64,000 nucleotides of DNA. Source: Gammaproteobacteria bacterium RIFOXYD12_FULL_61_37 (lineage in GTDB: Bacteria > Pseudomonadota > Gammaproteobacteria > Chromatiales > Chromatiaceae). Below the pieces are notes generated by a model. That model ran no database searches. It was not told the DNA's origin and saw only the letters and a list, made by a program, of their open reading frames with translations. The translations under genes were made by a program, and so were the position numbers. The stretch spans positions 1 to 64,000 of the forward strand of contig MGZB01000044.1 of NCBI GenBank assembly GCA_001801995.1, read 5' to 3'. This document shows positions 1 to 64,000 of this stretch, in pieces (the first letter of the stretch is position 1; the number at the start of each line of letters is the position of its first letter).

Positions 1-73
1 ATGGCTGCAATCTCCACCTTAACTCAATGTCATCGACTGAGGGCTTGGCAAAACCGGGGCGACCATCTATGAC

Positions 74-95
74 AGTTTGCTAAATACATAATTCA
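74..95. repeat. Half copy of the REPIN-like element
   Basis: Twenty-two bases identical to 768-789 begin AGTTTGCTAAATAC. The rest of the palindrome is absent, so this is a solitary half. The two copies lie directly repeated on both sides of brnTA. Bases 1-73 to its left contain only a short open stretch from the window edge to TGA at 70-72, which I cannot identify. Confidence 0.5.
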
Positions 96-116
96 GCAAT
101 TGAGATCAGCGGGCTC

Positions 117-186
117 GTCCAACACTGCGCTCCATGTGACGCTACGCGATAAAGCCGCGCAGCGCCCCTGAGCTTGGACGTTATGG
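117..186 (+). repeat. attC-like site upstream of brnT (cassette boundary)
   Basis: The segment begins with GTCCAAC, fitting the RYYYAAC inverse core, and ends with GTTATGG, close to the GTTRRRY core, 70 bp overall. The outer arms are partly palindromic (CGTCCAA at the left, TTGGACG near the right). If recombination falls after the G at 180, the downstream cassette starts TTATGG at 181. Its first bases are the exact complement of CCATAAC at the end of brnA, which is the expected relation between the two ends of one cassette. The site is degenerate and no integrase is visible, so this is inference. Confidence 0.45.
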
Positions 187-191
187 GTAGC

Positions 192-219
192 TTGACAAGC
201 ACTATTTGATCCATACACT
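192..219 (+). promoter_or_regulatory. Sigma70-type promoter of brnTA, likely giving a leaderless mRNA
   Basis: A perfect -35 box TTGACA at 192-197 is followed after 16 bp by TACACT at 214-219, a four-of-six match to the -10 consensus. The brnT ATG is only 6 bp beyond the -10, so transcription would begin at about the start codon. The promoter lies just inside the proposed cassette edge, as expected of a cassette carrying its own promoter. Confidence 0.55.
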
Positions 220-225
220 GTACAT

Positions 226-513
226 ATGATTGCATTCGAGTGGGACGCCACGAAGGCGGTATCAAACCTTAAGAAGCATGGCGTCTCATTTGAAGAGGCC
301 CAGTCAGTGTTTTATGACGAATTTGCTGTTCAGTTCTTCGATAACGATCGCTCGGAGAATGAAGAGCGGTTTCTGATGCTTGGCATGAGTGTGAATGCAA
401 AGCTTTTGCTTGTGTGTCACTGCGAAAGAGAATCCGGCCAAGTGCTTCGCATTATTTCCGCACGAAAAGCCACAAAGCCTGAGCAAACATTTTATTTGGG
501 TGAGCGAAAATGA
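226..513 (+). CDS. brnT: BrnT family ribonuclease toxin
   Basis: The 95-residue product has the whole-length BrnT pattern: FEWDATKA at residues 4-11, then NLKKHGVSFEEA at about 14-25, and a C-terminal segment with RIISARKAT. BrnT toxins are RelE-fold ribonucleases that block translation and are neutralised by BrnA. The ATG at 226 gives the usual BrnT N-terminus exactly, which supports this start although almost no 5' leader remains. It overlaps brnA by 4 bp (ATGA), the normal toxin-first order. Base composition is clearly more AT-rich than the chromosome to the right, which suggests transfer, and attC-like boxes flank the pair. Confidence 0.88.
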   Translation: MIAFEWDATKAVSNLKKHGVSFEEAQSVFYDEFAVQFFDNDRSENEERFLMLGMSVNAKLLLVCHCERESGQVLRIISARKATKPEQTFYLGERK

Positions 514-734
514 AAGCTGAATATGATTTGTCTGCAATGAAGTCGCGTAGAAATCCCTACGCGTCGAAACTAAAGAAATCTGTAACCATGCGCCTATCAG
601 AAGACGTTATTGGTTACTTCAAAAGCATGGCTGAAGAGGCGGGCGTACCTTATCAAAGCCTCATAAATCTTTACCTACGTGACTGCATTACAAATCATAG
701 AAAACTACAAATCACTTGGCCTACTAATCCATAA
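510..734 (+). CDS. brnA: BrnA family antitoxin
   Basis: The 74-residue protein has a basic middle part (KLKKSVTMRLSEDVIGYF) and a ribbon-helix-helix-like tail ending in SLINLYLRDC, typical of BrnA/CopG-type antitoxins. Such proteins bind BrnT and the brnTA promoter and autorepress the operon. The start overlaps the brnT stop as ATGA. The TAA stop lies inside CCATAAC, the proposed left arm of an attC site, so gene and recombination site overlap by a few bases, common in integron cassettes. The antitoxin role is family knowledge combined with its position after brnT. Confidence 0.82.
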   Translation: MKAEYDLSAMKSRRNPYASKLKKSVTMRLSEDVIGYFKSMAEEAGVPYQSLINLYLRDCITNHRKLQITWPTNP

Positions 735-756
735 CGAATAAGGTTAGATCGTGCGA
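729..756 (+). repeat. Truncated attC-like site at the end of brnA
   Basis: CCATAAC at 729-735 is the exact complement of GTTATGG at 180-186. The 25 bp at 732-756, from the brnA stop codon through GTTAGATCGTGCGA, recur identically at 24740-24764 after a methyltransferase gene, where a complete attC-like site is present. Here the right half is missing because a palindromic element begins at 755. Identity of a noncoding stretch behind two unrelated genes supports a shared recombination site. Confidence 0.5.
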
Positions 757-822
757 ATTACGGTGATAGTTTGCTAAATACATAATTCATTAAGTATATT
801 TAGTAAAGTGTCACCGTAATTC
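755..822. repeat. Palindromic REPIN-like element
   Basis: A 68-bp near-perfect inverted repeat has arms starting GAATTACGGTGA and ending TCACCGTAATTC. Pairing extends about 29 bp per arm through TTT(G/A)CTAAATA with a few substitutions. It interrupts the attC-like site behind brnA. A partial copy of one arm lies at 74-95 with 22 identical bases (AGTTTGCTAAATACATAATT plus CA). This layout is typical of paired REP sequences moved by RAYT-type transposases; no such transposase is in the window. Confidence 0.55.
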
Positions 823-938
823 TGGTAATTCTGAGGCGATCCACACTGAATGTCTCCATTCATCGTGGCTGAGTGATCGCAGATTCATGCTTCGTGTACC
901 GCGAAAAATTGCGCGAAACAATTGCGGCGATATAGAGT

Positions 939-985
939 GGAATCCGGAAAATGACGCAACGCGTGCGTGCATTTTCCAGGATTCC
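939..985. terminator. Hairpin downstream of the Spy/CpxP-like gene
   Basis: Arms GGAATCCGGAAAATG (939-953) and CATTTTCCAGGATTCC (970-985) can form a long stem. It lies about 40 bp beyond the stop of the minus-strand gene that ends at 1026. A T tract is weak, so it may instead be another mobile palindrome. Apart from the REPIN-like element and this hairpin, I see nothing in 735-1025. Confidence 0.35.
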
Positions 986-1025
986 TTTGGCAGCGTTTGA
1001 TTGCCGACTGCCGAAAAATAAAAGG

Positions 1026-1523
1026 CTACTTCTTATGCATCATCTGGCTCATATGCTCCATGTGCAGCTCGTCGAAGGCCTTCTGCTGATCGGTCGTAAG
1101 CGCGGCATAGAACGTTTTGACAGCGTCCGCCATCTTGGCCATGTTCTCGGCGCGGGTCTTCATCATCTCCGCCATCATCGCCATGTGTTCCGGTGCGGAC
1201 GTCGACATGGTCTGGGTCATGTCCTTCTTCTTGTCCTGCATCGCGGCCATGTTCTTGGCTTGATCATTGACTTGCGTGGAGAATGTCTCCCAGGCCGGTT
1301 GCTGATCTTTAGTGAGCTTGAGCTTGGCTTGCAGTTCGCCTAAATGTTTCTGCGCGCGGGCAACTGGATTCATCCCCATGTCGCCCGGCATCATGCTCAT
1401 GCTATTGCAGCCCATGCCAGGGTTGTTCATGGTCATTTTAGCGGCGCCGTCTGCAGCCATTGCGAGGTTCGCGGCGAACACTGAGGAAATCAGTCCAAGC
1501 GTTAATTTGGTGTGCAATTTCAT
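1026..1523 (-). CDS. Spy/CpxP-like periplasmic LTXXQ-motif protein
   Basis: The 165-residue product opens with a Sec signal peptide ending AMA at residues 21-23. A methionine-rich helical protein follows, with LKLTKDQQPAWETF as an LTXXQ motif and a similar LTTDQQKAF near the C-terminus. Spy and CpxP are periplasmic chaperone or sensor-inhibitor proteins, and the methionine and histidine richness (MSQMMHKK end) also suggests metal contact. No cpxRA-like partner is adjacent; neighbours are a cassette-like module and a truncated efflux gene. The domain call is strong, the specific role uncertain. Confidence 0.75.
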   Translation of the reverse strand: MKLHTKLTLGLISSVFAANLAMAADGAAKMTMNNPGMGCNSMSMMPGDMGMNPVARAQKHLGELQAKLKLTKDQQPAWETFSTQVNDQAKNMAAMQDKKKDMTQTMSTSAPEHMAMMAEMMKTRAENMAKMADAVKTFYAALTTDQQKAFDELHMEHMSQMMHKK

Positions 1524-1770
1524 AAATATCCTTGAGAGTTGGGGATCGTCTGGGTTGCATCATGGCAACGGTGGTTGCCGTAGTGATGTTTGCTATCGGT
1601 AACCGGTTTGCGGCGCTGACCTGCGATTCTGCCGGTTCATCTGATTCGCAGTCACGAACCTTGCGCCCGATGCCGATTTGCGTCTGTACGCCAACGTACA
1701 TTACGTCATTGCCTTGGGGGCTACCGATGAATCTGGCGAGTGAGAGACTCTGTGCGGTATGGAACGTTTG

Positions 1771-2548
1771 GGAAAACGCCGACCATCTCGCCCGGCTCCA
1801 GGCCGCCGAGGCCGGGGTGCGCGTCGCCCAGGCCGCGTTGGAGCGCGTGCTCAACGGGGCGCGGCCCGAGGAACGGCGCGAGGCCGCAGCGGCGGTGACC
1901 GAGGCCGAGGCCCTGGCGGGACTCTCGGACCGCGAGGCGGCGCGCCAGCAGGGCCTGGCCGAACAGAAGCTGGTCAGCCACCAGTCCCTGGATGCGGCGA
2001 ACAGCGAGGCGCGGGCCGCCCGCGCCCGTCTGGAGCGCGCCCGGCGCCACCTGGATTTGGTCGAGGCCCCGCCACGGGAGGATGAGCGCGCCCAGGCCGA
2101 GGCCGAGCTGGCGGTGGCCCAGGCGCGGGCGGCCGAGACCCGCGCCATCTACGAAAAATCCCTCATCCGCAGCCCGCTCCAGGGGCTGGTCCTGCACCGC
2201 TTCCGCCGTGCCGGGGAGCAGGTCACCGAGCTGGGCGACACCCCGATCCTCTCGGTGGGCGATACCTCGGTGCTGCGCGTGCGCGCCGAGGTGGACGAGG
2301 CCGACCTCGGCCTCATCGCCCTGGGCCGCCCGGCCTGGTGCCGCGCCGAGGCCTGGGGTGAGCGGCGCTTCACCGGGCGCGTCTCCCGCCTGGGCAGCCT
2401 GATGGGGCGCAAACGGGTACACGACGAACAGCCCGGCGAGCGCGTGGATACCCGAGTGATGGAGATCCTCATCGACCTCGATCCCGGCAGCGATCTGCCC
2501 GTGGGGCTGCGGGTGGACGCCTTTATCGAGCTGGAGGCGGGGAGGTAA
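1771..2548 (+). pseudogene. 5'-truncated HlyD-family membrane fusion protein
   Basis: The recognisable product starts at about DHLARLQAAEAGVRVAQ, a coiled-coil hairpin arm, continues through a second long helix rich in Ala/Arg/Glu, then a lipoyl-like half (YEKSLIRSPLQGLVL) and a beta-barrel segment to the end. The N-terminal membrane anchor and first lipoyl half, about 60-90 residues, are missing. Upstream in the same frame (1532-1770) the translation has no family resemblance and composition shifts abruptly. A complete adaptor would link an ABC exporter to an outer-membrane channel; an orphan ABC-2 permease lies at 48059-49180. I treat this as a remnant left by the leftward accessory DNA. 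Confidence 0.65.
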
Positions 2549-2694
2549 TAGATTTCCCAACGAGGAAAAATCGAAATAATGCCGTTTGCTCGATTATTAA
2601 TGACAACGTGTTTCAATACCACAAAGGCCTGATATTCCAGTATTTATTGGAATGTTAGGCGGGCAACCAATTCACATAGAGGGCTTCAGACGAC

Positions 2695-3321
2695 ATGAAA
2701 CGCATACTCTGCTACGGGGATTCGAACACCTGGGGCTATGACCCGGTGTCGCAGGACCGTTTGGATACGAACAGTCGTTGGACCGGGGTCTTGGGCCAAG
2801 TCCTCGGGACTGGCTACACCATCATCGAGGAAGGCCTGAGCGGCCGGACGACGGTCTGGGATGATCCCATCGAAGGTTACAAGAACGGACAAGCCTATCT
2901 GTATCCCTGTCTTGACTCCCATCGGCCCCTCGATTTGGTGGTCCTGATGCTCGGCACGAACGATCTCAAACAGCGGTTCAGCCTGTCCGCCTACGATATT
3001 GCCGAGGGGGCGAAGGTCTTGGTGCGCATCATTCAAGGCAGCTCCGCCGGTCACCATTGGCGCGCACCGCCAGTGCTGCTGCTCGCCCCGCCTCCGACCG
3101 CAAAGCTCAGTCTCTTTGCGGAGATGTTTGAAGGGGCAGGGCAGAAGTCGCGGAAATTCTCTGCCCACTACGGGCGCGTGGCCCAAGAGATGGGCTGTGC
3201 CTATTTGGACACATCGACGGTCGTCGTTTCGAGCGATTTGGATGGCATACACTTGGAGGCTGGCGAGCATCAAAAACTGGGGCAGGCGCTGGCGGTACGA
3301 ATCAAAGCGCTGCTGGGCTGA
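2695..3321 (+). CDS. SGNH/GDSL-family hydrolase (esterase-like)
   Basis: The 208-residue protein shows the SGNH blocks in order: block I GDSN with nucleophile Ser10, a glycine in the EEGLSGRTT region, block III GTND with Asn89, and block V DGIH with Asp183 and His186 completing the triad. No signal peptide is present, so it is probably cytoplasmic. Family members hydrolyse esters such as acetyl groups on carbohydrates or small acyl esters; the natural substrate cannot be told. It stands alone, with a 146-bp AT-rich gap in front and a convergent YaiI gene behind. Confidence 0.85.
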   Translation: MKRILCYGDSNTWGYDPVSQDRLDTNSRWTGVLGQVLGTGYTIIEEGLSGRTTVWDDPIEGYKNGQAYLYPCLDSHRPLDLVVLMLGTNDLKQRFSLSAYDIAEGAKVLVRIIQGSSAGHHWRAPPVLLLAPPPTAKLSLFAEMFEGAGQKSRKFSAHYGRVAQEMGCAYLDTSTVVVSSDLDGIHLEAGEHQKLGQALAVRIKALLG

Positions 3322-3333
3322 TTGGGCTACTCG

Positions 3334-3810
3334 CTAATCCCCCGGTTTGGCGCTGCCCCGCTGTTTGGCGTGCCGTGCGAGGAACCGGTCCAGTTGGTTG
3401 GCGAAGGCTTGACGGTCGGCTTGGTTGAGGGGGGGCGGACCTCCGGTTTGGATGCCGCTGGCCCGCAGGGTTTCCATGAAGTCCCGCATGTTGAGGCGGG
3501 CCCGGACATTGTCGGTGGTGTAGAGTTCGCCCCGAGGGTTGAGGGCCTGCGCCCCCTTTTCGATGACTTCCGCCGCCAGCGGGATGTCGCTGGTGATGAC
3601 GAGGTCGCCCTTTTCCACCCGTTTGACGATTTCGTTGTCGGCCACGTCGAAGCCGGCCGTGACCCGGATTGCGTTGATAAGCGGGGATGGCGGGGTGCGC
3701 ACGGGCTGGTTGGCAACCAGGGTGACCTCCACCCGGCTTCGTTCCGCCGCCCGGAACAGGATCTCCTTGACCACGACGGGGCAGGCGTCGGCATCCACCC
3801 AGATTTTCAT
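3334..3810 (-). CDS. YaiI/YqxD family protein (DUF188)
   Basis: From ATG at 3810 the protein is 158 residues and begins [16 protein letters not shown], the conserved DUF188 opening with a DADACP acidic motif. It continues with [16 protein letters not shown] and the [17 protein letters not shown] block. An in-frame ATG six codons upstream exists, but the conserved start favours 3810. The fold is PIN-like and the function is not established. The gene is convergent with the SGNH hydrolase; a terminator-like hairpin of the gene behind it lies just upstream. Confidence 0.85.
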
Positions 3811-3832
3811 GGGAACTCCACGGGACAAAGAA

Positions 3833-3866
3833 AAGGGAAACGCCGGATTATCCCAGCGTTTCCCTT
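3833..3866 (-). terminator. Rho-independent terminator of the LysM gene
   Basis: On the minus strand, arms AAGGGAAACGC and GCGTTTCCCTT form an 11-bp stem followed by TTCTTTG, a T-rich tail. It lies 15 bp past the LysM-protein stop at 3881 and would end the rhodanese-LysM transcript. Confidence 0.65.
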
Positions 3867-3880
3867 CGAGTGGAGGTTTA

Positions 3881-4792
3881 TTACAGAGGAACCCTCAGGA
3901 CCTGACCGATGAAGATCCGGTTGGGATCGGTGATGAGGGTTGGATTGGCGCGGAAGATTTTCATGTACTGGGTGGAACTGCCGTAGGCGCGGGCGGAGAG
4001 CGCCGTCAAGGTGTCCCCGGACTTCACTATGACTGTTCTGGCTTCGTTTTCGCGGATTTCCGCTTCCTGTTGCAGGCCTTGCAGGTAGGCAGGCGGGGTG
4101 GCGGGCGCTGCCTTTCCTTCATTGAGTGTCTGGAGGGATGCGGCCACCAGGGTATCCAAGTCACTCTGGAGGTTGTTGCCGCGCGCAGGTTGTCCGTTCC
4201 CGGCGGAGATGAGCACCTTGTTGGTCACGTCTTCCACCTTGCCTTGGGTGGTCTGCGTCTTGGCGCCGGCGTCGATCCGCTTCGCCAGCTCTTCGTCGGA
4301 GAGCTGCTCGGTGGCTTTTCCGCGATCCTGGTACTGGACGGTCAGGGCCTGTACATAATCCTTATCTTCCTTGGTGGCGGGTTGCGCCGAATTTACGTCC
4401 GGGGGGCTGATCGCCGGGGCGGCGGCTGTTGCCTGCTTCGCCCGCGCGGCGCTCTGTTGTTTCAGGTTGTCCAGTGCCTGATCCACAGAGGATGAGAGGC
4501 CTCCGTCGCCTTGCGCCTCGGCCTTGGGCGCCGGAGCTACTGCCACGGCCGGAGCCACAGCCGGAGCCACTGCCACCGATGGCTTCTGTTCGACTTCCGC
4601 CTTGACGGTGGTGGTCAGAGCCGTGGCGGGCGCCATCTGTATTTCGGCGAGATTCCGTTCCGCGCGGCTCAGGAACCAGGATCGCACCGACCAGGCGAGC
4701 ATGATCAGGGATATCAGCAGCAGGGCGGCCAAGCCTTGCAGCAGGATCTTCATGTAGTCGGGTTTCACTTCTTCTTGCTGGTAAAAGACCAT
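3881..4792 (-). CDS. Membrane-anchored LysM-domain protein
   Basis: The 303-residue protein has a short cytoplasmic start, one membrane segment at about residues 16-37 ([18 protein letters not shown]), a long Ala/Pro/Lys-rich region, and a C-terminal LysM domain of about 50 residues ([16 protein letters not shown] to GQVLRVPL). LysM binds peptidoglycan glycan strands, so the protein probably tethers to the cell wall from the inner membrane. It follows the rhodanese gene by about 60 bp on the same strand and likely shares its transcript. No catalytic domain is visible. Confidence 0.75.
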
Positions 4793-4850
4793 TTTCGTCT
4801 CCTCACTCTCTCGTTTTTGTATTTCCGTCCCTTCGATCAGGACTGTCGAA

Positions 4851-5513
4851 TCACTGGGAAACCGGTTTCTTCGACGCGACTGTGGTCAGTCCCAACAGCC
4901 GCCAGAGGTTCATCCCGTCGCGGTAGTATTTCAGCTTGCTTGCCGGGTAGCCGACCTCCATCAGTCCCTGGATGGCCCTCGGCGACTGGTCGCACCAGGG
5001 GCCGTTGCAGAAGAGGGTCAGGGTTCTGGCGTTGTCGTAGTTCCAGGTGCCGCCGGGTCCCTGGGTCGCTCCCATGGCAAGGAGGATCTTCTCCAGGTAG
5101 GGATTGTTTTTGCTGAAGATGACAAAGGGGATATTGATGGCGCCGGGTATGGTTTCGGCCTCGTACCATTCCGGCATGCGGGCATCCACCAGGACCCCTT
5201 TGCCGTCCTTCACCTCGTTCATCAGAAAGTGGATCACTTCCAGTTCGCCCAGGGTCTCCACGCCAGGACCGGCAGAGATGGGGTGGATGCAAAAAGGCGG
5301 GCAGGGGCGGGATGTCTTGGCGAAGTCGTCGATCAGGCGGTTTTCCTTGTCCTGTATCCGTTGAATGCGGACCGTCGTCCCCTTGTGCGCCACGTCGAGG
5401 TAGGGGATGTCCTTAGTGATGTTGACCTCGTTGGCGAGGGCGGAAAGGGAAAAGGCGAGCCCGGTGAAAAGGGCAGCGAGGGCCGCCATCTTTACAGATG
5501 ATTTCATAGTCAA
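4851..5513 (-). CDS. Secreted rhodanese-like protein
   Basis: The 220-residue product starts with a Sec signal peptide (AALAALFTGLAFSLSALA, cleavage near residue 27). A single rhodanese-like domain follows, with VLVDARMPEWYEAETIPGA as its core and FCNGPWCDQS as the active-site loop holding two cysteines. Rhodaneses move sulfane sulfur or act as persulfide or redox carriers; this one would work in the periplasm. The second cysteine in the loop is unusual and could permit a disulfide. It is first in a two-gene transcript with the LysM protein. Confidence 0.78.
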   Translation of the reverse strand: MTMKSSVKMAALAALFTGLAFSLSALANEVNITKDIPYLDVAHKGTTVRIQRIQDKENRLIDDFAKTSRPCPPFCIHPISAGPGVETLGELEVIHFLMNEVKDGKGVLVDARMPEWYEAETIPGAINIPFVIFSKNNPYLEKILLAMGATQGPGGTWNYDNARTLTLFCNGPWCDQSPRAIQGLMEVGYPASKLKYYRDGMNLWRLLGLTTVASKKPVSQ

Positions 5514-5639
5514 TTCTCCTCCGGCATAGTGTTTTTTATTTCATGCAGTCAAGCCGCATGTAGCCAAAGCATAACACGATGAAGGCGGAAAATTTATACC
5601 GTCAAAAAATCGTATGATGGCTGTTTTTAGCCAATAATT

Positions 5640-5660
5640 TGACGGTCCAGGGGACCGTCA
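5640..5660 (-). terminator. Short hairpin at the glgB stop codon
   Basis: TGACGGTCC and GGACCGTCA form a 9-bp stem that begins at the glgB TGA stop. The following bases are AT-rich but not a clean T tract, so termination is plausible, not certain. Confidence 0.4.
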
Positions 5661-7796
5661 ATAAGGTGTCAGCACCAGGGCGCCCAAGGGCGGCAACACC
5701 AGACTGATCGATTGGTCGAAGCCCATCCAGGGGACGCTCTCGCTCTGCACGCTGTCGCTGCCGACGTTGCCGCCGTTGTAGAAGGCGGAATCGGAGTTGA
5801 TCAACTCACTGTAGCTGCCGGCCTGGGGCACGCCAATGCGATAGCCGTAGCGGGGCACGGGGGTGAAATTGAGCACGACGAGCAGGGTGCGGCCTTGGCG
5901 GTCGCGGCGCAGATAACAGATCACCGATTGGGTGCTGTCGTGGCAGTCGATCCAGGAGAAGCCCTCGTGGGAGAAGTCGAGCTCGTGGAGGGGGGGCTGT
6001 TCCCGGTAGAGCTTGGCCAGATCGCAGACCAGCAGTTGCACGCCACGGTGCTGGGGGTCGTTGATCTGATGCCAGTCGAGGGATTCGGCGGCGTTCCATT
6101 CACGGCCCTGTCCGAACTCGTTGCCCATGAACAGGAGCTTTTTGCCGGGGTAGGTGAAGAGGAAGCTGTAGAGCAGACGCAGGTTGGCGAACTGCTGCCA
6201 GGCGTCCCCCGGCATCTTGGAGATCAGCGAGCCTTTACCATGCACCACCTCGTCGTGGGAGAAGGGCAACACGAAGTTCTCGGTGAAGCAGTAGAGCAGG
6301 CCGAAGGTGAGCTGGTCGTGATGGTAGCTGCGGTGTACCGGGTTTTCATGGAAATAGGTCAGGGTGTCGTGCATCCAGCCCATATTCCACTTCATGCTGA
6401 AGCCGAGCCCGCCCAGCCAGGTGGGGCGGGAAACCTGGGGCCATGCGGTGGACTCCTCGGCGATCACCAGGGCGCCGGGGAAGTTTTTGTGGACCTCTTC
6501 GTTGAGGTGGCGGATGAAATCGACCGCCCGCAGGTTCTCCCGTCCGCCGTATTCGTTGGGAATCCAGTCGTTGGCCTCGCGGGAGTAGTCGAGGTAGAGC
6601 ATGGAGGCCACTGCGTCCACCCGCAGCCCATCCAGATGAAACTCCTCCAGCCAGTAGATGGCGCTGGAGAGCAGGAAGTTACGCACTTCGTTGCGGCCGT
6701 AGTTGTAGATCAGCGTGCCCCAGTCGCGGTGCTCGCCCAGTCGCGGGTCCTCGTGCTCGTAGAGGGCGGTGCCGTCGAACTTGGCCAGGGCGAAGTCGTC
6801 CTTGGGGAAGTGGGCCGGGACCCAGTCGAGGATGATGCCGATGCCGCGCTGATGCATGTGATCGACGAAATAGCGGAAATCATCGGGGGAGCCGAAGCGG
6901 CTGGTCGGGGCGAAATAGCCGGTGGTCTGATAGCCCCAGGAGGCGTCGAAGGGGTGTTCCGTGATAGGCAACAGTTCGATATGGGAGAAGCCCAGCCAGT
7001 TGACGTATTCGGCCAGGCGGTGCGCCAGCTCCCGGTAGTTGAGGAAATGTCCCTGGTCGCTCTTTTGCCAGGAGCCCAGGTGGACCTCATAGACGCTCAT
7101 GGGGCTGTGCTGCCAGTCACCCTCGGCGCGCTGGTCAATCCAGGTCGCGTCGTTCCATTCGTAGTTGTCCCGGTTTACCCAGCAGGCGGTCTCCGGGCGC
7201 ATCTGGAAGGCGTTGGCGTAAGGGTCCGCCTTGACCAGGAGTGAGCCTTGCCGGGTGCGGATCTCGAATTTATAGAGCGTTCCGGCGGAAAGACCGGGGA
7301 TGAACAGCTCCCAGATCCCGCTGCCGCCGCGCGCGCGCATGCTGTGGACGCGACCGTCCCAGCGGTTGAAGTCGCCGATGACGCTGACGCGCTCGGCATT
7401 CGGCGCCCAGACGGCGAAGAGCACGCCGCCGACCCCGTCCACCTGGTGCTCGTGGGCACCCAGGAAGCGATAGGCGTGCAGATGCCGCCCCTCACCGAAG
7501 AGGTATATGTCGAGGTCGCCCAGTTGCGGGGGGAAACAATAGGTATCGAATTGCTCGTGCTCATGGCCCCGGTCGTCGGTCCAGCGTAGCCGGTAGCGTT
7601 CGGGAAGGCTGGCGGCGGGTCCCCGCCATTCGAACAGGTCCGTGCCTTCCAGGCGCGTCATGAACTGACCATTTTCGACCAGCTCCAACTCCCGGCAGAA
7701 GGGGGCAAAGGCGCGGACCACGGCGGCATCGCCCTCGATATGGCGGCCCAGGATCGCGAAGGGATCGTGGTGGCGGAAATCGAGTAATTTCTCCAT
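5658..7796 (-). CDS. glgB: 1,4-alpha-glucan branching enzyme GlgB
   Basis: The 712-residue GH13 enzyme makes alpha-1,6 branches in glycogen. An N-terminal beta-sandwich with the GlgB opening ([13 protein letters not shown]) and a CBM48 module ([19 protein letters not shown]) precede the barrel. Visible catalytic parts are the nucleophile Asp394 in [10 protein letters not shown], an acidic pair at 447-448 in VIAEESTAW, and the [10 protein letters not shown] region. Length matches the family. It is divergently placed from glgC across a 325-bp gap, so glycogen genes flank one regulatory region. Confidence 0.97.
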
Positions 7797-8121
7797 TTTT
7801 TGCTCCTGCCTCGGGGTTACTGCCAGGGCTGACGGTTGTCATGAAAATGTGATTGGGCGTGCGAGAGAATAGCATCAAAGGCCCGGTTGCCGTGAAAATA
7901 GCGAACCGGATGTTGGGGGGTAGGTCGGCCTTCAGGCCGATTGCGGCGCCGCTTGCCGGCCTGAAGGCCGGCCTACCTGTTCACACCCCATGGGACGAGA
8001 GGCCCCGGAAAAAAGCAGGCGCCTCGGAGACGAAAAAAGTTTGAAGCCCGCGACATATCCCGAATAATGTCAGCCAAGATCGCAGCCGATTCGCTGTATC
8101 GTAATATCCAAGGAGCCGTAC
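7797..8121. other. Divergent glgB/glgC intergenic region
   Basis: This 325-bp gap separates the two divergent glycogen transcripts. It contains a 57-bp hairpin repeat (7920-7976) and an AAGGAG-like ribosome binding site at about 8109-8114 ahead of glgC. No gene or confident promoter was recognised. Confidence 0.6.
7920..7976. repeat. GTAGG...CCTAC hairpin repeat, copy 1
   Basis: The element starts GTAGGTCGGCCTTCAGGCCG and ends in a complementary arm closing with CCTAC. A close relative is at 58877-58933. Both are single long hairpins placed between genes. Confidence 0.7.
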
Positions 8122-9393
8122 ATGGTCATGAGTAGTGACAGCAGTCCCCGTTTCGTCAGCCGTCTCACCCGCAAAACCCTGGCCTTGATCCTTGCCGGCG
8201 GGCGGGGATCGCGGCTCAAGCACTTGACCCTGTGGCGCGCCAAGCCGGCGGTCCATTTCGGCGGTAAGTTCCGTATCATCGATTTCCCTCTCTCCAACTG
8301 CATCAACTCCGGCGTTCGCCGTGTCTGCGTCCTGACCCAATACAAGGCCCATTCGCTGCTGCTGCACCTGCAACGGGGCTGGAGCTTCCTGCGCGGCGAG
8401 TTCGGCGAATTCGTCGAACTGCTGCCGGCCCAGCAGCGGATCGAATCCAGTTGGTACGAAGGGACCGCCGACGCGGTCTACCAGAACCTCGACATCCTGC
8501 GCTCCCATCATCCCGAATATGTGCTGATCCTGGCGGGCGACCATATCTACAAAATGGACTACGGCGCCATGATCGCCGAGCACGTCGAAAAGGGCGCCGA
8601 CATGACCGTGGGCTGCATCGAGGTGGATGTGGAGACGGCCCGGGCCTTCGGCGTCATGAGCGTCGATGACGACAGCCGCGTGATCAAATTCACCGAGAAA
8701 CCGGAATACCCGGAGACGATTCCGGGCAAGCCGGACACCGTCCTCGCCTCCATGGGGATCTACGTCTTCAACAGGGGTTTCCTGTTCGAGCAACTGTGCA
8801 AGGACGCCGACGAGAAGGGCTCCAGCCACGACTTCGGCAAGGACATCATTCCCAAGGTGATCAACAAATACCATGTGATGGCCTATCCCTTCCGCGACCG
8901 GGAGGGCAACCAGGCCTATTGGCGCGACGTGGGGACCGTGGATTCCTTCTGGGAGGCCAATTTGGAGCTGACCGGCGTCACCCCGCCGCTCAATCTCTAT
9001 GACGATAGCTGGCCGATCTGGACCCACGCAGCCCAGTTGCCGCCGGCCAAGTTCGTGTTCGACAACGAAGACAGGCGCGGCATGGCCGTCGATTCCATGG
9101 TGTCCGGCGGCTGCATCATCTCGGGGTCGGTCGTGCGTCATTCGTTGCTGTTTTCCAGCGTGAAGGTAAACTCCTTCAGCCTGGTGGAGGACTCGGTGGT
9201 ATTGCCCGAGGCCTTCATCGGCCGTAACTGCCGCATCAAAAAGGCGGTTATCGACAGGGGCTGTCACGTGCCCGAGGGCACGGTGATCGGGGAAGATTTT
9301 GAAGACGACTCGCGCCGCTTCCACGTCACGGCGGGCGGGGTCGTGTTGGTGACACCTGAAATGTTGGGACAAGACCTGCACCATGCCCGCTAA
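8122..9393 (+). CDS. glgC: Glucose-1-phosphate adenylyltransferase GlgC
   Basis: The 423-residue enzyme makes ADP-glucose, the donor for glycogen synthesis. It has the nucleotidyltransferase opening [12 protein letters not shown] at about residues 21-32, followed by [15 protein letters not shown], the DHIYKMDY catalytic region and a C-terminal left-handed beta-helix ([16 protein letters not shown]). Length fits bacterial GlgC. It overlaps the following GH57 gene by 11 bp, so the two are translated together. No glgA is in the window, so glycogen synthase must lie elsewhere. Confidence 0.97.
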
Positions 9394-11092
9394 CGCAAAG
9401 CCGCTTAAAGTCGTTCTCTGCTGGCACATGCACCAGCCGTACTACCGTGGCCCGGCCGGCAGCGACTATGAATTGCCCTGGGTCTACCTGCACGGAATCA
9501 AGGACTATTCCGACATGGCCTTCCATTTGGAAAACCATGGCAAGGCGAGGGCGGTCGTCAATTTCGCCCCCCTGCTGCTGGAACAGATCGAGGATTACTC
9601 CCATCAGACGCGGCGCTGGCTGAAGACCGGCGAGCGCATCAGCGATCCCTTGCTGGCGGCGCTGGCCGGTCCCGGTGTGCCCCTGGGGCTGCGGGAGCGG
9701 CGGAAGCTGATCAAGGATTGCCTGCGGGCCAACGAGAAGCGGCTGATCAACCGCTTCGAGGGGTTCCGCGATCTGGTGGACATCGCGCACTGGATCGATC
9801 ATCAACCGCACAACTACGGCTATCTCAACGATCAATACATGGTCGATCTCCTGGTCTGGTACCACCTGGCCTGGATGGGGGAGAGCATCCGCCACAACGA
9901 CCTCCGGGTCATCTCCCTGGAGAAGAAGAAGCGCAACTTCAACGAAAACGACCGGCGCCAGTTGCTCAGCGTCATCGCCGATGTCCTGGGTGGGCTGATC
10001 GACCGCTACCGGCGCCTCGCCGAGAGCGGGCGGGTGGAACTGTCGGTGACGCCCTACGCCCACCCCATCCTGCCGCTGTTTTATAACTTTCATGTGGCGA
10101 GGGAATCCCTCCCAGACATGCGCCTGCCCGATACCGGGGACTATCCCGGCGGCCGGGAGCGGGCGGTCTGGCATGTGCGCAAGGGGCTGGAGATCTTCCA
10201 GCGCCATTTCGGCTTCCGCCCCAAGGGCTGCTGGCCGTCCGAAGGGGCTCTCAGCGACGACAGCGTGCGGCTGCTGGAGGAGGAGGGCTTCCACTGGGTG
10301 GCCAGCGGCCAGCAGGTGTTGAGCAACAGCCTGAAGGCCATGAAGGCCGACATCAGCGCCCCCGCGTCCTGGGTGCATACCGCCTACCGGCTGGGCGACA
10401 AGGGCAATATGCATGGCTTCTTCCGCGATGACGGTCTTTCCGATTTGATCGGTTTCACCTATTCCGATTGGCACGCGGACGACGCCGTCGGCAATCTGAT
10501 CCAGCACCTGGAAAACATCGACCGCGCGACGCGCGGGGACCCGAACCGGGTGGTTTCCATCATCATGGATGGGGAGAACGCCTGGGAATACTATCCCGAC
10601 AATGGCGTCTATTTCCTTGATGCCCTCTACAAGCGCCTGAGCAACCATCCGACCCTCGCCCTGAGCACCTTTTCCGATTATCTCGATGACCTGTCCGGAG
10701 GCCCCGCGCGCCTGCCGCATGTCGTCGCCGGCAGTTGGGTCTACGGCACCCTGTCCACCTGGATCGGCGATATGGACAAGAACCGGGGCTGGGAGATGCT
10801 GGTGGATGCCAAGAAGATCTACGACCAGGCGATGGAGAAGCGGACCTACGACGAGGAGACGCTACGCAAGATCGAACAGCAATTGGCGACCTGCGAAGGA
10901 TCGGATTGGTTCTGGTGGTTCGGCGACTACAACCCCGGTCAGGCGGTTTCCGATTTCGAGCACCTGTTCCGGCTGCAATTGAGCCATCTCCACTTGCTGC
11001 TGGGGGAAAAACCCCCGGAATACCTCCATCATGTCTTTGCCCATGGCAGCGGCGATCCCTCCATGGGCGGCGTCATGCGCAGGAATAATTAG
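9383..11092 (+). CDS. Glycoside hydrolase family 57 protein (alpha-amylase/glucanotransferase-like)
   Basis: The 569-residue protein carries GH57 signatures: HMHQPY at residues 15-20, GCWPSEGA with the probable nucleophile Glu287, and [10 protein letters not shown] with the probable acid Asp362. GH57 enzymes cleave or transfer alpha-1,4-glucans. Its place between glgC and malQ in overlapping or closely spaced genes points to glycogen or maltodextrin remodelling. A branching role is also known in this family, but a GH13 GlgB is already present, so hydrolase or 4-alpha-glucanotransferase is more likely. Confidence 0.88.
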
Positions 11093-11103
11093 GAACGATC
11101 AAC

Positions 11104-12561
11104 TTGCGCCGTTATCACCCACAACCCCGTCAGGCGGGAGTTCTCCTGCACCTGACATCATTACCGGGGCCAGGAAGGCAAGGCCGTCTTGGCGCCGAGG
11201 CCTATCGTTTCATCGACCTGCTGGCGTCCGCCGGTTTCTCGGTCTGGCAAATGTTGCCGGTCAATCCCGTCGGGGCGAGTGCTTCGCCCTACCAGACCTC
11301 TTCGGCCTTCGCCGGCGATCCGGGCTTGATAGACCCGGCCCCGCTGATGGAGCGGGGATGGCTCGCGGACCGGGAGATGGGCGCGATCAGCTATGACGAC
11401 TATCGGGCCGCCCTGCGCGGGTTTTGTCTCCACTCCGAAGGGTTCGAGCGCCAGGCCTTCATCGAGTTCGTCGAGCGCGAGGCCTATTGGCTCGACGACT
11501 ATGCCCTTTTCCATGTCCTGCACCAGGAGTTCGGGCGCGGCTGGTGGGAATGGCCGGTGGAGCTGCGCGACCGGACCGCGCAAGGCCTGTCGCAGGCCCG
11601 CACCCGCCTGGCCGACCGGATCACCTGCTACCGCTTTCAGCAATTCCTGTTTTTCCAGCAGTGGCGCGCCCTGAAGAAATACGCCAACGAACGGGGCGTG
11701 CTCCTGTTCGGCGACGTTCCCATCTTCGTCGCCCTGGACAGCGCCGAGGTCTGGGCCCATCGCGACCTGTTCGAGGTGGACGAGACCGGCCTGCCCACCG
11801 TCGTCGCCGGCGTGCCGCCCGACTATTTCTCCGCGACCGGGCAGCGCTGGGGGAACCCCCTCTATCGTTGGGAGACGATGCACCGCACCGGTTACCGGTT
11901 CTGGGAACAGCGCATCAAGACCCAACTGGAGTTGTTCGACCTGCTCCGTATCGACCACTTCCGCGGCTTCGAATCCTATTGGGCGATTCCCGCCCACGAG
12001 GAGTACGCCATCAACGGCTGCTGGCTGCCGGGGCCGGGAGACGCCCTGTTCAACCGCCTGCGGGAGAGGCTGGGCCACTTACCCCTGGTTGCCGAGGACC
12101 TGGGCGTCATCACGGACGAGGTACGGGCCTTGAGGGACCGGCACGAAATGCCCGGCATGAAGATCCTCCAGTTCGCCTTCTCCGGCGATGGCGACAATCC
12201 CTATCTCCCTTACAATCACGAGCGGCGCTCCGTGGTCTATACCGGCACCCATGACAATGACACCAGTCTGGGTTGGTACAATACCCTGGACGCAGGCACC
12301 CAGGCGCGCGTCGATGACTATCTGGGCCATCCCGCCGAATCCATGCCCTGGCCCCTGATCCGCGCGGCCCTGGCCTCGCGGAGCCAGTTGGCGATGCTGC
12401 CCATGCAGGACCTGCTGGGGCTCGATGGCGCCCATCGCATGAACACCCCCGGCACCATCGGGGAGGAGAATTGGCGCTGGCGTTTCTCCTGGGAGCAGCC
12501 ACCGCCCGATCTGGCCGACCGGATGCGCTCGCTGCTTTCGCTCTATGGTCGGCTATCCTAG
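11104..12561 (+). CDS. malQ: 4-alpha-glucanotransferase MalQ
   Basis: The 485-residue GH77 enzyme disproportionates maltodextrins. Recognisable parts are the N-terminal AGVLLHLTSLPGPGRQG, WQMLPVNPVGASASPYQ, the nucleophile region LLRIDHFRGFESYW, and the VAEDLGVIT and YTGTHDNDT blocks. The only suitable start gives TTG, with GGAACGATCAAC in front; it follows the GH57 stop by 11 bp. It completes the glgC-GH57-malQ transcript. Confidence 0.95.
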   Translation: MRRYHPQPRQAGVLLHLTSLPGPGRQGRLGAEAYRFIDLLASAGFSVWQMLPVNPVGASASPYQTSSAFAGDPGLIDPAPLMERGWLADREMGAISYDDYRAALRGFCLHSEGFERQAFIEFVEREAYWLDDYALFHVLHQEFGRGWWEWPVELRDRTAQGLSQARTRLADRITCYRFQQFLFFQQWRALKKYANERGVLLFGDVPIFVALDSAEVWAHRDLFEVDETGLPTVVAGVPPDYFSATGQRWGNPLYRWETMHRTGYRFWEQRIKTQLELFDLLRIDHFRGFESYWAIPAHEEYAINGCWLPGPGDALFNRLRERLGHLPLVAEDLGVITDEVRALRDRHEMPGMKILQFAFSGDGDNPYLPYNHERRSVVYTGTHDNDTSLGWYNTLDAGTQARVDDYLGHPAESMPWPLIRAALASRSQLAMLPMQDLLGLDGAHRMNTPGTIGEENWRWRFSWEQPPPDLADRMRSLLSLYGRLS

Positions 12562-12576
12562 GGCTCGTAAAGCCCG

Positions 12577-12641
12577 GTAGGTTGGGCTGAGGCACGAAGC
12601 CCAACATTCGGCGTCGGGCTTCCTAACGTCAACCAACCTAC
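12577..12641. repeat. GTAGG...CCTAC hairpin repeat, copy 2
   Basis: Sixty-five bases from GTAGGTTGGGCTGAGGCACG to CCTAC form an imperfect long hairpin behind malQ. Relatives are at 22754-22824 and 47873-47959, with the same GAGG(C/T)ACGAA core. Confidence 0.65.
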
Positions 12642-12690
12642 GCGCTGGTCCGCGATTTTCACGCTAATTTTTTCTCTGGATGAATCACCG

Positions 12691-13569
12691 ATGACACGCA
12701 TTGTTCGCAAAGCCGTTTTTCCCGTCGCGGGTCTGGGAACCCGCTTCCTGCCCGCCACCAAGGCCAGCCCCAAAGAGATGCTGCCGATCGTGGACAAACC
12801 CCTGATCCAGTATGCCGTCGAGGAGGCCGTCGAGGCCGGGATCGAGACCATGGTCTTCGTCACCGGGCGCAACAAGGAGGCCATCATCAACCACTTCGAC
12901 ACCGCCTACGAGCTGGAGAACGAGTTGCGCATGCGCAACAAGGACAAGCTCCTGCAACTGGTGGAAGGCATCATCCCGCCGCACGTCTCCTGCGTCTTCA
13001 TCCGCCAGAACATGCCCCTGGGCCTGGGCCACGCCGTGCTCTGCGCCCAGCCCGTGGTGGGTGACGAGCCCTTCGCCGTCATCCTGGCCGACGACCTCAT
13101 CGACGGCCAGGGGGCCGGTTGCGTCTCCCAGATGGTCCGGTGCTATGCCGACAGCGGTTGCTCCATCCTCGGCGCGGAACGGGTCCCCCAAGACGAGACC
13201 AACAGGTACGGGATCGTCGATGTGGACGGCGACGAGCAATTGATGAAGGTGAACGGCATTGTGGAAAAACCCGTCCCCGCCGAGGCCCCCTCCAACCTAG
13301 CCGTGGTCGGCCGCTATATCCTGACCTCGCGGGTCTTCCACCACCTGGCCCAGACCGGCAGGGGGGCCGGCGGCGAGATCCAGCTCACCGATGCCATCGC
13401 CCGCCTCATGAGCGAAGAGGACGTACTCTCCTACCAGTTCAAAGGCACCCGCTACGACTGCGGCAGCAAGCTCGGCTATCTTCAGGCCACCGTCGATTAC
13501 GCCCTGAAACACGGCGAACTGGCGCGATCCTTCCAGGAATGGCTGTCAACGCGCTGCCGGTCCGAGTGA
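12691..13569 (+). CDS. galU: UTP-glucose-1-phosphate uridylyltransferase GalU
   Basis: The 292-residue enzyme makes UDP-glucose for envelope polysaccharides. It opens with KAVFPVAGLGTRFLPATKA, the signature nucleotide-binding loop, followed by KEMLPIVDKPLIQYAVEEA and the VEKPVPAEAPSNLAVVGRY region. Length is normal. It follows malQ on the same strand but 129 bp with a hairpin repeat intervene, so it probably has its own promoter. Confidence 0.97.
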   Translation: MTRIVRKAVFPVAGLGTRFLPATKASPKEMLPIVDKPLIQYAVEEAVEAGIETMVFVTGRNKEAIINHFDTAYELENELRMRNKDKLLQLVEGIIPPHVSCVFIRQNMPLGLGHAVLCAQPVVGDEPFAVILADDLIDGQGAGCVSQMVRCYADSGCSILGAERVPQDETNRYGIVDVDGDEQLMKVNGIVEKPVPAEAPSNLAVVGRYILTSRVFHHLAQTGRGAGGEIQLTDAIARLMSEEDVLSYQFKGTRYDCGSKLGYLQATVDYALKHGELARSFQEWLSTRCRSE

Positions 13570-13623
13570 GTCCTTCGATGCGCTCGGGAGAGCCGTCTAT
13601 TCCAGAAACCCCGGAGTCCGCAA

Positions 13624-14157
13624 GTGGCTAACTCACTGCAAGACCAACTGCTCAAGGCGGGCCTGATCGATAACGAACAGGTCGGCAAGGTCAAGAAGGA
13701 GCAGTTCAACAAGAAGAAACAGCAGCTCAAGCAAGGAGCGTCCGCGCCCGGCCATCAGCATCTGAAAGAGGAGCAGGCCAGACGCGCCGAGCGTGACCGC
13801 GAACTCAACCGCCAGAAAAACGAGCTGGCCGGGCGTCAGGCGATTCAGGCGCAAATCAAGCAGTTGATCGAGAGCAACCTCCAGCCCAGGACGGGTGGCG
13901 AGGTGCCCTATCAGTTCGTCCATAACGGCAAGGTCAAACGGCTCCTCGTCACCGAGACCCAGCGGGGACAGATCAGCCGGGGCCAGTTGGCCATCGTGCG
14001 GCTGGGAGGCCAGTATGAGCTGGTGACCCCGCCGGTGGCGGAGAAGATCCGCGCCCGTGACGAGAGTTTCCTGGTGCTTTGCAATGATCCCCCCGCCGCC
14101 GCCGATGGCGATGACCCCTACGCGGAATTCAAAATCCCGGATGACCTGATCTGGTAA
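13624..14157 (+). CDS. DUF2058 family protein (YaiL-like)
   Basis: The 177-residue protein starts with GTG (MANSLQDQLLKAGLIDNEQV) and has the long charged helix rich in Lys/Gln/Arg at about residues 20-70 that marks DUF2058. A compact C-terminal part follows, ending YAEFKIPDDLIW. Family members are small nucleoid or nucleotide-enzyme-associated proteins of unclear function. It follows galU by 54 bp and may be cotranscribed. Confidence 0.82.
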   Translation: MANSLQDQLLKAGLIDNEQVGKVKKEQFNKKKQQLKQGASAPGHQHLKEEQARRAERDRELNRQKNELAGRQAIQAQIKQLIESNLQPRTGGEVPYQFVHNGKVKRLLVTETQRGQISRGQLAIVRLGGQYELVTPPVAEKIRARDESFLVLCNDPPAAADGDDPYAEFKIPDDLIW

Positions 14158-14502
14158 CCGTCCCGGCCAGGCCAGGCCCTTATTGTTGGGTTTGATCGAT
14201 CAGCCTAATTTCCTCATTTAACCGCAAAGAACGCGAAGGAACGCGAAGAAATTCATTGGCTTGTCTAGGTTCCGCCCCTGACCAGGAAGGTGGGGGCACA
14301 GACAAAAAAACCGTCGGGAGCGGATTTTCGCGCCAGCCCCGGAGGGGTGAGGCGCAGGGATGCGCCGAACAAAAAACCGTCGGGAGCGGATTTTCGCGCC
14401 AGCCCCGGAGGGGTGAGGCGCAGGGATGCGCCGAACAAACGCATCGGATGGGTTTCCTTAGCTTTCTTTGCGTCCTTTGCGGTTGAAAAGAGGTTTCTAG
14501 GA
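14158..14502. repeat. Interstitial repeat, copy A, carrying a 66-bp tandem duplication
   Basis: The gap between convergent genes is filled by a repeat whose ends read CCTAATTTCCTCATTTAACC (about 14203) and GAGGTTTCTAGG (about 14490-14501). Internal arms resemble AACCGCAAAGAACGCGAAGG and its complement. The core contains two perfect 66-bp tandem units at 14305-14370 and 14371-14436. One end abuts the stop codon of the lipoprotein gene. No gene is supported here. Confidence 0.65.
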
Positions 14503-14844
14503 TCAGCGACCCGAGGTGATCGATTTGTAGATCTCAGCGCTTTTCTTTCGGGTGGTTTCGTAGCCTTCCTTCGTCGCATCCTTGGTTGTGTCCCACGCCT
14601 CCGAGGACTTCTCTTTGGTCACTTCATAGGCGCTGCCGGCGGTGTCCTTGGTCGATTTCCAGGTGGCCGATCCTAGCTTTTTGCTTTGTTCCACCCATTT
14701 CGAGGCCTCCTGGCCCAGATTCGAATCGTTGTTGGGCGCGGCGGGTTGCGCTTGCGGGGAGGCGGTCTTGGGCGGTTCGGCGGGTTTGCCGCCGCAGGCG
14801 GTGAGGAACAGGGCGGCGCCGAGGGGGATTAGGGCCTTTTTCAT
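14503..14844 (-). CDS. Small lipoprotein with Trp-rich helical repeats
   Basis: The 113-residue product has a lipoprotein signal ending LTAC with the lipidated Cys17. After a Pro/Ala linker come degenerate 11-residue-like repeats (WKSTKDTAGSAYEVTKE, WDTTKDATKEGYETTRK) that would form an amphipathic helix. Similar repeats occur in LEA-like and outer-membrane-associated proteins; I do not know a function. It is the last gene behind olsA, separated by 51 bp, and may be cotranscribed. Confidence 0.65.
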   Translation of the reverse strand: MKKALIPLGAALFLTACGGKPAEPPKTASPQAQPAAPNNDSNLGQEASKWVEQSKKLGSATWKSTKDTAGSAYEVTKEKSSEAWDTTKDATKEGYETTRKKSAEIYKSITSGR

Positions 14845-14895
14845 GTCGGTCTCCAGGGGGGATTTCTATACAGGGCGAGTATAGCCCTGCCGGAG

Positions 14896-15675
14896 TTATC
14901 CCTGGCAAGCCACGTCATCGGCGGCGGGCGACGTTTTCCGGGTGTCTTGGAGCGCGTTCAGGATGGCCGCGCGGGCATTGCTCGCGAGGGTCTTGCGATC
15001 GCTCCCGCACTGGATCAGGGGTTCGGTCACATGGATGTCCACATCGATCCCGTCCTGTTCCAGGATGCGGACGATGCTGGGCACCAGCAGGTCGTCGCCG
15101 ATGAAGGGCGCGGCTTGGCTCAACTCGCCAGCCTGGCTGTAGCGCAGGGCGAGGGGTTGCAGGGGGATGCCGGTCTCTTGGGCGATGGCGAAGAGGCGGG
15201 GGAAGAAGGGGCGGACCTCGGTGCCGTTGGTGGTGGTCCCTTCGGGGAAGAGGACCAGGTGGTTGCCCTGGTTGAGCCTTTCCACCATGCCGCGCCTGAG
15301 TTCATCCGTCTGGCCGGCCCCGCGGCGGATGAACAGGGTCCCGGCGCGTTCCGCCAGCCAGCCGACGGCCGGCCAGTTACGGACTTCCCACTTGGAGACG
15401 AAGCAGAGCGGGCCCAAGGCCCCGAGCACATGGATGTCCATCCAGGAGATGTGGTTGGAGACGATGAACATGGGCTCCCTGGGCAGCTCGCCCTGTAGGC
15501 GGACATTCAAATGCAGCGCCCGGCAGATGCGGCTATGCCACCACTGGACGATGCCGGGGGCCGGATGGGGCTTGCCGGGCCGCTGGAACAGGGCGACCCC
15601 CAGGGTCAGGAGCAGACCGGCGATGATGTAGTGGATCACCACCAGGGCGCGCCAGAAGGTGCGCAGGGCCTTCAA
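14896..15675 (-). CDS. Lyso-phospholipid/lyso-ornithine-lipid acyltransferase (PlsC/OlsA-like)
   Basis: The 259-residue protein has an N-terminal membrane segment (ALVVIHYIIAGLLLTLGVAL) and the acyltransferase motifs NHISWMD (NHx4D) and FPEGTTTNG. PlsC-like enzymes acylate a lysolipid using acyl-ACP or acyl-CoA. Because it lies directly behind an OlsB-like N-acyltransferase on the same strand, OlsA (lyso-ornithine lipid to ornithine lipid) is a good reading, while a second PlsC is the alternative. A repeat fills the gap to the upstream gene. Confidence 0.82.
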   Translation of the reverse strand: MKALRTFWRALVVIHYIIAGLLLTLGVALFQRPGKPHPAPGIVQWWHSRICRALHLNVRLQGELPREPMFIVSNHISWMDIHVLGALGPLCFVSKWEVRNWPAVGWLAERAGTLFIRRGAGQTDELRRGMVERLNQGNHLVLFPEGTTTNGTEVRPFFPRLFAIAQETGIPLQPLALRYSQAGELSQAAPFIGDDLLVPSIVRILEQDGIDVDIHVTEPLIQCGSDRKTLASNARAAILNALQDTRKTSPAADDVACQG

Positions 15676-15841
15676 CCTAAAAACCCCTGTTTAACCGCGA
15701 AGGACATAAAGAACGCTAAGGAAAACAATCCGATACGTTTGCCTATGCTCACACCTTCCTGGTCAGGAACGAAACCTCGACAAGCCAATGAAATTCTTTG
15801 CGTTCCTTCGCGTCCTTTGCGGTTAAATGAGGAAATTAGGT
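15676..15841. repeat. Interstitial repeat, copy B
   Basis: This 166-bp gap between two same-strand genes has arms built on TTTAACCGCGAAGGAC and CGCGTCCTTTGCGGTTAAA and a core containing CTTCCTGGTCAGGA. The right end GAGGAAATTAGGT abuts the olsB-like stop codon. It is the same family as 14158-14502 and 17365-17544. Confidence 0.7.
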
Positions 15842-16618
15842 TCAACGGACGGGCACCCGTTCGTAACCGAAGAAGTGACGGGCGTAGGCGTTGTCCATCT
15901 CGCTCAGTTTGACCAGGATGAAGACATCGGCCACGTTGAAATCCGGGTCCCAGCAGGCCTCTCCGCAGATTTTGGCGCCGAGGCGGATGTAGGCCTTGAG
16001 CAGGGGGGGCATGGCGGCGGTGATGTTGGTGTCGGCGTCCACCAGGGGCAGGGGGTTGAGCGGGGTGACCCGGTGCTCCTCGTCGATCATGGCCTGCTGG
16101 CGTAGGCGCTTCATGATGGCGGCGGCGCGCACGCCGTCGTCCTCCAGCTCGATGCTGGCGCAGCCGCAAAGATAGTCGAAGCCATGCAGGTTGACGTAGG
16201 CCGCCAGCCCGGACCAGAGCACGGCGATGGCCGCGCCGGTGCGATAGGCGGGGGCGACGCAGGTGCGGCCTACTTCGAGGATGCGGCCGTCCAGCTTTTT
16301 GATGTTGGTGAGGTCGAATTCGCTTTCGGAATAGAAACCGCCCGCCTCGGCGATCTTGGCGCCGGGCAGCAGGCGGGTGGAGGCGACGACCTCGCCGGTC
16401 TCGGCGCTACGGACCAGCAGGTGGTGGCAATAGTTGTCGAAGCGGTCGATGTCCAGGCCCTCGACCGGGGTATGGAGCTTGGCGCCGAGTTCGCCGGAGA
16501 AGATGCGATAGCGCAAGGCCTGGGATTCGCGCACGTCCGCGTCGGTGGCGGCCAGCTCCGTGTAGAGCATGGGTCTGCTCTTGGCCTTCTTTCCCTGTTC
16601 TACTTCTATGGTGTTCAT
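15842..16618 (-). CDS. OlsB-like GNAT N-acyltransferase (ornithine-lipid type)
   Basis: The 258-residue protein has the OlsB/Acetyltransf_5 pattern: LRYRIFSGELGAKL near residues 35-48, DIDRFDNYCHHLLV, then VASTRLLPG, GRTCVAPAYRTG and FDYLCGCASIE. OlsB puts a 3-hydroxyacyl chain on ornithine, the first step to ornithine lipids, phosphorus-free membrane lipids often made at low phosphate. The adjacent PlsC-like gene fits the second step. No Pho box was confidently seen. Confidence 0.82.
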   Translation of the reverse strand: MNTIEVEQGKKAKSRPMLYTELAATDADVRESQALRYRIFSGELGAKLHTPVEGLDIDRFDNYCHHLLVRSAETGEVVASTRLLPGAKIAEAGGFYSESEFDLTNIKKLDGRILEVGRTCVAPAYRTGAAIAVLWSGLAAYVNLHGFDYLCGCASIELEDDGVRAAAIMKRLRQQAMIDEEHRVTPLNPLPLVDADTNITAAMPPLLKAYIRLGAKICGEACWDPDFNVADVFILVKLSEMDNAYARHFFGYERVPVR

Positions 16619-16731
16619 ATCAGCGCCGTTCTAGGTGGTTGAAAATGGCAAGAGTCTAGTGACGGACTGTTTCAGGAGAGGGTGTTTTCCATGACAAAAG
16701 CGTGATTCTTCGCGGATTGGCCCCGAGGGGA

Positions 16732-17364
16732 TCAAGGGTTCTCGATCTGCAACTCGGCCAGACGTTGCCGGATAAGGCCGGAGATCCTGTTACGGCCGAA
16801 TATTATCTGAAATCGCTTGCCGCCGCACTGCCGCCAAAGCCTGGCCGCGCGAATCCCCGCCAGAAGCAGGGTGCGAATCTGGTTGGCGTTGTCGGGGTTG
16901 TTCAGGTGCAGGGGTTCGCCCTGGACCATGATGCGCGGCTGGAGGGTGCTGATGGTCCGGCTGTAGATATCGGCAAGCTGGGCCAGGGTGTTGGGATGGG
17001 TCAGTCCGAAATGCTCCCGGCGCTGCACGGCCTCCTCCAGCCCCTTGCCGATGGTCTCCAGCATCGCCGGACGCCGCTGCAAGACGCCATTCAACTGGAT
17101 CAGTTGTATGACGTAATGGGTAATCTCCAGATCGCCCTTCGACCCCTCGCTGAGTTGCCGCAGAAGCGTGCGCAGGCCGTGGGTCACTCCTTCCAGACCG
17201 CCGAAGACCGCCGGGGTATTCTCCGCGTCGATCTGAAACAGGCTGTGGACGCTGGCCTTCTTGGCCTCCGCATCGCAGTTGCCCTGGCGGGCGATCTGGC
17301 TGACCAGGCTGGCCGCCTGGTAGAGCCCGGCCAAGGCGAGGATTCTGTCGTTTTCTGTCTTCAT
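16732..17364 (-). CDS. hflD: High-frequency lysogenization protein HflD homolog
   Basis: The 210-residue all-helical protein matches HflD from RILALAGLYQAASLVSQIA at the N-terminus through GGLEGVTHGLRTLLRQL to a C-terminal basic segment (RISGLIRQRLAELQIENP). HflD is membrane-associated and, in E. coli, affects lambda CII stability; its core role is unclear. The position downstream of nudJ and mnmA reproduces the conserved gammaproteobacterial order, which strengthens the call. A repeat element separates it from mnmA. Confidence 0.92.
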   Translation of the reverse strand: MKTENDRILALAGLYQAASLVSQIARQGNCDAEAKKASVHSLFQIDAENTPAVFGGLEGVTHGLRTLLRQLSEGSKGDLEITHYVIQLIQLNGVLQRRPAMLETIGKGLEEAVQRREHFGLTHPNTLAQLADIYSRTISTLQPRIMVQGEPLHLNNPDNANQIRTLLLAGIRAARLWRQCGGKRFQIIFGRNRISGLIRQRLAELQIENP

Positions 17365-17544
17365 CTTGAACCTGTCATCCTAGAAACCTCTTTTTAACCG
17401 CAAAGGACGCAAAGAACGCTAAGAAAAACAACCCGATGCCTTTATCTTTGTTCCTACCTTCCTGGTCAGGGGCGAGACCTAGACAAGCCAATGAATTCCT
17501 TCGCGTTCCTTCGCGGCCTTTGCGGTTAAATGAGGAGATTGGGG
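17365..17544. repeat. Interstitial repeat, copy C
   Basis: The gap between mnmA and hflD holds CCTAGAAACCTC at 17378-17389 and GAGGAGATTGGGG directly before the mnmA stop. Arms are TTTTTAACCGCAAAGGACGC and the matching GCGGCCTTTGCGGTTAAA. The core again has CTTCCTGGTCAGG. Confidence 0.7.
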
Positions 17545-18636
17545 TCATGGCGCCCTGGATTGAATGATTCCCCCGCCGAGGCAGTCGTCGCCTTGGTAGA
17601 AGACGATCGACTGGCCGGGGGTGACGGCCCTCTGGCTCTGATCGAAACGCACGAGGCAGCGGCCGGGGTCGTCCGCAACGGGCTGGAAGGCACATGCCTG
17701 TAAGGGCTGGCGATGGCGGATGCGGGCCTGGCAACTGAACCGGATGCCGGGCGGGGCGCCCGCCACCCAGTGCAGATCGGCGGCGGTCAGGGCCGAGGAG
17801 AGCAACAGGGGGTGGTCGTGCGCCTGGGCCACGACGAGCCGGTTGCGTTCCAGGTCCTTGTCCACCACGTACCAGGGCGCCTCCTTGCCGGCGGCCTGAC
17901 CACCGATGCCCATCCCCTTGCGCTGGCCCAGGGTGTAGTACATCAGCCCCTGGTGCTCGCCCAGCTCGACACCCTCCGGCGTGACGATGGGACCGGGGTT
18001 CGCGGGGAGATAGCGCTTGAGAAAATCGCTGAAACGGCGTTCGCCGATGAAGCAGATGCCGGTGCTGTCCTTGCGTTGAAAGTTGGGCAGACCGGCCTCG
18101 CGCGCCAGTTCCCGCACCGCTTTCTTGTGCAATCCGCCCAGGGGAAACAGGGACCGCGACAGGGCCGCCTGGCCGACCATATAGAGGAAATAGGTCTGGT
18201 CCTTCTCCTCGTCCGCTGCCCGCTGGAGCCGGGTCCCGCCAGGTTCATGGCTCAGCCGCGCGTAGTGGCCGGTGGCGATGAAGTCGGCCCCCCGCTCCAG
18301 GGCATGGTCGAGAAAGGCGCGGAACTTGATCTCCCGGTTGCAGAGGACATCGGGATTGGGGGTGCGCCCGGCGCGGTATTCGGCCAGGAAGTGCTCAAAT
18401 ACCCGGTCCCAGTATTCGGCGGAGAAGTTGACCGTCGCCAGAGGGATATCGAGCCGTTCGGCCACGGCGCGGGCCTCCTTGAGATCCTCGGCGGCGGCGC
18501 AGTAGCTCTCGGCGTCGTCCTCCTCCCAGTTCTTCATGAACAGCCCGGAGACCGCCCAGCCCTCCCGCTTCAGCAACAGGGCGGCAACGGCGGAATCGAC
18601 GCCACCGGACAGGCCGACGACCACAGACCCGGTCAT
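17545..18636 (-). CDS. mnmA: tRNA-specific 2-thiouridylase MnmA
   Basis: From the ATG at 18636 the protein is 363 residues and begins [20 protein letters not shown], with the SGGVDS PP-loop. It then shows FMKNWEEDD, the catalytic Cys in [12 protein letters not shown] and the second Cys in [12 protein letters not shown]. MnmA thiolates U34 of Lys, Glu and Gln tRNAs. A longer in-frame extension exists, but this start matches the family and overlaps the preceding stop by 4 bp. Conserved order nudJ-x-mnmA-hflD. Confidence 0.96.
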
Positions 18637-19262
18637 TGCGGGCGGTATTGCTTGAATTCGGGCGGATGCCAGCCGCGCCACCACTCATCGACCGGGAGGA
18701 CTTCCGGCTCCACCCCGTTGTCATGGAACCAGGAATCCACGGCGTAATCGATCTTGCTCTGCTTGTCGCGCACCACGGCGGTGGTATGGGGCAGGCCCAT
18801 GATGAACCAGCCGCGCGTGGAGGTCTCCTGCACACTGTGGAACCGGAACAGCCCATCCTGTTCCATTAGGGTCAGATAGGTGGTGGTGTCGGTGGACTCG
18901 TCGATGCAATCCTGCTGGTTGCCTTCGGCAAGGGCGCCCTTGAAATTCATGCTCTTGTCGTTTTGGGTATTGATGAGGGGGCCGACGATGACCTCCATCA
19001 GGCCGATCGCCTTGGCGATGCGTTTGCGCTCCTCGGCCGGGTCCTTGGGCGGGGGCGAGAACTGATCGCGTATCCGCTGCCAGTCGGGCTCGCTGACGCC
19101 GATGATCGCCGTCTCCGCGCAACTGTGATTGAAACAGACCGAGAACCGGCCCGGCTTGGGCGGATTTACCCATTCGCGCGGCGTGTCATCGGGGAAGAAG
19201 CCAACGGCTCCGGCCAAACCGGGGAGCAGCATCAGCAGGAAAGCGCTGTCAGTCCATCTCAT
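18633..19262 (-). CDS. Secreted protein of unknown function in the nudJ-mnmA operon
   Basis: I do not recognise this 209-residue protein. It has a signal peptide ([16 protein letters not shown], cleavage near residue 19) and three or four cysteines in the mature part ([16 protein letters not shown] and NQQDCIDES), suggesting disulfides. Aromatic-rich segments follow ([26 protein letters not shown]). It overlaps nudJ by 14 bp and mnmA by 4 bp, so it is tightly coupled in translation to tRNA-modification genes although it should act outside the cytoplasm. Confidence 0.75.
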
Positions 19263-19695
19263 TGATCAACTCCAGGGGATAGTTTTGTCCGCTCAGATAG
19301 TCCTCAAGGCAACGCAACACCATGGGGCTGCGGAGCCGGAAACGCCCCGAACGGGCCTCATCCGGCGTCAGCCAGAGGGCCTCGATGACGCCATCGTCCA
19401 GCGGCTGATCCGGCCGGTGATCGTCCACCTGGCCATGAAAGCAGTAACGGACATAGGTTGGACCCTGCGTGGGAATGCGCCAGCGGTAGACCCCCACCAG
19501 TCCCTGGGGCTGGAAGCGCCAAGCCGTCTCCTCGCGGGTCTCGCGGATGGCGGCCTGGATGAAGTGCTCGTTCTCCTCCAGATGACCGGCCGGCTGGTTG
19601 ATGACCTGCCGGCCCTTGACCCACTCCAACACGAACAGGAAGCGGCCCTCTCTCTCGGCGATCACGGCAACGGTAGTTCTGGGTGTCCATGGCAT
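19249..19695 (-). CDS. nudJ: Nudix phosphatase NudJ
   Basis: The 148-residue protein has a complete Nudix box: [20 protein letters not shown], with the Gx5Ex7REUxEExGU spacing (Trp in place of the last hydrophobic). NudJ homologs hydrolyse thiamin pyrophosphate intermediates and nucleoside di- or triphosphates. The start [15 protein letters not shown] and [11 protein letters not shown] match the family. It heads the operon that continues to mnmA and hflD, the same order as in enterics. Confidence 0.92.
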
Positions 19696-19912
19696 AGCCC
19701 GGCGATTCTATCTTACTCGCGGCGGCTTGGGCGAGGTGGAGGGGGCTGTCTGGAGGGGCTGTCCAAAAACTGGCAGACATAGAACACTGGAGTCTCGATT
19801 CTTTCAGGGTAACCCTGCTACAGCATGGACAAATGGCCTCGCAGATTTTTTTGCCTTCGCCTTTTATGGCATCATTGGCCCTTTCCAGAGCCATCGGTTT
19901 TTCTACTTCCCT

Positions 19913-22537
<2,625 letters not shown>

Positions 22538-22753
22538 TTGAAAATCCCACCCAACTAGCGCAAAGCAATGCTCCCGCTCTTGCCCCTTTTCGAAGGGGCG
22601 GCAGAGGGGACTCGACACAGCGGGGGATAGGTTGCACCGTTGTTCTTCACTCGCAACAACCTGGGTCCACAGAGGGAGATCCTCTCCAGGATGTTTGCTG
22701 TAGGCACAGGAGTTTTCTGGGGAAAAACCACAGCCTTTTCCGATGCCAGGGCC

Positions 22754-22824
22754 GTAGGATGCGGTGAGGCACGAACCGCATCATTCGCGGTGTCCGGTGC
22801 GGTTCGTGCCTCACCGCACCCTAC
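22754..22824. repeat. GTAGG...CCTAC hairpin repeat, copy 3
   Basis: Arms GTAGGATGCGGTGAGGCACG and its near-complement ending in GCACCCTAC give a long stem around ATTCGCGG. The same arm sequence recurs at 47873 inside the CRISPR array end. Confidence 0.75.
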
Positions 22825-22825
22825 G

Positions 22826-22887
22826 GGCCAACTCATTGCTTCACTCGACCAAAAACCGCTGCGCGGTTTTCGTCGGGTGAGCTAGGC
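22826..22887 (+). repeat. attC-like site upstream of the Eco29kI-like genes
   Basis: GGCCAAC at 22826-22832 and GCTAGGC at 22881-22887 bracket an imperfect palindrome: TCACTCGACCAAAAACCGC pairs with GCGGTTTTCGTCGGGTGA with one extra base on one arm, the kind of bulge attC sites use for strand choice. The outer boxes are degenerate (GCTAGGC against GTTRRRY). GCTAGGC is one mismatch from the complement of GCCTAAC at the downstream site, which supports a cassette reading. Confidence 0.45.
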
Positions 22888-22958
22888 ATGGGCGTCAGCT
22901 TCAACATAACCACCATGCCATGAGAAAATCTACCCCACCTGTTTGGAAATAGTGCCGC

Positions 22959-23606
22959 ATGAAACCACAAGCATTTGATCGCAGTAAGCATGTTTATAAA
23001 AACGATGCCTTTGCAGAATTGGTCAAAGATGCAGTCAGATTCTTTAATGGCACGCCTGTCCACACACTTCCCCCGCCAGAATCTTTTCTTGGAACAGGCG
23101 TGTACGCACTCTACTACACAGGTGGCAACTCTCTGTACAAGCGATACGCCGAGCTAAATCGCCTTGCATATGGCTATCCCATCTATGTGGGCAAAGCTGT
23201 TCCCAAAGGATGGCGGCAAGCCCGTTCATCTGACAATGCACTAAACCAGTCTCGTGAACTCATCGGTCGCCTGCGAGAGCACGGAAGGAGCATTACCCAC
23301 AGTGCAGACCTATTGCTTGAAGATTTTATGTGTCGCTTCGTCATTTTTGAAGAGGAAGGCTCCGACATGATCAGCACAATTGAAGCTGCCCTCATCAAAC
23401 TAAATAAGCCACTCTGGAATACTGCCGTTGATGGGTTTGGCAATCACGACCCCGGAAGCGGTCGATACGAGCAAGCCAAGTCAGATTGGGATGTTATCCA
23501 CGAGGGCAGAGCTTGGGCGAATAAGTGCAATGGAGCGCATGCAGGAAAAAACGTCATAGTTTCCAAAATACGACTTCATCTGAAGCGCTTGGGGTCTTCG
23601 CGATGA
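22959..23606 (+). CDS. Eco29kI-family type II restriction endonuclease (GIY-YIG)
   Basis: The 215-residue protein has a GIY-YIG nuclease core: GVYALYYTGG near residues 48-57 and YPIYVGKAVPKGWRQAR near 75-91, with a catalytic Arg and a later Glu in STIEAALIKLNKPLWN. This arrangement is that of Eco29kI, which cuts CCGCGG. The AT-richer base use contrasts with alaS. The stop overlaps the methyltransferase start (ATGA), forming a restriction-modification pair. Target specificity is inferred from family only. Confidence 0.85.
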   Translation: MKPQAFDRSKHVYKNDAFAELVKDAVRFFNGTPVHTLPPPESFLGTGVYALYYTGGNSLYKRYAELNRLAYGYPIYVGKAVPKGWRQARSSDNALNQSRELIGRLREHGRSITHSADLLLEDFMCRFVIFEEEGSDMISTIEAALIKLNKPLWNTAVDGFGNHDPGSGRYEQAKSDWDVIHEGRAWANKCNGAHAGKNVIVSKIRLHLKRLGSSR

Positions 23607-24742
23607 AAACCCTTGAAATATTTTCAGGCGCTGGCGGGTTGGCTAAAGGCTTGGAGTTGGCCGGTTTTGAGCATGCAGCCTTTGTTGAGCTTAATAGGCA
23701 TGCTTGTTCTTCACTCTCTGAAAATTTTGACTCGGCGCGAGTTTTCTTTGGCGATATAAAAGACTTCGATTTAGATACCCTTGAGCAAGTTGATATCGTT
23801 GCGGGTGGCCCGCCATGCCAACCGTTTTCATTAGGTGGCAAACACAGGGCGAATCAAGATAGCCGGGACATGTTTCCCTACGCTATACGCGCAATTGAAC
23901 GGCTCGCACCTAAAGCATTTGTTTTTGAAAATGTAAAAGGCCTATTGCGCGAGACTTTTTCTGACTATTTTGAGTACATCATCCTTAGGCTAAGTTACCC
24001 GAATTTTGCGCCAAGTAAAAATGCAGATTGGGGAAGTCATCTTGACAAGCTTCGTACTATTGAAAATTGTTCCTATATTGGAAGAAAATACAACGTTCAG
24101 TACAAGCTATTAAATGCCGCAGATTTTGGGGTGCCACAAACCCGGGAGCGGGTTGTCATCGTAGGCACACGATCCGACCTCAAATTGTCTTGGTCATTCC
24201 CCGTAGAAACACACTCGGAAGATCGGCTTCTTTGGGATATGTACGTAACGGGCGAATACTGGGACCGCCACAAAGTGGCTAAGTCAGCGCAGCCTGTTTT
24301 AGATGTGCTACTGAAAGAAAAGATATCTCGGCTTGAAGATAAATATGGAATGTTTGAACCCGAGTTACTGCCGTGGAAAACAGTACGGGATGTTTTATCT
24401 GATACACCAGGCCCAGAGTCAGATCACGGAATAATCGACCACATATTTCGAGATGGTGCGCGTACCTATCCCGGGCATACAGGAAGTGACTTCGATTGGC
24501 CGTCAAAAACAATTAAGGCCGGAGGGCATGGCGTGCCCGGCGGGGAAAATATGATCCGTTTCAACGATGGGAGCGTTCGATATCTCACTACATTTGAGGC
24601 GAAACGGATACAAACATTCCCCGATGACTTTGTTATTAAAGGCGCATGGGGTGAGGCCATGCGCCAAATCGGAAATGCGGTTCCTGTGTTGCTTGCAGAA
24701 AAGATAGGTCGTGAGTTAGCAAAGAAACTAAAAGACGCCTAA
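23603..24742 (+). CDS. DNA (cytosine-5) methyltransferase, partner of the Eco29kI-like enzyme
   Basis: The 379-residue enzyme has motif I FSGAGGLAKGLELAG at residues 6-20, motif IV GGPPCQPFS with the catalytic Cys, motif VI ENVKGL, motif VIII QTRERVVIVG and motif X QIGNAVP. It protects sites cut by the upstream nuclease. ATG at 23603 is chosen because the protein then starts MKTLEIFSGAGG, as in the family, and couples to the preceding stop. The TAA stop is part of GCCTAAC, the left box of an attC-like site. Confidence 0.93.
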   Translation: MKTLEIFSGAGGLAKGLELAGFEHAAFVELNRHACSSLSENFDSARVFFGDIKDFDLDTLEQVDIVAGGPPCQPFSLGGKHRANQDSRDMFPYAIRAIERLAPKAFVFENVKGLLRETFSDYFEYIILRLSYPNFAPSKNADWGSHLDKLRTIENCSYIGRKYNVQYKLLNAADFGVPQTRERVVIVGTRSDLKLSWSFPVETHSEDRLLWDMYVTGEYWDRHKVAKSAQPVLDVLLKEKISRLEDKYGMFEPELLPWKTVRDVLSDTPGPESDHGIIDHIFRDGARTYPGHTGSDFDWPSKTIKAGGHGVPGGENMIRFNDGSVRYLTTFEAKRIQTFPDDFVIKGAWGEAMRQIGNAVPVLLAEKIGRELAKKLKDA

Positions 24743-24799
24743 CGAATAAGGTTAGATCGTGCGAGCGAAGCGAGCCACGATCTGAACCGATTGTTGGAC
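24737..24799 (+). repeat. attC-like recombination site behind the methyltransferase
   Basis: GCCTAAC (24737-24743, RYYYAAC) and GTTGGAC (24793-24799, GTTRRRY) flank a 63-bp site. Internal arms GGTTAGATCGTG and CACGATCTGAACC pair with one extra unpaired base, the extrahelical-base signature of attC. The loop is GCGAGCGAAGCGAGC-like. Twenty-five bases are shared with the truncated site behind brnA. No integrase or attI is present. Confidence 0.68.
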
Positions 24800-25305
24800 G
24801 AGCCCGCTGATCTCGAAGAGTGAGGCGGGCTATGGAAATAGCTTTTTGGGTTTTTCAGGCCGAGAAGCTCGTGTGGAACGGTGGGCCTCGATAGGACCGC
24901 CTTTGCGGCGGCGAGAAGCACAAAATGGGCACTGTATCGTCCCTGAGGGGCAAATCAAAGACAAGCCGCTCCCTCAGCGCACCAAGGCACTGATTGCCTG
25001 GGGCCGGTGAGCCGATGCCATCACATAGCCAAGGCCCCCGCGACCGCCTCGACCGACGCATGCCCCGTTGGCGTCGGCTGAATACCCGTTCGCACGATCC
25101 GCAATTCACCGCCACAGCAAGGGCAAACCAAGGGTGGTCTCAACCAATGGGGTCAGACTCGATTGATTTCTTCCTGAAGTTTCTATGCTGCGCATCCCGC
25201 CAGAGGTCCGTGGCGCGGCGCCTAAGGGCAGAAAGGGCCACCCATTAGCCGCCTCTGCGCAAGGGCAGCGAGGTTGGGCTTCGTACCCAGCCCAACCGCG
25301 CTTCA
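24800..25305. other. Decayed mobile-element DNA with no intact gene
   Basis: The rest of the 563-bp gap up to 25305 has a hairpin (AGCCCGC...GCGGGCT, about 24801-24830), a minus-strand transposase-like remnant (about 25021-25137) and a small hairpin GGTTGGGCT...AGCCCAACC at 25272-25297. The 23 bases just past the attC-like site recur in inverse orientation at about 102-124. Confidence 0.5.
25021..25137 (-). pseudogene. Possible transposase C-terminal remnant with zinc-ribbon motif
   Basis: One minus-strand frame reads VCPCCGGELRIVRTGIQP and ends at TGA (25021-25023). A CPxCGG zinc-binding motif near a C-terminus is common in IS91-type and some other transposases. Only about 35 residues are readable and no start is evident, so the family is uncertain. 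Confidence 0.35.
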
Positions 25306-25590
25306 GTGAGGTCGCAAACGTTGATTGATGTCATTGCTGTCCGCACCTGCCCCGACTTTCAGCTCGATCTGGTATTCAAGAACGGCGAGCGTCGCAAATT
25401 TGATATGCGCCCCCTGCTTACGCTGAAGCCTTGGGATCGTATTGCCGCGCCAGCCGTGTTTGAACGGGTGCGTGTCGATTACGGTACGGTGGTCTGGCCG
25501 GGTGAGATCGATATTGCCCCTGAAACGCTTTACGACGATTCGGTGCCGGAAGGGCCGGAAATCGAATCACTTGGGCCGGAACAACCATAA
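25306..25590 (+). CDS. DUF2442 domain protein
   Basis: The 94-residue protein has the DUF2442 pattern: LDLVFKNGERRKFDMRPLL in the middle and WPGEIDIAPETLYDDS at the end. These small proteins often accompany DUF4160 proteins in toxin-antitoxin-like pairs; no DUF4160 gene is visible here, so this may be an orphan partner left by deletion. The start is GTG at 25306 or TTG at 25321. Confidence 0.75.
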   Translation: MRSQTLIDVIAVRTCPDFQLDLVFKNGERRKFDMRPLLTLKPWDRIAAPAVFERVRVDYGTVVWPGEIDIAPETLYDDSVPEGPEIESLGPEQP

Positions 25591-25699
25591 ACACCCGGCC
25601 GCCCTATCCACGCAGGACCAATGGGATAGGCGGGTGCAGCGCTTTTCTTTGGGCCAGTCAATGGGTGACGGTAACCCGGCGCGGTTGTAAGGCCAGCGT

Positions 25700-26182
25700 T
25701 CACTTGGCCTTGCCCATAATCTCCTCCAACTGCTTGTTGCGCTGTTCCGACTGTTGCTTGATCTTGTGGGCCTCGTCGAACAGCCGCTTGATCTGGTCGG
25801 GCGAATAGGGGGAGGGCAGGCTGGTCGCCGTGGCCTCCTGGGCAGGTTTCTGCTGGGGTTGCGGGGGCGGCACCTTCACGCCGGGGATGAGGTTGGTGTT
25901 CGGATTGACCTCGACGGTTTCCAGTTGGGCAGTATGGCCTTTCGGCGGCTGGTCGCTGAAATGGAGATTGCCTTTGGCATCGTGCCATTTGTAGAAGGTC
26001 TGGTTATTGGAGGAGGAAGTGCCCCCCGCCGGTTTCAGCACGGGGAGACTGGGCGCCTCCAGCTTCGGCCATTTCAGATTCCCCAGGCTCAACAAGGGCT
26101 TGCCTCCCGGCATGAACGGGGTGAAGGGCAAGGCCGCCGCCAGCACGAGAAGGGTCAGCATGAGTTTGATCAGCAGTTTCAC
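25700..26182 (-). CDS. DUF4124 domain-containing exported protein
   Basis: The 160-residue product has an N-terminal hydrophobic signal or anchor (LIKLMLTLLVLAAALPF), a DUF4124 block YKWHDAKGNLHFSDQPP at about residues 64-80, a Pro/Gln-rich linker and a charged C-terminal helix with IKQQSEQRNKQLEEIM. DUF4124 proteins sit in the periplasm with unknown role. It is divergent from sfsA across 47 bp. Confidence 0.78.
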   Translation of the reverse strand: MKLLIKLMLTLLVLAAALPFTPFMPGGKPLLSLGNLKWPKLEAPSLPVLKPAGGTSSSNNQTFYKWHDAKGNLHFSDQPPKGHTAQLETVEVNPNTNLIPGVKVPPPQPQQKPAQEATATSLPSPYSPDQIKRLFDEAHKIKQQSEQRNKQLEEIMGKAK

Positions 26183-26229
26183 AGTGGGTCTCCCTGGGAT
26201 TGCCAGCCCATTGATTAAAGTTCAGATCC

Positions 26230-26934
26230 ATGCGCTTTGAAAGCCCTCTCATCGCAGGGACCCTGCTCAAGCGATACAAACGCTTCCTGGCCGATGTCCG
26301 TTTGGACGACGGTGCCATCGTCACCGCCCACACCCCCAACACCGGCTCCATGCGCGGCTGCGCCGAGCCCGGCAGCCGGGTCTGGCTGCGCGACAGCGGT
26401 AATCCGGCCCGCAAATATCCTCTCTCCTGGGAACTGGTGCAGACGGCCGCCGGGGTGATGGCGGGCATCAATACCGGCCTTGCCAACCATTTGGTGCGCG
26501 AGGGGATAGAGAACGGCGTCATCCGGGAGTTGGCGGGGTATGACCGAATCCGCCCAGAGGTGAGCTACGGCGTGAACAGCCGCATCGATCTGCTGTTGCA
26601 GGGCGGTGGCAGGCCCGGCTGCTATCTGGAGGTAAAGAACGTCACCCTGGCGGAAGCGGGCACCGCCTATTTCCCCGACGCCGTCACCACCCGTGGCGCC
26701 AAGCACTTGCGGGAACTGACCGCCATGGTCGAGGCGGGGCATCGCGCCGTCATCTTCTTCTGCGTCCAGCGGGGTGATGCGGAGGAGGTCCGTCCGGCCG
26801 ACGCCATCGATCCGGCCTATGGCCAGGCCCTCCGGGATGCCCTCTCCCGAGGGGTCGAGGCCCTGGCATACCGCGCCATCCCGTCTATTATGGAGATAGC
26901 GCTGAGCTGCCCGCTTCCGGTATTGGTTTCCTGA
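26230..26934 (+). CDS. sfsA: Sugar fermentation stimulation protein homolog SfsA
   Basis: The 234-residue protein matches SfsA over its length: LKRYKRFLADVRLDDG, AHTPNTGSMRGCAEPGS, a nuclease-like core YLEVKNVTLAE and FPDAVTTRGAKHLREL, then VIFFCVQRGDAEEVRPA. SfsA binds DNA and has a PD-(D/E)xK-like fold; its role is poorly defined. The start codon follows the divergent DUF4124 gene closely. Confidence 0.95.
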   Translation: MRFESPLIAGTLLKRYKRFLADVRLDDGAIVTAHTPNTGSMRGCAEPGSRVWLRDSGNPARKYPLSWELVQTAAGVMAGINTGLANHLVREGIENGVIRELAGYDRIRPEVSYGVNSRIDLLLQGGGRPGCYLEVKNVTLAEAGTAYFPDAVTTRGAKHLRELTAMVEAGHRAVIFFCVQRGDAEEVRPADAIDPAYGQALRDALSRGVEALAYRAIPSIMEIALSCPLPVLVS

Positions 26935-26982
26935 TCAACTCCGGGGTCCCTGAACCCTTACCCGCCCTTCTTCTTTGAGGTC

Positions 26983-27441
26983 ATGCCGATGAAACAGGGT
27001 CTCTTGCTACTGATGCTGTGGGCGGTTGCCGTCGTCCAGGCCGCCGAGGTCGGCCCCTGCGGCGACCTGAACCGCATCGACTTCCTGGCCGGCAATCCTC
27101 GGACCTTCGCCAACGGCTCGATCCGGGTCGCCGCAGTGGATACCTACGGCGAACCGGTCTGTTGCAGTTATCACCTGCTGGTCTTCATCCCGGAGCAGGA
27201 AATCGGCTCCCAATGCTTCGCCGTCAGCCAAGAATCCGCCTCTTCGGAGGCGGGTTCGGCGCGTGGATTCTTCTCCCTCAACGTCGAAGGCATCCAGGCC
27301 AACTACGATCCCGAACGCGGACTATTATTGAAGGTTCCTTATTCGCTCTACGAGGAGAGCGGCAAAGGCGTGCCAGGGACGGCACTGGTGCGGATCAATC
27401 AGAAGGGCAGCGGAAGTGTGACAGTAGAACGAGCAAGGTAG
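26983..27441 (+). CDS. Secreted protein of unknown function
   Basis: I do not recognise this 152-residue protein. It has a signal peptide (LLLLMLWAVAVVQAAE, cleavage near residue 21) and a mature part with four cysteines, two of them adjacent (EPVCCSYHL). Beta-rich segments such as GSIRVAAVDTYGEPV suggest a small periplasmic or surface protein. It follows sfsA by 48 bp on the same strand. A second in-frame ATG lies two codons downstream. Confidence 0.65.
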   Translation: MPMKQGLLLLMLWAVAVVQAAEVGPCGDLNRIDFLAGNPRTFANGSIRVAAVDTYGEPVCCSYHLLVFIPEQEIGSQCFAVSQESASSEAGSARGFFSLNVEGIQANYDPERGLLLKVPYSLYEESGKGVPGTALVRINQKGSGSVTVERAR

Positions 27442-27452
27442 AGAAAACTTCA

Positions 27453-27586
27453 GGGCACCTCTAAAAATCCAATTTTCGTTGCCATGCTGTGTTGCTCACA
27501 AAAAATTACTCCTTACATATCAGTTGCGTCGCAATTTTTTGTTCGCGCCTTGCCTGGCTTAGAAACTTGAATTTTTAGAGGTGCCC
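27453..27586. mobile_element. MITE-like element with 20-bp terminal inverted repeats
   Basis: Ends GGGCACCTCTAAAAATCCAA and TTGAATTTTTAGAGGTGCCC are near-perfect inverted repeats of about 20 bp surrounding 94 bp with no coding potential. It is placed between two genes. Such ends resemble insertion-sequence termini, so a deletion derivative moved by a transposase elsewhere is likely. Confidence 0.6.
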
Positions 27587-27611
27587 TTCATACCATCGGG
27601 AGGATTGCGAT

Positions 27612-27866
27612 ATGAGAATGGATCTGGTCAGTCTTGTCCCCTTCGTCATCATCGGCGCCCTGGCCGGCTGGCTGGCGGGGCTGCTGATGAAAGGCCACGG
27701 CTTCGGCATCATCGGCAACGTCATCGTCGGTATCGTCGGCGCCTTTCTCGGCGGCTTCGTGTTTCATTATCTCGGCATCCACGTGGCGTCGGGCATGGCG
27801 GGAAACCTGTTCACCGCCTTCGTCGGGGCCGTGATATTGCTCTGGTTGGCCAAGTTGCTGTCCTGA
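27612..27866 (+). CDS. GlsB/YeaQ/YmgE family membrane protein
   Basis: The 84-residue protein has three glycine-rich membrane segments: VPFVIIGALAGWLAGLLMKG, GIIGNVIVGIVGAFLGGFVF and FTAFVGAVILLWLAKLLS. This is the transglycosylase-associated/GlsB family, linked to general stress responses. AGGATTGCGAT precedes the start, and the MITE-like element lies just upstream and could affect its promoter. Confidence 0.88.
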   Translation: MRMDLVSLVPFVIIGALAGWLAGLLMKGHGFGIIGNVIVGIVGAFLGGFVFHYLGIHVASGMAGNLFTAFVGAVILLWLAKLLS

Positions 27867-27969
27867 CTTGCGGTAACTGGTTTCCGGCTGCTGGCCGACT
27901 GCTATCACATAAGGAAGGGATTATGAGTTTGCACAAGAGGTAGTTGCAAAACCCACCACCCGAGCTGAA

Positions 27970-29028
27970 TTATTGCTGAAAAGCGGCCACCCGTTCCCTG
28001 GTATCGGGATGGGTGGAAAGGTAGTGGAACAGGGCGGGGGTGGCGGCGGGTTTGTCGCAGGCCTTGCCTGCGTCTTTCTTTCCCTGCTCGCAGAGGGATT
28101 GCTGTTCCAGCCGCAGCAGAATATCGGCGAAGTGCCTGGCGGGGATCTTGTGACGGTGCAGGTGGGCGAGGGCAAAGCTGTCCGCCTCCCGTTCGAAACC
28201 TCTCGAATAGCCCAGCTTGGTGAGCACCAGGGGCAGGCCGATACCCACGTCGGCGATGGAGGAAATGTCGCCGAAAACGAGCAGGCTGGCCAGGGTCAGC
28301 GCCGAATTCTGGATGGCCTGGCGGATGCCGTGGCGCGCCTCCAGGTGCCCCATCTCGTGGAGGAGTATGCCGGACAGTTCTTCATCCCTTTGCGCCAGTT
28401 TCACCAGCGCGTCGGTGAAGACCAGGGTGTCCGGCGGCAGGGCGAAGGCATTGGCGCCCAGGATCTCGCTGTCGCGAAAAAGGATGCGGGGCCTTTCCAG
28501 GCCCGAGGCGGTGATGAGTGCCTCGAAACCTTGCAGCAGCTCTTTTTGGCGTTCGTCCGGCAGGCGGGAGGGTTTCAGCCAGTCCCCCTCCATGAGGGAG
28601 AGGCTTTGCCGGTTGATCTGCCCCATGACCTCGCGGGGCAGGCGGTAGGCGATCCGCTCGGCGCTCCAGGGCAGGGCATAGGCGGCGAACCACCAGACGA
28701 AGGCCACGACCAGCAGAAGCGACAGCAGGATGTTGGGGTAGCTTGACTCCAGCCGGTGCAGGAGTCCGGCGAGGGGGGAGGGGGCGAGTACCGCGAGCAA
28801 CCGGTCGATACCGTCATTGTCGGCCGTTTCGAAGGCCGCGCCGGAGGCGAACTCGATGCGCCTGACTGTATCGCCCAGGCGGGGCGAGATCTCTACCTCA
28901 TCGGCCCGGACTATCGACAGAATGTCATCACCGGCCTTGAGGACAAGCCGGTGGTCCGCCAGGGCAAGACTGGCCTCGATCCTGCGGGAACTGGCGCCGT
29001 CGTAATACTGGCCCTGGACGGCGGTCAA
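27970..29028 (-). CDS. M48-family metallopeptidase (HtpX/Ste24-like), membrane-anchored
   Basis: The protein has a soluble N-terminal region, a membrane segment (NILLSLLLVVAFVWWFAAYAL) and the M48 catalytic motif LLHEMGHLEARHG (HExxH) with the distal GFEREADSFAL Glu. About 352 residues result if translation starts at TTG 29028, which overlaps the upstream TGA; the open frame runs further up but that part is antisense-like overlap with the DUF898 gene. Pairing with a YjgN/DUF898 protein is recurrent, suggesting joint membrane-protein handling. Confidence 0.78.
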   Translation of the reverse strand: MTAVQGQYYDGASSRRIEASLALADHRLVLKAGDDILSIVRADEVEISPRLGDTVRRIEFASGAAFETADNDGIDRLLAVLAPSPLAGLLHRLESSYPNILLSLLLVVAFVWWFAAYALPWSAERIAYRLPREVMGQINRQSLSLMEGDWLKPSRLPDERQKELLQGFEALITASGLERPRILFRDSEILGANAFALPPDTLVFTDALVKLAQRDEELSGILLHEMGHLEARHGIRQAIQNSALTLASLLVFGDISSIADVGIGLPLVLTKLGYSRGFEREADSFALAHLHRHKIPARHFADILLRLEQQSLCEQGKKDAGKACDKPAATPALFHYLSTHPDTRERVAAFQQ

Positions 29029-30332
29029 AGGCCGAATTCCACATCGAAGACCTCGGCGATTTCCTGACCGGTGGCGCCCACCTGTTTCTGGACGCCTGCG
29101 AGGAAGTGGTCGAGATTGGAAAGTCCGGCCAGGGAGAGGCAGGAGGCCCGGTATTTCATCAGCCGGATCTTCGCCCAGGGGTAGTAGAGGCCGAGGGTAA
29201 GGACGATCAGCAGGGTATTGACGGCATAGATCCCCAGATAGGCGGGGGTCTCCAGGGTGCTGGAGAAATAGAGGTCCGCCAGGTTGGTGGAGTTGAACAA
29301 CTGGTTCGACATCTGCACCGTGAAAAAGGCCCCGACCAGCACGAAGGTCAGGAAGGGGCCGATGAAGGCCAGGGGCAGGAAGAGATTGCCGAGGAGGCTG
29401 CTTACTACCAGGATCGCGATGGCCAGCAGGATGCCCAGACCGGCGATCTTGTAATAGCTCAGCGCCTCGCCGTTGAACTCGAAGGGCGTGGTGCCGAAAT
29501 AGCTGTTCGCCGCATAGAAGCGCTGCTGCTTGTAGAAGGCGTAGGGCCAGGCCAGACCGAAGCTGAGGCTTCCCAGGACGGGCCAGACGAGAAAGACCCA
29601 ATAGGCCTCACCGGTCCGGCCCCTGAAGTCGAAGCGGACGTTGCGGTAGGCGGAGTTGCGGGCATTGAACGCCAGGGAGCGGTTGATTGCCCAGGGCATG
29701 CCCAGCATCAGCAGAAACATGAAGGCGGAGCCGATGATGGGATGGATGAATTGCAGCGTCAGGAAGACAGCAAAGAGCCCCAGGGCGATCAGCCGGCCCT
29801 TGAGCAGTTGCAGGGGCTTGGCCAGGTACTGAAAGCTGATGTCGTCGAGAAAACTGTTGCCATAGAGGTAGCGCTTGTTGCGAACCTTGGCCCAAGGGCC
29901 ATAGATCCCCAGCGTGAGGATGGTCAGCAGCAGATTGACGATCCAGATGCGGAAATACTCACCTCCCTCACCCGTGAAATTGAAGCTGTGTTCCTGTGGA
30001 TGCAGGCTCCCGGATGGTTTGGCGGTTGCCGAAACCGGGACTCGCGGGGGCGGGGCGTCCTCTTCCGCCAAGGGAGAAAGGTCAGGGGGTCCTTCCGGGT
30101 CTTCCTTCAGATGGGTCTTGACGCCGGCAGCGGCAAATTTCTCCTGAAGTTCGAACGCCTGCCGCACGGACAAACCTTTGAAAAGGACGGCCGTCTTACC
30201 GCGTTCCCGGATGGCATTGAGCCGTTCCGGGGTGATCTTGGTGGACCGGGTCAGTTCGTTCCAGGCCCGTTTCTCGTCGAAACCCTCCAGAATCTCCCCC
30301 CAGAAAAGCAGCCGATAAGTTTTGTCCGACAT
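29025..30332 (-). CDS. YjgN/DUF898 family membrane protein
   Basis: The 435-residue protein has an N-terminal soluble domain of about 85 residues (YRLLFWGEILEGFDEKRAW), a Pro-rich linker, and a DUF898 membrane part of several helices, with the paired pattern NLLLTILTLGIYGPWAKVRNKRYL and NTLLIVLTLGLYYPWAKIRLMKYRA repeated. Function is unknown. It overlaps the M48 peptidase start by 4 bp, so the two are cotranslated. Confidence 0.85.
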   Translation of the reverse strand: MSDKTYRLLFWGEILEGFDEKRAWNELTRSTKITPERLNAIRERGKTAVLFKGLSVRQAFELQEKFAAAGVKTHLKEDPEGPPDLSPLAEEDAPPPRVPVSATAKPSGSLHPQEHSFNFTGEGGEYFRIWIVNLLLTILTLGIYGPWAKVRNKRYLYGNSFLDDISFQYLAKPLQLLKGRLIALGLFAVFLTLQFIHPIIGSAFMFLLMLGMPWAINRSLAFNARNSAYRNVRFDFRGRTGEAYWVFLVWPVLGSLSFGLAWPYAFYKQQRFYAANSYFGTTPFEFNGEALSYYKIAGLGILLAIAILVVSSLLGNLFLPLAFIGPFLTFVLVGAFFTVQMSNQLFNSTNLADLYFSSTLETPAYLGIYAVNTLLIVLTLGLYYPWAKIRLMKYRASCLSLAGLSNLDHFLAGVQKQVGATGQEIAEVFDVEFGL

Positions 30333-30434
30333 GCGAGGCCCTTAAATAATGGGTGTGTGGGGAAAGACTAGCCAAAGCGGCTGCTGCCGGCAATGCATCA
30401 AGGGGAAGGGTAGGGAGGGATTCGCGGCCCAGGG

Positions 30435-30848
30435 TCAGGCCGATTCCTCGGACGAAAGCCGCTGACGCTTGACCTGCAAGACGGGCCTGCGGCGGTCCAG
30501 GGGCCTGCGCCGTTCATTCGACTGTCCAGTGAGGAGATCCTCCTCACTGATGAAACGGCGGTCGCCGGGCGAACGGCGGCAGTACTCGCGCACCCTGACG
30601 TGCTGATCGAACAGAAACCTTCCGTTCAATCGCTTGATGGCCCGCTCGGCGGTCTTGAGGTCGTCGAACCTGACGATGCCGTGGTATTCGTATTCCCTGG
30701 ATTCCTCGTCGTAGATCTCCAGGATCTCGCACCCGAGGATGGGCGGCCTGCCGAAAGGAAACCACCAGCTCTTTATCCCCGCTTGAACAAAGCGATAGAG
30801 ATCGCTGGGCGTCGTGTGGCTCGGTATGTGGGAGAAGAGAATTTCCAT
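30435..30848 (-). CDS. RRM-like RNA-binding protein
   Basis: The 137-residue protein fits an RNA-recognition motif: MEILFSHIPSHTTPSDLYRF as an RNP2-like strand and helix, YHGIVRFDDLKTAERAIKRL as the RNP1-like strand and second helix, then NGRFLFDQHVRVREY. The tail is basic (RRRPLDRRRPVLQVKRQR), suitable for nucleic acid contact. It is transcribed away from the CRISPR operon, so any link to cas6 is positional only. Confidence 0.7.
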   Translation of the reverse strand: MEILFSHIPSHTTPSDLYRFVQAGIKSWWFPFGRPPILGCEILEIYDEESREYEYHGIVRFDDLKTAERAIKRLNGRFLFDQHVRVREYCRRSPGDRRFISEEDLLTGQSNERRRPLDRRRPVLQVKRQRLSSEESA

Positions 30849-31131
30849 GGGCTATGGGTTTTCGCAAGTATCTGGCAAGGTTGCCGTAACGGACATCCGG
30901 CACAATAGCTTGTAGGAATTTTCTGACGACTATATCGAAAAACATCACCTTTTCAAGCTAACTGACCGCCGGACCGCCGGTTTCATTGATCCAGGGCGGG
31001 TGTTGGGGGTGTTCCCCTGGAAGCATCCTGCAACCGAAGAGCTATGGGTCCCTCAATCCCTTGCCATTTGCGAAATCCGTTAAACTCGCAAGAAGTTCGT
31101 GCCACAGGCTCAACAAGGATGGATATCTCTG

Positions 31132-32082
31132 ATGCAAGCATCGCCCGTCTTACCCATCGGCCTTTACCGCGCCCACTTTTCCGCCGGGGCTCCTCTGCGT
31201 TTCTCCGATTTTCCCGGCAACGCCTGGCGCGGCGCCCTGGGCCACGCCCTGAGATCGGCGGTCTGCGTCACGCGGCAAGCCCAGTGCCGCGACTGCCTGC
31301 TGTACCGATCCTGTCTCTATCCCTATTTCTGGGACACCCCGCCCCATGTGGGTGCCGAGAAGATGCGCCATTACGAGAACGCGCCCCATCCCTTCGTACT
31401 GGAGCCCGATGAAGAGGCACCCCATCGGCTCGATTTCACCCTGATCGGGCAGGCCAACCGCCACCTACCGGTCTTTATCCATGCACTGAGCCAGGCCGCC
31501 GCCGGGCCGCGTGGTGTCTCCGGTAACAGGCTGGAATTGATTCGGGTGGAACAACGGATTTCGTTGAGAACGGATGATTGGCGGCACATCTTTAGCCCTG
31601 GCGAGGCCCTCGAAACCCTGCCGGCCCAGGTGCCTGAGCCGCAGCCTGTTCCTGCCCTCTGTACCCTGGAAATAGAGACCCCACTGCGGGTCAAGCGTGA
31701 AGGCCGACACGTCGGTCCACGCGATTTTGTCTTTGCGGACCTGTTCGGCAACCTCCTGCGGCGGATCTCCATGCTGACCTACTTCCACACCGAAACGCCG
31801 CTGGAGACCGATTTCCGTGCCCTGATGGACAGCGCCCGGCAGGTAAGCGCTCGCTGCGAACTGCAATGGCGTGAGTATGGCCGTTACTCGAAGCGCCAGC
31901 AGGCCGCCATGCAACTGGGCGGCGTGACCGGGCGCATCCAGATCGATAGCACCGATCTAAGCCTCTTCTGGCCCTATCTCTGGCTGGGCCAGTTCACCCA
32001 TGCTGGCAGTGGCGCCACCATGGGGCTGGGCCGGTATCGAATCCTTGCAAGCTTGCCGCAAATACAGTCCCCGCCGTCATGA
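31132..32082 (+). CDS. cas6: CRISPR endoribonuclease Cas6
   Basis: The protein is 316 residues from ATG 31132; an in-frame GTG lies 11 codons upstream. It has the Cas6 C-terminal domain with a glycine-rich loop THAGSGATMGLGRYRI near the end. An N-terminal cluster CRDCLLYRSC at about residues 52-61 adds three cysteines that could bind zinc or iron. Cas6 cuts precursor crRNA within repeats, leaving an 8-nt 5' handle; here that would be AUUAAGAC. It opens the type III-B locus. Confidence 0.88.
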   Translation: MQASPVLPIGLYRAHFSAGAPLRFSDFPGNAWRGALGHALRSAVCVTRQAQCRDCLLYRSCLYPYFWDTPPHVGAEKMRHYENAPHPFVLEPDEEAPHRLDFTLIGQANRHLPVFIHALSQAAAGPRGVSGNRLELIRVEQRISLRTDDWRHIFSPGEALETLPAQVPEPQPVPALCTLEIETPLRVKREGRHVGPRDFVFADLFGNLLRRISMLTYFHTETPLETDFRALMDSARQVSARCELQWREYGRYSKRQQAAMQLGGVTGRIQIDSTDLSLFWPYLWLGQFTHAGSGATMGLGRYRILASLPQIQSPPS

Positions 32083-32097
32083 GCCAGGATAGCCGCC

Positions 32098-33216
32098 ATG
32101 AACCCCCCATCGACCCGCCGCATCCTCCTCGCCGTCACCGGCCTCACCCCCCAGGTAGTCACCGAGACCCTGTACGCCTTGGCGTGCCGGGGCGGGTCAC
32201 CCTGGATACCGGATGAGATCCACCTCATCACCACCGCCACCGGCAAGGAAAACGCCCGGCTCAACCTGCTTCAGGGCGAGGGCTGGTTCCATCGGCTATG
32301 CCGGGATTACGGCCTGCCGCCCATCGCCTTCACGGCAGACCAGATCCAGGTCCTGAGCGACGCTCAGGGCCAGGAACTGGACGACATTCGCACCCCGGAA
32401 CAGAACACCCAGGCCGCCGACTTCATCACCGAAAGGGTGCGCCGCCTCACCGCCGACCCGGCTACGGAGCTGCAAGTCTCCATCGCCGGGGGACGCAAGA
32501 CCATGGGTTATTACCTGGGATACGCCCTCTCCCTTTACGGCCGCCCCCAGGACCGCCTCTCCCATGTGCTGGTCTCCGGTCCCTACGAGACCAACCGGGA
32601 TTTCTACTACCCCACGCCCTACGACCACCCCATCCACAGCCGTCGCGGCGACCGGGAGATCACCCTGGACGCCCGCAACGCGCGGGTCGATTTGGCCGAC
32701 ATCCCCTTTGTGCGCCTGCGCGAGGGGTTGCCGGGCGAATTGTTGAAGGGCGCGAGCAGCTTCTCCCAGACCGTGGCCGCCGCCCAGTGCAAAGGGCGCA
32801 CCCCGCAACTGGTCATAGACCCTGCTGCACGCACCGCCACCGCTGGCGGCGAACGGCTGAAACTGACGAACCAGAACTTCGCCCTCCTGCTCTGGATGGC
32901 GCGCCGCCGTCTGGAGGGACGCGGCCCCCTCCATTGCAGCAAGGACGGCGCATCCGGCAGCGCCCGCGAATTCCTGGACCTGTTCCGGGAACTTTCCAGC
33001 GGCTTTAGCGGTGAGTTCGAACGCGCCGAGGACGCCCTGAAAAACGGCATGGACAGCACCTGGTTCAGCCCCGCCAAGAACAGGCTGCACAAGGCCCTGA
33101 TCCACGCCCTGGGTGAAAGTGGCGCCCAGCCCTACCAGATCCATCCGGTGGGCAACCGGCGCGAGGCCCTGTTCGGGCTGACCCTGGACCCCGGCCAGAT
33201 TCACATTCGTGATTGA
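32098..33216 (+). CDS. NE0113/Csm6-type CARF protein (putative ring nuclease)
   Basis: The 372-residue protein matches the NE0113-like CRISPR family: LLAVTGLTPQVVTETLYAL at the N-terminus, an internal SIAGGRKTMGYYLGYALSLYG at about residues 131-151 as the CARF ligand loop, and a helical C-terminal part (KLTNQNFALLLWMARRR) that looks winged-helix-like. Such proteins bind cyclic oligoadenylate; some degrade it. No HEPN RxxxxH ribonuclease motif was evident. It follows cas6 by 15 bp and overlaps nothing essential downstream. Confidence 0.8.
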   Translation: MNPPSTRRILLAVTGLTPQVVTETLYALACRGGSPWIPDEIHLITTATGKENARLNLLQGEGWFHRLCRDYGLPPIAFTADQIQVLSDAQGQELDDIRTPEQNTQAADFITERVRRLTADPATELQVSIAGGRKTMGYYLGYALSLYGRPQDRLSHVLVSGPYETNRDFYYPTPYDHPIHSRRGDREITLDARNARVDLADIPFVRLREGLPGELLKGASSFSQTVAAAQCKGRTPQLVIDPAARTATAGGERLKLTNQNFALLLWMARRRLEGRGPLHCSKDGASGSAREFLDLFRELSSGFSGEFERAEDALKNGMDSTWFSPAKNRLHKALIHALGESGAQPYQIHPVGNRREALFGLTLDPGQIHIRD

Positions 33217-33226
33217 GGATACCGAC

Positions 33227-34373
33227 ATGACCGACAACAGCCGAAACCGGGTCCATATCCTCTTGGTGTCCGACCAAGCGGCGGCGAACCTGCTGCCCGC
33301 CCTCGATCCTGAACTGAAACCCGCCGAGGCACTGCTGCTGGTATCCGGCAAGATGCGGCCCCGTGCCGAGGCGTTGGAAACCGTATTGCGCGAGGCGGGC
33401 GTAAAGCCCAGGTTGGTGGCATTGGAGAACGAACACGACTACGGCAGTCTCGAAAATACCCTGCTCGAAATCGCCGCCGCCCGCGAGGGGCAAGAACTCA
33501 TCCTCAACCTCACCGGCGGCACCAAGCTGATGGCACTGGCTGCCCAATCGGTCGCCCTGGCCTATGGTTGGCCCCAGTTTTACGTGGACGTGGATACGGA
33601 CGAGGTCATCTGGCTCGGCAAAGACTCCCGCCGTCAGAGGCTCAACCAGCAGCTTCGCCTGCCTCACTACCTACAGGGCTACGGCTTCAGGTTGGAGCAA
33701 GAAGTCGCGCGCCCCCAATTTTTCCCTCGGCATCAGGACCTGCTGCGTACCCTCATTACTCAGGTCGGCAGTCTGGAGAAACCCCTCGCCGAACTGAATT
33801 GGCTGGCTCAGGGAGCAGAAGACCGAAAACACCTGGAGACAACGCTGTCGCCACAGCAACAGGACAGCCGCGCACGCCTTGGAGGCCTTGCTGCGGGACT
33901 TCGCGGAGGCAGGTGTGCTTTCGGTGCTGGGCAACAAACTCAAATTCGCAAGCCAAGCCGACCTTGGCTTCGCCAAAGGCGGCTGGCTGGAACAGTATGT
34001 CTTTCGCACCCTCACGACCCTGTCCGAGGAACTGGGTCTGCGCGACAAGGCCTCCAACCTGACGGTGTTGGACCGGGAAGGCGTCAAGAACGAACTGGAC
34101 GTGGCCTTCATGGCCCGGAATCGCCTGTTCGTCATCGAATGCAAGACCGCGCGCATGGACAAACCCGAAGCGCCCAAGGCCAACGACACCCTGTTCAAAC
34201 TCGCCGAAATCTGCCGCCGCGTCGGTGGCCTGGGCACACGCGGCATGCTGGCCAGTTACCGCCCCTTGCGTGAACCGGAAAAGCGGCTGGCCGGTGCCCT
34301 TCGCATCGAACTGGTCTGCGGGGCCGAATTGGCCCGGTTGGACGAGAAAATCAGGGCCTGGGTGGAAAGATAA
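33227..34373 (+). pseudogene. Card1/Can2-like CARF nuclease, frameshifted
   Basis: Reading from ATG 33227 gives a CARF domain with ILNLTGGTKLMALAAQSVAL, then continues to TLSPQQQDSR at about 33871. The homologous continuation ALEALLRDFAEAGVLSVLG is one base ahead and runs to 34373, with a PD-(D/E)xK core KNELDVAFMARNRLFVIECK. One extra base within GCGCAC near 33870-33876 would explain the shift. A complete enzyme would be an oligoadenylate-activated DNase/RNase. The nuclease half might still start internally at TTG 33879, without the sensor domain. Sequencing error is the main alternative. Confidence 0.72.
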
Positions 34374-34454
34374 GCCAAGTGCTTCGGCAAGCTTGCCGCA
34401 AAATGAATACGTTTGAAGTCAAGGCAGAATAGGCAAAACCTCTGGGAGAGAACC

Positions 34455-35534
34455 ATGAAGCTGCTCAAATACACCGTTGAATTCAACACCCCAGCTTTTC
34501 TGGGCAACGCCGAGCAGAAAGCGCAGTGGCGCACGCCACCGTTCAAGGCCCTGCTGCGGCAGTGGTGGCGGGTAGCTTATGCCGAAGACCACCGTTATCC
34601 GCAAAGCACCGTCGCCATGCGCCGGGAGGAAGGGATGTTGTTTGGTCATGCCTGGCTGGAAAGTGACTGCGATGAGCAGGGGCGGGCGGTGGCCGCGCGC
34701 AAGAGCGCGGTGCGGATTCGGCTCGACAAGTGGGGGGTCGGCACGCTACGGGCTTGGCAACCCTTGCCAACCGTGTCTCATCCTGATGTGAAGTTTCCGG
34801 TCGGTAGCGATCTTTACCTGGGATATGGGCCGCTTACGCTGCCGCATGGCAGCAAACAACCCCAACTCAAGAACAATGCCGCGATTCAAGTCGGCGAGAC
34901 AGCGACGCTTGCCATCGCTGTGCCCGACGAGCAAGCACCACACATCGAACGCGCGCTTTGGCTCATGGATCGCTACGCCACGGCCGGCGGGAGAAGCCGC
35001 AATGGCTGGGGCTCGTTCGCTTTGCTCCCTCTCCCGCCGGGAGAGGGCCGGGGTGAGGGAACGCCGTTAGCTGGCACAACACCGCTTCGCCCCTGGCGCG
35101 ATTGCCTGTCGCTCGACTGGCCGCACGCCATCGGACAGGACGACCACGGCACCCTGATCTGGCAAACTCGCCCGTTCGACGACTGGAAAGCGCTGATGCG
35201 GGAGTTGGCTGTCGTCAAGATCGGGATGCGCACGCAGTTCAAATTTCCCAATGAACAACCGCCGCACCCGCAACCCCTGGAACGGCATTGGCTGTCTTAC
35301 CCCATCACGCGGCACAGCACCAAGGCCTGGAAAGGGACATTCCGCCTACCCAACAGCCTGCGTTTCAAGGTTCGCAAAACGCTAGAAGGCAAATTCGTCG
35401 GCGTGATCTTTCATGTGCCTTGCCTGCCGCCGCTTGATTTCAAGCCGGATCGTCGAGTCATCGAGTCCGTCTGGCAGCGCGTCCACACGTTTCTCGATGC
35501 GCCTGCCCAACAACTGACCCGCGCCCCGGCCTGA
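34455..35534 (+). CDS. cmr1: Type III-B RAMP protein Cmr1
   Basis: The 359-residue protein starts MKLLKYTVEFNTPAFLGNAE, the Cmr1 opening, with a GGGAGAG ribosome site just upstream. Cmr1 is a Cas7-like RAMP at the 3' end of the crRNA. It has RTPPFKALLRQWWRVAY and a glycine-rich TAGGRSRNGWGSF loop. At about residues 191-202 the peptide LPPGEGRGEG comes from an in-frame palindromic repeat at 35027-35059, apparently tolerated as a loop insertion. Confidence 0.9.
   Translation: MKLLKYTVEFNTPAFLGNAEQKAQWRTPPFKALLRQWWRVAYAEDHRYPQSTVAMRREEGMLFGHAWLESDCDEQGRAVAARKSAVRIRLDKWGVGTLRAWQPLPTVSHPDVKFPVGSDLYLGYGPLTLPHGSKQPQLKNNAAIQVGETATLAIAVPDEQAPHIERALWLMDRYATAGGRSRNGWGSFALLPLPPGEGRGEGTPLAGTTPLRPWRDCLSLDWPHAIGQDDHGTLIWQTRPFDDWKALMRELAVVKIGMRTQFKFPNEQPPHPQPLERHWLSYPITRHSTKAWKGTFRLPNSLRFKVRKTLEGKFVGVIFHVPCLPPLDFKPDRRVIESVWQRVHTFLDAPAQQLTRAPA
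35027..35059. repeat. Palindromic repeat inserted in frame within cmr1
   Basis: CCCTCTCCCGCCGGGAGAGG continues with GCCGGGGTGAGGG. This is a GC-rich dispersed palindrome of the kind normally found between genes. A related sequence in hsdS is at 50135-50178. Confidence 0.6.
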
Positions 35535-35543
35535 GAGGAAAGC

Positions 35544-38500
35544 ATGAACAACGATCTCATCTGGCAAACCAAACTCGCCGCCCGCGTTCACGACCCGGCG
35601 GAAAAAGCCTTGGTGCTGCTGCGCGACCCGGCGGGGCACGAAGGCGGAAGTATTGTCGGTATCGGCAAAGCGCTCGGTTTCGAGACGAATATGGTTCGCC
35701 GCCGTGATGGCACACAAGTCGAAAAACTCAATTTGCCACCCAGCATGGAACATATCGTCGAGCGGGCCGACTGGTGGGTGGCGGCGGCGGACCGGCCGAA
35801 GTGGCCCATGCAGGAAATCACTGTCACCACCAAGAAAGGCGAACAGAAAACCTTTGGGGTTGCCCCCTGGGCGCAGGTGCACTGGACGAACAAGCCGGTG
35901 CTTATCCACCCGCTGACCGGCGACCAGCTCGTCTTGGGCAAACACGGCGACCTGGGCGACACTGAGTTGGACGACATCAAGCAACGCAGTTTCGAGCACT
36001 TCTCGCGTCTCGTCATAGGTCGGGCCGTGCCCGATATGGCAGCCACGGGCCGCCCTATGGAGTCCGACTATTTACGCACCCTCCTGGCCTACTGGCGCTT
36101 CGGCCCGGAACTGATCGAGGAAGAAGACAACGGCAAGCTCGGCGCGCTTTGGGGCGTACTGCCCGCCGATACCCGCGTGCCGGATCACTCGATTTGGGAT
36201 CACCTCGACCTCACCTCCGCCTTCGCGGGCGCGTTTGCCGCCGATCCGGATGGCGATGCCGCGCTGCTGGCGCTGTCCATCGGCCCGGTGCAGGGTTTCA
36301 TTGCCAGCGCACGCACCACGTCCGACCTCTGGGCCGGTTCGCATCTGCTCTCGCGCCTGGCCTGGGAAGCGATGAAACCGGTGTGCGAAGCCCTGGGGCC
36401 GGACGCCATCCTGTTCCCGCGTCTGCGCGGCGTGCCGCAAGTGGACTTGTGGCTGCGCGGCGAGATGAATCTGCCCGACGAATTGTTCAAGGACTGCGAA
36501 TGGGCGAAGCGCGGCACCGACGCCAATCCGCTGTTCTCGGCGGCCTTGCCCAACCGATTCGTGGCGGTCGTTCCCGCCAGTCGGGCCAAGGCGCTGGCCG
36601 AAGAGGTGTCGCGCAAGGTGCGCAAATGGTTGCAGGATCAGGGCCAGGGGGTGGTTGACCGCTTGCTTGAAACTGCCGGGCTGGCGAATGAAAGCGTTCA
36701 ACACGCCCACCGCCAGATGCGGGAGCAGCTCGAAGGTTTCCCGGAAGTGCATTGGGCGGCTGTGCCGTTTTCACTGATCCACACACGCAACAAAGCCAAA
36801 CAGACTGACCTCGATGTGAGCCTGCTTTCCTCAGCCATGGCGCCGTTCTTCGGCGTGGAAGCGGGTCAGCCCTGCGGCTTTCTAGCGCAACCCGCTTGGC
36901 AGGCGCTACAGAAGGAAATCGATTGGGGTGATGGCACGGTCTTTTTCGCCCCCAACCCCGGCGTGCTTTACCCGGCGGTGTACGACCTGGCGGAACGGGT
37001 GCTGGCGGCGGCAAAAAGTACGCGCGCTTTCGACCAGACTGAACAAAAAGGCTGGCGTTGCTCGCTGACCGGCGAGGCCGAATGGCTGACCACCGACCCG
37101 GCGCAATTGCTGAAGTCCTATCGCCAGCAGACCGATACCCTGTGGGTGAAGGTGGCAGCGAAAAAACCCGCTTGGGCGAAGAAGGGCGAGCATCTAAGCG
37201 CATTGCCCGCCATCAAGCGCCTGTGGCCAACTCTGTTCGCGGAAGAAGTGGGCTTGGCATTGGCGGCTGGCGAACGCGGTGAGCAGGAAACCATCGGTCG
37301 CTTTGTGGTCTCCACCCACACCATGGCGTTGGCGCATCAACTAGACCAATGGCTGGCGCGTGGTGGACTGACCAGCGCAGGCTTCAAGCAAGCCATTGGC
37401 CACGCCGATCCGGTGGCCTTGCCACGCCGATTGATGTCTAAACATGCCCGGAACCCAGTCCTGGTCGATGCCAAACGCATCCCCGGCTTGCTGGAAGCCG
37501 CGCGCGATGCCGACGACGACGCGGCGCTGGAACAGGCGCAGCGACTGGTGCGGCAAACGCTGGCGCAAGGCACGGACAAGGGCGAGGAAATCAAGCTCGA
37601 AACCTATTACGCGCTCCTCATGATGGACGGCGACCGCATGGGCGCCTGGCTTTCCGGTGGCGACGACTACGCCATTCCGTACCGCAAGAGCTTCCACCCG
37701 CAAGTGCAAGACGGCTTCGACAAACATGCCGCCAAGCAGAAGCTGATCCAGGCCTATGGCGCGCAAAAACGGGCGCTTTCGCCCAACCGACATCTGGCCA
37801 TTTCCGGCGCGCTCAACGACTTTTCGCTCAGCGTGGTGCGCCATGTGGTGGAAGAAGAACATCTTGGCCGGGTGATCTATGCCGGCGGCGACGATGTGCT
37901 CGCCATGTTGCCGGTGTCGGACTTGCTTTCATCCATGCAGCGTTTGCGGCTGGCCTATTCCGGGGACGACCCAGCCCATGAAGGCGGGCGCGACCCGCGC
38001 GGCCTGACCCTGCAAAATGGCTTCGCCATGCTCAAAGGCAAGCTGATGCGGATGATGGGTACGAAAGCCACGGCCAGTTGCGGCGCGGTCATCGCCCATC
38101 ATCAAGCGCCTCTGGGGGCGGTGATGCGGGAACTACGCGAGGCGGAAAAGCGCGCCAAGAACGAGGGGGAGCGCGATGCTTTTTCCATCACCGTCATCAA
38201 GCGTTCCGGCGGTGCGCTCCGTCTTACGGAAAAATGGGGTGAACCGGTGATGCTGCTTGGCAACTTGCGGGATTTCCTCTCCGACAAAGCAACCTCGCGC
38301 CGCGCCGTCTATCACAGCCTGGAATGGATGACGGACCTGCCAGATCCCAAGGGCAAGCCGGAAATACTGGCTTCGTTACTTGGCTATCAGTTTGATCGTC
38401 AGATCAAACCGAAAGAAAAGGAACGGGTGCGTGAAGAACACAAGGTATCCGACCTGGCCCGTCGCCTTGCATCGCTCGCCGCAGCCCAACCCAAGGACAG

Positions 38501-38576
38501 CCTGAAGTGGCTGGAAAACTTCCTCACTGTGGCCGAGTTCCTGGCCCGTGAAACCCGCGCCGGAGAACAAGCATGA
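35544..38576 (+). CDS. cas10: Type III-B Cas10 (Cmr2)
   Basis: The 1010-residue large subunit has an N-terminal HD-like site (ARVHDPAEK, His16-Asp17), a first palm with MMDGDRMGAWLSG near residue 692, and the cyclase motif YAGGDDVLAML with GGDD at about 779-782. Both nuclease-type and polymerase-type sites therefore look intact. Cas10 makes cyclic oligoadenylates when the Cmr complex binds target RNA, and the downstream sensor genes fit that role. It follows cmr1 by 9 bp and overlaps cmr3 by 4 bp. Confidence 0.95.
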   Translation: MNNDLIWQTKLAARVHDPAEKALVLLRDPAGHEGGSIVGIGKALGFETNMVRRRDGTQVEKLNLPPSMEHIVERADWWVAAADRPKWPMQEITVTTKKGEQKTFGVAPWAQVHWTNKPVLIHPLTGDQLVLGKHGDLGDTELDDIKQRSFEHFSRLVIGRAVPDMAATGRPMESDYLRTLLAYWRFGPELIEEEDNGKLGALWGVLPADTRVPDHSIWDHLDLTSAFAGAFAADPDGDAALLALSIGPVQGFIASARTTSDLWAGSHLLSRLAWEAMKPVCEALGPDAILFPRLRGVPQVDLWLRGEMNLPDELFKDCEWAKRGTDANPLFSAALPNRFVAVVPASRAKALAEEVSRKVRKWLQDQGQGVVDRLLETAGLANESVQHAHRQMREQLEGFPEVHWAAVPFSLIHTRNKAKQTDLDVSLLSSAMAPFFGVEAGQPCGFLAQPAWQALQKEIDWGDGTVFFAPNPGVLYPAVYDLAERVLAAAKSTRAFDQTEQKGWRCSLTGEAEWLTTDPAQLLKSYRQQTDTLWVKVAAKKPAWAKKGEHLSALPAIKRLWPTLFAEEVGLALAAGERGEQETIGRFVVSTHTMALAHQLDQWLARGGLTSAGFKQAIGHADPVALPRRLMSKHARNPVLVDAKRIPGLLEAARDADDDAALEQAQRLVRQTLAQGTDKGEEIKLETYYALLMMDGDRMGAWLSGGDDYAIPYRKSFHPQVQDGFDKHAAKQKLIQAYGAQKRALSPNRHLAISGALNDFSLSVVRHVVEEEHLGRVIYAGGDDVLAMLPVSDLLSSMQRLRLAYSGDDPAHEGGRDPRGLTLQNGFAMLKGKLMRMMGTKATASCGAVIAHHQAPLGAVMRELREAEKRAKNEGERDAFSITVIKRSGGALRLTEKWGEPVMLLGNLRDFLSDKATSRRAVYHSLEWMTDLPDPKGKPEILASLLGYQFDRQIKPKEKERVREEHKVSDLARRLASLAAAQPKDSLKWLENFLTVAEFLARETRAGEQA

Positions 38577-39703
38577 GCGCCATCGAATACCGTTTTCTGG
38601 AACCGCTGGATGTCCTGTTCCTGCGCGGCAACAAGTTGTTTGGCGACCCCGGCAGTTACGGCGAATCGCTGGTGCCGCCCTGGCCATCGGTAGCAGCGGG
38701 CGCCTTGCGTTCGCGCATGTTGGCCGACGACAGCGTGGATTTGGCTGCTTTTGCCGCCGGGCGAGTGGAGCATCCCTCGCTGGGCACGCCCGAAAATCCG
38801 GGTACATTCCAAGTCACAAGCTTCCAAATGGCCCGCTTGCTGGCCGATGGCCGGGTTGAGCCGCTGATCGCCCCGCCTGCTGATCTGATCATCAACGAGC
38901 AAGACAGCAAGGCCAACTCGGTGCGTACCCTCAATCCCTCTGCACCCGCCGCCGGTGTGCTGTCATCGTCGCCCTTGCCGAATCTGCCGGTGCTCGCCGA
39001 GGCCGAACGTGGAAAAGCGGCTTCCGGTTACTGGCTGACCGAGGCCGGTTGGCGCAAGTATCTGGCGGGTGTGTTGCCGTTGCCGGCCGATCTCGTCAAA
39101 AGCAATGAACTCTGGTCCATTGATCCCCGTGTCGGTGTGGGCCTGGATGCCGCCACCCGCCGCGCCGCTGACGGGAGGTTGTTCTCCGTGCAGGCGGTGG
39201 CGATGCAACCCGGCGTCGGTTTTCTGGTTGGCGTTGCAGGCGCCGTACCCCCAGCAAGCGGCATGGTCCGTCTGGGCGGCGACGGCCGGGCGGCGGCCAT
39301 TCATGCCGCGGCGCCGAATGTGGCCGAACCCGACTACGCCGCCATCGTCCGTGCTGGACGTTGTCGTCTCGTTCTTGCCACACCGGGGATTTTTCCCGAG
39401 GGCTGGAAGCTGCCGGGTCTCGATGCCGAAGATCGCTTCCATCTGGGCGAAGTCAGCGGTCGTCTCGTTTGTGCCGCAGTACCGCGCGCTGAAGTCGTTT
39501 CCGGTTGGGATTTGGCCAAGTGGCAACCCAAACCCGCGCAACGCGCCGCGCCCGCCGGCAGCGTCTATTGGCTGGACGAACTCAACGCCACGCCCGAGGC
39601 GCTCCGCAAGCTTGCCGATGCAGGATTGTGGGGCAAAGGCGGCGAAGATGCGCAACGCCGGGCCGAAGGCTTCAACCGGTTCGGGTTGGCAGCTTGGAAA
39701 TAA
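38573..39703 (+). CDS. cmr3: Type III-B RAMP protein Cmr3
   Basis: The 376-residue protein begins MSAIEYRFLEPLDVLFLRGN and contains GDPGSYGESLVPPWPSVAAG and FQVTSFQMARLL, as in Cmr3, a Cas5-like subunit that caps the crRNA 5' handle next to Cas10. Its ATG overlaps the cas10 stop. The next gene begins 12 bp downstream but is not a cas gene. Confidence 0.92.
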   Translation: MSAIEYRFLEPLDVLFLRGNKLFGDPGSYGESLVPPWPSVAAGALRSRMLADDSVDLAAFAAGRVEHPSLGTPENPGTFQVTSFQMARLLADGRVEPLIAPPADLIINEQDSKANSVRTLNPSAPAAGVLSSSPLPNLPVLAEAERGKAASGYWLTEAGWRKYLAGVLPLPADLVKSNELWSIDPRVGVGLDAATRRAADGRLFSVQAVAMQPGVGFLVGVAGAVPPASGMVRLGGDGRAAAIHAAAPNVAEPDYAAIVRAGRCRLVLATPGIFPEGWKLPGLDAEDRFHLGEVSGRLVCAAVPRAEVVSGWDLAKWQPKPAQRAAPAGSVYWLDELNATPEALRKLADAGLWGKGGEDAQRRAEGFNRFGLAAWK

Positions 39704-39715
39704 AGGGAGAAGAAC

Positions 39716-41977
<2,262 letters not shown>

Positions 41978-41978
41978 C

Positions 41979-43169
41979 ATGCCGATTGCAGCAGTTCCCA
42001 ACTATCTGGGCACGGATTTCCAGCACGCCTCGCCGGGCATGCGGTTTGGCATGTATCTCAAACTGTGGGAAGGCTCGGCTTGGTCAAAAAGCAAGGACAA
42101 GCCACTTGACGGCGCCAAACGCTTGAACGATTGCGACAAGCAAACCATGCGGGAGCTGCTGGCTCGCCAGAAGCAGGTTTTCGTCGTGGCGGTGGCGACG
42201 GAAGCTGCCTTTCAGCTCGATGCCCTCGCCACCGCCCCCTTCACCACCGGTCTGGGCAATGAGCACCCGCTGGAGAACGGCTTCGCCTTCTTGAATCCCT
42301 ATGGCCTGCCCTACCTGCCCGGCAGTGGAATCAAGGGCGTACTGCGCCAGGAGGCGCGGGAACTGGCCCGTGGCGACTGGGGCGATACGCAGGGTTGGGA
42401 TGCGGCCGCCATCAACGCCCTGTTCGGCAAGGAAAGCAGCGACGGCGACATCGACCACCTGCGTGGTGCGTTGAGCTTCTGGGACGTGATCCCTCAGATT
42501 GCCGGCGACAGCCTGACCGTGGAAATCATGACCCCGCACCAGTCCCACTACTACCAACATGGCCAATCACCCCACGAATCCGGCCAGCCCAACCCCATCA
42601 GCTTTCTCACCGTGCCGCCCAAGTCGCGCTTTGTTTTCCATGTTCAATGCGACCTCGCGTACCTCAACCGGCTTGCCCCCAGCTTGGTCGCAAGCGACTG
42701 CTGGAAAGTCCTGCTGGATGCTGCTTTTCACCATGCCTTCAACTGGCTCGGCTTCGGCGCTAAGACAGCGGTGGGCTATGGTGCCATGCAGGAAAATCCC
42801 GCCGCTAAAGCGGAACATGAACAAAAAGAAGCAGAGGGCCGTGCCGAAGCTGAACGCCTGGCCAAGGAAGCCCGCCGCCAAACCATGACCCCGGAAGAGC
42901 TGGCATGGGAAGAGCGCCAGCCCACCATCGAACAGTTCCGCAGGCTATTCGATGCCGCCCGCGCAGCCCCCTACCAGCCCGGCGGACAATTCGACAATCA
43001 GCGAATGGGTTTCATGAAGACCGCCCTGGATTGGCAGGACAAACGCAGCCGCAATGCGGCGGCTGAACTGCTCAGGGAGACCATGACCAAGGTCTGGGGT
43101 ATGCCCGGCAAGAAAGAAACCAAGCAGCGGTTCCAAGAGGCCATCGAACAACTTGGAAGTCAAACATGA
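41979..43169 (+). CDS. cmr6: Type III-B RAMP protein Cmr6 with C-terminal extension
   Basis: The 396-residue product has the Cmr6 core with LENGFAFLNPYGLPYLPGSG and IKGVLRQEARELARG, then HLRGALSFWDVIPQI. After about residue 285 an extra region starts with a charged coiled-coil (EQKEAEGRAEAERLAKEAR) and goes on for over 100 residues, making it longer than typical Cmr6. The stop overlaps csx16 as ATGA. The extension could contact accessory proteins. Confidence 0.9.
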   Translation: MPIAAVPNYLGTDFQHASPGMRFGMYLKLWEGSAWSKSKDKPLDGAKRLNDCDKQTMRELLARQKQVFVVAVATEAAFQLDALATAPFTTGLGNEHPLENGFAFLNPYGLPYLPGSGIKGVLRQEARELARGDWGDTQGWDAAAINALFGKESSDGDIDHLRGALSFWDVIPQIAGDSLTVEIMTPHQSHYYQHGQSPHESGQPNPISFLTVPPKSRFVFHVQCDLAYLNRLAPSLVASDCWKVLLDAAFHHAFNWLGFGAKTAVGYGAMQENPAAKAEHEQKEAEGRAEAERLAKEARRQTMTPEELAWEERQPTIEQFRRLFDAARAAPYQPGGQFDNQRMGFMKTALDWQDKRSRNAAAELLRETMTKVWGMPGKKETKQRFQEAIEQLGSQT

Positions 43170-43477
43170 CCACCTACCTCATCACCCGCCACCCCGGCGC
43201 CATCAAGTGGGCCGCTCGCCAAGGCATTGAGGTGGACGAGCAAATCGCCCATCTTGACCCCGCCCGCATCCGGGCCGGTGACTGCATCATCGGCACGCTG
43301 CCGGTGAATCTGGCCGCCGAGGTTTGCGCGCGGGGCGGGCGGTTTTTCAATCTCTCGCTGGATCTGCCGCCGGAGGCGCGGGGGCGGGAGTTGTCCGCTG
43401 ATGAGCTGGAACGCTTCGGGGCGCGGCTGGAGGAATATCGGGTCCAGCCGGTTGCGGATCAGCCGGGCAAGAATTAG
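43166..43477 (+). CDS. csx16: CRISPR-associated protein Csx16
   Basis: The 103-residue protein begins TTYLITRHPGAIKWAARQG and has VDEQIAHLDPARIRAGDCII and LSLDLPPEARGRELSADELE, the Csx16 pattern. Csx16 is a small Rossmann-like protein common in type III loci and considered a ring nuclease candidate that removes cyclic oligoadenylate. Coupled by ATGA overlap to cmr6, it would be made with the complex. Family identity is strong; enzymatic role is inferred. Confidence 0.88.
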   Translation: MTTYLITRHPGAIKWAARQGIEVDEQIAHLDPARIRAGDCIIGTLPVNLAAEVCARGGRFFNLSLDLPPEARGRELSADELERFGARLEEYRVQPVADQPGKN

Positions 43478-43511
43478 TCTGACAGAGAAGGTAACGAATG
43501 GAGCAAAAGTC

Positions 43512-43754
43512 ATGTATGCCATGAAAATGTCAGAAGGCGGAAGGGTTGTCATTCCGGCAGAAATCCGTAAGGCGCTGGGGCTCCATGAGGGTGACACGGT
43601 CATCTGGGAAATGGGGAAGGGCGAAGCGCGGCTGTTCACACGGCGCGAACAGTTGCATCGCGCCCAGGCGCTGATACGTCAGTACGTGCCGGAAGGTGTG
43701 TCGCTGGTCGATGAGTTGATCGCGGAGCGCAGAGCCGAGGCCGCGAATGAGTGA
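43512..43754 (+). CDS. AbrB/MazE-type antitoxin
   Basis: The 80-residue protein has a SpoVT/AbrB swapped-hairpin domain: KMSEGGRVVIPAEIRKALGL followed by HEGDTVIWEMGKGEARLF. The C-terminal helix region (LIRQYVPEGVSLVDELIAER) would bind the toxin. Its stop overlaps the PIN gene start by 8 bp, the normal antitoxin-toxin order. ATG 43512 gives the expected short N-terminus. Confidence 0.85.
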   Translation: MYAMKMSEGGRVVIPAEIRKALGLHEGDTVIWEMGKGEARLFTRREQLHRAQALIRQYVPEGVSLVDELIAERRAEAANE

Positions 43755-44154
43755 GTTCGTTCTCGATGCCTCTGCCATGCTGGCGTTTCTCAACGACGAA
43801 CCCGGCGCCGGGCGCGTGTCCGACATCCTGCTGGGGCGGCGAGGGGTGCTGCTGGCGGTCAATCTGACCGAGGTGTTGACCCGTCTGGTGGACTGGAAAG
43901 TGCCCCTTGCGGAGGCCAGGGCGCGGCTGGACAACCTCGATTTGCCAATTTTGCCATTCGACCACGCGCTTGCCTTCGCGGCCGCCGAGTTGCGCACCCC
44001 CACCCGCCACCTGGGCCTGTCTCTGGGAGACCGCGCCTGCCTGGCGCTGGCCAAGTCCTTGGGCGCGGTGGCCGTCACTGCCGACCGGCCCTGGCTCGAA
44101 CTCAGCCTTGGCATCGAGATCGAGTGTGTGCGCCCCGGCGAAGCGGCGACATGA
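43747..44154 (+). CDS. PIN-domain toxin (VapC-like ribonuclease)
   Basis: The 135-residue protein starts FVLDASAMLAFLNDEPGA with the first catalytic Asp, has NLTEVLTRLVDW with the conserved Glu, and ends with LSLGDRACLALAK and AVTADRPW for the remaining acids. VapC-type PIN ribonucleases cut tRNA or rRNA unless bound by their partner. It overlaps the next gene (ATGA), so the toxin-antitoxin pair is fused into the CRISPR transcript and not merely adjacent. Confidence 0.88.
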   Translation: MSEFVLDASAMLAFLNDEPGAGRVSDILLGRRGVLLAVNLTEVLTRLVDWKVPLAEARARLDNLDLPILPFDHALAFAAAELRTPTRHLGLSLGDRACLALAKSLGAVAVTADRPWLELSLGIEIECVRPGEAAT

Positions 44155-44669
44155 ACCAACTGCTCTGGATCATCAACGAAATACTGAACCCCATCGGCAT
44201 TGTGATCGGGATCGTTCTGGCCGTGCCGGTGTTCTGGACCTGGTGGCAGGTCGTCTTTGGCGAGCGGCGCCAGCGGCGGAAATGGCTGGCGGAGATCGCC
44301 CGCAATCCCGGCGGCCGTCCGGGGGTGCTGATCGTCGATCTGCTGCCCGGCAAGGCAATTGGGGCCAGTGTGCGCCGCCACCTGGCAGCCGATGCGGCCT
44401 TGGCCTACATCACGGATGACCGCATCGCCAGCGTTACGCGCGCCGCCGCACTCAAGCCTGAACAAGTGACCGATCTTGCCCGCGATATTCGCGCGGCGGC
44501 ACGAAAACTGATGGATGCGGGTGTCGATGTCGTTCACCTCTTTCATGCCGGCCCTGACATCTCCGCGTTTCTGGTGGCCGCAGAGCTGTCCAATGGCCCT
44601 CGCGTCATGCTCTACCACCACGAACAAGGCGCCTATCGCTGTTTCGGGCCGCTCGAACCCCTGCGCTGA
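44151..44669 (+). CDS. Membrane-anchored SAVED-like protein (candidate cOA-gated membrane effector)
   Basis: The 172-residue protein has one strong membrane helix at about residues 5-31 (ILNPIGIVIGIVLAVPVFW) followed by RRQRRKW, which puts the C-terminus in the cytoplasm. The soluble part ends with VVHLFHAGPDISAFLVAAEL, NGPRVMLYHHEQGAYRCF, matching the core strand-helix-strand of SAVED/CARF nucleotide sensors. A TM helix plus a cyclic-nucleotide sensor is the design of Cam1, a CARF membrane effector of type III systems. It is coupled to the PIN gene by ATGA and precedes cas2. SAVED assignment is by eye. Confidence 0.65.
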   Translation: MNQLLWIINEILNPIGIVIGIVLAVPVFWTWWQVVFGERRQRRKWLAEIARNPGGRPGVLIVDLLPGKAIGASVRRHLAADAALAYITDDRIASVTRAAALKPEQVTDLARDIRAAARKLMDAGVDVVHLFHAGPDISAFLVAAELSNGPRVMLYHHEQGAYRCFGPLEPLR

Positions 44670-44748
44670 TCCCGCAAGCTTGCGGCCCAGGCCCGGTCGG
44701 CAGGTGGCGGCTACACTGCCATCATCGGACAACCCGCTGGACCTCGCC

Positions 44749-45030
44749 ATGAACCGCCGTCTCTACCTTGCCGCCTACGATGTCGCTGACCCGCGCCGGT
44801 TGCGCCATTCGCTGGAGCTGGTCAAGGGCTACGCCACCGGCGGCCAGAAGTCGGCCTATGAATGTTGGCTCTCGGACGGGGAGCGGGCCGCACTGCTCAA
44901 GGAAATGTCGCTGCTGCTGGAAGAGGACCAGGACAGTTTTCTGCTCATCGGCCTCGACCCGCGCTCCACCGTCCTCACCCTGGGGATCGCGGACGAACCC
45001 CATGACGCCAGCCTGTTTTACATCCAATAG
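44749..45030 (+). CDS. cas2: Cas2 (first copy)
   Basis: The 93-residue protein begins MNRRLYLAAYDVADPRRLRH, the Cas2 opening with the acidic YDVAD motif, and continues with GGQKSAYECWLSDGERAALL. Cas2 dimers bridge Cas1 dimers in spacer integration. Two bases separate it from cas1. A 79-bp gap with a perfect palindrome CCGCAAGCTTGCGG (44673-44686) lies upstream and may hold a start of transcription or a terminator. Confidence 0.88.
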   Translation: MNRRLYLAAYDVADPRRLRHSLELVKGYATGGQKSAYECWLSDGERAALLKEMSLLLEEDQDSFLLIGLDPRSTVLTLGIADEPHDASLFYIQ

Positions 45031-45032
45031 CC

Positions 45033-46013
45033 ATGACCACCCTGGTTCTCGACCGCTCCAATCTCGAAGTCCGCGCCGACGGCGCGGCCCTGGCCCTGTA
45101 CGAAGGCGAGGAACGTAGCGGCACAGTGCCTCTGAAGCTGCTGGAGCGCGTGGTTATCCAGGGCAACGTCCGGCTGGATACCGGGGTGCTCACCAAGCTG
45201 GCGGAAGCGGGTATTGCTATCCTACTGCTCTCCAAGCGCCAGACTCGCCGGGTCGCCATCATCCTCGGCACCGCCCACAACGACGCTGCCATCCGCCTGG
45301 CCCAAGGCCGGCGGGTCTTCGATACCGCTTGGTGCGATGCCTGGGCGCGCCGGCAGGTCATCGCCAAGACCCGCGCCCAGATACGCCTGCTGATGGACGG
45401 GCTGGCGGCGCGGCCCGATCAGCGCAAACCCCTTACCGATGCCATCGCCCGGCTGCATCAGGCGCTGGAAGGACTGGCCCAGGAGGGTATCGGCAGCGCC
45501 AGCATCCGGGGTATCGAAGGGGCCGCCGCCCGCAGCTATTTCCAGGGTCTGGCCGCCTTGTTTCCGCCCGCGCTCGGCTTCAACGGCCGCAACCGCCGGC
45601 CGCCGCGCGACCCGGTCAATGCCTGCCTTTCCCTGGGCTACACCCTGCTGCACTTCGACGCCGTGCGTGCCTGCCACATGGCCGGGCTCGATCCTCTACT
45701 GGGCTTCTACCACCGCCCCAGCTTCGGGCGCGAATCTTTGGCTTCCGATCTCATCGAGCCCCTGCGGCCCCATTGGGACCGGGAGGTCTGGTCCCTTTTC
45801 CGTGGCCACGTCTTGCGCCAGGACCATTTCACCCAGGACAAAGGCGCCTGCCTGCTGGGCAAGGCTGGGCGCGCTGCCTTCTACCGCGACCACGAATTTC
45901 AGGCGCCACCCCTTCGCCGCCTGTTGCTGCGCCAGTGCCGCATCCTGGCCCGTCACCTCAAGGCAGAAAGCGAGTCGCTGCTTGCCCAGGATGAAGAGGA
46001 AGAATTCGCATGA
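45033..46013 (+). CDS. cas1: Cas1 integrase (first, catalytically complete copy)
   Basis: The 326-residue protein has all three metal ligands expected of Cas1: Glu162 in RGIEGAAARSYF, His227 in LGFYHRPSFG and Glu242 in SDLIEPLRP. N-terminal beta-sandwich motifs precede (LVLDRSNLEVRADGAALAL). It catalyses integration of new spacers together with Cas2. The stop overlaps a second cas1-like gene by 4 bp. Confidence 0.95.
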   Translation: MTTLVLDRSNLEVRADGAALALYEGEERSGTVPLKLLERVVIQGNVRLDTGVLTKLAEAGIAILLLSKRQTRRVAIILGTAHNDAAIRLAQGRRVFDTAWCDAWARRQVIAKTRAQIRLLMDGLAARPDQRKPLTDAIARLHQALEGLAQEGIGSASIRGIEGAAARSYFQGLAALFPPALGFNGRNRRPPRDPVNACLSLGYTLLHFDAVRACHMAGLDPLLGFYHRPSFGRESLASDLIEPLRPHWDREVWSLFRGHVLRQDHFTQDKGACLLGKAGRAAFYRDHEFQAPPLRRLLLRQCRILARHLKAESESLLAQDEEEEFA

Positions 46014-46798
46014 ATCTCCAGACCACCTCCCCGCGACTGCCGCTTTACCTTCAAGGCAAACGCCCGACCCAGGTGGGTGCCGATGGCCCCGCGCTACGGG
46101 TGATAGTGGCCAACGGTGCTCCCCTGCGCTATCCCCTGGCCCGGCTGGCCCGCGTCATCTCCACCCAGCGCGTGAACTGGCGGGGCGAGGCCATCGCCGC
46201 CTGCTTGTGCGAAGGCCTGCCTATCGTCTTTCTGGACAACGCCGGCGAACCCGCCGGTTATCTCATGCCCCTGCAAGGCAAGCCGTCGCGTCTGGATGGC
46301 CTTCTCGAAGAGTTGCTGGCCCTTCCCGAAGGGGATGTCTGCTACAACAACTGGCTGCGCGCCGCCCGCATGAGTCTCCTGCACGCCTGGCGCCACCGCC
46401 GGGAACAGGCGGGAGAGCCCATCGCCGAGGAGGAGTTTCACGAACTGATCCATCGGCACCTCTACCAGCCGGAACTGGAGAACCACGCCTTTGTCCGGGC
46501 TGGACCCTATGCCGGAGCGCTTCTGGCCCGTGTCCTCCAGGCCCTGCATCAAGCGGGTCTGAAGCCCCGCTACTGGTGCCACCAGGGCAGGCCCATCGAA
46601 CTGGCGGCGGATATCGCCCAACTTCTGGGGCTTTCCCTCTATCTCGACATGCGCGGCTTCATGGATCAGGCCCAGGGCGACAACGCCGCGCTGCTATACT
46701 TGCTGCACAAAGCAGGTTCGCGCCTGGAAACCGGGCTGACGGAACTGCTGGGCAGCTTGCACCGCAGAGTCAAAATCAGGGTGGAAGAATGGCGCTGA
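46010..46798 (+). CDS. Second Cas1-like protein lacking the catalytic residues
   Basis: The 262-residue protein has a Cas1-type N-terminal domain (LPLYLQGKRPTQVGADGPAL, PLARLARVISTQ, GLPIVFLDNAGEPAGYL) and a helical C-terminal domain. The regions aligning with the Cas1 active site lack a Glu followed by GxxGxxxxYF, lack the GFxH loop and lack the DLxEPxR block; CYNNWLRAARMSLLHAW stands in the corresponding place. It is therefore probably inactive and structural or regulatory. It overlaps cas1 by 4 bp and the second cas2 by 10 bp. Confidence 0.75.
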   Translation: MNLQTTSPRLPLYLQGKRPTQVGADGPALRVIVANGAPLRYPLARLARVISTQRVNWRGEAIAACLCEGLPIVFLDNAGEPAGYLMPLQGKPSRLDGLLEELLALPEGDVCYNNWLRAARMSLLHAWRHRREQAGEPIAEEEFHELIHRHLYQPELENHAFVRAGPYAGALLARVLQALHQAGLKPRYWCHQGRPIELAADIAQLLGLSLYLDMRGFMDQAQGDNAALLYLLHKAGSRLETGLTELLGSLHRRVKIRVEEWR

Positions 46799-47175
46799 AT
46801 CAAACCCGCACCTGGCTGATAGCCTACGACATCACCTGTCCTAAACGGCTGGGCCGGGTGCATCGCTATCTCAAAGATGTCGCCACACCCATGCAGTACT
46901 CCGTCTTCACGGCGGAAGAGAACACCCAAGGCATACTGCGCATCCGTGACCAACTGGCGGCCCGGATCGACCCTAAAACGGATGATGTCCGCATCTACCC
47001 CCTGCCCAGCAACCTGGAACTCCACGCCATCGGCCGCCGCCGGTTGCCCGAAGGCGTCATGTTGCTGTCGGGCAACCCATCCCGCAGCACCGGACGCATT
47101 CTGGGATCAGACCGGGACGAACCGGACAGTATCGTCAACCCCCATCGCAACCCATTGATCGAGAGGAGGAATTAA
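46789..47175 (+). CDS. cas2: Second Cas2-like protein, longer than usual
   Basis: The 128-residue protein opens with TRTWLIAYDITCPKRLGRVH, a Cas2 motif with YDI acids, followed by YLKDVATPMQYSVFTAEE and DDVRIYPLP. It diverges strongly from the first Cas2 (93 residues) and has a C-terminal tail of about 40 residues (GNPSRSTGRILGSDRDEPDS). The first CRISPR repeat begins 9 bp after its stop, so no separate leader exists at this end; the leader may lie inside this gene. Start ATG 46789 lies within the preceding reading frame. Confidence 0.85.
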   Translation: MALNQTRTWLIAYDITCPKRLGRVHRYLKDVATPMQYSVFTAEENTQGILRIRDQLAARIDPKTDDVRIYPLPSNLELHAIGRRRLPEGVMLLSGNPSRSTGRILGSDRDEPDSIVNPHRNPLIERRN

Positions 47176-47184
47176 ACTACAGCA

Positions 47185-48042
47185 GAACCAACAAACGACC
47201 TGATTAAGAAGGGATTAAGACTTGGTGGAAGTCCTCAATAGCTTCTACTAGAATGAACCAACAAACGACCTGATTAAGAAGGGATTAAGACGAAAAGTTT
47301 GGTGAACGTGATACTCATTTTTGGAACCAACAAACGACCTGATTAAGAAGGGATTAAGACCATTTCGTGCGTTCCCCTCATAAGTCGTTTGTGAACCAAC
47401 AAACGACCTGATTAAGAAGGGATTAAGACGGAGTATAAAGTCGCATTCAGTACACCGATTGAGAACCAACAAACGACCTGATTAAGAAGGGATTAAGACT
47501 GTTCACGCTCTACTCATTACTCATTGAAAATGCGAACCAACAAACGACCTGATTAAGAAGGGATTAAGACGATTGCAAGCGCATGCTGTTGGGCACCAGC
47601 ACGGGAACCAACAAACGACCTGATTAAGAAGGGATTAAGACTGTGCCTCTGTTCCCACTGCGTAACGGAGTTTCCGAACCAACAAACGACCTGATTAAGA
47701 AGGGATTAAGACCGCGCCGGTGCGGTATCCGCTGCTGCTGAATGGAACCAACAAACGACCTGATTAAGAAGGGATTAAGACGTATCGGACACCACCATTC
47801 CGTTTGCGCAAACGAACCAACAAACGACCTGATTAAGAAGGGATTAAGACAGATGCGCGAGCAGCCAGGGCCGTAGGGTGCGGTGAGGTACGAACCGCAC
47901 CATTCGCGGGCGACGCCGACGCGATTGATGCGGTTCGCTATCGCTCACCGGCATCCTACCTGTCGAATTGAAGACCCATTTGCTCGGCGTAGTCGGCTAT
48001 TGCAAAAGAACCAACAAACGACCTGATGAAGAAGGATTAGGC
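47185..48042 (+). CRISPR. CRISPR array, 37-bp repeats, ten good repeats plus a degenerate terminal one
   Basis: Ten identical 37-bp repeats begin GAACCAACAAACGACC and end GGGATTAAGAC, at 47185, 47255, 47324, 47393, 47463, 47534, 47605, 47676, 47745 and 47814. Nine spacers are 32-34 bp. After 47850 come 157 bp interrupted by a GTAGG...CCTAC hairpin element, then a mutated repeat at 48008-48042, which marks the trailer end. The repeat 3' end ATTAAGAC fits a type III crRNA handle and indicates transcription in the cas direction. Confidence 0.97.
47873..47959. repeat. GTAGG...CCTAC hairpin repeat, copy 4, inside the array end
   Basis: Eighty-seven bases from GTAGGGTGCGGTGAGGTACG to CCTAC share arms with 22754-22824 and have a longer middle. 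It lies between the tenth repeat and the degenerate terminal repeat. Confidence 0.75.
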
Positions 48043-48058
48043 TCCCGGTCTTACGGCT

Positions 48059-49180
48059 TCAATCCAAGGTCCGCCTGAAGGTCTTGAGTCCCAGCGCCAG
48101 GACTGTGCCCATGAACAGGAGGATGGGCCAGACGTGGTCCCAGAGCATGCCGGGGCCGTTGCCTTTCAGGAGAATGCCCCGGACGAGGGCCAGGAAGTGG
48201 GTCAGGGGCAGGATGTTGCCGATGACCTGGGCCCAGCCGGGCATGCCTCGGAAGGGGAACATGAAGCCCGAGAGCAGGATGGAGGGCAGGAAGAAGAAAA
48301 AGGTCATCTGCATGGCCTGGAGCTGGTTGCGGGCGATGGAGCTGAAGGTGATGCCCAGGGTCAGATTGGCGCAGATGAAGAGCAGCACCACCAGGTAGAG
48401 CAGGGCCAGGTTGCCGAGCATGGGCACCTGGAAGACCCAGCGGGCGGCCAGCAGGATGAGACTGACCTGGATCAGGCCGATGAGGATGTAGGGGACGATC
48501 TTGCCGGTCATCACCTCCAGCGGCGTGGCTGGGGTCGCCAGCAGGTTTTCGAAGGTGCCGCGCTCCCGCTCCCGCGTCATGGCGAGCCCGGTCATGAGGA
48601 CCATGGTCATGGTCAGGATCACCCCCAGCAGGCCCGGCACCACGTTGTAGGCGGTAACCCCTTCCGGGTTGTAGCGGCGATGGATGCGCAACTCCACGGG
48701 CGGGGCGGCGGGACGTTCCAGGCCGGGCAGATCGGGGGCGAAGACCTCCAGTCCCAACCGGTTCAGCACGGAGATGGCCCCGCCGGTGGCCATGGGATCG
48801 GTGGCGTCGGCCTCCACCAGCAGGACCGGCGCCCGCCCTCGCACCAGGTCGCGGTGGAACCCCGGCGGGAAGGTCACCACGAACTGCACCTCTCCTTGGT
48901 CCAGCAGCCGGCCGGCCTCGCGCTCGCCGAGGGTGCCGAGGATCTCGAAATAGTCGCTGTTGTCCATGGCCGCCACATAGGCGCGGGCAAAGGGGCCGGG
49001 ATCGGCCATGACCACGGCGGTGGGCAGGTGCTTGGGATCGGAATTGATGGCGAAACCGAACAGCAGCAATTGCATGATGGGGATGCCGACGATCATGCCG
49101 AAGGTGAGCCGGTCGCGCTTGAGCTGGATGAACTCCTTGATCAGGATGCCGAGCCAGCGGGAGAAGGAGAAACGACTCAT
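48059..49180 (-). CDS. ABC-2 type transporter permease (YbhR/YhhJ-like)
   Basis: The 373-residue protein has one N-terminal membrane helix (MIVGIPIMQLLLFGFAI), a large periplasmic domain of about 150 residues (DPKHLPTAVVMADPG to NPEGVTAYNVVPG), and five further helices including GTFENLLATPATPLEVMTGK and LLSGFMFPFRGMPGW. This is the DrrB/YbhR layout, part of exporters using a HlyD adaptor and a tandem ATPase. ATG 49180 starts MSRFSFSRWLGILIKEFIQL. No ATPase or adaptor is adjacent; a HlyD fragment lies at 1771-2548. Confidence 0.88.
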   Translation of the reverse strand: MSRFSFSRWLGILIKEFIQLKRDRLTFGMIVGIPIMQLLLFGFAINSDPKHLPTAVVMADPGPFARAYVAAMDNSDYFEILGTLGEREAGRLLDQGEVQFVVTFPPGFHRDLVRGRAPVLLVEADATDPMATGGAISVLNRLGLEVFAPDLPGLERPAAPPVELRIHRRYNPEGVTAYNVVPGLLGVILTMTMVLMTGLAMTRERERGTFENLLATPATPLEVMTGKIVPYILIGLIQVSLILLAARWVFQVPMLGNLALLYLVVLLFICANLTLGITFSSIARNQLQAMQMTFFFFLPSILLSGFMFPFRGMPGWAQVIGNILPLTHFLALVRGILLKGNGPGMLWDHVWPILLFMGTVLALGLKTFRRTLD

Positions 49181-49223
49181 CGTGTAACCCTGAAAATGGC
49201 GAACCCAAGTTTCTGACCAGAGT

Positions 49224-50918
49224 CTACCGTTCAACTTTGATTCTGGAACGTATGGTTTCAGTGAGTAAGCCGTCCAGCGCATCGCGCAGGACGGCTTCGA
49301 GCAGGCGGCGGCTGTCGGTCTGGGTGGCGGTGAGTTGGGCTTCCAGTTGGTCGCACAGGGCCATGAGTTCATCGACCTTGGCGACGATGCGGTGTTGTTC
49401 GGGGAGGGGGGGAAGGGGCATGTTGAGTGTTCGAATGTTGTCCAGGTTCAAACCTGGCTTGCCCGCCCCGTAGGCACACTCGAATAACTCGTCTCGGCCA
49501 CCCGGCCCAGACATCAGGCACAGCAATAGCCACCGTGACAACGCTGTTGAGGCTGGTTTGATTAACGCCACATGCTGACTGACATATGCCTCACCTAAAT
49601 CACGATCCATCAGCGCGGGATTCGTCACGCCAGCGCCAGTAATGACGATCAATAAGTCACCTTTGGATACTTGGGTACGCTTTCCCTCGCTTCTTGCGGG
49701 TGGTTTGACACAAGCCAGGTCATCGAGACGAAGGCGGCCAAATCTGATGTTTTGTGCACGGACAAATTTCGGCCCGCTGTCTGCGTAATACTCTGCCCAG
49801 CCACGCGAACCACTGGTGACAAAGTTACACATGTCATCAAGGCGGATTGCCTGCCAATAGGACGGCAATTCAAACGTAAGTCTTGCAACGCCAGCACTGG
49901 CTTTCGAGGGGGGAATCAATCCTTCCTTCACCAACAGCAGCTTCTCCGCTTGGATTCGCTTGAGCAGTTCCGCCGACGGTTCGTTGTTCGGGTCTTGCGG
50001 CACCAGCCGGCCACGGACGGCGAGGTTGAGGAGGGTCTGGCGCAGTTGCTTGATGTGTTCGGGGCGGGTGGTGAGGCGCGGGAGATGGTTCAGGTGGAAG
50101 CGGGCGGCCTGGGACAGGGGGACGGCCGAAGCTTCCCTCTCCCCCGGCCCCTCTCCCGCCTGCGGGCGAGGGGAGTGGTTGATGCGGTGCAGACTGGCCG
50201 CCACCAGCCGGTCGCGCCGCGCCTCGCGCTCGTTCTTCGCCGCTTCCAACTGGTCGCATAGGGCCATGAGTTCATCGACCTTGGCGACGATGCGGTGTTG
50301 TTCGGCGAGGGGCGGAATTGCAATCGGCAACAAATACGCTTCGCTTCTGCTTAGACCTGGCTTCACACCTTTCCCGAGAGCATCAAGTCCAAGGGTATGA
50401 AATAGCTTGAACGAAAAGGCCATATCCAACCCGCTTGGAGGGGTGCAGTAGTAGGCCACATCGGTAACGCAGCACCCATTGGTCTGCGAAAGATTCAATG
50501 CACCAGCCGAGCCTTTGCGGCCTACGACGATGCAGGGGGAATTCACAAAGCACTCAAAGTGGCTTCCAACTACGCCATTCGATCCGTAAACCGGATATTC
50601 GCCGGTATTCGTGCGCTTTTCTGCCGGAAGGTTGTCACCATATTCCAGTGAATACACATCACCAAAACGTGCAAAGGCCCAACCAGGCGGTAACTCAAAC
50701 AGCAGTCCGCTGGGAACAATGGGCGCGTGTGACGGCGCCTTCTTTGTCTTGCCTACCTGAATCCGCTTGAGCAGTTCCGCCGCCGGCTCCTCCTCCGGGT
50801 CTTGCTCCACCAACTTCCCCCGCACCGCCAGATCGAGAATGAACCGGCGCAGCCGCGCCACCGCGTCCGGCGCTTCGCTGATGCGCTCGAAATGCGCCAA
50901 CAGTTGCGCCGGGTTCAT
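49224..50918 (-). CDS. hsdS: Type I restriction specificity subunit HsdS
   Basis: The protein is 564 residues from ATG 50918 (MNPAQLLAHFERISEAPDAV), coupled by ATGA to the gene before it. Two target-recognition domains alternate with two conserved helical regions, each ending PLAEQHRIVAKVDELMALCD or PLPEQHRIVAKVDELMALCD. The matching N-terminal segments are VRGKLVEQDPEEEPAAELLK and VRGRLVPQDPNNEPSAELLK. Each domain reads half of a bipartite DNA site. A palindromic repeat (50135-50178) encodes HSPRPQAGEGPGEREA between the halves. Confidence 0.93.
   Translation of the reverse strand: MNPAQLLAHFERISEAPDAVARLRRFILDLAVRGKLVEQDPEEEPAAELLKRIQVGKTKKAPSHAPIVPSGLLFELPPGWAFARFGDVYSLEYGDNLPAEKRTNTGEYPVYGSNGVVGSHFECFVNSPCIVVGRKGSAGALNLSQTNGCCVTDVAYYCTPPSGLDMAFSFKLFHTLGLDALGKGVKPGLSRSEAYLLPIAIPPLAEQHRIVAKVDELMALCDQLEAAKNEREARRDRLVAASLHRINHSPRPQAGEGPGEREASAVPLSQAARFHLNHLPRLTTRPEHIKQLRQTLLNLAVRGRLVPQDPNNEPSAELLKRIQAEKLLLVKEGLIPPSKASAGVARLTFELPSYWQAIRLDDMCNFVTSGSRGWAEYYADSGPKFVRAQNIRFGRLRLDDLACVKPPARSEGKRTQVSKGDLLIVITGAGVTNPALMDRDLGEAYVSQHVALIKPASTALSRWLLLCLMSGPGGRDELFECAYGAGKPGLNLDNIRTLNMPLPPLPEQHRIVAKVDELMALCDQLEAQLTATQTDSRRLLEAVLRDALDGLLTETIRSRIKVER
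50135..50178. repeat. Palindromic repeat in frame within hsdS
   Basis: CCCTCTCCCCCGGCCCCTCT is followed by CCCGCCTGCGGGCGAGGGGA. It is of the same GC-rich palindrome class as the one in cmr1 and falls in the linker between the two specificity halves. Confidence 0.55.
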
Positions 50919-51928
50919 GCGTCGGCATCCTCGTCCGGCGCATTCAGCCAATAGAACTCATGCAGCTTGGCTTGGAGCAGGGCCTTGTCCGGTAACTGGG
51001 TCTGGTATTCGGCGATCAGCGCCGGGGAGAGGCTGCGGCTGAGGGCGTATTCCACCACTTCGTCATCCTTGCTGGCGCAGAGCAGCACGCCGATGGCGGG
51101 GTGTTCGTGGGGCTTTTTGGCATCCCGGTCGAGGGCTTCGAGGTAGAAGCCCAGCTTGCCGAGATATTCCGGCTCGAATCGCCCGACCTTGAGTTCGATG
51201 GCGACCAGGCAATTCAGCCCTCGATGGAAAAGCAACAGGTCAAGCGCGAAGTCCCGCCCGCCCACTTGCAGCGGGTATTCGCTGCCGACAAAACAGAAAT
51301 CCCGCCCCAGTTCGATCAGGAAATTCTTGAGCCGCTGCAACAGGCCCCGGTGCAAATCGGCTTCGGCATGGCCTTGGGGCAGGTCGAGAAACTCGACCAG
51401 ATAGCTGTCCTTGAACACGCTCAGGGCGTCGGGGTGAATTTGTGACACCAGTGGTGACACTTTTACCGGGCTGAGAACGGTGCGCTCGAACAAGGCGGTT
51501 TTGAATTGGCGTTCGAGTTCACGCTTGCTCCATTTTTCCCGGATCGCCAGCCGCAGATAGAACTCGCGCTCTTCCGGCCTTTTGCTCTGGCTGAGGATGA
51601 GGAGGTTGTGGGTCCAGGGCAATTGTCTCGCCAGTGGTGAGACTTTTTCGTCGTCTTGATAAGCCTCGTAAAACTGGCGCATCCGGAACAGGTTGCGTGA
51701 CGTAAACCCGCGCAATCCCGGCTGGGTGCGGGCCAGATGCTCGGCCAGTTGCGCCACCACGCCATCGCCCCATTCGGCTTGGGCGATCTTGCGGCTGAGG
51801 ATTTGGCCAACCTGCCAATACAGCTCGATCAGGACGGTGTTGACCGTCTGCAACGCATGTTGCCGCGCGGCGGCAATCAGTTGGCTGATTTCGTTGAAAT
51901 CGTCCTGGCGAATGGTGGGTTGGGTCAT
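50915..51928 (-). CDS. YhcG/DUF1016-type PD-(D/E)XK nuclease
   Basis: The 337-residue protein has an N-terminal DUF1016 helical domain (ISQLIAAARQHALQTVNTVL, LYWQVGQILSRKIAQAEWGD) and a C-terminal nuclease core: FALDLLLFHRGLNCLVAIEL followed by KVGRFEPEYLGKL, where Asp, Glu and Lys form a PD-(D/E)XK site. Proteins of this family are often found inside type I restriction operons. It lies between hsdM and hsdS and overlaps hsdS by 4 bp. Its job (DNA repair, helper nuclease, or toxin-like) is not settled. Confidence 0.88.
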   Translation of the reverse strand: MTQPTIRQDDFNEISQLIAAARQHALQTVNTVLIELYWQVGQILSRKIAQAEWGDGVVAQLAEHLARTQPGLRGFTSRNLFRMRQFYEAYQDDEKVSPLARQLPWTHNLLILSQSKRPEEREFYLRLAIREKWSKRELERQFKTALFERTVLSPVKVSPLVSQIHPDALSVFKDSYLVEFLDLPQGHAEADLHRGLLQRLKNFLIELGRDFCFVGSEYPLQVGGRDFALDLLLFHRGLNCLVAIELKVGRFEPEYLGKLGFYLEALDRDAKKPHEHPAIGVLLCASKDDEVVEYALSRSLSPALIAEYQTQLPDKALLQAKLHEFYWLNAPDEDADA

Positions 51929-52094
51929 CCTAGAAACCTCCGTGTCTCACGCAAAGACGCCAAGAACGCCAAGGAAATCAATAGTTTTATCGTTATCGCA
52001 CTCAAACCCTCTGGGTGATGGCCGAACATGAAATATCCCCTTGTTTTCTCTGCGTCTTGGCGTCTTGGCGCGAAATGAATTGAGGAATTTAGGT
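51929..52094. repeat. Interstitial repeat, copy D
   Basis: This 166-bp gap begins CCTAGAAACCTC right at the start codon of the YhcG gene and ends GAGGAATTTAGGT at the hsdM stop. Arms contain CGCAAAGACGCCAAGAACGC and GCGTCTTGGCGTCTTGGCGC. The outer ends match copies A-C although the arms differ. Confidence 0.7.
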
Positions 52095-53552
52095 TCATCG
52101 CTGCAATGCCTCAGCCAGGATGGCTTTCAACTGGTCGCGCAGGTCGGCGGCTTTCGCCTCGGCGGCGTCCAGTTGCGCCAGCAGTTCTTCCGGGTCGCCA
52201 TGGTCGGCGGCGACGGTGTGGGGGTTCTTGCAGTCGAGGTTGTAGTTGCGCGCCTTGATCTCGGCGATGCCGACTTTCCAGGCGACTTCGGTTTCCTGTC
52301 GCCCCTCACGTTTGGCGCCACCCCACCATGCCACGCAGCCGTTCAGGTGTTCGACCTTGATCGGGCGGGTCATAGAGTACGCCTTCTGGCCTGCCGGGAC
52401 GCGGTGCTCGTAGTACCAGATGTCCTGGGTCGGCTCGCCTCTCTCGAAGAACAGCAGGTTGGTGCCGATGCTGGCGTAGGGTTTGAACACGCTGTTGGGC
52501 AGGCGCACGATGGTGTGCAGGTTGCATTCCTCCAGCAGGTGTTCCTTGAGGCGGGTCTTCACGCCCTCGCCGAACAGGGAGCCGTCCGGCAGGACGATGG
52601 CGGCGCGGCCGCCGGGCTTGAGCAGGCGGATGAACAGGGCGAGGAACAGGTCGGCGGTTTCCTTGGTGCGGAAGTGGGCGGGGAAGTTGGATTCGATGCC
52701 GTCCTCCTCGCGCCCGCCGAAGGGGGGATTGGTGAGGATGATGTCCACCCGGTCGTGCTGGCCGTAGCTGATGTAGGGCCGCGCCAGGGTGTTGTCGTGG
52801 CGCACGAAGCTGGGGTCTTCGATGCCGTGCAGCAGCATGTTGGTGACGCAGAGCATGTGCGGCAGTTGCTTCTTTTCCACGGCGCGCAGGCTGGCTTGCA
52901 GGGCCTGTTCGTCTTCCACCTGCTTCACATAGCGGTCGCGCATGTGGCGGATGGAACAGGTGAGGAAGCCGCCGGTGCCGCAACTGGGGTCGAACAGGGT
53001 CTCGCCCGGTTTCGGGTCGATGCGGTCCACCATGAAGGCGGTGACGGCGCGGGGGGTGTAGTACTCGCCCGCGTTGCCGGCGCTTTGCAGGTCGTTGAGC
53101 AGTTGCTCGTAGATGTCGCCGAAGTGCTTGCGCTCGGCCAGGTCGTTGAAGTCCACGCCGCTGATCTTGTTGATGACCTGGCGCATCAACTGGCCGGACT
53201 TCATGTAGTTGTAGGCGTCCTCGAACACGCTTTTCACCACGCGGGCGCGGCTGGCCGTGGGGCCAAAACCGGCGAGTTCCTTGAGGGTGGGGAACAGATC
53301 GCCGTTGATGAAAGCGAGCAGGGCGTCGCCGGTGATGCCTTCCGGGTCCGCCGCCCAGGTGCGCCACTGGTATTTCACGGGGATGGGTGAGCGGTAGCGG
53401 TCCTGCATGGCTTCCAGTTGCTGATCCTGGTCGTCGATGATCTTGAGGAAGAACATCCAGCAAAGCTGGGACAGGCGCTGGGCATCGCCATCGACGCCGA
53501 CATCCTGGCGCATGAGGTCCTGGATGGATTTGACGGTGTTTCTTGAGGACAT
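52095..53552 (-). CDS. hsdM: Type I restriction methyltransferase HsdM
   Basis: The 485-residue enzyme has an N-terminal helical domain (NTVKSIQDLMRQDVGVDGDA), SAM motif I FDPSCGTGGFL, catalytic NPPFGG (motif IV N-P-P-F) and AAIVLPDGSLFGEG. It methylates adenine at the type I site with HsdS. The open frame extends 28 codons upstream but that part is translated repeat; ATG 53552 gives the family start. Confidence 0.96.
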   Translation of the reverse strand: MSSRNTVKSIQDLMRQDVGVDGDAQRLSQLCWMFFLKIIDDQDQQLEAMQDRYRSPIPVKYQWRTWAADPEGITGDALLAFINGDLFPTLKELAGFGPTASRARVVKSVFEDAYNYMKSGQLMRQVINKISGVDFNDLAERKHFGDIYEQLLNDLQSAGNAGEYYTPRAVTAFMVDRIDPKPGETLFDPSCGTGGFLTCSIRHMRDRYVKQVEDEQALQASLRAVEKKQLPHMLCVTNMLLHGIEDPSFVRHDNTLARPYISYGQHDRVDIILTNPPFGGREEDGIESNFPAHFRTKETADLFLALFIRLLKPGGRAAIVLPDGSLFGEGVKTRLKEHLLEECNLHTIVRLPNSVFKPYASIGTNLLFFERGEPTQDIWYYEHRVPAGQKAYSMTRPIKVEHLNGCVAWWGGAKREGRQETEVAWKVGIAEIKARNYNLDCKNPHTVAADHGDPEELLAQLDAAEAKAADLRDQLKAILAEALQR

Positions 53553-53679
53553 ATCAGGGGGGCTCACGCCAAGACGCCAAGGCGCCAAGAAAAGCAAAAA
53601 CAAGGATGAAGGCTGGGAAGATAACTGGATTGGCAATGCGAAATACTTTCTTGGCGCCTTGGCGTCTTGGCGTGAGCCC
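53553..53679. repeat. Interstitial repeat, copy E
   Basis: The gap contains CACGCCAAGACGCCAAGGCG and its inverse CGCCTTGGCGTCTTGGCGTG, forming a long hairpin-capable element of about 105 bp. The same sequence encodes the first residues of the GxxExxY protein (AKTPRRQEPG) further upstream. Confidence 0.65.
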
Positions 53680-54117
53680 TCATATGCGTTCCACTCGATT
53701 GTTGATGATGCGATGTATCCCGGTCTTCATGAGCGCTTCGCCAAAATTGACCAACAGCCCCAGCTTCAACCCGGACAGGCGTAGATAGGTCAATAGCTGT
53801 TTTTTGTGGACTGGATGCACCACCTCGATAGACTTGAGTTCGACGATCAATTGGCGGTTGACCAGCAAATCGATACGAAAACCTTCTTCAAACGCCATCC
53901 CCTCGTATGTGATCGGAATGGCTGCTTGGCGGGAAACCGCACAACCACGTGTCTCAAGTTCGTGCGCCAGAACCCGTTCATAAACGCTCTCTAATAATCC
54001 AGGGCCAAGCTGCTGGTGGATCTTGACGCAGGCATCGACCACCAGTGCGGCCAGACGGTCATCTTCTTCACCGGGTTCCTGGCGCCTTGGCGTCTTGGCG
54101 TGAGGCTCAATCATCAT
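53680..54117 (-). CDS. GxxExxY protein
   Basis: The 145-residue protein has the name motif GPGLLESVYE near residues 38-47 and a nuclease-like strand pattern FRIDLLVNRQLIVELKSIEV with Asp, Glu and Lys spaced as in PD-(D/E)XK folds. Function is unknown. Its first 15 residues (HAKTPRRQEPG) are encoded by a dispersed repeat, so the true start may be later. It overlaps hsdR by 4 bp, so it belongs to the restriction operon. Confidence 0.85.
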   Translation of the reverse strand: MMIEPHAKTPRRQEPGEEDDRLAALVVDACVKIHQQLGPGLLESVYERVLAHELETRGCAVSRQAAIPITYEGMAFEEGFRIDLLVNRQLIVELKSIEVVHPVHKKQLLTYLRLSGLKLGLLVNFGEALMKTGIHRIINNRVERI

Positions 54118-56588
54118 GCGACATCCTGGTAAAGCGCGTCTTGCAGTTCGTGGACGGCGGCCTCGAACTGGGCCTTCGTGCCGAATTGCTTGATGAGTTG
54201 CAGCGGGGTGCCCATGGCGTTGAAGGGCGGAATTTCCAGCAGCCGGACATTATCCAGGCCGCCCACCACGCCTTCGTCCTGGTATTTCGCCAGCAGGGCT
54301 TCCAGCACGGCGCGGGCCTGGGGGCCATACTGGGTGAACAGGTCGCGCTTTTTCACCTTGTTGGCCCGCTCGCGGCGGGTCAGGGGCGGTTGGTCGAAGG
54401 CGATGTGACAGATGAGATCGAAGGGGTCGAGATCTTTGCCAATCTCGTTCAGCAGGGGTTCGAGCAATAGCCCTTCCTCGGCCAGTTCCGAGAGGATGGC
54501 TTCCTTGCGCTCGGCGGACTTCCAGCGGGCGAGGAACTGATCGAGGCTGGCGTAGTGGGCGCGGATCGCCTTGCGGGAATAGTCGCGTAGGGATTCGGTA
54601 ACCAGCTTGCCGTTTTCGTCCAGGTATTCAATGCGTTCGGTGAGCACCACGACCGGATTGCCCTTGATGACGTACTTGCCCCTGTGGTCGGCGACACCGG
54701 GCGGGGCTATGGGCGGCAGTGTCGGATCATCGATGATTTCCTCGTCATCGCCGGGTGCCGGAGGAATGGGATCATCCGGGTCACTGGTGGGCGGGAGGTC
54801 ATTGGGCGGGGTGGCGGGATCGCCCACGCCGGGTTCGTAGATCAGCACCGGCTCGCCGTCGAAGTCCGGATCGGCGAAGTGGTGGCTGGCTTTGCGGAAG
54901 TCCACCAGGGTGAAGTAATACTTCTTGCTGTCCTCATGCACACGGGTGCCGCGCCCGACGATCTGCTTGAACTCGGTCATGGAACCAACCTCCCGCTCCA
55001 GGACGATGAGACGGCAGGTTTGCGCATCGACACCGGTGGAGAGCAGGCGCGACGTGGTGACCAGGACCGGGTATTTCGATTCCGGATCGATGAAGTTGCC
55101 GAGCTGGGCCTGGCCTTCGGGGTCGTCGCCGGTGATGCGCATGACGTAGCGGTTGTTCTGCTGGCAAAGGTCGGCGTTCTCGTTGATCAGGGCCTGGCGC
55201 ATGCGGGCGGCATGTTCGGTATCGACACAGAAGACGATGGTCTTTTGGTAGCGGTCGCCGCTCTCTTTGAGATAGTCGGAAATCCATTTGGCGATGCGCC
55301 GGGTGCGTTCGTCGATGACCAGCACCCGGTCGAAATCCTTCTGGTTGTAGTGGCGGTCTTCGATTTCTTCGCCGTTGAGGTCGGTTTCACCGCGTTGCGG
55401 ACGGTAGCCCTCCACGTCCACATCGAGATGCACCTTGATGACCTTGTAGGGGGCGAGGAAGCCGTCGCGAATGCCCTGCTTGAGGGAGTAGGAGTAGACC
55501 GGCTCGCCGAAGTAATGGATGTTGGAGACGTATTCCGTTTCCTTGGGCGTGGCGGTGAGGCCGATCTGGGTGGCGGCGGAGAAGTGTTCGAGGATTTCCC
55601 GCCAGGCCGAATCTTCGGCGGCGCTGCCACGGTGGCATTCGTCCACGATGATGAGGTCGAAGAAGTCGTGGGAAAGTTCGCGGTAGAGCTTCTGTCGCTC
55701 CTCCGGGCCGGTGAGGGCTTGGTAGAGGCCCAAGTAGATTTCGTAAGCGGTGTCGATGCGGCGCCGCTTGTCGAGGGCTAGGGTCAGGGTGGTATTGCCG
55801 CCATCGGCACGCTCGATGGTCTTGTTACTGGTGCTGAGCTTGGCCATGGTGCCGCCGAAGGGACGGAAATCGTTGACCATGGTCTGGTCGATCAATACGT
55901 TGCGGTCGGCCAGAAACAGCACACGTTTCTGCCGGCCAGCGCGCCAATCGGATTTCCAGAGCCGCCAGATGATCTGGAAGGCGGTGTAGGTCTTGCCGGT
56001 TCCCGTCGCCATCACCAAAAGAATTCGGTCCCGACCCTTGGCGATGGCCTCCACCGTGGCGTTGATGGCATTGCGCTGGTAGTAGCGCGGCTCCTTGCCG
56101 CTGCCGTCGTCGTAATAGGGTTGGAGAACGATCTTTTCTTGTGCCGATGTCAGTCCTTTCCACTCCAGATACTTGGACCAAAGACCCTCCGGGGCGGGGA
56201 AGGCGTCCATGGGCAGCTCGGTCTCGCCTTGCACCAGAAGACCGGTACGGTCGTGGAAGACAAAGGCCTTCCCGTTACTGGAAAAGACGAAGGGGATCTG
56301 GAGTGTGGCTGCGTAATCCAACGCCTGCTGCATGCCGTGGCTGGGGGTAAAGACGCTTTTCTTGGCTTCGATGAGGGCGATGGGGATGTGTCGGTAATAG
56401 AGCACGAAGTCGGCCTTCTTGGCCTTTCCACGGCTGACCAGCCTGCCGCGCACGATAATGCGTCCCTTGGTGAAATAGACCTGCCGCCGAATCTGCGTTT
56501 CTTCATCCCACCCGGCCCGGTGAAGGGCCGGGGTGATGCATTTGACGCTGATATCGTCCTCGCTGAGATCATTCTTATCCATGCCCAT
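54114..56588 (-). CDS. hsdR: Type I restriction endonuclease subunit HsdR
   Basis: The 824-residue protein has an N-terminal nuclease (KKADFVLYYRHIPIALIEAK, Asp60, Glu74, Lys76), a helicase with Walker A VMATGTGKT, DECH in IIVDECHRGSA, GLTATPKE and IVGRGTRVHED, and a C-terminal helical domain. It translocates DNA and cuts away from the site recognised by HsdM/HsdS. It heads the operon hsdR, GxxExxY, hsdM, YhcG, hsdS. Start is ATG 56588 or 56582. Confidence 0.95.
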   Translation of the reverse strand: MGMDKNDLSEDDISVKCITPALHRAGWDEETQIRRQVYFTKGRIIVRGRLVSRGKAKKADFVLYYRHIPIALIEAKKSVFTPSHGMQQALDYAATLQIPFVFSSNGKAFVFHDRTGLLVQGETELPMDAFPAPEGLWSKYLEWKGLTSAQEKIVLQPYYDDGSGKEPRYYQRNAINATVEAIAKGRDRILLVMATGTGKTYTAFQIIWRLWKSDWRAGRQKRVLFLADRNVLIDQTMVNDFRPFGGTMAKLSTSNKTIERADGGNTTLTLALDKRRRIDTAYEIYLGLYQALTGPEERQKLYRELSHDFFDLIIVDECHRGSAAEDSAWREILEHFSAATQIGLTATPKETEYVSNIHYFGEPVYSYSLKQGIRDGFLAPYKVIKVHLDVDVEGYRPQRGETDLNGEEIEDRHYNQKDFDRVLVIDERTRRIAKWISDYLKESGDRYQKTIVFCVDTEHAARMRQALINENADLCQQNNRYVMRITGDDPEGQAQLGNFIDPESKYPVLVTTSRLLSTGVDAQTCRLIVLEREVGSMTEFKQIVGRGTRVHEDSKKYYFTLVDFRKASHHFADPDFDGEPVLIYEPGVGDPATPPNDLPPTSDPDDPIPPAPGDDEEIIDDPTLPPIAPPGVADHRGKYVIKGNPVVVLTERIEYLDENGKLVTESLRDYSRKAIRAHYASLDQFLARWKSAERKEAILSELAEEGLLLEPLLNEIGKDLDPFDLICHIAFDQPPLTRRERANKVKKRDLFTQYGPQARAVLEALLAKYQDEGVVGGLDNVRLLEIPPFNAMGTPLQLIKQFGTKAQFEAAVHELQDALYQDVA

Positions 56589-56823
56589 TCCTGTAGCTTG
56601 ATGGCGAAGACCGATAATCTACAGGTGTGGGCGGAGCCGGACAATTGCGCAAGGGAGCAGGCTCCATGGTCCTGCCGTGAAACCAGCGAACCTGCCATGG
56701 GGCGATCACCCGCGCGGCGCGGGCAGCAGCCGCTTCGAGAAGATCGAACGGGTGGAGGGAGGACATGGGAGAACCGGCTTCCATGCCAGCCATCGGGATG
56801 CAGGGAGCCGCAACCCTGTTTAG

Positions 56824-58095
56824 TCAAATCACCGCCAGACTGGCCTGGGTGAAATATTGGAGCACGCGGGCATTGAGCCGGGTGCTGAGTTCGGCCTCGC
56901 CGCAGTGGCCGATCTCGGTGAACTGGTCTGTGGCAATGCCCTGGAAGAGGCTCACTAGACGGGGGTCGAAATGGTTGCCGGCGCCGCGTTCGATGATTTG
57001 CATCGCCTGATCGAAGGGCATGGGTTCTTTGTAAGGCCGACGTGAGGTCAGGGCGTCGAAGACATCCACAATTGCAAAGATGCGGGCAGTGAGGGGGATG
57101 TCCTCGCCCGACAGTCCGTGCAAGTAACCCTCGCCGTTGAATTTCTCATGGTGGCATTCGATGACGTCCCGCGCCGACTGGAGCCAGTCCGAATTGGCCA
57201 CGATATTCACGCCAAGCTTGACGTGGGTCTTCATGATCTCGAATTCTTCGCCGGTGAGCTTTCCGGGTTTCAGCAGAATGGTATCGCTGATGCCGATTTT
57301 GCCCACGTCATGAAGGAAGGCGCCCAGAATGAGACTGCGCATATCGATCAAACTGGAGCCATAAGTCTCGGCCAAACCAATCGCGTAGAGCGTGACGCGG
57401 AAATTGTGGTCGCTGGTATCCGAATCGCGCAAGGCAATGGCTGCGCCCAACGCTGTGGCCATATCCAGATTGCCCCGCACCACTTGCTGTGAGAAACGTA
57501 TCACCCGCTGGTTCAGAGAGGTCAGAACCGGGTAGAGCACGACGGAGGTGACCAAGACGCAGAGCAGGACGAAGACCAGCGTGCGTCTGAGATTGGAGGT
57601 CATCTGGGCCAGCGTCGCGGGGTCTACGATAAAGACGCCCTCGAAGTAGCCGACAGGCCCGCCATGGGTGGCGATCAGCGGTACCAGGACTTGAACCACC
57701 GTATTGCCGTCAACAGGGTGTTTTTGGTAATGCGCCTCACGATCGAGCGGGAAGCTGTGCTTGTACTGGGCCAGCGACTTTTCCATCGTCTGGTGGTTCG
57801 GATTGACGGCCTCGAACAGCTTCTTCTTTTCGGTGTTGTAAACCTCGACGACGATAAAATGGTCCTGAACCAGGTCCATGGCCCGTTGGTGCAGGGGCTT
57901 TATCTGTTCCTGGGTGAGATTGGCGAGATCCAGCCCGGCCGGGACAAATCGAGCGGCTTCGTGCGCTGCCAGGGCGATAATGGTTTCATCGATATGCTTC
58001 GTTTCCACATACCAGACCACGCTTGCCGCTACCAGCGACAGGGACAACCAGACAATCCCCAGTCGCTTGAGAATGATGTGGTTCAGGTCGAACAT
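56824..58095 (-). CDS. HD-GYP domain protein (cyclic-di-GMP phosphodiesterase family)
   Basis: The 423-residue protein has two membrane helices (GIVWLSLSLVAASVVWYVE and LVFVLLCVLVTSVVLYPVL) around a periplasmic sensor region of about 130 residues, then an HD-GYP domain: GAFLHDVGKIGI with HD, and HHEKFNGEGYLHGL. The GYP signature reads GYL here, a departure that could weaken partner binding or specificity. Metal ligands look intact. It stands alone; the upstream 130 bp and the 235-bp gap downstream hold no other gene. Confidence 0.88.
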   Translation of the reverse strand: MFDLNHIILKRLGIVWLSLSLVAASVVWYVETKHIDETIIALAAHEAARFVPAGLDLANLTQEQIKPLHQRAMDLVQDHFIVVEVYNTEKKKLFEAVNPNHQTMEKSLAQYKHSFPLDREAHYQKHPVDGNTVVQVLVPLIATHGGPVGYFEGVFIVDPATLAQMTSNLRRTLVFVLLCVLVTSVVLYPVLTSLNQRVIRFSQQVVRGNLDMATALGAAIALRDSDTSDHNFRVTLYAIGLAETYGSSLIDMRSLILGAFLHDVGKIGISDTILLKPGKLTGEEFEIMKTHVKLGVNIVANSDWLQSARDVIECHHEKFNGEGYLHGLSGEDIPLTARIFAIVDVFDALTSRRPYKEPMPFDQAMQIIERGAGNHFDPRLVSLFQGIATDQFTEIGHCGEAELSTRLNARVLQYFTQASLAVI

Positions 58096-58225
58096 GGTCT
58101 GCGCGCTCCGGCAAAGTCAGATGTTGCCGCCTGCATTGATAGGCAGGTTGGAGTTTATACCAAATGACTCAACCGGCCATTCATGAAATCTATAGGCGCA
58201 TGGAGCGGACGCCGGTCCCGGCCGA

Positions 58226-58774
58226 TCACCCGCGCGCGGGCAACATGCGCGCCAGCGTGTTGTCGCGCTTGAAGTAGTGGTGGAACAGGGCCGCTGCGGC
58301 ATGGAGCCCGATCAGGAAATAGCCGAGGGTGCCGACGGTTTTGTGGATCTCCTTGATCGTTGCCCCCAGCTCTTTGTTCTCCCCGATCAATGCCGGCAAT
58401 TCCAGGCCGAAGAAGGGAATCGGTTTTCCGGCTGCGCTCAGCGCCAGCCAGCCGGCCAACGGCAAGGCGATCATCAACAGGTAGAGTAGAACATGCGCCA
58501 GGCCGGCGAGTTTCTTCTGCCATTGCAGGGGCTCCGGCACGATGGCGGGGGAAGTACCGGATAGGCGCGACGCCAGCCGGGCCAAGGCCAGCAGAAATAC
58601 CAGCATGCCCAGCGTGAAATGCCATGCCTTGAGCGCCTCGCGGGGGTCACTGCCCTTGGGGTAGAACTCGCGCAGCTCGATGCAGGCATAAACAGCGATC
58701 AGCAGGATGAACATCAGCCAATGCAGGCCGATGGAAAGGGCGCCGTAGCGTTGGGTGCTATTTTTAATGGTCAT
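58226..58774 (-). CDS. Cytochrome b561 family protein
   Basis: The 182-residue membrane protein has four helices and the b561 heme histidines: SIGLHWLMFILLIAVYACI, AWHFTLGMLVFLLALARL, LAHVLLYLLMIALPLAGWL and IGLHAAAALFHHYF. It transfers electrons between quinol and periplasmic acceptors or superoxide. It starts with RYGALSIGLHW, the normal N-terminus. No partner is adjacent. Confidence 0.92.
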   Translation of the reverse strand: MTIKNSTQRYGALSIGLHWLMFILLIAVYACIELREFYPKGSDPREALKAWHFTLGMLVFLLALARLASRLSGTSPAIVPEPLQWQKKLAGLAHVLLYLLMIALPLAGWLALSAAGKPIPFFGLELPALIGENKELGATIKEIHKTVGTLGYFLIGLHAAAALFHHYFKRDNTLARMLPARG

Positions 58775-58876
58775 GGGATGTATCCAGAATGTAAGTAGTA
58801 GATAAGTAAAATCTGATTGAGCCGGGTCTAACCGCCCATGGGGCGGGACAACCCGCCCCGGAAGATGAAATAAGGG

Positions 58877-58933
58877 GTAGGTCGGCCTTCAGGCCGTCCA
58901 TCGGCGCCGCAGTCGCCCTGAAGGGCGACCTAC
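58877..58933. repeat. GTAGG...CCTAC hairpin repeat, copy 5
   Basis: The first 20 bases GTAGGTCGGCCTTCAGGCCG are identical to the start of copy 1 at 7920, and it closes with CCTAC. It lies between cytochrome b561 and the sensor kinase, in a 205-bp gap with nothing else recognised. Confidence 0.7.
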
Positions 58934-58979
58934 ACACTGATTTTCGCTAAGGACGGAGCAGTGGTGCAGGGATGCACCG

Positions 58980-60449
58980 TTACGGACCCAAAGTCGGAAA
59001 TAGGACCCGCACCCGCAATCCCCGCCCATCGATTCCCTCGCCCAAGTCGATCCGCGCCCCGTGCAATTCGGCGATGCGTTCGACGATGGACATCCCTAGG
59101 CCGCTGCCCGTGGTCTGGACCGAGGGTCCCCGATGGAAACGGGCGAACATGCGCTGCCGCTCTTCCTCCGACACGCCGGGGCCGTTGTCGATGACCTCCA
59201 GGCAGGGGACTCCCGCCGTGGAGCCGGCGGATACCGTCACCTGTCCCCCCTGGTGGGTGTAGCGGATGGCGTTGTCCACCAGGTTGCGCAGCAGGATTTG
59301 CAGGTAGGCCGCGTCGCCGTTGACCGGGATGGGCTCCGGGGCATCGAGGCCCAGGTCGATCTCCCGGTCGAGTGCCTTCTGGCTGTGGCTGGCTACCACC
59401 TCCAGGGCCACCGCGCGGAGGTCGATCTTCCGGCATTCCAAAATGGACTGGTCGCGCGCTTCTGCCCTCGCCAGGGTCAGCAGTTGATCGACCAGATGGG
59501 CGGCCCGGTCCACCCCTTCGCCGATCCGTCCCAGACAGGCGCGCATGGCTTCGTCCTGGGTGTTGCGGGAGGCCACCTGGACATGGGTCTTGAGGGCCGC
59601 CAGGGGCGTGCGCAGTTCGTGGGCGGCGTCGGCGGTGAACCGGCGCTCGTTTTCGAGGGTAGCCTTGATGCGGCCGAACAGCCGGTTGATGGCATCGACC
59701 AGGGGCAGCGCCTCGCGCGGTGCGTCCCGGTTGGGGACAGCTTCCAGGGAGTCCGGCTTGCGGCGTTCGACCTCGCGGGTCAGCCGCACCAATGGCCGCA
59801 GGCCCCGGCTGACCCCAAACCAGACCAGCCCGACCTGGAGGGGAAAGAAGATCAGGACCGGGCTGATGGTATTCAGCACGATATCCCGCACCAGTTCCCG
59901 CCGCATCTCGATCTGCTCGCCCACCTGTATGAACAGGCCCGCCACCGGATCGCTCAGGGCATAGCCGCGCCAGTGCTTGCCGCCCTGTTCGGAATCGAAA
60001 TAACCGCCCGTTTTGACCTCGAAATCGGGGGAGCCGGGGCTCCGCAGCAGCACTTCGCCATTGTCGTGACGCGCCACCACGGCCAGTTTGGCTTCGTATT
60101 CGTGGGCGGCCTTGCCCCAGACGTCCCCCAGTTCGATCTTGTCCTTGCCCGAGCTGTCCCTCTCCCGGAGAAACGCGGCCAGGCGCGGCTGGGTTTGCAG
60201 CAGCCCTTCGTCCAGAGAGGCCCGCAGGCGCGACAGCCTTTGCTCGCTCTCCCGTTCCTCCAGCACCTCGTGCCGGAGCAGGGAACTCAGCACCCGCGCA
60301 TCGAGCGCCAGGTTGGCGTCGAACACCTCCTCCACCTCGTGCCAGGCCTGGCGATGCACCAGCAGGATCACCGCCAGCCACACCAGCAGGCTGGTGGAAA
60401 CCAGGATCGCCAGCAATTTGAACCGTATGGAGAGATTGCGGAACGGCAT
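58980..60449 (-). CDS. Sensor histidine kinase, QseC-like
   Basis: The 489-residue protein has two membrane helices (LLAILVSTSLLVWLAVILLV and NTISPVLIFFPLQVGLVWFG) with a periplasmic sensor domain between them, HAMP, HisKA (AAHELRTPLAALKTHV), N box LLRNLVDNAIRY, G1 EVIDNGPGV and G2 GSGLGMSIVERI. The sensory domain and RLTREVERRKPDSL region match the QseC/PmrB group. It begins directly after the response-regulator stop. Confidence 0.92.
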   Translation of the reverse strand: MPFRNLSIRFKLLAILVSTSLLVWLAVILLVHRQAWHEVEEVFDANLALDARVLSSLLRHEVLEERESEQRLSRLRASLDEGLLQTQPRLAAFLRERDSSGKDKIELGDVWGKAAHEYEAKLAVVARHDNGEVLLRSPGSPDFEVKTGGYFDSEQGGKHWRGYALSDPVAGLFIQVGEQIEMRRELVRDIVLNTISPVLIFFPLQVGLVWFGVSRGLRPLVRLTREVERRKPDSLEAVPNRDAPREALPLVDAINRLFGRIKATLENERRFTADAAHELRTPLAALKTHVQVASRNTQDEAMRACLGRIGEGVDRAAHLVDQLLTLARAEARDQSILECRKIDLRAVALEVVASHSQKALDREIDLGLDAPEPIPVNGDAAYLQILLRNLVDNAIRYTHQGGQVTVSAGSTAGVPCLEVIDNGPGVSEEERQRMFARFHRGPSVQTTGSGLGMSIVERIAELHGARIDLGEGIDGRGLRVRVLFPTLGP

Positions 60450-61112
60450 CTATTTCTCCTTGGGAATCATGTAACCGACGCCACGGATGGTATGGATCAG
60501 CTCCTTGCCCAACTGCTTGCGCAGGTGGTGTATGTACACCTCGACGGTGTTGCTCTCCACCCCCTCGCCCCAGCCGTAGAGCATCTGCTCCAGTTGCTCG
60601 CGGGTCAGCGCCCGGCCCCGGCACTCCAGCAACGCCTCCAGGATGGCGATCGCCTTGGCGTGCAGGGGGACGGCCTCGCCATCCAGGGTGAGGTTGCGGG
60701 CGGCGGGGTCGAATTCCAGGTTGCCGTGGCGGATCGAAAGGGATGACCGCCCCGCCCGGCGGCGGCCGATGGCGCGCAGCCGGGCGGTAAGCTCATCGAG
60801 ATCGAAGGGCTTGATCAGGTAATCGTCGGCGCCCAGGTCCAGCCCCCGCACCCGGTCCTCGACGGCATCACGGGCGGTCAGGATCAATACCGGCAGGTCC
60901 GAGCCCCGCTGGCGCAGCTCCCGCAGCACCGTCAGCCCATCCTTGCGCGGCAGGCCCAGGTCCAGCACCAGCAGGTCATGGCCGTCGAAGGTCAGGGACT
61001 GGGCGGCATCCACCCCGTCATGCACCCAATCGACGGTATAACCGGCCTGCACCAGCCCCGCCTGCACGGCGGAACCCAATAACTCATCGTCTTCGACCAG
61101 CAAAACGCGCAT
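60450..61112 (-). CDS. OmpR-family response regulator, QseB-like
   Basis: The 220-residue protein has a receiver domain with EDDE (residues 7-10), phosphoacceptor Asp51 (LLVLDLGLPRKDGL) and Lys in the LIKPFDLDEL loop, then a winged-helix domain (LTREQLEQMLYGWGEGVESN). It is translated immediately before the QseC-like kinase and should be its partner. Target genes are unknown; the pair faces an operon transcribed in the same direction. Confidence 0.94.
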   Translation of the reverse strand: MRVLLVEDDELLGSAVQAGLVQAGYTVDWVHDGVDAAQSLTFDGHDLLVLDLGLPRKDGLTVLRELRQRGSDLPVLILTARDAVEDRVRGLDLGADDYLIKPFDLDELTARLRAIGRRRAGRSSLSIRHGNLEFDPAARNLTLDGEAVPLHAKAIAILEALLECRGRALTREQLEQMLYGWGEGVESNTVEVYIHHLRKQLGKELIHTIRGVGYMIPKEK

Positions 61113-61148
61113 AGGCCCCTCGGGTTAATTTTTTTTTCAGGTCATCAA

Positions 61149-61180
61149 GATCGTTCCCAGGCTGGGGCCTGGAAACGATC
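61149..61180 (-). terminator. Hairpin downstream of the TPR protein gene
   Basis: GATCGTTTCCAGGC and GCCTGGGAACGATC form a 14-bp stem with a 4-base loop on the minus strand. It lies 12 bp after the stop at 61192. A clear T tract is lacking, so it may be a processing hairpin. Confidence 0.4.
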
Positions 61181-61191
61181 ATCAGATGAGA

Positions 61192-61845
61192 TTAGCGGCC
61201 GGAACCCATCTGCGCACGGGCCTTGGCCATTCCCTCCTCGATCTCCTTGCGGCGTCCGGCGTCGGCCAGTTCGCGGCCGGGGCGGGGGGCTGCGGCCAGG
61301 GCCTTTTCGAATGCCTTCAGGGCGCCGGGGTAATCGTCCTGGGTGAGCAGGAAATCCCCATAGAAATAGTTGGCGTCGATGCCATTTGGATTCACCTTCA
61401 GCCCCTGCTCCAGATAGGCGCGGGCCTTCTTTTTATCCCCGAAGCCCACCGGCCAGCCGGGCACCTGATAGTAGAGGCTGCCGAGACTGGTGTAGATCGA
61501 GCCGTCCAGGGCGTTCGGCTCGATGGCCTCGGCCTGTTCCAGCAGGGCCTTGGCCTCCTTGACGTAGCCCAGTGCTCCGCCCATGGCCCCCTTTTCACCG
61601 GCCAGACTGGCCTTGATGATCGCTTCCCACACCAGGGGGCTGGCCTCCTTGCCCCCGGCGGAGAGGCGATGGGCGCGTTCGGCCAGGGTCTCGAACGCGG
61701 CCCCGCGCCCCTTCTGCGGGAGCTGATATTTGATGTGCGCCCATTCGGACTGGATCGCGGCCAGTTCAGTCGGCCCGGAAGCCATGACCGGACCGGTCAG
61801 GGACAACGCCAAGGTCAGCAGTGCGCTGTGGATCGTTTTCTTCAT
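61192..61845 (-). CDS. Secreted TPR-like repeat protein
   Basis: From ATG 61845 (MKKTIHSALLTLALSLTGPV) the protein is 217 residues with a signal peptide ending VMASG. The mature part has TPR-like helices: AKALLEQAEAIEPNALDGSI, ARAYLEQGLKVNPNGIDANY and ALKAFEKALAAAPRPGRELA. It probably mediates protein contacts in the periplasm. A further ATG lies five codons upstream and would overlap the SDR stop at 61857. It is the last gene of the SDR-containing operon. Confidence 0.78.
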   Translation of the reverse strand: MKKTIHSALLTLALSLTGPVMASGPTELAAIQSEWAHIKYQLPQKGRGAAFETLAERAHRLSAGGKEASPLVWEAIIKASLAGEKGAMGGALGYVKEAKALLEQAEAIEPNALDGSIYTSLGSLYYQVPGWPVGFGDKKKARAYLEQGLKVNPNGIDANYFYGDFLLTQDDYPGALKAFEKALAAAPRPGRELADAGRRKEIEEGMAKARAQMGSGR

Positions 61846-61856
61846 CTGGCTATTCC

Positions 61857-62663
61857 TCATCTTAATGATTCACGGGCGAAGGCCGCCATGACGCGGTTCT
61901 GCTGGCGCAGGGCGCTATCCACCAGGCGCGGCAGCAGGGCATTAATGCGCACGAACAGCTTCTCCGGGAAGCCCAGATAAACATCCTTGGCGTCCCGGTC
62001 GATGGCCGCCATGATCTGTGCGACCACCCAGTCCGGTTCGTCCATGTTCATCTTCACCGCCTCGGCCATGCGGTAGATGGCGCCGGTGTTGAGCTTGGTG
62101 CGCACCGCGCGGGGGGCGATGTAGGTCACCCCCACGCCGGTGCCGTCCAGCTCGCGGCGCAGGGCCTCGGAGAAGCCGCGCAGGCCGAACTTGCTGGCGG
62201 AATAGGCGCTGAACCAGGCAAAGCCGATGCTGCCGAAGGTCGAACCGACGTTGACGATGCGGCCGCTGCCGGCCTTCAGCAGGTGCGGCAGTGCCTGGCG
62301 CGCCAGCAGCATGGGCGTGATCAGGTTGAGCTGGACGATCCGCTCCAGCAGCGCCGGGTCCTCCTCGGCGAAGGGGCGGAAACTGAGCAATCCGGCGACG
62401 TTGATCAGCAGGTCGATGCCGCCCAGGCCCAGGCGGGCCTGCTCCACCACCGTCGCCAGTTGCGCCGGGTCCAGCAGATCGGCCGGGATCGCGAGCGCCT
62501 GACCGCCCCTGTTCATCAGCCGCTCCTGGATCTCTTCCAGCGCTCCGGCGTTGCGGTCCACCAGCGCCACCCGCGCGCCGCGAGCGGCCAGGGCCTCGGC
62601 CAGCATGGCGCCGATGCCGCCGGCGGCGCCGGTCAGGATTACGGATTTACCTTCAAGCTTCAT
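61857..62663 (-). CDS. Short-chain dehydrogenase/reductase (SDR)
   Basis: The 268-residue protein has ILTGAAGGIGAMLAEALA as the TGxxxGxG dinucleotide loop, LINVAG (NxAG), VNVGSTFG with the catalytic Ser, and YSASKFGLRG with Tyr and Lys. Asp in ALVDRN suggests NAD rather than NADP. Substrate is unknown. It follows the redox-enzyme gene by 14 bp. ATG 62663 is chosen; the much longer open frame upstream is an overlap with other genes. Confidence 0.9.
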   Translation of the reverse strand: MKLEGKSVILTGAAGGIGAMLAEALAARGARVALVDRNAGALEEIQERLMNRGGQALAIPADLLDPAQLATVVEQARLGLGGIDLLINVAGLLSFRPFAEEDPALLERIVQLNLITPMLLARQALPHLLKAGSGRIVNVGSTFGSIGFAWFSAYSASKFGLRGFSEALRRELDGTGVGVTYIAPRAVRTKLNTGAIYRMAEAVKMNMDEPDWVVAQIMAAIDRDAKDVYLGFPEKLFVRINALLPRLVDSALRQQNRVMAAFARESLR

Positions 62664-62677
62664 GGGGTTGCCTCGGT

Positions 62678-63349
62678 TCAGGCCGCCGCTGCGTTGAGCG
62701 TCAGCGGCAGGTTGCGGAAGATGTCGCCATAGAGCTTGTAGAAGCGCTTGGCGGTGTGGATGACAATCCCCTGATCGGCCGGGTCCTCGATCCGGTTCAT
62801 CAGCCCCTGGTAGAAATCCATGTGGGAGATGTCCAGGGAGCCGTGGCTGCTGAGGTAGCTGAAGGCCGCCTTCGGCAGCCCCAGGTTGTTGCGGGTCGCC
62901 TCGGCCGCTTCGGTGGCCAGGTGGACGCTGGTCCCTTCCAGCACCAGCACCATGCCCAGGAAGCCGATGGGGTTGAGCCGGTCTACGATGTGGTAGGCAT
63001 AGGCGCACATCAGCTCGGCCGCCATGCCGGGGATGCCGTGGCGCACCGCCTCGGCGTCGCCGCCGCAGGCCCGGATGTCGTTGAGAATCCACTCCTGGTG
63101 GCCCACCTCCTCTTCGATATATTCCGCCATGGCATCGCGCAGCCATTCGGCCCCGTGGGGGATGCGCGAGCCGCAGGCCATCAGCAGCGGCGTGGTGTGT
63201 TTGACGTGGTGGTAGGCCTGGGTGAGGAAGGCGAGGTAGCTCTCCAGTGAGAGTTCGCCCTTCCAGCCGTGCCGGACGAAGGGGATGGAAAGCAGTTCGT
63301 TGCGTTCGGCCTCGGTCTCGGCCAGCAGTCTTTGATAGAAGTTGCTCAT
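62678..63349 (-). CDS. Iron-containing redox enzyme family protein (heme-oxygenase-like fold)
   Basis: The 223-residue helical protein has the pattern of the TenA/heme-oxygenase-like diiron group: LTQAYHHVKHTTPLLMACGS, YIEEEVGHQEWILNDIRACG with Glu and His ligands, EGTSVHLATEAAEA, and YLSSHGSLDISHMDFYQGLM with paired His and Asp. Relatives act on fatty acids or amines. It lies between an acyl-CoA-synthetase-like gene and an SDR, so an acyl substrate is plausible. Confidence 0.82.
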   Translation of the reverse strand: MSNFYQRLLAETEAERNELLSIPFVRHGWKGELSLESYLAFLTQAYHHVKHTTPLLMACGSRIPHGAEWLRDAMAEYIEEEVGHQEWILNDIRACGGDAEAVRHGIPGMAAELMCAYAYHIVDRLNPIGFLGMVLVLEGTSVHLATEAAEATRNNLGLPKAAFSYLSSHGSLDISHMDFYQGLMNRIEDPADQGIVIHTAKRFYKLYGDIFRNLPLTLNAAAA

Positions 63350-63367
63350 GCGGATGGTTTCTCCTGA

Positions 63368-64000
63368 TTACTGATAAAGGCGTTCGATTTGTTGTTGGTA
63401 GTGTCCCTGCACCGCCGCACGGCGCACCCGGCCGGTGCCGGTCAGTTGGCCGTTGGCCGGGGTGAAGGGTCCCTCGGCCGCGATCCAGCGGCTCACCTGG
63501 GCGTAGTCGGGCAGGTTGAGGTTGCTCCGGGCGATGGCCGCCGCCACGGCGGTGGCGTCCGCGCCGGGGGCGGGCACGACCACCGCCGTATTCCAGGGGC
63601 GTCCCTCGCCGAACAGGGCGGCCTGGGCGATGGCCGGTTCCAGGGTCAGCTCGCCCTCCACCCACTCCGGCGCCAGGTTGCGACCGAAGGTGGTGATGAA
63701 GACGTTGCGCCGACGCCCCTCCAGGTGCAGAAAGCCGTCCGGGTCCAGGCGGCCGATGTCGCCGCTGGCCCACCACTCCCCGGCTGGCGGCTCCTCGCCC
63801 AGATAGCCGGTGAAACCCGGCCCGGCGATGAGGACCTCGCCGTCGGCGGCGATACGCAGCCGCACATGGGGCAGGGGCCGCCCGGTGCTCCCCGGCCGGT
63901 TGTGGCCGGGGGTATTGAGGCAGACCACAGAGGCGCATTCGGAAAGGCCATAGCCCTCGTACACCGGCAGCTCCAGTGCGGCGGCGCGCTCCAGCAGGCG
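63368..64000 (-). CDS. AMP-binding acyl-CoA synthetase-like enzyme, C-terminal part (runs off the window)
   Basis: At least 210 residues are readable from the window edge; translation continues beyond 64000 (RLLERAAALELPVYEGYG). Visible parts are YEGYGLSECASVVCLNTPGH (the ATP motif and helix), TGYLGEEPPAGEWWASGDIG with the A7-like GD, and GRRRNVFITTFGRNLAPEWV ahead of the short C-terminal domain. These are hallmarks of long-chain fatty acid-CoA ligases. It is first seen in an operon with the redox enzyme, SDR and TPR protein. Confidence 0.85.
   Translation of the reverse strand, partial: RLLERAAALELPVYEGYGLSECASVVCLNTPGHNRPGSTGRPLPHVRLRIAADGEVLIAGPGFTGYLGEEPPAGEWWASGDIGRLDPDGFLHLEGRRRNVFITTFGRNLAPEWVEGELTLEPAIAQAALFGEGRPWNTAVVVPAPGADATAVAAAIARSNLNLPDYAQVSRWIAAEGPFTPANGQLTGTGRVRRAAVQGHYQQQIERLYQ

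What the first reader, a model, noticed from the sequence alone, without database searches (positions are those of the whole stretch)
44749..47175. Doubled adaptation module: cas2, cas1, dead cas1-like, second cas2
Seen: two divergent Cas2 proteins (93 and 128 residues) bracket a complete Cas1 (Glu162, His227, Glu242) and a Cas1-like protein of 262 residues without the matching active-site residues. All four overlap or nearly touch. Established: adaptation normally needs one Cas1 and one Cas2. Inference: a hetero-complex of active and inactive Cas1 with two Cas2 types, perhaps giving asymmetry in integration or protospacer selection.
Basis: partly seen in the sequence, partly recalled or inferred. 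Interest (0 to 1): 0.76.

Follow-up and report, generated by a model that had tools for sequence, protein, structure and literature searches.

The report
Paired live and dead CRISPR integrase
This bacterium's CRISPR memory-writing machine is encoded by four tightly packed genes, an active integrase, an inactive sister copy of it and two different helper subunits, and the same set has been kept together in many unrelated bacteria, which suggests an integrase whose subunits have divided the labour.

Summary
Window 44749-47175 encodes cas2A, cas1 with its full triad, a triad-less cas1 paralogue (dcas1) and cas2B, directly before a CRISPR array in a type III-B locus. It is not a decaying accident. 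Among 80 loci kept for Cas1 similarity alone, 62 carry dcas1 after cas1 and 78 carry both cas2 genes. None of 75 dCas1 proteins examined has all three catalytic residues, yet the Cas1 fold is kept (AlphaFold pLDDT 93; VIA Z 17 to Cas1). dCas1 forms one clade, is under purifying selection, and occurs with type III-A, III-B and III-D-like effectors in several phyla. Best reading: dCas1 is the dedicated non-catalytic Cas1 subunit of a Cas1-dCas1/Cas2A-Cas2B integrase. Support: fixed gene order and tight junctions, conservation shifted to the N-terminal domain, and the clade lacking dCas1 also lacks the Phe-Tyr tail of Cas2A (0 of 15 against 67 of 69); in a published structure that Cas2 segment contacts the non-catalytic Cas1b. 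The complex and the proposed asymmetry are inferred, not shown. The protein family is already in PADLOC (PDLC01185) without a stated function; none of nine paper searches surfaced a description of the block.

The parts
44749..45030 (+). cas2A, first Cas2 paralogue, 93 aa, with a C-terminal Phe-Tyr tail (SLFYIQ)
   Evidence: Pfam PF09827 1.1e-9; separates from Cas2B by one change on the Cas2 tree; tail statistics
45033..46013 (+). cas1, catalytically complete, E162/H227/E242
   Evidence: Pfam PF01867 8.6e-69; triad conserved in 109 rows
46010..46798 (+). dcas1, full-length Cas1-fold paralogue without the catalytic triad, 262 aa; starts in an ATGA overlap with the cas1 stop
   Evidence: PADLOC PDLC01185 3.8e-40; hhalign to Cas1 E 3.1e-20 over 254 columns; AlphaFold pLDDT 93.0, pTM 0.90; VIA Z 17.3 to 8flj_D
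46789..47175 (+). cas2B, second Cas2 paralogue, 128 aa; the last ~30 residues lie beyond the conserved part and run on almost to the first repeat
   Evidence: Pfam PF09827 2.3e-14; Cas2 tree; alignment A4
47185..47850 (+). CRISPR array, 10 repeats GAACCAACAAACGACCTGATTAAGAAGGGATTAAGAC, period 69-71 nt; a degenerate repeat at 48005-48039
31099..32082 (+). cas6-like gene, weak match to TIGR01877 (E 0.021, below cut-off)
34413..43169 (+). type III-B effector operon in order cmr1, cas10/cmr2, cmr3, RhuM-Fic, cmr4, cmr5, cmr6
   Evidence: cas10 (PADLOC 1.3e-93), cmr5 (TIGR01881 2.8e-7, above cut-off) and RhuM-Fic by profile; cmr1, cmr3, cmr4 and cmr6 named by reading the sequence, no profile run; their relatives lie in the same order in other loci
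43166..43477 (+). csx16
   Evidence: TIGR02620 1.5e-34
44124..44669 (+). two-helix membrane SAVED/CARF-like protein
   Evidence: PDLC01160 'CARF, 2 TMs' 4.1e-63

Best explanation
The block encodes one spacer-integration complex whose subunits have specialised. In known Cas1-Cas2 integrases four identical Cas1 chains surround a Cas2 dimer, and in each Cas1 dimer one chain (Cas1a) is catalytic and the other (Cas1b) is not. Here the two roles appear split between genes: Cas1 is the catalytic chain and dCas1 the permanent non-catalytic chain, pairing through the N-terminal domain and binding Cas2 and repeat DNA. Cas2A and Cas2B would form the central pair, so that the two halves of the complex are no longer identical. 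Shown: the genes, their fixed order and tight junctions, long co-retention, loss of the triad, retention of the Cas1 fold (prediction), purifying selection, and joint absence of the Cas2A tail and dCas1 in one clade. Inferred: the complex, its stoichiometry, the placing of dCas1 as Cas1b, the Cas2A-Cas2B heterodimer, and any functional asymmetry.
For: Presence: 62 of 80 loci kept for Cas1 similarity alone carry dcas1, each time after cas1; 78 of 80 carry both cas2 genes. Loss of the triad: 0 of 75 dCas1 have it, against E162 and H227 in 109 of 109 Cas1 rows. Fold: hhalign E 3.1e-20, AlphaFold pLDDT 93.0, VIA Z 14-17 in the 50 rows listed. Selection: dN/dS 0.04-0.48 in the 9 of 11 close pairs for which it could be computed. 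Origin: 31 dCas1 rows form one clade (SH-aLRT 97-99), sister to the family's Cas1 when rooted on 20 ordinary Cas1, with Cas1 lacking dCas1 nested inside. Coupling: cas1-dcas1 overlap in 51 of 69 loci and dcas1-cas2B in 44 of 67, start codons chosen by script. Conservation: in dCas1 the N-terminal domain is the better kept (mean column entropy 2.45 against 3.11 bits), in Cas1 it is not (2.04 against 1.90). Cas2A tail: 67 of 69 loci with dCas1, 0 of 15 in the clade without it; in a Cas6-RT-Cas1-Cas2 structure the Cas2 C-terminal segment contacts the non-catalytic Cas1b, and in E. coli Cas1b' (PMC8102632, passages).
Against: No physical interaction was tested. One clade of 15 and three further loci of the 80 do without dCas1, so it is not indispensable in every system. 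The tail difference is one evolutionary event, and the two single losses that keep Cas2A (L081, L091) keep the tail. Two loci with dCas1 (L124, L131) lack the tail pattern. The overlap counts lean towards tight junctions, because the script took the start nearest the preceding stop. dCas1 evolves fast and has a long stem, so long-branch effects could distort its place in the tree; no AU test was run. Both Cas2 genes persist without dCas1, so the two features are separable. Gene neighbourhood alone does not prove a complex.
Confidence: 0.62

Rival explanations
1. dCas1 is a negative regulator: it pairs with Cas1 to make non-productive dimers and so limits self-spacer uptake, with no place in the working integrase.
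For: It keeps the N-terminal domain best, and tight junctions would tie its dose to that of Cas1. Some lineages lack it.
Against: A pure inhibitor should be lost more often. It is kept in 62 of 80 loci, some with large arrays of all-different spacers (L078: 128 of 128 intervals unique; L126: 102 of 102). The different Cas2A tail where dCas1 is absent fits a structural contact better.
Confidence: 0.13
2. Two separate complexes: Cas1-Cas2A integrates, while dCas1-Cas2B captures or measures prespacers, or marks the leader, and hands them over.
For: dcas1 often overlaps cas2B, and cas2A precedes cas1 with a short gap.
Against: The clade without dCas1 keeps Cas2B (15 of 15), so Cas2B has a role without dCas1. 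The clearest tail difference that goes with dCas1 is on Cas2A.
Confidence: 0.14
3. dCas1 has taken a new enzymatic or signalling job unrelated to integration.
For: Its C-terminal domain is strongly diverged.
Against: No new set of conserved catalytic-type residues: the acids kept in 60% or more of 75 members are D25, D201 and E233, and position 233 is His in the window's own protein. In the loci examined it lies beside cas1.
Confidence: 0.08
4. dcas1 is a decaying duplicate of cas1.
For: Three damaged copies were seen: L008 with an in-frame stop, L010 chimeric and truncated, L132 probably frameshifted.
Against: One clade kept over a long time, purifying selection, frames of normal length in 67 of 69 loci, and a confident Cas1 fold.
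Confidence: 0.02

Closest known systems
PADLOC-DB profile PDLC01185, 'Cas1, diverged variant, second in the loci'
   Same: The same protein family: 3.8e-40 to the window protein, 70 of 75 family members match at E 0.001. Its description already places it second in the loci.
   Different: What the library shows is a profile and that one line: no function, no statement about the triad, the two Cas2 paralogues or distribution.
Canonical Cas1-Cas2 integrase (E. coli, Cas1-Cas2/3, type I-C)
   Same: Cas1 and Cas2 folds and the Cas1 triad; the listed structural matches of dCas1 are Cas1 chains, mostly of these complexes. They already contain catalytic and non-catalytic Cas1 positions.
   Different: There one gene supplies both Cas1 positions and one gene supplies Cas2; here there are two genes for each.
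RT-Cas1 type III modules (Marinomonas mediterranea; also contig C5 of this genome)
   Same: Type III adaptation; the C5 module also carries two cas2 genes.
   Different: RT fusion and one Cas1; no dCas1 was found there beyond the match of the RT-Cas1 ORF itself. Its Cas2 pair lies apart from Cas2A and Cas2B in the Cas2 tree.
Type III-B (Cmr) CRISPR-Cas with csx16 and CARF/SAVED effectors
   Same: Effector genes of the window.
   Different: The four-gene block is also found with III-A and III-D-like effectors, so it is a type III adaptation module rather than a III-B trait.

Membership tests
Cas1 endonuclease/integrase (PF01867), for cas1 45033-46013 | Cas1 profile over the whole protein and E/H/E triad | tested here: met
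   E 8.6e-69 over residues 5-285; triad conserved
Cas1 endonuclease/integrase (PF01867), for dcas1 46010-46798 | Cas1 fold, both domains | tested here: met
   hhalign E 3.1e-20 over 254 columns; VIA Z 17.3, 244 residues aligned, 12% identity, on a predicted model
Cas1 endonuclease/integrase (PF01867), for dcas1 46010-46798 | Catalytic E/H/E triad | tested here: not met
   E162 position E in 2 of 75, H227 position H in 9 of 75, E242 position E in 9 of 75; none has all three
PADLOC PDLC01185 diverged second Cas1 | Profile match and position after cas1 | tested here: met
   3.8e-40 over 245 of 246 positions; starts in the cas1 stop
Cas2 (PF09827), for cas2A and cas2B | Cas2 profile and the conserved Tyr-Asp motif near the N terminus (motif as a defining feature: recalled) | tested here: met
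   Profiles; the Tyr-Asp pair is at least 90% conserved in the Cas2A alignment and invariant in the Cas2B alignment
Type III-B CRISPR-Cas | cas10/cmr2 with cmr genes and a CRISPR array | tested here: met
   Cas10 1.3e-93 with Cas10b models next (2.4e-76), Cmr5 above cut-off, array; cmr1, 3, 4 and 6 not run against a profile
Cas1-Cas2 heterohexamer | Four Cas1 chains and two Cas2 chains in one particle | not testable with these tools
   No multimer prediction or experiment available

The most novel reading that the evidence does not exclude
A built-in asymmetric CRISPR integrase: two Cas1-dCas1 pairs on a Cas2A-Cas2B heterodimer, in which the two prespacer ends, or the leader side and the spacer side of the repeat, are told apart by the protein itself instead of by PAM-dependent trimming, so giving PAM-free type III systems a way to set spacer orientation or the order of the two integration steps.
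Probability: 0.27. Interest if true: 0.86.

Novelty: new variant of a known kind. Interest (0 to 1): 0.68.

Why it matters
Known CRISPR integrases use identical chains for catalytic and non-catalytic positions, which makes it hard to ask what the non-catalytic Cas1 does or how a two-fold symmetric machine inserts spacers in one direction. Here evolution seems to have separated these roles into different genes. Each role can then be deleted, mutated or tagged alone, which makes the orientation and division-of-labour questions directly testable in type III systems, where little is known of adaptation.

Tried and rejected
Random decay of dcas1: rejected for the family. A shifted triad: not found. 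A natural dCas1-Cas2B fusion in L132, which would have been strong evidence for contact: rejected, because an ATG stands at the usual cas2B start and the dCas1 C-terminus does not look like the family, so read-through after a frameshift is likelier. Another fusion flag, in L058, is one ORF matched by the dCas1 profile in its first part and by the Cas1 profile further on, as an ordinary Cas1 would be. Plasmid homologues of dCas1: none by tblastn at E 1e-5. Viral homologues: none in IMG/VR with patterns from P0003. Matches of the array and its spacers in phage records: none at megablast sensitivity. PDB sequence search with dCas1 alone: only chance-level hits; the family profile finds Cas1 chains, N-terminal domain first. 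Papers: nine searches, of which only the ranked listings were seen, showed no title or abstract start about the block or a dead Cas1 paralogue; passages were searched in nine papers without finding one. The two 'diverged cas1' hits in PMC12669027 were about Cas10. The library lacks most subscription papers, so this is weak evidence of absence. Foldseek ranks some chains of E. coli Cas1-Cas2 entries above others, which might mark the non-catalytic conformation, but I could not verify which chains those are and make no claim. The second AlphaFold job was not used.
Full report
WHAT IS THERE. The window carries a type III-B CRISPR locus on its + strand. A cas6-like gene (31099-32082), an NE0113/Csx1 CARF gene (32098-33216), a Card1-like CARF-nuclease gene and the cmr1-cas10-cmr3-(RhuM-Fic)-cmr4-cmr5-cmr6 operon are followed by csx16, a PIN gene with an AbrB-like partner (the latter read by eye), and a two-helix SAVED/CARF membrane protein. 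Then come the four genes of the finding and the array. cas2A, cas1, dcas1 and cas2B are at 44749-45030, 45033-46013, 46010-46798 and 46789-47175, with junctions of +2, -4 and -10 nt. The first repeat starts at 47185, 9 nt after the cas2B stop. cas2B relatives have a median of 103 residues; the last part of the window's 128-residue protein lies where relatives have the leader.

THE TRIAD. I aligned 109 Cas1 rows (of 111 collected; the window's own is in twice, and loci without dCas1 are included) with 75 dCas1 rows (of 92 entries collected). Cas1 has E162 in 109, H227 in 109 and E242 in 107 (D in 2). dCas1 has E at the first position in 2 of 75 (63 gaps), H at the second in 9 of 75 (59 gaps) and E at the third in 9 of 75. 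All nine with His belong to the Nitrospirota-type branch, where most read GLDPHxGV(L/I)H but have Tyr or His in place of E242; one of them (L113) also has E at the first position. None has all three. Cas1 D239, not a triad residue, is kept in 60 of 75. No alternative set of acids and histidine is conserved. The gaps rest on sequence alignment, not on superposed coordinates.

FOLD. Profile comparison aligns dCas1 with Cas1 over 254 columns at E 3.1e-20. AlphaFold with 75 sequences gives pLDDT 93.0 and pTM 0.90. The 50 listed Foldseek and 50 listed VIA rows are titled as Cas1, Cas1-Cas2 or Cas-DNA complexes, a casposase or Cas1 fusions, apart from 2yzs and 3god, whose titles do not name Cas1 (2yzs is also matched by the window's Cas1). 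The best VIA row is 8flj_D, Z 17.3, rmsd 4.0, 244 residues, 12% identity. So dCas1 is a complete non-catalytic Cas1, about 60 residues shorter.

IS IT CONSERVED? Two searches with the dCas1 profile, over 55 relatives and 369 genomes of the class, gave 24 loci other than the window's that hold more than an RT-Cas1 match; 23 show all four genes, one of them (L008) with an in-frame stop in dcas1, and L010 is chimeric. These are biased, because they were found by dCas1. Of these, 62 have dcas1 after cas1 (A1 profile, 25 bits or more; the lowest, L120, has 26), 78 have both cas2 genes, and 61 have all four; L060 ends in its contig before cas2B, and in L121 about 2.4 kb separate dcas1 from cas2B. 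The 18 without dcas1 are one clade of 15 plus L081, L091 and L138; 17 of the 18 still have both cas2 genes. Record titles and their NCBI lineages put dCas1 loci in Pseudomonadota, Nitrospirota, Acidobacteriota, Planctomycetota, Myxococcota ('Deltaproteobacteria') and Aminicenantes; many are metagenome bins, so single assignments may be wrong. In a phylum-wide draw of 398 genomes with alignment A1, 34 had matches at E 1e-6, but only seven, the window's own among them, reached 74 bits; the weaker ones are short N-terminal matches such as ordinary Cas1 gives.

HISTORY. On a Cas1 tree of 88 rows (the 80, the window and seven loci fetched with the dCas1 alignment, one of which, L037, has no dCas1), presence or absence of dcas1 needs 5 changes against 17.5 for shuffled labels. 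In a joint tree of 31 chosen dCas1, 34 family Cas1 and 20 ordinary Cas1 as outgroup, dCas1 form one clade and are sister to the family's Cas1 (supports 97-99), and the Cas1 lacking dCas1 are nested inside; ten of them join five dCas1-bearing Cas1 at support 96, while several deeper forks are weak (29-58). This fits one duplication at the base of the family followed by losses. dCas1 has a long stem, these are quick-search trees, support labels can shift on re-rooting and no AU test was run, so the exact position is uncertain. Cas2A and Cas2B separate with a single change on a Cas2 tree of 188 rows, although with 94 columns many of its forks are unresolved. Close pairs give dN/dS of 0.04-0.48 for dcas1 in 9 of 11 pairs (two saturated, two more with dS above 2), and above that of cas1 in 6 of the 8 pairs where both could be computed.

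WITH WHICH EFFECTORS? cmr matches to the window's genes lie within reach in 19 of the 62 dCas1 loci; short contigs limit this. I then looked at 20 large ORFs from dCas1 loci without such matches: 7 are III-A Cas10/Csm1 (L077, L083, L106, L107, L109, L119, L133), 5 are Csm5-like or III-D Cas7-like (L072, L130, L131, L136, L139), 3 are adenosine deaminase or CARF-adenosine deaminase proteins (L080, L088, L111), and 5 match nothing of the kind. Of 10 ORFs from loci without dCas1, 4 are Cas10a and 3 Csm5-like, so the presence of dCas1 is not simply a matter of effector subtype. The block is thus a type III adaptation module that moves among subtypes.

MECHANISM. [quoted passage not shown] A non-catalytic Cas1 has been noted to contact the repeat and may help set the second integration site (PMC6895254, one passage). 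dCas1 has what a dedicated Cas1b needs: the fold, a relatively well-kept N-terminal domain (which I recall as the Cas1 dimerisation domain), and no active site. The strongest hint is the Cas2A tail. 67 of 69 loci with dCas1 (62 of the 80, the window and six found through dCas1) end Cas2A in a Phe-Tyr motif such as FYVG; 0 of 15 in the clade without dCas1 do (they end like PFMIV); L081 and L091, which lost dCas1 singly and have Cas2A, still have it. A first, looser pattern had counted 4 instead of 2 of the loci without dCas1 as positive. In PMC8102632 the Cas2 C-terminal segment (88-96) contacts Cas1b, and in E. coli Cas1b'. So the Cas2 element that in known complexes touches the non-catalytic Cas1 differs where dCas1 is absent. 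This is one evolutionary event, not many.

ASYMMETRY. A preprint on Cas1-2/3 describes that integrase as C2-symmetric and states the problem of inserting spacers in the right direction (PMC12259127, passages). [quoted passage not shown] A Cas2A-Cas2B heterodimer would break the symmetry by construction. Nothing here tests this. Both Cas2 genes persist where dCas1 is absent, so if asymmetry matters, the Cas2 pair is the likelier source. A separate RT-Cas1 module in the same genome also has two cas2 genes, which lie apart from both paralogues in the Cas2 tree, so paired Cas2 may have arisen more than once.

ACTIVITY. Several loci with the block hold large arrays in which all or nearly all intervals differ, e.g. 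128 of 128 in L078, 102 of 102 in L126 and 68 of 73 in L129, which suggests working adaptation. Of 62 dCas1 loci, 26 have an array within 500 nt after cas2B, 3 one just before cas2A, 5 one elsewhere in the locus; in 16 none is adjacent and the contig ends within 400 nt of cas2B, and in 12 none was detected with a detector that needs three exact copies.

KNOWN OR NEW? PADLOC already holds the dCas1 family as PDLC01185, so the protein is not newly discovered. The nine paper searches surfaced no paper that states its inactivity, its pairing with two Cas2 paralogues or a function. I rate it a new variant of a known kind.

Noticed in passing
33209-34373 (+): The Card1-like CARF-PDDEXK gene seems broken: the CARF part is in ORF 33209-34273, while an overlapping frame 33879-34373 looks by eye like its nuclease half, though it matched no NCBIfam model. 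Possible frameshift or assembly error.
   Followed up: no
39716-40693 (+): A RhuM-Fic gene sits inside the cmr operon between cmr3 and cmr4. A relative lies in the same place in L062 and another in L072, 2 of the 62 dCas1 loci.
   Followed up: partly
44124-44669 (+): Small two-helix membrane SAVED/CARF-like protein just upstream of cas2A; relatives lie just upstream of cas2A in L101 and L118 and about 1.7 kb upstream in L074.
   Followed up: partly
43401-44154 (+): A PIN gene (Pfam) and an AbrB-like ORF (read by eye), perhaps a toxin-antitoxin pair, lie between csx16 and the adaptation genes; PIN relatives occur in the dCas1 loci L062, L101, L111 and L134.
   Followed up: no
L140 6449-9906 (G000 contig C5): The same genome has an RT-Cas1 fusion followed about 0.85 kb later by two cas2 genes and an array of 37 repeats; in the congener G001 (L141) the two cas2 genes follow RT-Cas1 directly.
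   Followed up: partly
The clade of 15 loci without dCas1 (e.g. L087, L090, L099): In this clade Cas2B often ends in a segment like GIxWTGLPAA (most of the 12 tails printed), as if both Cas2 tails had adapted to a different Cas1 partner.
   Followed up: no
L010: In this genome the start of dCas1 is joined to what reads by eye like the C-terminal part of an NE0113/Csx1 protein: a recombination or an assembly error.
   Followed up: no
L080 1528-3717, L088 1429-3849, L111 996-3227: CARF-adenosine deaminase type effectors near the block: CARF-ADA profile in L111, adenosine deaminase profiles in L080 and L088.
   Followed up: no
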